Shown: positions 1 to 26,578 of the stretch, piece after piece
How positions within the stretch are numbered: the stretch's first letter is position 1
Layout: each line of letters begins with the position of its first letter
Assembly (NCBI GenBank): GCA_002718735.1
Contig: PBFR01000011.1
Span: forward strand, 1-26,578
DNA: 26,578 nucleotides
Direction: 5' to 3'
From: Halobacteriovoraceae bacterium
GTDB taxonomy: Bacteria > Bdellovibrionota > Bacteriovoracia > Bacteriovoracales > Bacteriovoracaceae
Notes under the pieces: model-generated
The model's database searches: none
The model's input: only the letters and a program-made list of their open reading frames with translations
Told to the model about the DNA's origin: nothing
Made by a program: the position numbers and the translations under genes

Positions 1-22
1 ATATCTGTACTCCTAAAAATTG

Positions 23-58
23 AAGCCTCATCTTATCACAGATGAGGCTTTTTTATTT
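23..58. terminator. Intrinsic terminator, probably bidirectional
   Basis: A perfect 10-bp inverted repeat (23-32 with 41-50, 8-nt loop) is followed on the plus strand by a T-rich run to about 58. It would end a plus-strand gene lying left of the window. Read on the minus strand, the hairpin is followed by a shorter T-rich stretch, so it may also end the BCCT transporter transcript, whose stop lies at 111. No other strong hairpin lies between them. Confidence 0.8.
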
Positions 59-110
59 TAGGTCCCACTAATGGGGTACAGATCAAAAGCGGAGGCCTTT
101 AATTTATATT

Positions 111-2087
111 TTAAATTTTTGTTAAAAATTCGGCATTGGCCATGTGTAAAAAGTGGAAGTGTTTCTCATATTGAGTAACAGCATCTGCCACAATTTGATC
201 TTGGCTGTAACCATATACATCGTAGTCTTGGCCACCACATGTTAAAAAGACCTCGGCCCTATAATAGTTCTCGTAATCTTTTTCAACATATCCTGGCACG
301 CTGAATGGACGCAACTGAACCATATATTTAAAGTCTTCAAAATCCCCCTTCTTTACTATAAGAGATACTGACATGTTGGACTCTTCAACAAGCTTTACAT
401 CAAGTTCCTGATTAACCATTTCATCTTTTAGCTCTGTAAGAGCAGGTCTTACAACTTGTTTAAGATACTGATTAACCTCATCAAACTCAGGATATTCCAT
501 GAGAAACTTAAGTCTATCTTTCCAGGCCGAGTCGGCCTGAGCATATTGACCTGTAGTCGTGTGATTCTGAACACTACTCAGGTGCATATAGTCAGCTCGA
601 AGTGATTTCATTAATGCATAAGCACCAATAAGGATCAAAAAGATCATCGGAAATGCAGATGCAATGGTCATTGTTTGCAGGGCCTCAAGGCCACCTGCAA
701 GAAGCAGTATGGCAGCCACAACACCTTCAGTCACCGCCCAAAAAACTCTCTGCCAAACAGGTGGCTCCTGTTTCCCGCCGGATGTTAAAGTGTCAATTAC
801 TAAAGATCCTGAATCAGAAGAGCTTACAAAGAAAGTTGTCACAAGCAACAGGCCTACAATAGAGAGAACTGAAGCGAATGGAAAGTATTCAAAGAACTTA
901 AATAAGGCCACTGGAACATTCTCATCAACAGCAGCAACCAATCCTACAGCATTTTCTTTAAGGGCCAATGAAATTGCAGAGTTTCCAAAAACGGTCATCC
1001 ATAAGAATGTGAATCCAGTTGGAACAAACAATACACCAACCATAAATTCTCTAATAGTTCTCCCTCTTGAAATTCTAGCAATAAACATACCTACAAATGG
1101 TGACCATGATATCCACCAGCCCCAGTAAAGAAGTGTCCACCCACCAATCCATGACTCTTTCTTATCATATGCGTATAGGTTAAACGTTTTATAAATAATG
1201 TCCGAAAAGTATGCTCCTGTATTCTGCACATACGCTTGCATTAGATCAACAGTGTTTCCAAGTAAAAGAACCGCCCCCATTAATATGACGGCCAGAGCAA
1301 CATTTATATTAGAGAGTTTTTTGATTCCCCCATCTAAACCTGCAACAACTGAAATTGTTGCAAAGGCTGTTATAATACCAATTAAGATAACCTGAACTGT
1401 AGTATTCTGTGGCACATCGAATAAGTAATTCAGTCCCGCATTCACCTGGGAGACACCAAACCCTAATGACGTTGCTACCCCAAACATAGTTCCAATTACG
1501 GCAAATGAATCAATAATATCCCCAATTCTGCCATGAATCTTGTCTCCTATTAGAGGGTAAAAGGCTGAACGTGGTAGAAGGGGCAAGTTTTTTCGATAAC
1601 AGAAGTACGCCAGAATTACAGCAAGCAACGCATAGACCGCCCAAGCATGAAGGCCCCAATGGAAGAAGGTAATTTTCATGGCCTCCCTAGCACTTTCAAT
1701 AGATGAAGGATCTCCTACTGGTGGTGCAGAGAAGTGCATCATTGGCTCAGCAACGCCAAAAAATAATAACCCAATCCCCATTCCGGCGGAAAATAACATG
1801 GCAAACCAGGAAACGTTTCCATAGTCGGCCTCAGAATGATCAGGTCCAAGCTTTATGTCGCCCAGCCGACTCACCATTAAATAGATAGTGAGCAGCAATA
1901 TACTTCCTACCGCCAAAACATAAATCCAACTTGTTTTAGCAATTAACCACCCTTGAATAGATTTAAAAAAAGAATTGAGTTGCTCGGGAAAAATTGCTCC
2001 AACAAGAGTAATTAGCGCGATAAAGAAGAATGAAGAAAAAAATACGTTTTTATTAATATCCGACTGACCAGAGATAGCCACCTCCAT
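111..2087 (-). CDS. betT: BCCT-family transporter (choline/glycine betaine), BetT-like
   Basis: This 658-aa inner-membrane protein takes up a quaternary ammonium osmolyte such as choline or glycine betaine. The BCCT signature, a Trp-rich helix with YWGWWISWSPFVGMFIARIS, lies at about residues 321-340. A GMGIG glycine motif is at 102-106 and a conserved SSSDSGS motif at 422-428. About twelve hydrophobic segments span 15-495. The hydrophilic tail (about 500-658) carries the AEVFL...GGQDYDVYGYS...QYEKHFHFLH pattern typical of BetT-type choline carriers, so choline is the likeliest substrate. The glycine motif resembles sodium-coupled BetP more than proton-coupled E. coli BetT; coupling ion is therefore uncertain. 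The ATG at 2087 has no upstream SD, and GGAGGTG sits inside codons 1-3. No betAB synthesis genes are nearby. Confidence 0.88.
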   Translation of the reverse strand: MEVAISGQSDINKNVFFSSFFFIALITLVGAIFPEQLNSFFKSIQGWLIAKTSWIYVLAVGSILLLTIYLMVSRLGDIKLGPDHSEADYGNVSWFAMLFSAGMGIGLLFFGVAEPMMHFSAPPVGDPSSIESAREAMKITFFHWGLHAWAVYALLAVILAYFCYRKNLPLLPRSAFYPLIGDKIHGRIGDIIDSFAVIGTMFGVATSLGFGVSQVNAGLNYLFDVPQNTTVQVILIGIITAFATISVVAGLDGGIKKLSNINVALAVILMGAVLLLGNTVDLMQAYVQNTGAYFSDIIYKTFNLYAYDKKESWIGGWTLLYWGWWISWSPFVGMFIARISRGRTIREFMVGVLFVPTGFTFLWMTVFGNSAISLALKENAVGLVAAVDENVPVALFKFFEYFPFASVLSIVGLLLVTTFFVSSSDSGSLVIDTLTSGGKQEPPVWQRVFWAVTEGVVAAILLLAGGLEALQTMTIASAFPMIFLILIGAYALMKSLRADYMHLSSVQNHTTTGQYAQADSAWKDRLKFLMEYPEFDEVNQYLKQVVRPALTELKDEMVNQELDVKLVEESNMSVSLIVKKGDFEDFKYMVQLRPFSVPGYVEKDYENYYRAEVFLTCGGQDYDVYGYSQDQIVADAVTQYEKHFHFLHMANAEFLTKI

Positions 2088-2158
2088 ATTTGAGTTGTTA
2101 AGTAATAAACAAGATTAGTTTTATTTAACACTAACACTTTTATGGACGCTTTTCACTA

Positions 2159-2196
2159 TCTGGTGCCAATTTTGAAAAAGTTACCAGAGTTGTAAA
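2159..2196 (-). promoter_or_regulatory. Possible promoter of the BCCT gene with an inverted repeat
   Basis: On the minus strand TTTACA (2196-2191) and CAAAAT (2174-2169) are 16 bp apart, giving a weak sigma70-like promoter with a leader of about 75 nt. An inverted repeat TCTGGT...ACCAGA (2159-2164 and 2183-2188, 18-bp gap) overlaps it and could bind a regulator. Matches this short occur by chance, so this is tentative. Confidence 0.28.
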
Positions 2197-2232
2197 CTTT
2201 AAGTGTTTAATAAATGGAAGAAATTGAACAAC

Positions 2233-2619
2233 TTAATCACTCAGCAAGCTAACTAAACTCTCAAGGACCACTTTTATAGCAACAGGCTTCTTAAGAATTT
2301 TAAACCTCAAGTCTTTTGGCATTTTGGTCAATGTACTTTGGGTTTCTTGCTTCCCAGTAACAAGTAATGCTGGTGAAACACCATATTTTAAGAACGCCTC
2401 TTTGATGATTTCTTCACCATTCATACCGGGCAAGTAGAAGTCACACATGAACAAGTCAGGCCTTCTTTCTGTCTCAAACGCAGCTATGACATCCTCACCT
2501 CTGGCGAAAGTTTTACAATTGATCCCGTATATTTCCATAGCTTGACGCCAAACAGCCCTTAAGTCTTCATCATCCTCAACGATCCACATCTGAAGACCCT
2601 TTAACGCATCAAACTTCAT
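2233..2619 (-). CDS. Stand-alone receiver-domain response regulator (CheY-like)
   Basis: The protein is 128 aa and consists of one receiver domain with no output domain. It has the acidic pocket E15-D16-D17, the phospho-acceptor D60 in DLFMCDFYLPGMNG, T88 in the LLVTGK strand, and K111 before P112. An upstream in-frame ATG at 2676 would lengthen it, but the ATG at 2619 has a clear AGGAG SD 6 nt upstream and begins at the usual receiver start. It overlaps the end of the CheB-CheR-kinase gene by 11 bp, so the two are translationally coupled. The kinase upstream is its likely phospho-donor. With no DNA-binding domain it must act by protein contact or relay the phosphate onward. Confidence 0.88.
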   Translation of the reverse strand: MKFDALKGLQMWIVEDDEDLRAVWRQAMEIYGINCKTFARGEDVIAAFETERRPDLFMCDFYLPGMNGEEIIKEAFLKYGVSPALLVTGKQETQSTLTKMPKDLRFKILKKPVAIKVVLESLVSLLSD

Positions 2620-5600
2620 GAGTTCTCCTAGGAAGTTCCACCTCAAACACAGTGGTACCTCTTTCACAATTAACAATCAAACTACCCTCGTGCTCTTCAA
2701 TAATAGATTTTGAAAGGCTAAGCCCAAGGCCAGTGCCTTCCTTTTTAGTTGTGAAAAATGGTGTCATGATTTGCGACTTCAATGAATCTGGAACACCAGG
2801 CCCGTTATCCTCAACAAGAATCTTAACACTTTGACTATTGCTAATCAGTTGCATTTTGACCCATTTATCCTCTTGGCTTTTTATAGCATCCACAGCATTG
2901 GTAAGTAAGTTAATTACGACTTGCTCTATCTGTCTTGGCCTACATTTAATAAAAACCTCATTGTCATATTCAAAAGTGAGCTCAATTCCTGCATTTTTAA
3001 AATAATAGGCTGTGGCCTGCTCAACCTGTTTTAAAAGTTTACTAACTTCAACAGTTTCCGACTTAAGCGTCTCATCCATTTTTGCCAATGACCTTAAGCT
3101 TTTGATGATTCCGCTAATTTTAGCAACTGTCTCAACGATCTTGGAGCTCATTGCCAAGGCCTGTGCCTTAACATCATCCCCACTAAGGGCACTCATTTCT
3201 AGCAACTCTGCGCTGGACTGTATTGTCTGGAGAGGCGTGTTCAACTCGTGAGATATTCCCGCGGCCATCTCACCCAAAGATGCCAATCTGGCGGATTTAA
3301 GAATCTCTGCTTGATGTTGCTTCTGGCTTTTCTCTTCCAGTTTTTTATCTGTTATATCATTTAGAATAAGGTGAAAGCCATCAGGGTTTCCATTCTCTCC
3401 CGGAACAAATGAGCTTCTTAGCTCATACCATCTTGGCCCATCTTCATTGTCAATTCCTCTTAACTCAACCCACTCTAATCCTTCATTTTTAATACTTTTG
3501 ATAAGTCTCATGATACGTCTCTCAGCTCGACGCCCTAGGATATGAGAGAAAAGATTGAAAAAGTCTTTATTTATGAATCTCTGAGGTGGTACTCCCAACA
3601 TTTGCTCAATATTATCCGAAGCATAAGTCGTCAAAAAGAAAGGATACCCTCTCTTCTTTGTTTCCTCAGGACTTTCAGAAAAAATCAAAGAACAACTCTT
3701 AGAAGAAGAGACGATGTCTTTAAAAAGTTGTAGTCTGCGCTTGGTAGCCACTAGCTCTGTTACATTAAAGGACATTACACATAGGCCATATGGCCTTCCA
3801 TCTTTATCTAGTAGTCTAAATCGGTAAGAGTAAAAGTTCTCTGTCTGCTCCCCAAATTTGAAATTTTCTTCTCTCATTAGGGTTTGTCTTGATCTTAACG
3901 CTTCAACTTCCAAGTCTTTAATTCGATTGGCCTCTTCTTCAGAGAAAAGTTGATAATCATCAGAACCAATAACTTCCGAAGACTTCTTGTCGAGCAGCTT
4001 TAAAAAGTTTGCGTTGGCATAAGTATATTTTCCAGTAAGATCTTTAACGGTGACTAGAGCTGGAGAATTTTCAAAGATCTCTCTCAGTTGGCGCTCACTT
4101 CCCTTCAACCTACTTAAAGCGTTTTCCAACTCAGTATTGTCATTTAAGGATATTACAACCCCGTCAATTTCATTATGCTCAGCCAGAATAGGCTGTGCCT
4201 TAGCAAAAAAGTTACGCTTCCCAATTTTAATCTTGAGAGTCTCAACACTTTTAGACCTCATACAATTTGATGCAAGATCTACGAGTTTTACACCTGATGA
4301 GACTCTAAAGAATGCAACACTTAAATCCTTATTTATATTGGGATTACGTTTGAGCTCGAACATTTTTTCTGCCGACTTGTTGAAGCTTGATAGCCTTAAG
4401 TCTCCATCAACAACAAGTACTGGATCATCTATAGTTTCAATTACATTATTTAATTTTCTATTTACTGAAACAAGCTCGTTGGACTTGGAGTTTAGCTCCT
4501 CATTTAGAGTTGTAAGCTCTTCATTTGTTGATTGCAACTCTTCATTGCTTACCTCTAATTCCTCGTTTGTGGATTGCAATTCTTCATTGGCAGACTGCAT
4601 CTCTTCATTCAAGGCCTGAAGTTCCTCATTGCTAGTTTCTTGTTCCTCAATGGCAAGATTGAGTTGTTCTCTCGTATTATAAAGCTCCTGTTGCAATTCC
4701 CTCATCTCAGAGTAATTGTAGTCCATTTGCTCTGGATTAGAATTTTCAATGACCTCTTCCATTTTCTTAGAAAAAGAGATCAGGTAATGCTTTTCTGCTT
4801 CATCTTCAATGTAAAAAACTTCAACGATGACTGACTGTGAAGTCTCTTCGAGTTTAATACTAATTGTGTTGGAGTTTTCTTGAAGCCTTCTACTCTTTAA
4901 AAGTACTGGCATTATACGTTTTCTTAAACTATTAACGAGGAGGTCTTCTACTCTTAAAGAGGCAAATCCTTCTTTTAAATTTATATAATCCTGAGCAGCA
5001 CCAAAAATTTGAAGCACCTGGAAGTCTTCATCCAGAAGTAAAGAGTTTGGCGCCATGGACTTGATAAAGGGCTTAGCTGAATTAAGATTTTCCTTTTTCG
5101 AAGTTTTTGGCAGGATGAGCTTTTGTGGACCTACCTTCAAAGAGCTAAATGTAATTGTTCCATCCGACTTCTTTGGTATTTTTCTGTATACTCTTGAATG
5201 AGACCGAGTTGGTCTAAAGTAATCTTTGATTGAAGAAGTTGCTTCAGCTTTCCCTAGAAAAAGGATGCCATTGGGGTTTAGAGAGTAATGAAAAATCCTT
5301 GTTATTCTTTCTTGTATTGATGCTCCAAAGTAAATAAACACATTTCTGCATGCAATTAGGTCTACTCTTAAAAAAGGTGGATCTGAAGTAAGGTCATGCT
5401 TTGCAAAGACCACCATCTCTCGAATACTTTTATTAATTTGGTAATGTCCATCAAGCTTTGTAAAGTAGTCTGATTTGATTCCCTCATCAACCTGAGAAAG
5501 AACTCGCTCGGTGTATACACCTCGCCTGGCGGCCTCCATGGCCATTTCATTTATGTCTGTCGCAAAAACAGTTAAACGAATGTTTTTAGAGTGTTTTTTT

Positions 5601-6592
5601 AGAATCTCACTTACAGCAATTGCCAATGAATAAGCTTCTTCACCACTAGAGCAACCCGCACTCCAAATTCGGATTGTGTCTCCATCATCTTTACATGAGA
5701 GGTAATCTTCAAGTTCAGTCTGAAGTTCTTTAAATTGCAATGGATCTCTGAACATCTCCGTTACAGAAATAAGCACATCTTGAAAAAGAGTATGAACCTC
5801 TTGGGGGTTGTCCCTAAGAAAAAAAGTGTACTCATGCATTGAGGCCATTTTGTTGGCCAACATACGTCTTTGAATTCTTCTTTTTATCGTGGCCTTTTTA
5901 TAATGAGCAAAATCCACTTGAACATGTTTTTTTAAGATCTTGCATATTTGATCATAGGCCTGATTCTCAACTCCGATCACCTCAGTGGGAGTTTCCAACT
6001 TTATGAAGTTGTCCACTGCTTCTTTAAGCTGCGTCCCCATCTCATCCGGAGTTAAAATTAGGTCCGTAAAACCAGAAGAAATGGCGGAGCGCGGCATTCC
6101 GTCGTAAGCAGCAGAATCGGGAGCCTGAGCAATTGTTAAAGCTCCAGCACTCTTCAGCTCTTTGAAGCCTTGTGTGCCATCGCTTCCTGTTCCTGACAAT
6201 ATTATCCCCACAATATCTTTAAACTCTGAATGTGCTAGCGAAGAAAAGAATACATCAATGGAAGGCCTAGGCCCCACGGAATTCTGAGGAGCTGAAAGCT
6301 CAAGCCTATTTCCTACGACCTTAATATCTTTGTTTGATGGAGTAATATAAACCACTCCACTCTGTATAATCTCTTTATCTTCAGCTTCTTTAACTCTAAG
6401 ACCTGAGCTACCACCTAATAATTTAGGCAGCATTGTTTGATAGTCTGGTGAAGTGTGTTGAACAACAACATAGGAAAAGTTCTTCAACTCTACGCAATGC
6501 CCAAAAAAGTCTTTTAATGCCTGAAGGCCTCCAGCGGATGATCCTACTCCAACGAGGGTTAGCTGCTCACATTCAGATGTTTTCTTAGTCAT
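2609..6592 (-). CDS. CheB-CheR-PAS hybrid sensor histidine kinase
   Basis: This 1327-aa protein fuses a methylesterase, a methyltransferase and a kinase. The CheB-type esterase (about 10-195) has GSSAGG with S19, H46 in VVVQHTSPD and D138 in SGTGSDGT as the triad. A CheR methyltransferase follows (about 215-475, SAM motif WSAGCSSGEEAYS at 310-322). Next come a PAS-like region (about 505-610), a heptad coiled coil (654-716) and PAS domains at about 715-825, 832-950 and 955-1085. HisKA has H1115 in ISHELNTP; the HATPase has N1232, DNGPGV and GTGLGLS. CheB lacks its usual receiver. No chemoreceptor, CheA or CheW lies nearby, so the targets of the Che domains are unknown. No membrane segment is seen, so it is probably cytoplasmic. 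The receiver gene overlapping its end is the probable partner. Confidence 0.93.
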   Translation of the reverse strand: MTKKTSECEQLTLVGVGSSAGGLQALKDFFGHCVELKNFSYVVVQHTSPDYQTMLPKLLGGSSGLRVKEAEDKEIIQSGVVYITPSNKDIKVVGNRLELSAPQNSVGPRPSIDVFFSSLAHSEFKDIVGIILSGTGSDGTQGFKELKSAGALTIAQAPDSAAYDGMPRSAISSGFTDLILTPDEMGTQLKEAVDNFIKLETPTEVIGVENQAYDQICKILKKHVQVDFAHYKKATIKRRIQRRMLANKMASMHEYTFFLRDNPQEVHTLFQDVLISVTEMFRDPLQFKELQTELEDYLSCKDDGDTIRIWSAGCSSGEEAYSLAIAVSEILKKHSKNIRLTVFATDINEMAMEAARRGVYTERVLSQVDEGIKSDYFTKLDGHYQINKSIREMVVFAKHDLTSDPPFLRVDLIACRNVFIYFGASIQERITRIFHYSLNPNGILFLGKAEATSSIKDYFRPTRSHSRVYRKIPKKSDGTITFSSLKVGPQKLILPKTSKKENLNSAKPFIKSMAPNSLLLDEDFQVLQIFGAAQDYINLKEGFASLRVEDLLVNSLRKRIMPVLLKSRRLQENSNTISIKLEETSQSVIVEVFYIEDEAEKHYLISFSKKMEEVIENSNPEQMDYNYSEMRELQQELYNTREQLNLAIEEQETSNEELQALNEEMQSANEELQSTNEELEVSNEELQSTNEELTTLNEELNSKSNELVSVNRKLNNVIETIDDPVLVVDGDLRLSSFNKSAEKMFELKRNPNINKDLSVAFFRVSSGVKLVDLASNCMRSKSVETLKIKIGKRNFFAKAQPILAEHNEIDGVVISLNDNTELENALSRLKGSERQLREIFENSPALVTVKDLTGKYTYANANFLKLLDKKSSEVIGSDDYQLFSEEEANRIKDLEVEALRSRQTLMREENFKFGEQTENFYSYRFRLLDKDGRPYGLCVMSFNVTELVATKRRLQLFKDIVSSSKSCSLIFSESPEETKKRGYPFFLTTYASDNIEQMLGVPPQRFINKDFFNLFSHILGRRAERRIMRLIKSIKNEGLEWVELRGIDNEDGPRWYELRSSFVPGENGNPDGFHLILNDITDKKLEEKSQKQHQAEILKSARLASLGEMAAGISHELNTPLQTIQSSAELLEMSALSGDDVKAQALAMSSKIVETVAKISGIIKSLRSLAKMDETLKSETVEVSKLLKQVEQATAYYFKNAGIELTFEYDNEVFIKCRPRQIEQVVINLLTNAVDAIKSQEDKWVKMQLISNSQSVKILVEDNGPGVPDSLKSQIMTPFFTTKKEGTGLGLSLSKSIIEEHEGSLIVNCERGTTVFEVELPRRTHEV
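4445..4633 (-). repeat. Heptad coding repeat in the CheB-CheR-kinase coiled coil
   Basis: Codons 654-716 encode nine tandem 7-residue units of the form xNEELQS (for example SNEELQA, LNEEMQS, ANEELQS, TNEELEV). They form a continuous coiled coil between the methyltransferase and the first main PAS domain. The DNA is correspondingly repetitive. This linker is characteristic of CheB-CheR-PAS fusions and probably sets a dimeric signalling helix. Confidence 0.8.
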
Positions 6593-6719
6593 TTCTTAAG
6601 CTTAGTTCAGATTAAGTATATTTTAAAGAAGTTTATAGCAGCTTAAATGCTCTGTTTACACATGGAGTCATCCCTAGGCGGATTAACACTTCCTAATCAA
6701 ATCCTTTAATTTTAAAAGG

Positions 6720-6747
6720 TTGTGAAGAAATCAAATCATTATAAAAT
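6720..6747 (+). promoter_or_regulatory. Probable sigma70-like promoter for the DUF3592 gene
   Basis: TTGTGA (6720-6725) and TAAAAT (6742-6747) are 16 bp apart. The leader would be about 15 nt and would contain the AAAGG SD just before the ATG at 6769. The region is divergent: the kinase gene leaves the other way from 6592. Confidence 0.4.
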
Positions 6748-6768
6748 AGATAAAACAAAGGTAATCAC

Positions 6769-7686
6769 ATGATTTTTGAACTAGGCCCCCTTTTCATGTC
6801 TGGCCCATTCTTAATGATGGGTGCAATCGTTTATTATTTCCTAGGTGGAATTGATTCATACTACCGAAAATATGGAAGACTTGGAAAAGGAAGAATCATT
6901 GCATTTAAGCAACAAACAACAACAAGAAGTGTTGGTGATGGTTCTCGTTCAAAAGTAACGACTGTTTGCCCGGTGATCAAGTTTTATAACAACGGAGAGG
7001 AAGTTATATTTGTAGGTACAAATCAAAACTATCTGTATGAAGAGATTGGAGCAGAGACTGAAGTCTATTATTTACCAGGTAAAAAGAATTATGTGATTCA
7101 AAAAAAGAACTCTTTTAAAATTGCAAAGTTGATTGGACTTATTTTTATCGTCATAGCCTTCACACTTATTTATACAAGAGACACTGAACTTCCTTACAAG
7201 GTCTTGATCCCCCTTCTTAGCTGTTCCTTCTTTTCACTGTTCTTACTCAAAATTAAAAAGACCATGAAAAAGAGAGCGCTGAAGGAAGGAAAAACGGGAA
7301 ACCTGCTACAGCTTATATGGGATCAAATCCTTCCAAACGAGAACATCATAGATCACAAAGAACTGGATGAAGGTGAGGGATTCATTAGAAGCTCCACTGA
7401 GTTTGACTTAAAAAAGTCCAAAGCTAATCTATTTGGTGTCCTGTTTTCTTTGGCAGTGTTGGTAGTTTTGAACTTTCTCATTTGGAACGTATATACAAAT
7501 CGCACGACGCCACAAGAAAAGGCAATAATAGACAGATTCATCCACAGTCCAGACAACCTTCAAGAGATACTTAACCAGTCACAATCCAACAGTGAGATTT
7601 CTTCGATTCTTATTCTTCTAGGGTTCATATTAATATTTAGTTTTGGATTTTTGATCAATTTAAAGGGGTGGCTTAGGAATCGATAA
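6769..7686 (+). CDS. DUF3592-type multi-pass membrane protein
   Basis: The protein is 305 aa. An N-terminal membrane helix (about 8-27) is followed by a soluble stretch (about 35-112) with GKGRIIAFKQQ, CPVIKFYNNGEEVIF and ETEVYYLPGKKNYVI. This matches the DUF3592 pattern of a small beta domain that ends in a V-Y-Y-x-P strand. Further helices lie at about 118-135, 143-160, 222-240 and 280-298. The ATG has an AAAGG SD 7 nt upstream. DUF3592 proteins have no settled function, and the second half of this one is not recognised. It stands alone, converging on the secreted-protein genes at 7703 with no clear terminator in the 16-bp gap. Confidence 0.75.
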   Translation: MIFELGPLFMSGPFLMMGAIVYYFLGGIDSYYRKYGRLGKGRIIAFKQQTTTRSVGDGSRSKVTTVCPVIKFYNNGEEVIFVGTNQNYLYEEIGAETEVYYLPGKKNYVIQKKNSFKIAKLIGLIFIVIAFTLIYTRDTELPYKVLIPLLSCSFFSLFLLKIKKTMKKRALKEGKTGNLLQLIWDQILPNENIIDHKELDEGEGFIRSSTEFDLKKSKANLFGVLFSLAVLVVLNFLIWNVYTNRTTPQEKAIIDRFIHSPDNLQEILNQSQSNSEISSILILLGFILIFSFGFLINLKGWLRNR

Positions 7687-7702
7687 GACACCCCCAATTG
7701 GA

Positions 7703-8707
7703 TTATATTTCCACTTCTATAGTATCCATATTTTTAACTCTATGAATCGTTTCATACTTGTACCTTTTCTCCACAGCATAAGCAGGAAGCTTTAAGTTTT
7801 TCAAAAGATTACCAGCTCCATACTCACCGACCAATGGATTGGTTTGAGTCGAAATAGCTCCTACTTCATACTCTCCAGATCTTAAAGGAGATTTTAAAAG
7901 AGATGATAAGTCTATTTCAACTAGAGATTCTTCGCTGGATAGCGAGTGAAGTTTATAACTCTCATGAGGAACATGTCCTTCATACAAAAGAACTTTCTTC
8001 ACACCAAAGAAGCTTCTTCGTTTATTAAGTACTCTGATATAGGGAGAGAACTCTTTTTTATGATGCACCTTGGCTGTTGTATAAAAAAGTTTATCCCTTT
8101 GTAGACTTAAATTTTGAACCTTACTTCCATATACTTTCTTAAAGTTATCCGCAGGAAGAATATCAACATAGTAGTCTATCTCCACGGCCTCTTCTTTTCC
8201 CGTAATCGCCTCAACCGAATAAGTGTAATCGTTAAACTTATAAACAACTTCATCTTTCATGCTTTCAGACAAAGAAAATTTAAATTCATATGACTCCTCA
8301 GCCTCTGAGGGATACTTTATGTAGTCAACATATACGTGAAGCCGGTCCTCAATACTTAAAAGGGGTGCCAGGTTTCTAAAGTGAATTCTTACATTGGCCA
8401 CATAACTCTTTTTAACAACAGTACTCGAAGAGTTGGAACATGAATTATACTCCATCCTGCAACTTGTGCGTCTTACTGTCCGGCACCCACTTGCATTACA
8501 TTGTGTTCTGGAAACCGGTCTGCATACTCTCACCTGAGGCCCATGGCATGTAGAGACATCTTCATCGGTGTAAACTTTATACTCCCCTGAAAGCTTAAAA
8601 GACAGTGTATCGCTTTCGGATTTATAGACGATTGATCTTTGATTGCTTAGAGCAAAAGAATTAATGGAAAGCAGGAAAGTAACGATAATCAAAAGTAGGT
8701 TAAACAT
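7703..8707 (-). CDS. Secreted protein with a six-cysteine segment, unknown function
   Basis: The protein is 334 aa with a signal peptide (about 1-19, ending SFA). After a short strand region comes a Cys-rich segment with cysteines at 54, 62, 70, 75, 83 and 90, spaced 5-8 residues apart and rich in Arg, Thr and Val; it probably forms disulfide-linked hairpins. The remainder (about 100-334) alternates short polar and hydrophobic strands, suggesting a beta-rich periplasmic or exported protein. The ATG has an AGGAG SD 5 nt away. It lies 49 bp downstream of the collagen-like gene and is probably co-transcribed with it. That neighbour has a similar Cys-rich insert, which suggests related roles. No family is recognised. 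Confidence 0.75.
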   Translation of the reverse strand: MFNLLLIIVTFLLSINSFALSNQRSIVYKSESDTLSFKLSGEYKVYTDEDVSTCHGPQVRVCRPVSRTQCNASGCRTVRRTSCRMEYNSCSNSSSTVVKKSYVANVRIHFRNLAPLLSIEDRLHVYVDYIKYPSEAEESYEFKFSLSESMKDEVVYKFNDYTYSVEAITGKEEAVEIDYYVDILPADNFKKVYGSKVQNLSLQRDKLFYTTAKVHHKKEFSPYIRVLNKRRSFFGVKKVLLYEGHVPHESYKLHSLSSEESLVEIDLSSLLKSPLRSGEYEVGAISTQTNPLVGEYGAGNLLKNLKLPAYAVEKRYKYETIHRVKNMDTIEVEI

Positions 8708-8756
8708 ATTGACTCCTATTTTATAAATCTTTTATTTCGGAACAAATTAAGTGACT

Positions 8757-10157
8757 CTAATAAAGTTTAACAGGACCAAAGAACTCTTCAATCTCAGTAG
8801 TGTTGTTTCCAAAAGATCTTTCAACCTTAACAGTGAAACGAACCTTTTTCCTTCGTTTGATGGCCTTTGGAAGAATGCCTAGCTCTCCAACTTTGATTTT
8901 GATTTCGTTTTCAGTAATTTCCAAAGCATGTGCAGGGACTTCTTTATCATAAACGACATACCACATTAGCCAGCTGCGATGTACGAACTGAAGCTTGACC
9001 TTATTCATGACTTCAGTACTTACCCCTGCACTGTCTTTAATAGAAATCACCAAGTTTTTGCCATACCCACTAGTGCCATCAACCTTCAACTTTGTAACTT
9101 CTTCTTTCTTAAAAGCTTTAGTAACAGTCACGATAACAGTGTCTTCTTCCTCTGTTACATCATACTCCAGGAAGTCTTCTCCTTCGTCTTTAAAGTAAAC
9201 TTTGAATCCATCAAATGAAACTTTAAAGCGATTGGCCCTAAACTTCTCAACAGAAGATTCAGCTTTCCAAACAAGCTTAAACTTTTTAGTGGCAAGTCTG
9301 ACAAACTCACGGTAGGAATCAGAAATTACAGAATCATGCGAGAATAGCTCTGTTGCACCCGACTTTACTTTCCAAATCCTTTTACTTAGAAGAATTTCTT
9401 TTGTGGAAAGTTCGAGCACATCAAAATCCCCACTAGGAAACTGCTCTGGCAATTTTTTTAAATTTCTTACTAAGCTTATTTGTCCCCATCGCCCGTCAAC
9501 ACCATCACTTCCATTTCTGCCATGGCTACCGTCTGACCCATCTGAACAATGGTAGGTATCTGTCGTGCAACTTGTTACAGGAGTGCAAGTTCTTCGATCA
9601 TGGCAAACTCTGGCCGGAGCAGTGACTCCGTCTTGAGTTCTAGTCGTTCCAGTATCTTCACACACTCTTTCTGTTGAACAAGATTGTTCGGTCCTACAGC
9701 TCTCTAGAGACCAACTACTTGAATGGCATTGACAACCAAAACCACCGTCGGCACCTCTTCCACCAAAGGCTCCATAGCCGCCTTGGTTCTCAATAGTAAT
9801 TTGCTTTAGCTTAGCTATATCAGTGTAATAGATAACAACGTCTCCACCTCTGCCTCCATCTCCACCAGAGCCACCATTGCCACCGTCACCACCATCTGCT
9901 CCATACTCATTGCCATAACCTTCGCTATAAGAACAAGAGTATGCATTGGATCCATAGTCTGCGTCCTGGCCATTGGTTCCATTTGTTCCATTGAGAATGA
10001 ACACCCTCTTTTCACCACTAGCGTGGACAGAAACATCCTCTCCATTCCTGCCATTAACGCCAGGGCTTCCATTTGATCCATCACTGCCTTTGATTCCAAA
10101 AGCATATGAAGATCCCGTGACTACACACAGCATCATTAAAAAACAAAGTTTTTTCAT
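8757..10157 (-). CDS. Secreted collagen-like, Gly- and Cys-rich protein, unknown function
   Basis: The protein is 466 aa with a signal peptide (about 1-19, SSYA). Its first half has several Gly-X-Y-like stretches (about 21-41, 57-66, 86-107, 126-141, 207-226), many of them GxDG or GGxG. They are interrupted by a Cys-rich insert (142-204) with cysteines at 142, 144, 154, 160, 166, 185, 191, 197 and 204. The second half (about 230-466) is beta-rich with repeated Lys/Glu/Val strands and no Gly repeats. A strong SD (AAAGGAGG) precedes the ATG. Such proteins are usually surface-exposed or secreted; a structural or adhesive role is plausible but unproven. The Pro content of the Gly repeats is low, so a true collagen triple helix is uncertain. 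Confidence 0.8.
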   Translation of the reverse strand: MKKLCFLMMLCVVTGSSYAFGIKGSDGSNGSPGVNGRNGEDVSVHASGEKRVFILNGTNGTNGQDADYGSNAYSCSYSEGYGNEYGADGGDGGNGGSGGDGGRGGDVVIYYTDIAKLKQITIENQGGYGAFGGRGADGGFGCQCHSSSWSLESCRTEQSCSTERVCEDTGTTRTQDGVTAPARVCHDRRTCTPVTSCTTDTYHCSDGSDGSHGRNGSDGVDGRWGQISLVRNLKKLPEQFPSGDFDVLELSTKEILLSKRIWKVKSGATELFSHDSVISDSYREFVRLATKKFKLVWKAESSVEKFRANRFKVSFDGFKVYFKDEGEDFLEYDVTEEEDTVIVTVTKAFKKEEVTKLKVDGTSGYGKNLVISIKDSAGVSTEVMNKVKLQFVHRSWLMWYVVYDKEVPAHALEITENEIKIKVGELGILPKAIKRRKKVRFTVKVERSFGNNTTEIEEFFGPVKLY

Positions 10158-10278
10158 CTCCCCTCCTTTCCTAGGTTGTTGTGACTGGGAGGTGAGTTTG
10201 CAATAGTGGGGCCAAACGATCGGGTAAATATTCTATAAACTTGACGCACCTCTCAAGTCGAAGTGGTGTCGACATGCC

Positions 10279-10302
10279 GACCCTTTTTAAGATTTTAGGG
10301 TC
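10279..10302. repeat. Inverted repeat in the leader between secreted-protein genes
   Basis: GACCCT (10279-10284) and AGGGTC (10297-10302) form a perfect 6-bp inverted repeat around a T/A-rich 12-bp centre. It lies between the end of the 289-aa gene and the start of the collagen-like gene. Neither strand has the T-run expected of a terminator, so it may be an operator or a processing hairpin. The 163-bp gap must also hold any separate promoter for the collagen-like gene; none is convincing. Confidence 0.3.
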
Positions 10303-10320
10303 ACTATGACTAAAGTTTTT

Positions 10321-11190
10321 CTAGGGACTGATTATGAGGTTTGGTTTTTGATACTCGCTCACAGGATACTTATCAATTGGAAAGTTACTTTTGAGCACCA
10401 GAAGCTCATGCTCTTTACCTTGAGTGAAGTTTTCTTTTTTAAATTTAATTCTTATAACTCCTTCCCTTGGGTCCAGGTCATCAAAGCGCCCTTTACCGAT
10501 AGAGTTATCTTTGATTTGAACTTTGCTCTCCCAAACGTCACCATTCTTTTTTAAAAGGTGTAGAATTGGTCTTTCCTTTTCCACCTCAAAAACTAATTCA
10601 TAAATAGGGTCGCTGAGCTCAAAAGTTTTAGTCGCCTCTGCAGGCCTTTCTTTAATAGGTAAATATGTGAAGAATAGGCTTCTATTATGAAAGCTCACGT
10701 TGTCGCTGTCAGCGTGATAATCATCGATTTTAAATTTATTATTTTTTTCTACAAGAAATAGACCTCTGGGTATACCACCAACTTCCCAAGACACAATCAC
10801 TCCCCCCTCTATTGGAAAGTAATTTCTTAATTTTGCCTCTGTTGCATTGGTCAGAGTTTGCCATTCTTTCATTATTACCGAGCGACCCAATGACTCCATC
10901 TTGCTAAGGGCCTTCTCAGTTAATAGCTCTCTAAATGCCTTCATATCTTTATTGCGATAGATCCTAAACAGCCTTTTAACAAAACCCTCAACTCCATTAG
11001 AATCCAGGGCTCGCACATCTTTATTTACTACGACACCGCCGTCGTAGGAATAGTGACTTCCTTTTTGAGATGGATCAACTTTAACTCCTGACATGTAGGA
11101 TGGCACAAGGATGTGATCATACTTTTTTGCATGCACAGAGTGCAGACTAAAAAAGAGGAACAGAAGTATGCTTGGTATTGTCGTCTTCAT
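10321..11190 (-). CDS. Secreted protein of unknown function, 289 aa
   Basis: A signal peptide (about 1-21, ending SVHA) is followed by a mixed alpha/beta protein without cysteines. Residues about 65-160 have a helix (VEGFVKRLFRIYRNKDMKAF) and strands (GGVIVSWEV, GLFLVEKNNKFKIDDYH). This order recalls an NTF2/SnoaL-like fold, but that is a guess from pattern. The C-terminal half (about 175-289) is beta-rich. The start lies 44 bp inside the preceding 538-aa gene in another frame. It is supported by the signal peptide and by a GAGGT motif, though that SD is about 11 nt away. The deep overlap implies co-transcription and coupled translation. Confidence 0.72.
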   Translation of the reverse strand: MKTTIPSILLFLFFSLHSVHAKKYDHILVPSYMSGVKVDPSQKGSHYSYDGGVVVNKDVRALDSNGVEGFVKRLFRIYRNKDMKAFRELLTEKALSKMESLGRSVIMKEWQTLTNATEAKLRNYFPIEGGVIVSWEVGGIPRGLFLVEKNNKFKIDDYHADSDNVSFHNRSLFFTYLPIKERPAEATKTFELSDPIYELVFEVEKERPILHLLKKNGDVWESKVQIKDNSIGKGRFDDLDPREGVIRIKFKKENFTQGKEHELLVLKSNFPIDKYPVSEYQKPNLIISP

Positions 11191-12763
11191 AAATTACTTT
11201 TACCTCATTGTACGAGAAGGCCCATCCTAGTCTAGCATTTACTATGGCCAGCACTCTTCCAACCTGATAGCTAAAATCCGCTGGAGGTAGAAAATGTGAA
11301 AAACTTCCCACACATTGTTTGATGGCCATATATGGCACCCATGAAATTGTGCCTTGGATAGAGCCTGCTCCTCCCAAGGCCTCTGCGTATAGACCGGCAG
11401 ATACATTAACCATGGGAGATGCTTGAAAACATGTCCGCTCTTCACACCTATGAGGCTCTGTTCCCCCCGCGAGTGTAAAGTTAAATCCTGCTCCAATTTT
11501 TGCTCCGACTTCTGCTAAGTAAGGAAGGCCAAAGAACGCTCGACAATTAACTCCTCCCCCCCAGCTGAAGAAGTAATACTTTACGGAACCCTGCCGAACT
11601 TCTTCCTCACAACAAACCTTTCTATCAGCTTTAAGCTTGCCTACCTTAGGCACCATGATTGGAGACTCTGGTTCACAACGAAACATTGGACCAGGGATGG
11701 ATATCATATTTAAGAACTTGGCACCCTTAAACTCACCTGCGTTTTTTGATGATCCAGCATTTAAGGACTTTAAACCAGCAATGCCTTCTTTCTTATAAGT
11801 TGAGAATGCGTCCCTGCTTCCTTTCAAAGCACCACGGCTATCGTTAAATCCAAAAACTTCTTTGTTTCTAAGCTTTGGATCAAACTCCACGCCTCCACAA
11901 AACCTATTTTCATATTCGGAGATGCTCGCCGGAGCTCTGTTTATATTTTCAGCAGAAGCTTGCTCTAGGTAACTAGACTGAATAGCTCCCAACAACTCCC
12001 TTGAGTCCCTCTCAGAGAGAGCCTCTTCCTTACTTAAAGCAATAATATTCCCGAACTCATTCATCTTATTTTGAACCGATAGAGAGTATCTCTCAGTCGA
12101 ACATGTGACCTTGTCAGAAATCCCTCCACAAAGCTGCTCCTCAACCTGAAACTCACTTAATAGCTCAAGATTCTTGCTACTAAACCTTTTAAGAAGGTCA
12201 TCAAATGCCTTCTCGCCTTGTGAGTTCTTTAAATATATTTTGGGAGTTTTGTGGTTGCTTAAACTTTTTATAAGATCAGCATCCTGCCTATAGAGTCCAA
12301 GCTTCTTGCCAAGCCATAGTGTTGCCAGATCATTTTCATTAATACATGAATTGGCCTTCAGACATTCGTCTTTTTCAAGGTTTTTAACCAATAGGCCAGC
12401 AATCGCAGGAGTAAGTTTAATATTTCTTCTTTCTGAGAAATAAACAGCATCTTGGTAGGTTTGATCCTTACCATTTAATATAAAAGAGTTGCTTGCCTTC
12501 TTATAAAGCTCAGCTGCCGCTCCAGGATCAACTGTAGCTTGAAGCCTCTCAATTCTTTCTTGAATCACATTGGATTGAAAGGGATCTTTTGACAGCTTGC
12601 TCGCCAGCTTCATTTGGGCAATTAGATGTAATTTTACAAACAGGTCTTGATTTTGAATGACACTGCTCTTCAATAAGGTGCCAAGGTCACGGTCACACTC
12701 ACTAGCGAAAAGATTTGAGCTAACCATTACCAATAAGATTAATTTACATACAAGCCTAGTCAT
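11147..12763 (-). CDS. Secreted Cys-rich protein with a Gly-rich C-terminal region, unknown function
   Basis: The protein is 538 aa with a signal peptide (about 1-20, NLFA). Residues 21-350 are mainly helical and charged. The mature part has 13 cysteines (23, 134, 140, 212, 221, 289, 363, 384, 385, 407, 440, 445, 484), many in close pairs. From about 395 on, the sequence alternates Gly and aromatic residues (FFSWGGGVNC, AKIGAGFNFTLAGG, MVNVSAGLYAEALGGAGSI), which looks like beta hairpins of a barrel or surface sheet. The SD before the ATG is weak. It is the first gene of a four-gene minus-strand block of secreted proteins. No family is recognised. Confidence 0.72.
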   Translation of the reverse strand: MTRLVCKLILLVMVSSNLFASECDRDLGTLLKSSVIQNQDLFVKLHLIAQMKLASKLSKDPFQSNVIQERIERLQATVDPGAAAELYKKASNSFILNGKDQTYQDAVYFSERRNIKLTPAIAGLLVKNLEKDECLKANSCINENDLATLWLGKKLGLYRQDADLIKSLSNHKTPKIYLKNSQGEKAFDDLLKRFSSKNLELLSEFQVEEQLCGGISDKVTCSTERYSLSVQNKMNEFGNIIALSKEEALSERDSRELLGAIQSSYLEQASAENINRAPASISEYENRFCGGVEFDPKLRNKEVFGFNDSRGALKGSRDAFSTYKKEGIAGLKSLNAGSSKNAGEFKGAKFLNMISIPGPMFRCEPESPIMVPKVGKLKADRKVCCEEEVRQGSVKYYFFSWGGGVNCRAFFGLPYLAEVGAKIGAGFNFTLAGGTEPHRCEERTCFQASPMVNVSAGLYAEALGGAGSIQGTISWVPYMAIKQCVGSFSHFLPPADFSYQVGRVLAIVNARLGWAFSYNEVKVIYEDDNTKHTSVPLF

Positions 12764-13081
12764 CAGTAACTAATCGACATAAATTAGGAAAAACTTAAGG
12801 TACATAAATGTAAACAACTGTAATCTCGTGCAAAGTAAGAGGGCCAGCTTAATTTCTAACCCCCAGAGACTTAGACAAGCCCAATACAAAATAAAATATG
12901 TTACCAACCTGATTTAGCTTCTAAATTCACCTAAAGGACTTCAGATAAAAGGATTTGATCGATTTCACCTTAAGCCAGCTTTAGTTTTGTAAATTTTATT
13001 TAACATCCATTTAATGAACCTTGGGGTTTGGCGTGCAATATTTTTATTCGTGGTAACAACAAACATTCCAAAGGAGGAATT
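12764..13081. other. 318-bp intergenic region between divergent genes
   Basis: This stretch separates the start of the 538-aa secreted protein (minus) from the GTG start at 13082 (plus). It is AT-rich and should carry promoters for both. I see one reasonable plus-strand promoter (12987-13015) and no convincing minus-strand one. No coding signal, RNA gene or terminator stands out. Confidence 0.6.
12987..13015 (+). promoter_or_regulatory. Possible promoter for the small periplasmic protein/DUF1328 operon
   Basis: TTGTAA (12987-12992) and TTTAAT (13010-13015) are separated by 17 bp. This would give a leader of about 60 nt before the GTG at 13082. Each hexamer is an incomplete match to consensus. 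Confidence 0.3.
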
Positions 13082-13420
13082 GTGAAAATTACAACTGGAC
13101 TGATCTTTTTACTATCTTTTGCTATCTCAAGTGCGTTTGCAATGAGCAAAGAAGAATTTAAAGAAAGCGCACAGGACAAGTTAGAAATGATCGAAGACAA
13201 GCTCGAAACTGTTGAAGAAAAGATGGCAGGAGCTCAAGGAGAAACGAAAGCAAAAATGGAAAACGCTTACGAAGACCTCATAGACCAAAAAGATGATCTT
13301 AAGGAAGATCTAAAAGAGGTATCGGAAGAAGCATCTGAAGGTTACGAGGAGTTTAAGAAAGAGTTTAGCGATGGAGTTGCTGAACTAGAGAAAAAAGTAA
13401 ACGAATTACTTAATTCATAA
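13082..13420 (+). CDS. Small periplasmic helical (coiled-coil) protein
   Basis: The product is 112 aa from a GTG start with a strong SD (AAAGGAGG, 4 nt upstream). This start gives a clean signal peptide, KITTGLIFLLSFAISSAFA. Starting earlier would put an implausible hydrophilic stretch before it. The mature protein (about 92 aa) is almost all charged amphipathic helix, rich in Glu and Lys with repeating KLE/DDLKEDLKE blocks and no Cys. It is probably an elongated coiled coil or apolipoprotein-like helix in the periplasm. The next gene, a DUF1328 membrane peptide, begins 15 bp after the stop, so the two form an operon. Function is unknown; an envelope-stress role is only a guess. Confidence 0.78.
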   Translation: MKITTGLIFLLSFAISSAFAMSKEEFKESAQDKLEMIEDKLETVEEKMAGAQGETKAKMENAYEDLIDQKDDLKEDLKEVSEEASEGYEEFKKEFSDGVAELEKKVNELLNS

Positions 13421-13435
13421 CCAAGGGAGGTTTTG

Positions 13436-13618
13436 ATGTTACGTTGGGCACTGATATTTTTTCTAATTTCAATAGTGGCCGCCGTATTTGGCTTTGGCGG
13501 AATCGCAACCGCAAGTGCCGGGATGGCGCAGATACTGTTTTATCTATTTTTAATCGGCTTTGTAGTAGCTATGGTTATGCACTTTGCTGGAAAAGTTGAC
13601 AATAAAACAGGTGTTTAA
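13436..13618 (+). CDS. ytjA: DUF1328 (YtjA-like) small membrane protein
   Basis: This 60-aa protein has the DUF1328/UPF0391 form: [29 protein letters not shown] then a second hydrophobic segment (about 31-50) and a short polar tail. The MLRWA start and the FGFGGIA turn are typical of the family. A TTG in frame just upstream would add one residue, but the ATG at 13436 has GGGAGG 5 nt upstream and fits better. Homologues are widespread two-helix inner-membrane peptides of unknown function. It is co-transcribed with the helical periplasmic protein and followed at once by a terminator. Confidence 0.88.
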
Positions 13619-13630
13619 AACAAAACCAAA

Positions 13631-13669
13631 AGTGAGGGCCTGTTCTATGGCCCTCACTCACATCACTTT
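13631..13669 (+). terminator. Terminator after the DUF1328 operon
   Basis: A perfect 10-bp stem (13631-13640 with 13649-13658) closes an 8-nt loop 12 nt after the DUF1328 stop. The following T tract is weak and interrupted, so termination may be partial or use another factor. Confidence 0.65.
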
Positions 13670-13687
13670 TAGACATTCCATGCCTGT

Positions 13688-13715
13688 TTGAAATTCTTCT
13701 CGATTCAGTTATATT
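13688..13715 (+). promoter_or_regulatory. Probable promoter for the MipA/OmpV gene
   Basis: TTGAAA (13688-13693) and TATATT (13710-13715) are 16 bp apart, a good sigma70-like match. Transcription would begin near 13722. This is only about 9 nt before the GTG at 13731 and about 37 nt before the in-frame ATT at 13759, which bears on the start problem of the next gene. Confidence 0.5.
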
Positions 13716-13758
13716 TAGTACTTTATTACTGTGAAACAGACAAATAAGCGAGAAGACA

Positions 13759-14595
13759 ATTTACAATCTATTAGGGCCAGCTTTTTTATTAATCCTTTTA
13801 ATTGGCGAGTCCTCCGCTCAAATTTCCAAGAACTTCACAAAAAAGAAACAGCCTATATACGAGATTGGTGCAGGAATCATATCTCTAAGCTTGCCCAACT
13901 ACCCTGGTGCACAGTCTACGACACTTAGAACGATTCCGTTTCCTTGGATAATTTATAGAGGTGAATATCTTAAATCTGATGAAGAAGGAAGCCGGCTTCA
14001 GATAATAAAGGACAAGGGTTTTGAGTTTGGAGTAAGCGGTGGATTTAACTTTCCAATTAAGAGTGAAGAAAATGATGCAAGAAACGGAATGCCTGACACG
14101 GATGCGCTTCTTGGCTTTGGGCCAAGTTTAATATTTCGCTACCCCACAGAGAGTAAACTCACTAGGTTAACATTCGGTCTTGGCCTCAGAATCAACTATT
14201 CTATAGCTCCTTCATTCACGTTTAGAGAACAAGGTTTTGTCGCTGAGCCAAACATTAAGTATTGGCACCGCCCATCTAAAGAAAGCCCTTATACATTCTT
14301 CTCAAGATTCAGTGTCGCCTTTGCCGATGAAAGCTATAATAATTTCTTTTACGGTGTAAAAAATGAGTTTGAAACACCCACTCGAGAAGCTTTTGACGCC
14401 CTTTCAGGAGTCGTGGACATTGGGGCCTCTTTAGGATTTTCGGTTGAGCTTACAAAGAACTTGTTTCTATTTACCAGTGGCTTTTACTCAAACCTCACCC
14501 TTGCGGCCAACAAAGAAAGTGATCTTATTGAGGAGCACCACAATACAGGCTTTATTTTCGGCCTATCTTGGATGTTGTTTGAAAAATATCTTTAA
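13759..14595 (+). CDS. mipA: MipA/OmpV family outer-membrane protein, start abnormal or frameshifted
   Basis: The open frame gives a signal-peptide core LLGPAFLLILLIGESSAQ, then the MipA/OmpV pattern: YEIGAGIISLSLPNYPGAQ, RTIPFPWIIYRGEYL, a GMPDTDALLGFGPSL strand, SYNNFFYGVKNE and a final LFLFTSGFYSNLTL hairpin. Members are beta-barrel outer-membrane proteins linked to murein synthesis complexes. The frame has no ATG, GTG or TTG between its upstream stop (13732-13734) and the signal peptide. The best in-frame candidates are the rare ATT at 13759, used here, or TTG at 13891, which would remove the signal peptide. A GTG at 13731 in another frame encodes KQTNKREDN and would join the barrel frame if one base near 13756-13763 were removed. 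So this is a frameshift, sequence error or unusual start. Confidence 0.72.
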   Translation: MYNLLGPAFLLILLIGESSAQISKNFTKKKQPIYEIGAGIISLSLPNYPGAQSTTLRTIPFPWIIYRGEYLKSDEEGSRLQIIKDKGFEFGVSGGFNFPIKSEENDARNGMPDTDALLGFGPSLIFRYPTESKLTRLTFGLGLRINYSIAPSFTFREQGFVAEPNIKYWHRPSKESPYTFFSRFSVAFADESYNNFFYGVKNEFETPTREAFDALSGVVDIGASLGFSVELTKNLFLFTSGFYSNLTLAANKESDLIEEHHNTGFIFGLSWMLFEKYL

Positions 14596-14627
14596 GCTTT
14601 CTTTTCTATGACTAGCAACTATAAAGC

Positions 14628-14655
14628 TTGATAACTCCATTTTATTCATTAAAAT
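14628..14655 (+). promoter_or_regulatory. Probable promoter for the DUF3124 lipoprotein gene
   Basis: TTGATA (14628-14633) and TAAAAT (14650-14655) are 16 bp apart. They place the transcript start about 27 nt before the ATG at 14689, with GGAAG in the leader as SD. Confidence 0.45.
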
Positions 14656-14688
14656 TACTGTAGAAATATTTAAATCGGAAGTCTTATT

Positions 14689-15216
14689 ATGAAATTACTA
14701 ATCAAAGTCATTGTGACCTGTATGTTTTTAGTCTCCTGTAATGAGCGAATGCCTAAAAGAGCTGTGAAGGATAGTGTGGTGCCAAGCTCAGAGAACTTTG
14801 CTCCAGCTGGAGAAATCACTGCTAGATTGATACACGGACAATCAGTATACGTGCCTATATACTCTAGCATTTACAACCGCTTCGAGGGTGATTTACTCCA
14901 CCTTACTGCAATTTTAAGTATTAGAAACACCTCCCCTAAAGAATCAATTGTAATCTCACAAATTGATTACTATGACACCAATGGAAAAAGAATAAAGAGC
15001 TTTATCGACAGACCCTTCTCTCTGTCTAAGATGTCTTCTAAAGATTTTGTTATTCCAGAGTCCGACTTATCTGGAGGAACTGGAGCAAACTTTATTGTTA
15101 AATGGGAAACTCAAAATAAGATTTCTGCACCAGTTATTGAGGCAGTAATGATAGGATCAATAGGAACAAAGGCATTCTCCTTTACATCTAGGGGAAAGGA
15201 AATAGAGGCACATTAA
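14689..15216 (+). CDS. DUF3124 lipoprotein
   Basis: The protein is 175 aa with a type II signal peptide: a Lys-led hydrophobic segment and the lipobox LVSC with C17. The mature part has the DUF3124 blocks: HGQSVYVPIYSSIY (about 49-62), LTAILSIRNTSPKESIVI, IDYYDTNGKRIKSF, SGGTGANFIVKW and PVIEAVMIGSIGTKAFSFTSRGKEI. It should be anchored to the inner or outer membrane facing the periplasm; the family has no established biochemical role. The residue after the lipid Cys is Asn rather than Asp, which by the E. coli rule favours the outer membrane, though that rule may not hold here. It is transcribed alone, between the MipA gene and a convergent minus-strand pair. Confidence 0.88.
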   Translation: MKLLIKVIVTCMFLVSCNERMPKRAVKDSVVPSSENFAPAGEITARLIHGQSVYVPIYSSIYNRFEGDLLHLTAILSIRNTSPKESIVISQIDYYDTNGKRIKSFIDRPFSLSKMSSKDFVIPESDLSGGTGANFIVKWETQNKISAPVIEAVMIGSIGTKAFSFTSRGKEIEAH

Positions 15217-15240
15217 AAAAAGGCCAGGTTTGACCTGGCC
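15215..15240 (-). terminator. Strong intrinsic terminator for the minus-strand small-protein pair
   Basis: An 8-bp perfect stem (15222-15229 with 15233-15240, 3-nt loop) is followed on the minus strand by seven consecutive T residues (15221-15215). It lies 11 nt beyond the stop of the 29-aa gene. It also sits at the stop of the plus-strand lipoprotein gene and may act in both directions, though the plus-strand T run is poor. Confidence 0.85.
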
Positions 15241-15251
15241 CTCTTAATGCA

Positions 15252-15341
15252 TTAATTATTTCGCATAACTTCAAAGGCTATCAACGCAGCAGTCAATACA
15301 AGAAAGCTGAGCATGAAAACCCACTCTTTAAAGTTTTTCAT
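15252..15341 (-). CDS. 29-aa single-pass membrane peptide
   Basis: A short frame encodes MKNFKEWVFMLSF... ending in EVMRNN. It has a charged Lys/Glu head, one hydrophobic helix (about 8-23, VFMLSFLVLTAALIAF) and a short basic tail. Support for a real gene comes from the AAGGA SD 6 nt before the ATG at 15341, the membrane-helix composition, and a strong terminator 11 nt after the stop. It lies 36 bp downstream of the 104-aa secreted protein on the same strand. I do not recognise a family. It could be an accessory subunit, a regulator of a membrane protein or a type I toxin-like peptide; nothing distinguishes these. Confidence 0.62.
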   Translation of the reverse strand: MKNFKEWVFMLSFLVLTAALIAFEVMRNN

Positions 15342-15377
15342 AATCATTCCTTAGTTAAATATTTCAAATGATAATTT

Positions 15378-15692
15378 TCAATTAAGAAATGGTGGTGAGC
15401 GACTTCCTATACTTTTTGACAGTATTAGTCTCTGAATATTACTTAGAACGTTATAATCAAGGTCGGACTCAATTTGACCAGGTGAATAACCGTCAGAAGA
15501 ATTTGAGAGAAGAAATTCACGTCCATCGACAGGTTCGAATGTAATCGACTTACCTGCCGCTCCGGACAGTGTGTGTCCGTTATTTAAAGCATTTATAGAT
15601 GAATTCTGATTTAGGTCAAATGCTAATGTACTAGGTTGGAAAGTAAACCCAGTACAAAAAAGTATTAAATATATACAGATGAATCTAATCAT
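15378..15692 (-). CDS. Small secreted protein of unknown function, 104 aa
   Basis: The frame begins with a signal-peptide-like stretch (MIRFICIYLILFCTGFTF...TLA, about 1-24). An Asn/Ser-rich mature part of about 80 residues (DLNQNSSINALNNGHTL, GREFLLSNSSDGYSPGQ) has no Cys. The ATG at 15692 has no clear SD and lies close to the divergent promoter region, so the start is uncertain. Its position upstream of the 29-aa gene and the shared terminator at 15215-15240 support transcription from this strand. No family is recognised. Confidence 0.5.
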   Translation of the reverse strand: MIRFICIYLILFCTGFTFQPSTLAFDLNQNSSINALNNGHTLSGAAGKSITFEPVDGREFLLSNSSDGYSPGQIESDLDYNVLSNIQRLILSKSIGSRSPPFLN

Positions 15693-15734
15693 CTTTTGAG
15701 AGATCGCATTTCATATAAAGACTTATGTTTATAC

Positions 15735-15751
15735 CTATAATCATGTTATAG
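15735..15751 (+). promoter_or_regulatory. Palindrome over a -10-like element, divergent region
   Basis: CTATAA (15735-15740) and TTATAG (15746-15751) form a perfect 6-bp inverted repeat around a 5-bp centre. The left arm runs into TATAAT (15736-15741), a consensus -10 for the gene starting at 15759. That would leave a leader of only about 11 nt, nearly leaderless. No good -35 was found. It may be an operator for the divergent genes. Confidence 0.3.
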
Positions 15752-15758
15752 TCACTCC

Positions 15759-16142
15759 ATGGAAGGCAAAGAATACATTAACAAATTCAGCACAGAACAG
15801 TTAATCAGATCAGTTCGTTTTACCGCGTTCTTATTGCTTGGCTACTTTGCTCTTTGCTCCACTATTTACGACCCTATAGTCTTAGTGGATGATACTCCAA
15901 GAAAACCATTTTTCAAAAGCGTTTTAACATCTTCTGGTGCGAACTTTATACATTCCAGTGCCAGACACAAGATATCCGATAGGCCAGAGAAACAAGAAAG
16001 TGCTCAAATTGCAATCCCAGTTAAGAGAGTTGCCCTGCAGGCACTTCCTTTCTTTTTATGCTTACTTTTCTTAACAATCCTTACTCAAGAACAAAGTAAA
16101 CTGTTCTCAAAATCACTCCTCATTAGGGCCCCCTCGGCCTAA
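15759..16142 (+). CDS. Two-helix membrane protein of unknown function
   Basis: The protein is 127 aa. Hydrophobic segments lie at about 18-35 (VRFTAFLLLGYFALCSTI) and 90-107 (VALQALPFFLCLLFLTIL). They flank a polar loop of about 55 residues with basic and Ser-rich stretches. Both ends are polar and probably cytoplasmic, with the loop in the periplasm. The ATG lacks an SD; the nearest -10-like TATAAT is only 17 nt upstream. A terminator follows at 16167. No family is recognised and the gene is not tied to a pathway by its neighbours. Confidence 0.6.
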   Translation: MEGKEYINKFSTEQLIRSVRFTAFLLLGYFALCSTIYDPIVLVDDTPRKPFFKSVLTSSGANFIHSSARHKISDRPEKQESAQIAIPVKRVALQALPFFLCLLFLTILTQEQSKLFSKSLLIRAPSA

Positions 16143-16166
16143 GCAGAAAATTCGTCTAATTTGAAA

Positions 16167-16194
16167 AGACCAATGACTTGGTCTGCGATTTTTT
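16167..16194 (+). terminator. Intrinsic terminator after the 127-aa membrane protein gene
   Basis: A 7-bp perfect stem (16167-16173 with 16178-16184, loop TGAC) is followed, after four bases, by six T residues (16189-16194). It ends the upstream transcript 25 nt after its stop. It sits only 15 nt before the next start (16210), so the next gene either depends on read-through or starts its transcript very close to its SD. Confidence 0.75.
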
Positions 16195-16209
16195 ATGCTC
16201 GGAGGAGAG

Positions 16210-16716
16210 ATGAAGCTTAAAGTTAAAGCGTTCATATACCTCATCTTGCTGGCTGTTCTTATCACTGGAGGACACTACGGTCTTTCCAAAGTAGAGCTTG
16301 ATGAAGGGAAAATGATAGGTAGAGTAATAAGCATCGAGAAGAAGTCTCTGTTTTTTGATACCTACAACTTAAATTTATTTGTAGAGGGAAAGATAGTTTC
16401 TTTAACTATTGAAGATATGGATTTAGTCAGAGAGGTAATGAATAATGACTCTGAACACGTAGAGCTAATTTATACAGAAAGCATTACCAGAGGATTCAAC
16501 ATCTCGAACATGACTGTTAAAAGGCTAAGCAAGTTAGAAAAGAAGGTGGATCGACTGAGTGAGATAAAGTCCTTAATTGACAAGAATCTAGTTTGTTCAA
16601 TGCTTGGTGAGCTTAATCAAGACAAGGAACTCTACGATGAATTCATTAAGTATATTAAAACACATAGTAAGCATTCATTTAAGAAACTACTAAATTGTGG
16701 TCTTACGCTAAACTAA
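16210..16716 (+). CDS. Membrane-anchored or exported protein of unknown function, 168 aa
   Basis: The chosen ATG at 16210 has GGAGG 4 nt upstream. An in-frame ATG at 16195 would put the SD inside the gene. The product starts with a basic n-region and one hydrophobic segment (MKLKVKAFIYLILLAVLITGG, a signal anchor or uncleaved signal). A beta-rich domain follows (about 35-115: MIGRVISIEKKSLFFDTYNL, KIVSLTIEDMDLV, HVELIYTES), then a helical charged C-terminal part with Cys at about 130 and 164. It looks like a single-pass protein with a small periplasmic domain. No family is recognised. It converges on the siderophore operon. Confidence 0.68.
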   Translation: MKLKVKAFIYLILLAVLITGGHYGLSKVELDEGKMIGRVISIEKKSLFFDTYNLNLFVEGKIVSLTIEDMDLVREVMNNDSEHVELIYTESITRGFNISNMTVKRLSKLEKKVDRLSEIKSLIDKNLVCSMLGELNQDKELYDEFIKYIKTHSKHSFKKLLNCGLTLN

Positions 16717-16721
16717 TCTAA

Positions 16722-16746
16722 AGGAGAGCACCTAGCTAGCTCTCCT
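16722..16746. terminator. Hairpin between convergent genes, probably bidirectional terminator
   Basis: An 8-bp perfect stem (16722-16729 with 16739-16746) around a 9-nt loop lies exactly between the plus-strand stop at 16716 and the minus-strand stop at 16747. Neither side has a strong T run; the minus side has a short T-containing stretch. It would end the siderophore operon. Confidence 0.6.
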
Positions 16747-17655
16747 CTAGATATTTACATTTAGGCTAAGCCCAACATTGGTTCTGTCTGAACGGATATC
16801 CTCTGCGATAAATCGTAAGTTTGGAGCAATTGAGATGTCTCTATTAATGAAGTACGTCATTGCGATTGTCTGCTGTAGAGGTTGATGATCTAAATCATCT
16901 AGTTCATCCCCTCTCATTTGAAAATATACGCCTAGGTCTGTAATGGCCCTGAGTGCAAATTTTGGATTTAGGTAGTATTCCATTGCCAAACTAAGTTTAT
17001 ACTCCCTTTCTTTTTGATAAGGATATAGGGATGTCTTTCCAAGTAAAGGGTGTTCGGTGCTGGACTTATCAAAAAAGAATTGAGTGTAAGTAAATGTCCC
17101 TGCCAAATAAACCTTCTTTCCCAACGGAATTGCTGAGGCCTGACTAAATGCAAAGGCTGAGTCATAACCGTAATCAGTGTAAATACCACGTGTGCTATGT
17201 TGATATTTAAAAAAGCTTATGTTTTGAATGCTACCGACATAATAGGTTCTAAAGTAGCTAATCACAGGATCATCTAAATCTAGTCGTCCATTATTGTTAT
17301 TAAAATCTTCCTCATTCTTTGAAGAGTTGCCATCATAATTGGTATGGAAGGGTGCCGTCATATAGGTCCCCACTTGGAGAGACAAATTGTCTTTCTTTGA
17401 AAGTCTATATTTAATTCCCACAACACCACTTAGAGAGGTTAATCCGGGCTCCTCGGCCGCTTTGGTTATGTTTGGTCTTTCCGAACTTAGTGGTTTCTCT
17501 AAAGATCCCCCTTTGTAAGTGAATGTTGAATAGAGGCTCCAAGAGGATAAGGCCCCTGATAAAGTTTTTAATGTAGGGTTTTCAAGCACTTCTTCCTTAT
17601 CTGCGGATCCGTATGCAAGAATACTACTTATTACTAATATAAGTGTTAATTTCAT
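16747..17655 (-). CDS. Outer-membrane beta-barrel protein, last gene of the siderophore operon
   Basis: The protein is 302 aa with a signal peptide (about 1-18). From about 35 on it has amphipathic strands alternating with polar turns (WSLYSTFTYKGG, GVVGIKYRLSKKDNLSLQVGTYM, KVYLAGTFTYTQFFF, YKLSLAMEYYLNPKFALRAITDLGVYF, NVGLSLNVNI). This fits a barrel of perhaps 12 strands. There is no TonB box or plug domain and it is far too short for an IutA-type receptor (about 700 aa), although it sits where iutA follows iucD. An Asn/Asp-rich loop at about 109-128 is exposed. It begins 1 nt after the iucD stop, with an AGAGAG SD inside iucD, so it is translationally coupled. It might be a channel for siderophore release or uptake; the role is inferred only from position. 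Confidence 0.75.
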   Translation of the reverse strand: MKLTLILVISSILAYGSADKEEVLENPTLKTLSGALSSWSLYSTFTYKGGSLEKPLSSERPNITKAAEEPGLTSLSGVVGIKYRLSKKDNLSLQVGTYMTAPFHTNYDGNSSKNEEDFNNNNGRLDLDDPVISYFRTYYVGSIQNISFFKYQHSTRGIYTDYGYDSAFAFSQASAIPLGKKVYLAGTFTYTQFFFDKSSTEHPLLGKTSLYPYQKEREYKLSLAMEYYLNPKFALRAITDLGVYFQMRGDELDDLDHQPLQQTIAMTYFINRDISIAPNLRFIAEDIRSDRTNVGLSLNVNI

Positions 17656-17656
17656 T

Positions 17657-18946
17657 TTAAATCTCTCTTGTGTTTGGTGTAAATTTTAAAAGGTTAGAAT
17701 CTCTACTCAATACCTGATAAGAATCTTTCCCCGATAGGTCATTCACAATATTTGCTGATCTCCATGCCATAAGACTAATCTGTGGATCAGCAATGCCATG
17801 ATGATGACGACTTAGATTCATTGCATAGATTTTTCCTTCACCATCCCATTTAGTGGAAATACTATAATTGTCATTGATAACAGGCCTTTCATTATGATCG
17901 AATTGAATTTCTGAATAAAGCTCTCTCAAATAGTTGGGAAGGCTATTTCTAAAACCCGTTGCCAAGATAACAATATCAGCTTTATATTGCTCTGAAGTTT
18001 CAAACATCTCATTCAGAACAGTGGCTTTGTACAGACCTTCTTGGTGCTCCAGATGATCCAGCCACCGCATAGGAGCAATTTGGTAACTACAAAATGAATG
18101 ATGGTAGTTTTTATCTAGGTAGAGCTCATTGTAAAACTCTGATAAATAGGAAGGAGTATTTCCATCGCTTGTCAGAAGTTGCTTTTGAACAATACCCTCC
18201 TTTATATGAGGACTAGTTCTTAAAAAGGACTCGACATAACCAGGAGAGAAGAACTCATTTGTAAAGGCTCCCTCATCTAATGGCTGCAAGCTATCTCTAC
18301 CAGAAATAAGGGTAATTGATTCGGCACGCCCCCATTTTTCTTTTAGTCCATTTCTAAGAATCTCAACACCAGTTTGACCGCCTCCGATAATTAAAACCCT
18401 TTTACCTTCGAGGTTGGCGTTTTTCATTTCCATGGATTTGGCATGGAAAACCCTATCTCCAAGCCATTGCCTGGCACATGGAGGAATATTCTTAACAGGT
18501 CCAGATCCGATGCAGATATTCTTAGACAAGAATTCCTCTTTGCCTGTTTTCACGATAAAGAGATCTCCTTGCCTGTACACACTCTCAACAAGAGAGTTGA
18601 ACTGAATACTCTGTTCGAGTTGTTTTGAAACCCATGAACAATAGCCTTCAAACTCCACGCGACTTATATTTTGGCGTCCAGTATTCATAAAACCATAAAA
18701 TAAGTCATTCTTGACCAGATAATTCATAAAACTATAGGGACTCGTTGGATCAACCGGCGTCACCAAATCTTTCAAATATGAAGTTTGCATCGTGGAGTCC
18801 GAATGCATGAGCTCACTATGCCAGGAGAAACTTGGCTTATTATCCAAAAAACGGGAATTAAGATTTTTATGTTTATCAAGCAGCGCTGCGAGACTTAAAT
18901 TAAATGGCCCTAGACCAATTCCTAGTATGTCATACACTTTACTCAT
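17657..18946 (-). CDS. iucD: L-lysine/ornithine N-monooxygenase (IucD/SidA/PvdA family)
   Basis: This 429-aa flavoprotein should N-hydroxylate the terminal amine of lysine (IucD type) or a related amine, using NADPH, FAD and oxygen: the first step of hydroxamate siderophore synthesis. Visible motifs are the FAD site GIGLGPFNLSLA (9-20), HSDSTMQTSYLKDLVTPVDPTSPYSFMNYL starting at 48, the NADPH site IIGGGQTG (186-193), LATGFRNSLP (328-337), and the C-terminal HHHGIADPQISLMAWRSANI (381-400) characteristic of IucD. Length is close to E. coli IucD. It overlaps iucC by 4 nt (ATGA). Lysine is favoured by the IucD likeness and the absence of a decarboxylase gene here, but diaminopropane, cadaverine or putrescine cannot be excluded. 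Confidence 0.93.
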   Translation of the reverse strand: MSKVYDILGIGLGPFNLSLAALLDKHKNLNSRFLDNKPSFSWHSELMHSDSTMQTSYLKDLVTPVDPTSPYSFMNYLVKNDLFYGFMNTGRQNISRVEFEGYCSWVSKQLEQSIQFNSLVESVYRQGDLFIVKTGKEEFLSKNICIGSGPVKNIPPCARQWLGDRVFHAKSMEMKNANLEGKRVLIIGGGQTGVEILRNGLKEKWGRAESITLISGRDSLQPLDEGAFTNEFFSPGYVESFLRTSPHIKEGIVQKQLLTSDGNTPSYLSEFYNELYLDKNYHHSFCSYQIAPMRWLDHLEHQEGLYKATVLNEMFETSEQYKADIVILATGFRNSLPNYLRELYSEIQFDHNERPVINDNYSISTKWDGEGKIYAMNLSRHHHGIADPQISLMAWRSANIVNDLSGKDSYQVLSRDSNLLKFTPNTREI

Positions 18947-20685
18947 AATTTACTCTCTTCCATATTCCTAGCAATGGGATTTTTTATATTGTTTCCTAAA
19001 ATGGGTCTTAATCTTTGAGAAGTTTCACTGTAGCCAGAAACAAATCGAACTTTGTTCACTAGAACCTTCTCAAATTCAGACTTTCGTAGGTCCACACTAG
19101 AATCTATTTTGACTTCAGTGATTCTCAGGTAACTATCAATCACCTCACCAAGAACTGCGTAGAACTCTTTTTCAGGCAAAGACAAGCTCTCCTCCATCAC
19201 CCTGGAAAGATAGCGCAGTACAGTTACAAAGTGCCCAGTGTAGAGATCATGAATTAGATAGTGCTTTGGTAGACGTTCAAGAAAAGTAGTAAACTCACCT
19301 TCAACTGCAATACTGTCAGATACTCTTAGATCTCCGTGAAAGTCCTTAATAATCAGCCCTGATGGCCTAGAGTCCTCTAGTATCAGAATGGTGTTTTGAC
19401 CGTGGGCCACAAGTCCTATTCCATGCTTAACTTGCAAATGGTAAAGAGGTAGGACAACCTTATCAATATAATGCTTGAGCCACTCTTTTGGACTTAAACC
19501 AGAATCTAGAACATAGAACTTAATTAAATGCTCCCCATTATGATTCATGATTAGTGCACCTGTTGGCACGGCCCGTTCGCCACCACGCAATACAGATGCC
19601 ACACTCTCGCGCCAAACACAGCCCAGCAATTCTTTGTAACGGTAAGAGCATCCTTCAACATTTTGGTGAGACTCTAAAACCGCAGAGATTGCCGCCGTTT
19701 CTTTAAGAGTGCGAGTATTGCGCTCTTTGAAAAATTCATCCTTGCTTAATGTTTCATCTACAAATTTAGAGATTTCATATCCCACACCTACATACTTTTC
19801 AGGGAGCCCTCTAATGCAAGATGTATTTAGTATGGAAGTGGAGACTTTTATATCAAAGGCCATCGGATTATTAATGTTTGTCAGAGTTCTAATGGACGCC
19901 TGAGGAGTATAAAAGTCACCTAGTACCCCGATATACACCATATCCTTTTTAAAAATATAATCTTGATATTGAATGCGAATGTAGCGATCCCATTGCCATG
20001 GATGGACTGGAATCACATAATATAAGTCAGGATTTAAACCATGTTCTTCAAGTGAGACCCGCGTGCTCTCAATTTGGCGTTTATTCAATGAAGATAAAAG
20101 AAGATGCTCATATGAGATGTTTGGATCTATGCCGGCAGAAAGTTTCTCCTTTTTTATAGCAATCCAAATCAATTGAAATGATTGTCCAGATTCCGGAGTG
20201 TATGCGCAAAGCTCGCCTACCCCCCAACCGAGCCTACCTTTATTTAGTAAAAGCTTGGGATGCCCAGGCAGTAGTTGATCAATTTCGTGAAAGGACAGTT
20301 TTGAAAGCTCACTCGCGGTGTAAGCTTTTAGTCTATTAAACCTAAGGTCATCGCAATATAAGGTTTGATGCATCTCTTCTAGAAATTGACCAAGTGTCGC
20401 ATCATCAATCCCACACACCTCCTGAACTTCATAAAAAAACCTACCAGCAGTATAAACAGCTTGCTCAAGGCCGTCTTGGAATTTTTGGAGGGAATCCACT
20501 TGCACTTGAATATTATTCCATGCTCCAATCTTTCCCTTAAATCGATATTCGATATTATTTCCAGCTTCTAACTTCCACATTTTCTCATCAATCTTCTGAA
20601 GCTGTAATAATTCTTCAAACTGTAACTCTTCAATGGCCTTTACAATCAATGCCCTATTAAAGAAAAAAAGATGCCTACCACTCAT
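18943..20685 (-). CDS. iucC: IucC-like NRPS-independent siderophore (NIS) synthetase
   Basis: This 580-aa protein matches E. coli IucC in length. NIS synthetases activate a carboxyl group of citrate with ATP and condense it with an amine; IucC adds the second N-acyl-N-hydroxylysine. Motifs: GHPKLLLNKGRLGWG (141-155), IPVHPWQWD (225-233), SIRTL (264-268), KVSTSILNTSCIRG (280-293), GLVAHGQN (424-431) and IKDFHGD (446-452). The FhuF-like C-terminal helices (about 465-560) are intact. It overlaps the NIS-GNAT fusion upstream and iucD downstream by 4 nt each, so production is tightly coupled. All expected motifs are present, so it should be active. Confidence 0.93.
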   Translation of the reverse strand: MSGRHLFFFNRALIVKAIEELQFEELLQLQKIDEKMWKLEAGNNIEYRFKGKIGAWNNIQVQVDSLQKFQDGLEQAVYTAGRFFYEVQEVCGIDDATLGQFLEEMHQTLYCDDLRFNRLKAYTASELSKLSFHEIDQLLPGHPKLLLNKGRLGWGVGELCAYTPESGQSFQLIWIAIKKEKLSAGIDPNISYEHLLLSSLNKRQIESTRVSLEEHGLNPDLYYVIPVHPWQWDRYIRIQYQDYIFKKDMVYIGVLGDFYTPQASIRTLTNINNPMAFDIKVSTSILNTSCIRGLPEKYVGVGYEISKFVDETLSKDEFFKERNTRTLKETAAISAVLESHQNVEGCSYRYKELLGCVWRESVASVLRGGERAVPTGALIMNHNGEHLIKFYVLDSGLSPKEWLKHYIDKVVLPLYHLQVKHGIGLVAHGQNTILILEDSRPSGLIIKDFHGDLRVSDSIAVEGEFTTFLERLPKHYLIHDLYTGHFVTVLRYLSRVMEESLSLPEKEFYAVLGEVIDSYLRITEVKIDSSVDLRKSEFEKVLVNKVRFVSGYSETSQRLRPILGNNIKNPIARNMEESKL

Positions 20686-22937
20686 AGATGCCCCTTCTCT
20701 TTAAAGAATACGTCCCTTTCACATTTCAACAGGGCAGATCGTTTATGAGGAAATTCAAATTCTCTTTGAAAGCTCCAGCCAGGCAAGGCCTGTGAAATCT
20801 TTAAGATCTTTTGATTATCAGAACGTGGTTCCCCCCAAAGGTTTTTTGTGTGCTCACAATCCTCAAACATATAATTGGATGCGTGTAAAATTGCGTAATA
20901 TGCACAACGGGTGTTTAAAAAGCGTTCTTCACCAATAAGAAGATGCAGACCTCTATCATATAGTTCAGCTTCACAATAAGGTGCAATACGATCATCATAG
21001 GCCCAGTAAATTTCAAAGTAACCAACGGGCTCCCCCTCAACCTCGAAGATGAGAGGAATTTGATAAGCTCCATTAAGAAGCTTTAGCAAGTATTCTTTGA
21101 GTTCTTCCCTGGATTTGTCCATTTCCCAAAACTCACTGACAAACTTTTTATTGTGCCAATTATGAAAAACCTCTAAATCATTCTCAGGATCTGCAACACG
21201 AAAACTAAGGGTCTTTTGCATTTTTGGCTCATAGGCCCGATAAACTTCACCTCTTCTTTCAACTTCTAAGCTTCTTAGCTCAGTCTTCAAAGGGTTTGGA
21301 ATTTTGTTATATATTCTCCAAGGGTCTTGAACAGTGTTTTCATTATGGCCTTCTAAACAGCAGCGGAAGTTGCCTTTTTGCCAAAGAGTCCCAGATTCAA
21401 GCAAAAAATCATAAATTGACGAATTACAAGATATCATTCTTAAATTAAATATGAAGTTTCTAAATTGAGTTAGTAGCTTTCTCTCCATCTCACTTTCAGA
21501 GTCTGCGATAGAGCTGATAACACTAAATACTGTATTAATGACAAAGTAATATACGAATACCTTATTCGTATCCTCATCACTTAGGATGTTTCCATTCTTA
21601 GGTGAAATGTGGGGGTGTTTCAATGCCAATTTTTCATAAGCTCTCTTAGAAAAACCACTGCCTTGGCAATCCCGATATATTGTTTTAACTGGAAGCGAAG
21701 AGCTCAATTGAACGATGATGTTTTGCATGTGGGCCCCAAGAAGTACGCCTTCTTCTGAAGCTAGTGTTAAAAGCGGTTTGGCGACAACACTTAAAAACTC
21801 ACCAAACCATTTCTTTGCTGCAATTTCATAATTCTCATCAAGTGTGCTTATTATTTCTTTTAAATAAGAAAATCCTTTAAATGGATTCTCTTCCACCACA
21901 GTTGCAAGTAAAAATGAATTTTTCCAGTCTAGGTTTTGACGAACTTGCACAATCGTCTCGGGGATCACCATTCCCTCTGTATTTGAAATTCCAGCAAACG
22001 ACGGTTCGGACATAACTTCCAGATCACCCACTGAATCCTTGGCTATATCGCGAAGAACTTTACTGATTTGAATCCCTCGCACGGCCTCTTTTTGCTGCAA
22101 GTGTCTAATTGAATTAGTAAGTGTTACATCCATTGAAAATTTCAATTGAGCTGGAGCACCATCACAGTATAAAGTCCTTAAAGAGGAAAGTGCATGCCAC
22201 TCATTCTTTCCATATCCGAGTTCAATAATTTCTTTGTTTTTGATTTTATTCTCTATGAGTTTTTTACTTCGAAGACGGCACCACTGCCATGGATGCATCG
22301 GAAGAAGCCTATAGTTTTCTTTCTTAATATGACTTGACTCATCTCCAATATCGAAAAAAGCAATATCTTCAAAAGAAACGTCACAAGTTTCATCTGAGTC
22401 AAGAATATAGGTACCGTTGACACAAGCAATCCAAAACAAATGTATACTTTTTCGAAACTCTGGGGAGTATTTTTCAACATCAGCTTTTTCCATCCCCTTT
22501 TTACACTTAGGGTACGGGTGAAATGGATGTCCCAAGAGTAGGTTTTGCTCACTTTTTAAATAATTAATCTCCGGATCGACACTACAATTCCTCTTACAAA
22601 GGATGGACTCCAAATTCTCTAGGGAGTTTTGAACATTGGCCATAAATAGATCAACAACACAGCCACTTGCGTGAGAATTGGCCAAAAGTACCACAAGCTC
22701 TTTAAACCCAATTGCCCTTTCTTTTTCACTAGAGCAAAACCAAATCCGACCTGTGTATTTGTGGGATCCAAGTAGAGAAAATTTTTCAAGCTCGATCTTT
22801 AAAAAATCAGGATCTCCTAAAGGCAGCTCAATAATATTATTTCCAATTACAACACCTCTTTCTTCTGCGTAATCACGTAAATAAGAATTCAAAAACGCTT
22901 TCATAGAATATTGCTGGGAGATAGTCTTAGGGCTCAT
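20682..22937 (-). CDS. iucA: Fused NIS siderophore synthetase (IucA-like) and N-acyltransferase (IucB-like)
   Basis: This 751-aa protein joins two aerobactin enzymes. Residues about 1-565 are an IucA/IucC-type synthetase with LLGHPFHPYPKCKKG (134-148), LLPMHPWQW (211-219), SSLRTLY (251-257), KFSMDVTLTNSIRH (266-279), GAHMQNIIV (401-409) and RDCQGS (422-427). Residues about 575-745 are a GNAT-fold acyltransferase of the IucB/RhbD type: FRVADPENDLEVFHNW, EFWEM, IPLIFEVEGEPVGYFEIYWAYDDR (from 627), DRGLHLLIGEERFLNTRCAYYAIL and EPRSDNQKI. The GNAT part would acylate the hydroxylated amine and the synthetase part would condense it with citrate. In known aerobactin loci iucA and iucB are separate genes. 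No frameshift or internal stop is present. The ATG overlaps the MFS stop by 4 nt. Confidence 0.9.
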   Translation of the reverse strand: MSPKTISQQYSMKAFLNSYLRDYAEERGVVIGNNIIELPLGDPDFLKIELEKFSLLGSHKYTGRIWFCSSEKERAIGFKELVVLLANSHASGCVVDLFMANVQNSLENLESILCKRNCSVDPEINYLKSEQNLLLGHPFHPYPKCKKGMEKADVEKYSPEFRKSIHLFWIACVNGTYILDSDETCDVSFEDIAFFDIGDESSHIKKENYRLLPMHPWQWCRLRSKKLIENKIKNKEIIELGYGKNEWHALSSLRTLYCDGAPAQLKFSMDVTLTNSIRHLQQKEAVRGIQISKVLRDIAKDSVGDLEVMSEPSFAGISNTEGMVIPETIVQVRQNLDWKNSFLLATVVEENPFKGFSYLKEIISTLDENYEIAAKKWFGEFLSVVAKPLLTLASEEGVLLGAHMQNIIVQLSSSLPVKTIYRDCQGSGFSKRAYEKLALKHPHISPKNGNILSDEDTNKVFVYYFVINTVFSVISSIADSESEMERKLLTQFRNFIFNLRMISCNSSIYDFLLESGTLWQKGNFRCCLEGHNENTVQDPWRIYNKIPNPLKTELRSLEVERRGEVYRAYEPKMQKTLSFRVADPENDLEVFHNWHNKKFVSEFWEMDKSREELKEYLLKLLNGAYQIPLIFEVEGEPVGYFEIYWAYDDRIAPYCEAELYDRGLHLLIGEERFLNTRCAYYAILHASNYMFEDCEHTKNLWGEPRSDNQKILKISQALPGWSFQREFEFPHKRSALLKCERDVFFKEKGHL

Positions 22938-24070
22938 ACAAAAACCTTTTTCTTTTTATTTATAGTTAGGTAGATATGTCCACACAGAACCGTGAATGCG
23001 AATAGTAAAATCAAATTAGATGACATACGATCAAAACTTAGGGCCGCACCCGCAAGCATTGCTCCAAGTGCATTACCCAAGGTTTGATAAAAGCTTATTT
23101 TTCCAGATATTAGAGTTTCACCCTTTCTTTGCTGACTAAAAATTTTGACAGAGTAGTCTAAAGGAATAAGAGCTGCGGCAAAAGAGACCAGTAAAATAAA
23201 GAGGATAAGAGAATTTAAGTCCTCGATCCTATGAAAAAAGTAGGCAGAGCCAACAAGAGATAAATAAGCTATGAAGTTGATAATGGCTACACGGTAGAGT
23301 GTGGTTTTCTTAAGAATTATTTGGAACAGTAATATAAAAAAAGCAATGACCAGTAGACCAAGGTATAAGGCCTTGGTTTGAAGAACTACCACTTTTTCAA
23401 AGTAGGAAACAGTCTTAGATAAGGATGTATTAAAGTAAGCGATGACACTCATAAAAAGCAGTGGTTGAAAGTAAATCAAACTTATGGCATTCGATGTTTC
23501 AGGTTGTTGGGCCTTGATTTGCTCTACACTTACACTCCAGAAGCAGATGCATAGATTCAAGATCATTGAGCACAGAATTGTTATCAAAAGCAGAGTTGTA
23601 ATATTGGTGTAGAAAATTAGCCCAAGAACAAGCCCGCTAAAACGTCCAACTGATAGCCAAAGGGAGTGACTTAACAGGCCACCAGCTTCACTCCCATGAA
23701 TCTGAGCTCTGAGTCCTTGAGACAAGGGAATTATAGAACTAGCACCGATTGCATGAATCAATCTAGAGGCAATAAACAGCATTCCTCCAGCTGAGGTGGA
23801 GTATATTGAAAAAAGTAGTGCACCATTGGATAATGCCAACCCTCCTGTTCCTGCTAGCAGGCTCTTTTTTACACCAATTTCAGGAATGAACTTTCCCCAC
23901 CATAGGGTGAATATCAAATAAATAAGGATACTCAACCCATATATAGAAACAACTATTGCTAGTGGAAGATTTAGTGCTTTAGACATAAAGGGAATAAGCC
24001 CTAGAATCATTGTTTGAGATGCACCAAATAAACAGGAGGCCAAAGATACGAGTATTAGAGACTTATTCAC
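22934..24070 (-). CDS. MFS transporter, probable siderophore exporter (ShiF position)
   Basis: The protein is 378 aa with eleven or twelve hydrophobic segments and few long loops. An early helix pair is joined by WWGKFIPEIGVKKSLLAG, which resembles the MFS loop 2-3 motif, and a polar break falls after helix 6 (VEQIKAQQPETSN, about 191-203). Family membership is clear from topology; substrate is inferred. It lies just before the synthetase genes, as shiF does before iucA in aerobactin loci, so export of the finished siderophore is likely. Its start is GTG, overlapping the PepSY gene stop by 4 nt (GTGA). AGG in the end of the preceding gene is too close to be a standard SD, so it probably relies on coupling. 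Confidence 0.82.
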   Translation of the reverse strand: MNKSLILVSLASCLFGASQTMILGLIPFMSKALNLPLAIVVSIYGLSILIYLIFTLWWGKFIPEIGVKKSLLAGTGGLALSNGALLFSIYSTSAGGMLFIASRLIHAIGASSIIPLSQGLRAQIHGSEAGGLLSHSLWLSVGRFSGLVLGLIFYTNITTLLLITILCSMILNLCICFWSVSVEQIKAQQPETSNAISLIYFQPLLFMSVIAYFNTSLSKTVSYFEKVVVLQTKALYLGLLVIAFFILLFQIILKKTTLYRVAIINFIAYLSLVGSAYFFHRIEDLNSLILFILLVSFAAALIPLDYSVKIFSQQRKGETLISGKISFYQTLGNALGAMLAGAALSFDRMSSNLILLFAFTVLCGHIYLTINKKKKVFV

Positions 24071-25293
24071 CTAGACCTCCTTCCTTCTCCCAGGAAGAGA
24101 TCATTAAATAGATAAATGGCCATTAGCACGGCCATAAAACCAACAGGCCCTTTCCATGTCTCTGAAGAATAGTAACTTATAAAAACGAGTATCATTGGGG
24201 CGAATATGATAAATAAAATAGATTTTTTCCTAAAGCTCTTAGGAAGTTTAATCGCTTCAAGATTAATAATCTTTTTCCGTGCTAGAAAGATAATAATTCC
24301 GCTTAAAGGTATAAGCGAGGCACCAAGTCCCATGATTGTCCAAAAGACTTTAAGAAGAACCCCACCATAGTTTCCAAAGTGAAGCGGTTCAGAAATTAGC
24401 ATTAGCTCCATATACCACGGCAATGAAACAACTTTCGAAACGTCACCGGATTGCCCTTCAACAAATAGTATTTTCTTTAAACTCCCCCTCTCCACAAGCA
24501 CCGCAAAATGCCCAGGTAGTGAAAACTCATTGTCAGGGTAAGAGACATAATCAATTGAAAAATCTGGCAGTGCCGTTTTTGCATTTCTTTGAACCGTTTC
24601 TATTTGAACATAATTTGAGTGTCCACTCTTTGATAAAAGCCTTTCAGAGTCTAAGCTAGACTTTAAAAACAACGAAATCATAAGACCGTTAAAGGAGAGC
24701 AGTATTCCAGTTAATGTGACCAATAGTATCCATGAAAAAGAGGCAAGTCCCCACTGCTTGTGTAAGATGCCAAGGCGAAGCCTGTTATTTACGGCCTTAA
24801 AGTTTTTGTAAAACTTGGGCGCTATTATGAATCCAGAAAGAAGGAGGAAGGTGATAAAAAGGCCAAGTAGCCCAACTAAGTATTTTCCCTTGCCAGGAAT
24901 CAATAACTCCCTGTGGATCGCTAGGGTGAGTGCAAGAAGGCCCTGGTCTTTAGATGTCTTTGAGTGAAGCAGCTTTCCCTGAGGATCAAATTTTAGTTTA
25001 ATGGCCCCCCTAAACTTTTCCTGACCTTCTTTTCCAAGTCTTGCTTGAAAATTGCCACTGTCATCTATAAATATGGACAGTAATTTCTTTGTTGGATAAT
25101 TTTTTAATACATACTCTTGCACATTAACAAAGCCATCAGAAGAAATTGATGCAGTGGTTTCAGGGCCCTGGCCTGAAAGCTCATCTTTCCAGATGAGTAT
25201 GGTTCCACTCAAGCAAAGGATGAAAAAATTTAATGCCAATGCCAGGCCCAAGATGCGATGAATTTTTATTGTTAGTCTGGTTAGTTTTTTCAT
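24067..25293 (-). CDS. PepSY-associated transmembrane protein, probable ferric-siderophore reductase
   Basis: The protein is 408 aa with about six membrane helices (about 16-34, 136-157, 184-206, 313-337, 358-374, 383-400) and two periplasmic stretches (35-130, 210-300) of PepSY type. Conserved histidines lie next to helices: H12 (KIHRILG), H127 (LAIHREL), H178 (LHKQWG) and H305 (EPLHFGNYGG), the usual heme or metal ligands of the PepSY-TM family. Relatives such as FoxB and PiuB are linked to ferric-siderophore reduction, and its place at the head of this operon supports that role. The ATG at 25293 gives the standard MKKLTRL...HR N-terminus, but no SD precedes it. A hairpin with a T run ends one base from the start. 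Confidence 0.85.
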   Translation of the reverse strand: MKKLTRLTIKIHRILGLALALNFFILCLSGTILIWKDELSGQGPETTASISSDGFVNVQEYVLKNYPTKKLLSIFIDDSGNFQARLGKEGQEKFRGAIKLKFDPQGKLLHSKTSKDQGLLALTLAIHRELLIPGKGKYLVGLLGLFITFLLLSGFIIAPKFYKNFKAVNNRLRLGILHKQWGLASFSWILLVTLTGILLSFNGLMISLFLKSSLDSERLLSKSGHSNYVQIETVQRNAKTALPDFSIDYVSYPDNEFSLPGHFAVLVERGSLKKILFVEGQSGDVSKVVSLPWYMELMLISEPLHFGNYGGVLLKVFWTIMGLGASLIPLSGIIIFLARKKIINLEAIKLPKSFRKKSILFIIFAPMILVFISYYSSETWKGPVGFMAVLMAIYLFNDLFLGEGRRSR

Positions 25294-25325
25294 AAAAAAT
25301 GGAGAGGGAGTGCGCCGCCCTCCCC
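25294..25325 (-). terminator. Terminator-like hairpin abutting the siderophore operon start
   Basis: On the minus strand an 8-bp GC-rich stem with one G-U pair (25325-25318 with 25308-25301, 9-nt loop) is followed by ATTTTTT, running straight into the PepSY ATG. It has the full form of an intrinsic terminator for the upstream 172-aa gene. It also leaves no room for an SD or a separate promoter for the operon. A second inverted repeat (25338-25344 with 25354-25360) covers the stop of the 172-aa gene. The pair could act as terminator plus antiterminator-like structure, but I see no complementary alternative fold. Confidence 0.7.
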
Positions 25326-25346
25326 AATCTTTTTGGTGTGTTAGTC

Positions 25347-25865
25347 TTATTCTCTAACACGCCCAGAAAGAGTAAAATCAATTGCAATGTGAGTTGCCCC
25401 AGGGCCACAAACACTTGCAGATCCTTCATCAGGAACAACAATACTTACGTGGTGCGGGTGCCCCCAGTAGAGGTACTTATTTAAAGCGAATTGTTTATCA
25501 AGCATATCCTTGCCTTCTAAACAATCAGAGTCTCCATTTAGTGCAAATGCCCTAGACTCAACAAACTTAACAGTTTCATTGGCATTGTCTGCAAAAAGCA
25601 AAACGCTATAGCTACAATTGGATCCACCTTGATCAAAGCTTGCTTTAACCAAAACGTTATCCAAAGTGTAATCTGTAGAAAGCTGGCTAAACTGAACATT
25701 AAACTTCTCATGGGCCTGAGTTCTCTCAACAGCTTCTTCAAAGGCATTGCAAACATAACCTGTAGATTTCGCAAGCCATCTCTCTCCTTCTAAAACCAAG
25801 TCCGAGTCCTGACTCATAGCAGAAGATGAAACGGCTAACATTAAACAATAAATAATTTTTTTCAT
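25347..25865 (-). CDS. Secreted protein with four cysteines, unknown function
   Basis: The product is 172 aa from the ATG at 25865, chosen because AAGGAG lies 6 nt upstream and the signal peptide (MKKIIYCLMLAVSSSAMSQ) starts there; the frame is open further upstream to 25946 without support. The mature part has cysteines at 39, 84, 115 and 153, allowing two disulfides. A GHPHHVSI motif (135-142) could bind a metal. The pattern of alternating strands suggests a small beta-rich periplasmic or exported domain. It lies 53 bp upstream of the siderophore operon on the same strand and has its own strong promoter. Whether it belongs to iron uptake is unknown. No family is recognised. Confidence 0.75.
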   Translation of the reverse strand: MKKIIYCLMLAVSSSAMSQDSDLVLEGERWLAKSTGYVCNAFEEAVERTQAHEKFNVQFSQLSTDYTLDNVLVKASFDQGGSNCSYSVLLFADNANETVKFVESRAFALNGDSDCLEGKDMLDKQFALNKYLYWGHPHHVSIVVPDEGSASVCGPGATHIAIDFTLSGRVRE

Positions 25866-25893
25866 AACGATCTCCTTGATGATTGTAAGAACG

Positions 25894-25922
25894 ACACTAG
25901 AAACAAAAGTTTGATATGTCAA
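25894..25922 (-). promoter_or_regulatory. Promoter of the 172-aa secreted protein gene
   Basis: On the minus strand a perfect -35 TTGACA (25922-25917) is followed after 17 bp by TAGTGT (25899-25894), a weak -10. The transcript would start near 25887, giving a 22-nt leader with the AAGGAG SD. The -35 is embedded in a palindrome (25907-25926). This may be the only promoter upstream of the siderophore operon visible in the window. Confidence 0.5.
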
Positions 25923-25926
25923 ACTT
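25907..25926. repeat. 20-bp palindrome, operator-like
   Basis: AAGTTTGA and TCAAACTT form a perfect 8-bp inverted repeat around TATG. It covers the -35 element of the promoter at 25894-25922, a classical position for a repressor site. It does not resemble a GATAAT-type Fur box. Confidence 0.6.
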
Positions 25927-26100
25927 AAACAACAACTAGCAAACAAGGGTTGACCCAGAAAAACTACTACGTAGGACAGCAGCGAGATAAAGATTAGCTA
26001 TTACTATTAAGCTGTTTAGCTAGAAATAGGTACTAAGAATGGAGTAAGTGATGAAGAAAGCGTCAAAGACTTGTTAGAATGGAATCGTAAATTGAAGATG

Positions 26101-26132
26101 AAAAAAAGTTAAGGCCTCAAAGGGCCTTAACT
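26101..26132 (-). terminator. Intrinsic terminator after the SulP transporter gene
   Basis: A perfect 10-bp stem (26132-26123 with 26116-26107, 6-nt loop) is followed on the minus strand by a run of six T residues beyond the stem. It starts 2 nt after the SulP stop. Confidence 0.88.
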
Positions 26133-26134
26133 GA

Positions 26135-26578
26135 TTAATGCATTGTAAATTTATTGTAATGAATCTCAATTTTTTTACCTTGAGATTCTAGTTTGTCCTT
26201 AAGCTCATCAAGGTGTTCCAAGATGGCCGGATCAAGGTATTCAACTTCTCGAAGGCAAATCTCAAGGTTTGACACATCCTCAAGGCCCTGAGTTTTAAGC
26301 TTCTTTGAAAGAACTGGAAGGTCTAAGAATGACAACTTACCGTTAAACTTTAAAACTTTGTTATCCCCTCTTTGCTCCACACTCAAATCAAACTTTAAAA
26401 CATCCCAAACTAAAATCAGAATCGAGACGGCAAAGCCCCCAACAACTCCAACTAGTAAATCAACAGTAATAGTCAAAACTAGTGTACTGAAAAAGATAAG
26501 AGAAGTTTTGTTTCTATTTCGGATGTAGTCCCAAATATGGAAGATATCCAACAATTTGTAACCAATATAAATTAAAAG
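26135..26578 (-). CDS. SulP-family anion transporter, C-terminal part with STAS domain (partial)
   Basis: The frame is open to the right edge of the window, so only the last 147 residues are seen. They begin with LLIYIGYKLLD, then a last membrane pair (SLIFFSTLVLTITVDLLVGVVGGFAVSILILVWDVL, starting at about residue 27), as at the end of the SulP membrane domain. A STAS domain follows (about 62-147): VLKFNGKLSFLDLPVLSKKL, LEICLREVEYLDPAILEHLDEL, KKIEIHY. SulP proteins carry sulfate, bicarbonate or dicarboxylates, some coupled to sodium; the substrate cannot be told from this end. In the STAS loop where many anti-sigma antagonists carry DSS/T, it has LDPA, so phosphorylation is not expected. 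Confidence 0.88.
   Translation of the reverse strand, partial: LLIYIGYKLLDIFHIWDYIRNRNKTSLIFFSTLVLTITVDLLVGVVGGFAVSILILVWDVLKFDLSVEQRGDNKVLKFNGKLSFLDLPVLSKKLKTQGLEDVSNLEICLREVEYLDPAILEHLDELKDKLESQGKKIEIHYNKFTMH

Follow-up and report, generated by a model that had tools for sequence, protein, structure and literature searches.

A siderophore operon of the aerobactin type from the Halobacteriovorax lineage, with a predicted small outer-membrane barrel in the receptor position

Aerobactin uptake is the textbook case of TonB-dependent transport, and TonB-dependent receptors (TBDRs) combine a plug domain with a 22-strand barrel. The locus described here lies in a 26,578-nt stretch of DNA from a Halobacteriovoraceae bacterium, which was analysed as a whole and is referred to as the window. 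It shares with the aerobactin operon iucABCD-iutA (E. fergusonii, L172; Duffyella, L169) the gene order IucA, IucB, IucC and IucD and the lysine-type IucD residues, and its synthetases are nearest to the aerobactin enzymes in the PDB. In contrast to that operon, it has IucA and IucB fused, a secreted 173-aa head gene product, a different promoter palindrome, and PepSY_TM and MFS genes running co-directionally ahead of the enzymes, whereas an MFS gene is divergent in L172 and L169. It also lacks IutA behind IucD, where a 302-aa barrel is encoded instead. Operons of the rhizobactin 1021/schizokinen type (S. meliloti L170, which we take to be the rhizobactin locus; Bacteriovoracia L163) likewise comprise two NIS synthetases, an acyltransferase and an N-monooxygenase, but their monooxygenases are of the diamine type, unlike the window's IucD; the diaminopropane-type L163, from the same class, additionally carries Aminotran_3 and Pyridoxal_deC genes, neither of which the window's operon contains. 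LbtU of Legionella and FslE of Francisella, TonB-independent siderophore receptors outside the TBDR family, are akin by description to the role predicted for the barrel, although they serve legiobactin and rhizoferrin and the window's siderophore is predicted to be aerobactin. FslE is described as the last but one gene of fslABCDEF (PMC5378763). Among the papers listed by our literature searches on the operon, the receptors, IucD and FapF, none appears to describe this operon, and the listings show no siderophore biosynthesis in Halobacteriovorax-type predators.

On balance, we favor the reading that this aerobactin-type operon, which belongs to the Halobacteriovorax lineage, likely has aerobactin as its product, and that its TBDR gene has been replaced by an unrelated, predicted small outer-membrane channel for re-uptake.

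Operon architecture and predicted control

The features, in the direction of transcription, are as follows.

25909..25924, no strand assigned: palindrome GTTTGACATATCAAAC (GTTTGA-N4-TCAAAC in the minus-strand reading), 12/12 match, predicted iron-responsive operator
25347..25868, minus strand: secreted 173-aa protein, likely first operon gene (alignment, structure model, neighborhood)
25294..25326, minus strand: terminator-like hairpin and U-tract between the 173-aa and PepSY genes, possible attenuator
24067..25293, minus strand: PepSY_TM protein, 408 aa (PF03929, 5e-33)
22934..24070, minus strand: MFS transporter, 378 aa (PF07690, 37.7 bits, cut-off 33.4)
20682..22937, minus strand: IucA-IucB fusion, 751 aa, NIS synthetase domain followed by N-acyltransferase (Pfam, PDB)
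18943..20685, minus strand: IucC-type NIS synthetase, 580 aa (PDB match; IucC side of the NIS tree)
17657..18946, minus strand: IucD-type N-monooxygenase, 429 aa, with amino-acid-type residues K59, N230, Q389 and S391 (alignment)
16747..17655, minus strand: 302-aa protein modeled as a 12-strand outer-membrane barrel with an N-terminal helix at 27-33 (model, fold matches, position)

The six genes from PepSY to the barrel are packed just as a preliminary description had reported, with successive overlaps of 4, 4, 4 and 4 nt and then a 1-nt gap, and Pfam assigns them PepSY_TM; MFS_1; IucA_IucC, FhuF and Acetyltransf_8; IucA_IucC and FhuF; Lys_Orn_oxgnase; and nothing for the last. That description's view of an NIS operon that parallels iucABCD and serves to make a citrate bis-hydroxamate is supported, and the departures from iuc that it saw in the first gene, the fusion and the tail also stand. 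The fusion-IucC-IucD-barrel core recurs in the same order in relatives such as L002 (proteins 47-54% identical), and the nearest metagenome-assembled genome (MAG), L001, keeps all seven genes at 89-99% identity; the arrangement is therefore more than chance. Many of the compared genomes are incomplete MAGs, in which some loci end near the operon. A predatory source, raised as a possibility beforehand, is borne out at the level of lineage only, the closest record being the Halobacteriovoraceae MAG SAT180.

The PepSY gene, previously placed at the head, is not the first: the transcription unit very likely starts one gene earlier, 53 nt further upstream, with the 173-aa protein, whose start was set at the ATG at 25868 as suggested by alignment with relatives. 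This gene occupies the same position in L001 (91% identical) and heads the operon there and in L002, L003, L006, L007, L149, L150, L151, L157, L161 and L164; 23 of 24 genomes that carry the protein also carry NIS genes. In the Halobacteriovorax isolate XZX-3, relatives of the 173-aa protein and of the tail barrel are encoded under locus tags 14035 and 14065. The alignment of relatives reveals four invariant Cys, and the model is a small barrel (pLDDT 90.8) whose lipocalin-like resemblance comes from weak matches only.

The PepSY protein is predicted to be an inner-membrane ferri-siderophore reductase, and the MFS protein a siderophore exporter, with import as the alternative. A tie between PepSY and barrel-type operons was considered and rejected: among nine barrel operons with a visible head, PepSY is present in six (the window, L001, L006, L149, L151, L152) and missing from three (L002, L003, L150), and it is not confined to them, since it precedes TBDR operons in L007, L010 and L159 and follows the TBDR in L155, L160 and L165.

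The palindrome begins 56 nt ahead of the 173-aa gene's ATG, overlaps a TTGACA -35 hexamer (25922-25917) and is the sole match in the window at up to one mismatch. With the TTG at 25946 as the start, which gives the longest possible ORF, it would lie inside the gene; only with the ATG at 25868 does it lie upstream. Matches of 11-12/12 occur at 20 of 26 NIS operon heads versus 4 of 344 control ORFs. Since it also adjoins FeoA, FTR1, TonB and TBDR genes, the palindrome is probably an iron operator, and an iron regulon seems to be marked by it throughout the class; no known operator could be matched to GTTTGA-N4-TCAAAC. The classical Fur box has the consensus GATAATGATAATCATTATC. Measured against this consensus, the window's best match is 13/19 (shuffle p 0.07), and ahead of 23 operon heads only L159 (15/19) and L010 (13/19) rise above shuffles (p <=0.01); classical Fur-box control was abandoned in favor of the conserved palindrome, a different element.

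Between the first two genes, the hairpin folds strongly (-21.1 kcal/mol, z -3.96, over 25288-25352), though it is absent from the terminator-scan output. It is the same in L001, while L149 has a hairpin-like stretch of other sequence, as judged by eye; a role as an attenuator is possible. Scans of the window yielded no Rfam match at gathering scores and no tRNA by ARAGORN, and viral contigs held no stretch fitting the fusion-protein patterns. The likely first gene, the palindromic promoter and the tail barrel's stand-in position for a TBDR had all been overlooked in the preliminary description.

The barrel and the receptor position

The 302-aa tail protein (model pLDDT 90) has no Plug or TonB_dep_Rec domain, no Pfam match at E 1 and no PDB sequence match, and Pfam finds no TBDR among the 20 window ORFs scanned. 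As modeled, it is neither IutA nor of the TBDR type. Its fold matches are the 12-strand barrels FapF, the best, and the COG4313 channel, at only 10% and 8% identity; FapF differs in exporting amyloid and in having a coiled coil. Neither TBDRs nor LbtU stand among the fold matches listed, which argues in neither direction. Members of the barrel family occur in 45 of 129 genomes. All 10 strong matches among these 129 (450-517 bits) sit directly behind IucD, and the operon copies form a separate class by score. Copies occur in 35 genomes without an operon copy, and in G056 one is found 1.2 kb ahead of the operon; the family is thus not dedicated to siderophores.

The barrel lies directly behind IucD in the window and in 11 further genomes, with a TBDR in none of those loci, whereas a TBDR follows IucD in 13 related operons. 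The two were found together in none of the operons read, and thus exclude each other there. A TBDR model scan of ORFs of at least 500 aa at 40 loci located a TBDR at 21, including 0 of 11 barrel loci. L007 and L008, which are nested within the barrel clade, possess a TBDR and no barrel-family match; the barrel's distribution over the tree requires three state changes, and well-supported branches force two of these.

These data bear on the strongest rival, to which we give a modest chance: that aerobactin is made but imported by an unlinked TBDR, leaving the barrel as a siderophore exporter or helper porin. Other TBDRs (PF00593) are present in 6/6 barrel genomes examined, one of which could import the siderophore, and the best fold match, FapF, is an exporter. 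However, none of the 11 barrel genomes has a TBDR that reaches the score of the operon receptors: against the rest of these genomes the receptor alignment scores at best 195 bits, and it matches nothing in three. In a like-for-like comparison with a model that excluded L007, L008 and L153, the receptors of these three score 388-433, as against 172, 153 and 137 for the best TBDRs of barrel genomes. The exclusion of barrel and TBDR from one slot, together with the barrel-free TBDR lineages inside the clade, means that a receptor fits better than an exporter.

Biosynthetic enzymes and the predicted product

The fusion's best PDB match is aerobactin synthase IucA (5jm7, 211 bits), followed at 90 bits by a chain matching the acyltransferase half and then at 78; an IucB-type N-acyltransferase (PF13523, 5e-36) lies behind its IucA part. 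IucC best matches aerobactin synthase IucC (6cn7, 311 bits; next 239). In the NIS tree, the IucA/IucC split has a support of 100 and separates the window's two synthetases as expected from their types. On the IucA side, support for grouping with aerobactin IucA is only 88, and on the IucC side the Bdellovibrionota, the enterobacterial/Vibrio and the RhbF/DfoC/L163 rows form three groups whose branching order is open; the window's IucC matches that of E. fergusonii at a score of 311 and that of S. meliloti at 306. The synthetase trees do not settle kinship to the aerobactin enzymes, and an attempt to name the product from them alone failed at the order of the IucC groups.

In the monooxygenase, K59, Q389 and S391 are kept in 27/27 Bdellovibrionota IucD rows other than L163, and N230 in 23 of 27, with D in the remaining 4 and in E. 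fergusonii IucD. At these four positions, the residues of the diamine-type rows, which number three (L170, L173, L163), are A, D, G and L. According to PMC8009421, the SidA counterparts of these residues bind ornithine, K107 contacting its carboxylate, and DesB is without them. Because IucD keeps the amino-acid-carboxylate residues and not the diamine set, its substrate is predicted to be lysine, and hence the product aerobactin; the choice of lysine over ornithine would follow from kinship to IucD. These residues, and an operon in which Pfam finds no aminotransferase or decarboxylase gene, favor lysine and aerobactin over schizokinen. The preliminary description had left the product as aerobactin, a schizokinen-like compound or something new, which the same evidence sharpens to a preference for aerobactin. 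It had also named a grouping of IucD with non-siderophore monooxygenases as telling against a siderophore operon; the PDB and plasmid relatives are instead mainly siderophore N-hydroxylases. The top NCBIfam name, "histamine N-monooxygenase", was rejected at 223 bits versus a cut-off of 700.

A variant siderophore, either with a different acyl group on the citrate-lysine frame or built on a diamine like schizokinen or arthrobactin, strikes us as rather unlikely. A new ligand could have brought about the change of receptor, the IucC tree leaves the order of its groups open, and the three best PDB matches of IucD by score are diamine enzymes (192, 178 and 173 bits; MbtG 143), the 15 matches including no enterobacterial IucD. 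Against these points stand the amino-acid-type active site and the missing diaminopropane genes, unlike L163.

Proposed route and its significance

That the barrel is a mere outer-membrane passenger at the end of the operon is improbable: its family is common in the class and copies away from the operon carry the palindrome at 12/12 in 0 of 20 loci (11/12 at one), but the operon copies are a class apart by score and hold their place directly behind IucD in 12 operons despite 45-57% identity to the window's copy outside L001.

With the barrel as the re-uptake channel of an aerobactin operon, a route can be proposed. By family assignment, IucD would hydroxylate lysine, the IucB domain would acylate it (analogy suggests an acetyl group), two such units would be joined to citrate by the IucA domain and IucC, and the MFS protein would export the product. 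The 12-strand barrel, with its N-terminal helix as the gate, may then let the ferric siderophore back in without TonB, to be bound in the periplasm by the 173-aa protein. Reduction by the PepSY protein would maintain an inward gradient, with Fe(II) passing onward through Feo. Under iron-replete conditions the operon would be shut off through the palindrome, while the hairpin behind its first gene may yield more 173-aa protein than enzymes.

More tentatively, and we regard this as doubtful, the locus might represent a TonB-free form of hydroxamate uptake, in which a helix-gated 12-strand channel drawn from a Bacteriovoracia outer-membrane family replaced IutA, a secreted lipocalin-like "siderocalin" traps ferric aerobactin, and the set is placed under a GTTTGA-N4-TCAAAC operator. 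Within the closed prey cell, the predator's siderophore would stay undiluted, so that a passive gated channel with periplasmic trapping and reduction could replace TonB energy.

The 173-aa protein is a marker gene of unknown family. A clade with a small unrelated barrel in the receptor slot of an otherwise homologous operon, and with two barrel-free, TBDR-bearing members inside it, amounts to a natural experiment on the requirements for a siderophore receptor, and the operon offers Halobacteriovorax-type predators a concrete route of iron supply, together with a testable operator.

Operon architecture and the head gene

The window carries an aerobactin-type system that is novel in its receptor slot (the position behind IucD, where related operons have a gene for a TonB-dependent receptor, TBDR), its head gene, and its control. 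The preliminary description placed six minus-strand genes at 16747–25293, and they are found there; four of their junctions overlap by 4 nt and the fifth has a 1-nt gap. Its choice of PepSY as operon head is not borne out: the operon very likely starts earlier, with a secreted 173-aa gene (ATG at 25868) 53 nt before PepSY, and a strong hairpin and U-tract lie between the two.

25868 down to 16747, minus strand: 173-aa protein; PepSY_TM; MFS_1; IucA-IucB fusion (IucA_IucC, FhuF, Acetyltransf_8); IucC (IucA_IucC, FhuF); IucD (Lys_Orn_oxgnase); 302-aa protein modeled as a barrel (no Pfam match)
13891–15216: barrel of the MipA family, adjoining a DUF3124 gene
7703–12763, minus strand: four genes (334, 466, 289, and 538 aa), none with a Pfam family
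2233–6592: 1327-aa CheB-CheR-PAS-histidine kinase fusion, overlapping a response regulator gene

The nearest record, locus L001 of a Halobacteriovoraceae MAG, has an identical gene order and proteins 89–99% identical; genome-wide statements on operon, receptor, and operator refer to relatives' genomes. Single ORFs merging PepSY_TM and MFS-like parts occur in L007 (7768–9972, 734 aa) and L151 (1897–4002, 701 aa), a hint of coupling between reduction and transport. In Shewanella (L011, L012), the operons have an IucA-IucB fusion of their own, longer than 900 aa, with IucD and then a TBDR behind it.

The 173-aa protein, read from sequence, has a signal-like N-terminal stretch without a lipobox, and four cysteines are invariant across the 30 aligned rows of its family. 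Its structure model is a small β-barrel (pLDDT 90.8) that lipocalins, ToxS, and BcnB match weakly. Relatives head the operon in L001, L002, L003, L006, L007, L149, L150, L151, L157, L161, and L164; in L153 the relative sits behind the receptor instead. The family is present in 24 of 129 genomes of the class to which G001 belongs, 23 of them among the 27 with genes for NIS siderophore synthetases (Fisher p = 2e-20, kinship ignored), and the 24th, G128, has a match of 55 bits. At 100 bits or more it occurs in 21/27 NIS genomes versus 0/102 others, many of the proteins counted being themselves rows of the search model. The 27 comprise 26 from the NIS search (28 hits minus G036 and G131, which matched through the acetyltransferase alone) plus G036, added back with another contig that breaks off inside the operon at IucD-barrel.

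The predicted siderophore

A citrate-hydroxamate product is well supported. The nearest PDB entries are aerobactin synthase IucA for the N-terminal part of the fusion and aerobactin synthase IucC for the protein that follows. In a fully supported split, a tree of 66 NIS domains separates IucA from IucC types. Among the IucC types, a single 26-row branch (support 99) unites every Bdellovibrionota row except L163 (a diamine-type operon); the tree leaves the order of this branch relative to enterobacterial/Vibrio IucC and the RhbF/DfoC/L163 rows unsettled. Among the IucA types, the Bdellovibrionota rows join aerobactin-type IucA, apart from L163 and S. meliloti L170 (support 88). The tree agrees with aerobactin, short of proof.

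As described in PMC8009421, SidA grips ornithine via K107, N293, N323, and S469, residues that the diamine hydroxylase DesB lacks there while bearing a clashing D391. By raw score, the top three PDB chains for the window IucD are diamine enzymes; aligned with five PDB chains and 36 relatives, it carries the amino-acid set K59, N230, Q389, and S391. The N323 counterpart, placed by eye in the PDB-chain alignment, falls within an SDG stretch common to all non-diamine rows. L163 serves as an inner control, pairing diamine-type residues with amino-acid kinase, aminotransferase, and decarboxylase genes:

L163 (genome G014), 6692–19460: amino-acid kinase; aminotransferase; PLP decarboxylase; IucA-IucB-like fusion; diamine-type monooxygenase; NIS synthetase; MFS; divergent TBDR

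This operon of the same class is schizokinen-type and has the GTTTGA-N4-TCAAAC palindrome at its head. Because the window IucD residues are of amino-acid type, lysine is the predicted substrate and aerobactin the likely product, an argument borne by IucD; the acyl group is predicted by analogy.

The receptor slot

Beyond the window, operons were examined in 29 Bdellovibrionota genomes (27 of the class plus G003 and G010). A barrel lies behind IucD in 11 (G001, G002, G003, G005, G006, G009, G036, G056, G057, G089, G129) and a TBDR, directly adjoining or past one or two ORFs of 127–263 aa, in 13 (G008, G010, G015, G016, G017, G035, G051, G053, G054, G085, G088, G096, G125). Two have a TBDR close by on the opposite strand (G007, G014), G110 shows neither in its operon, and in two the contig ends at the operon (G004, G012). 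None of the operons examined has both. Pfam found Plug in 9/9 ORFs checked (the slots of L154, L155, L008, L010, L153, L011, L160, and L164, plus the L007 ORF) and TonB_dep_Rec also in 7/9; the remaining assignments depend on a TBDR model scan, which found TBDRs in 21 of 40 loci and none in the 11 barrel loci or in the other 8. A 127-aa ORF separates IucD from the TBDR in three related genomes (L157, L161, L164; no Pfam family for the L157 ORF), and a phospholipase A1 gene does so in G125 (L153, 13607–14398). Phospholipase A1 is a family of 12-strand barrels.

Searched with the receptor alignment, whole genomes of G007, G008, G125, and G010 score 812–896 bits, their own rows being in the model. 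The best scores in the 11 barrel genomes are 195, 111, 104, 70, 68, 62, 40, and 28 bits, with no match in three; G004, its operon cut by the contig end, reaches 52. Leave-one-out of the nine receptor rows gives 396–787 bits. With L007, L008, and L153 removed from the model, these three score 388–433, compared with 172, 153, and 137 for the top TBDRs in G056, G057, and G009, respectively. Mapped onto a 31-operon tree built from IucC+IucD, the barrel label takes 3 changes, 2 of which the starred branches make unavoidable; label shuffles average 9.2, and 0/500 were as low as 3. L007 and L008 nest within a 13-row barrel clade (support 100), and the barrel-family search has no match in the G007 or G008 genomes.

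Operon barrels score 450–517 bits, set apart from other copies (at most 323 bits), which are the only copies in 35 genomes. In genomes examined, these other copies are distant or on other contigs, except in G056, where a 24% identical paralog (L149, 2790–3689) lies on the other strand 1.2 kb before the operon head. The 302-aa model has 12 strands and a short helix, 27–33, in a stretch rich in invariant residues (pLDDT 90.4). Its closest folds are FapF and a COG4313 channel, followed by autotransporter and KdgM barrels. A helical plug gates FapF, according to PMC5557850. Because the FapF match begins at model residue 25, helix 27–33 may play the same role as that plug, as a possible gate. Known TonB-independent receptors include FslE and LbtU (PMC5378763). 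Of the readings of the barrel, the strongest is that of a predicted receptor working without TonB.

The palindrome, a probable operator

The palindrome GTTTGACATATCAAAC begins 56 nt ahead of the 173-aa gene, overlying a TTGACA hexamer. Of the operon heads, 26 are visible; 13 of these match at 12/12, 7 at 11/12, 2 at 10, and 4 (L003, L010, L153, L155) at 7–8, versus 4/344 other ORFs in the same loci reaching 11, with ORF starts set by us; three of those four flank TBDR genes (one L007 site, on both sides, and L153). The 129 genomes contain 287 sites in total, versus 75 for the reversed pattern. We surveyed the first listed site in each of 30 genomes (35 neighboring proteins). Among the 25 of 35 matched families shown, neighbors include FTR1 (3), FeoA (at least 1), TonB (1), TBDR plug (1), Sdh_cyt (2), and CCP_MauG (2), along with Kelch (3) and response-regulator (3) proteins. 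Within the class, sites lie beside FeoA (L206), a 173-aa paralog (L210), and a TBDR (L232), and elsewhere beside FTR1, TonB, Sdh, and CCP genes. The simplest reading is that the palindrome is a putative iron operator, and its sites likely mark an iron regulon of Bacteriovoracia.
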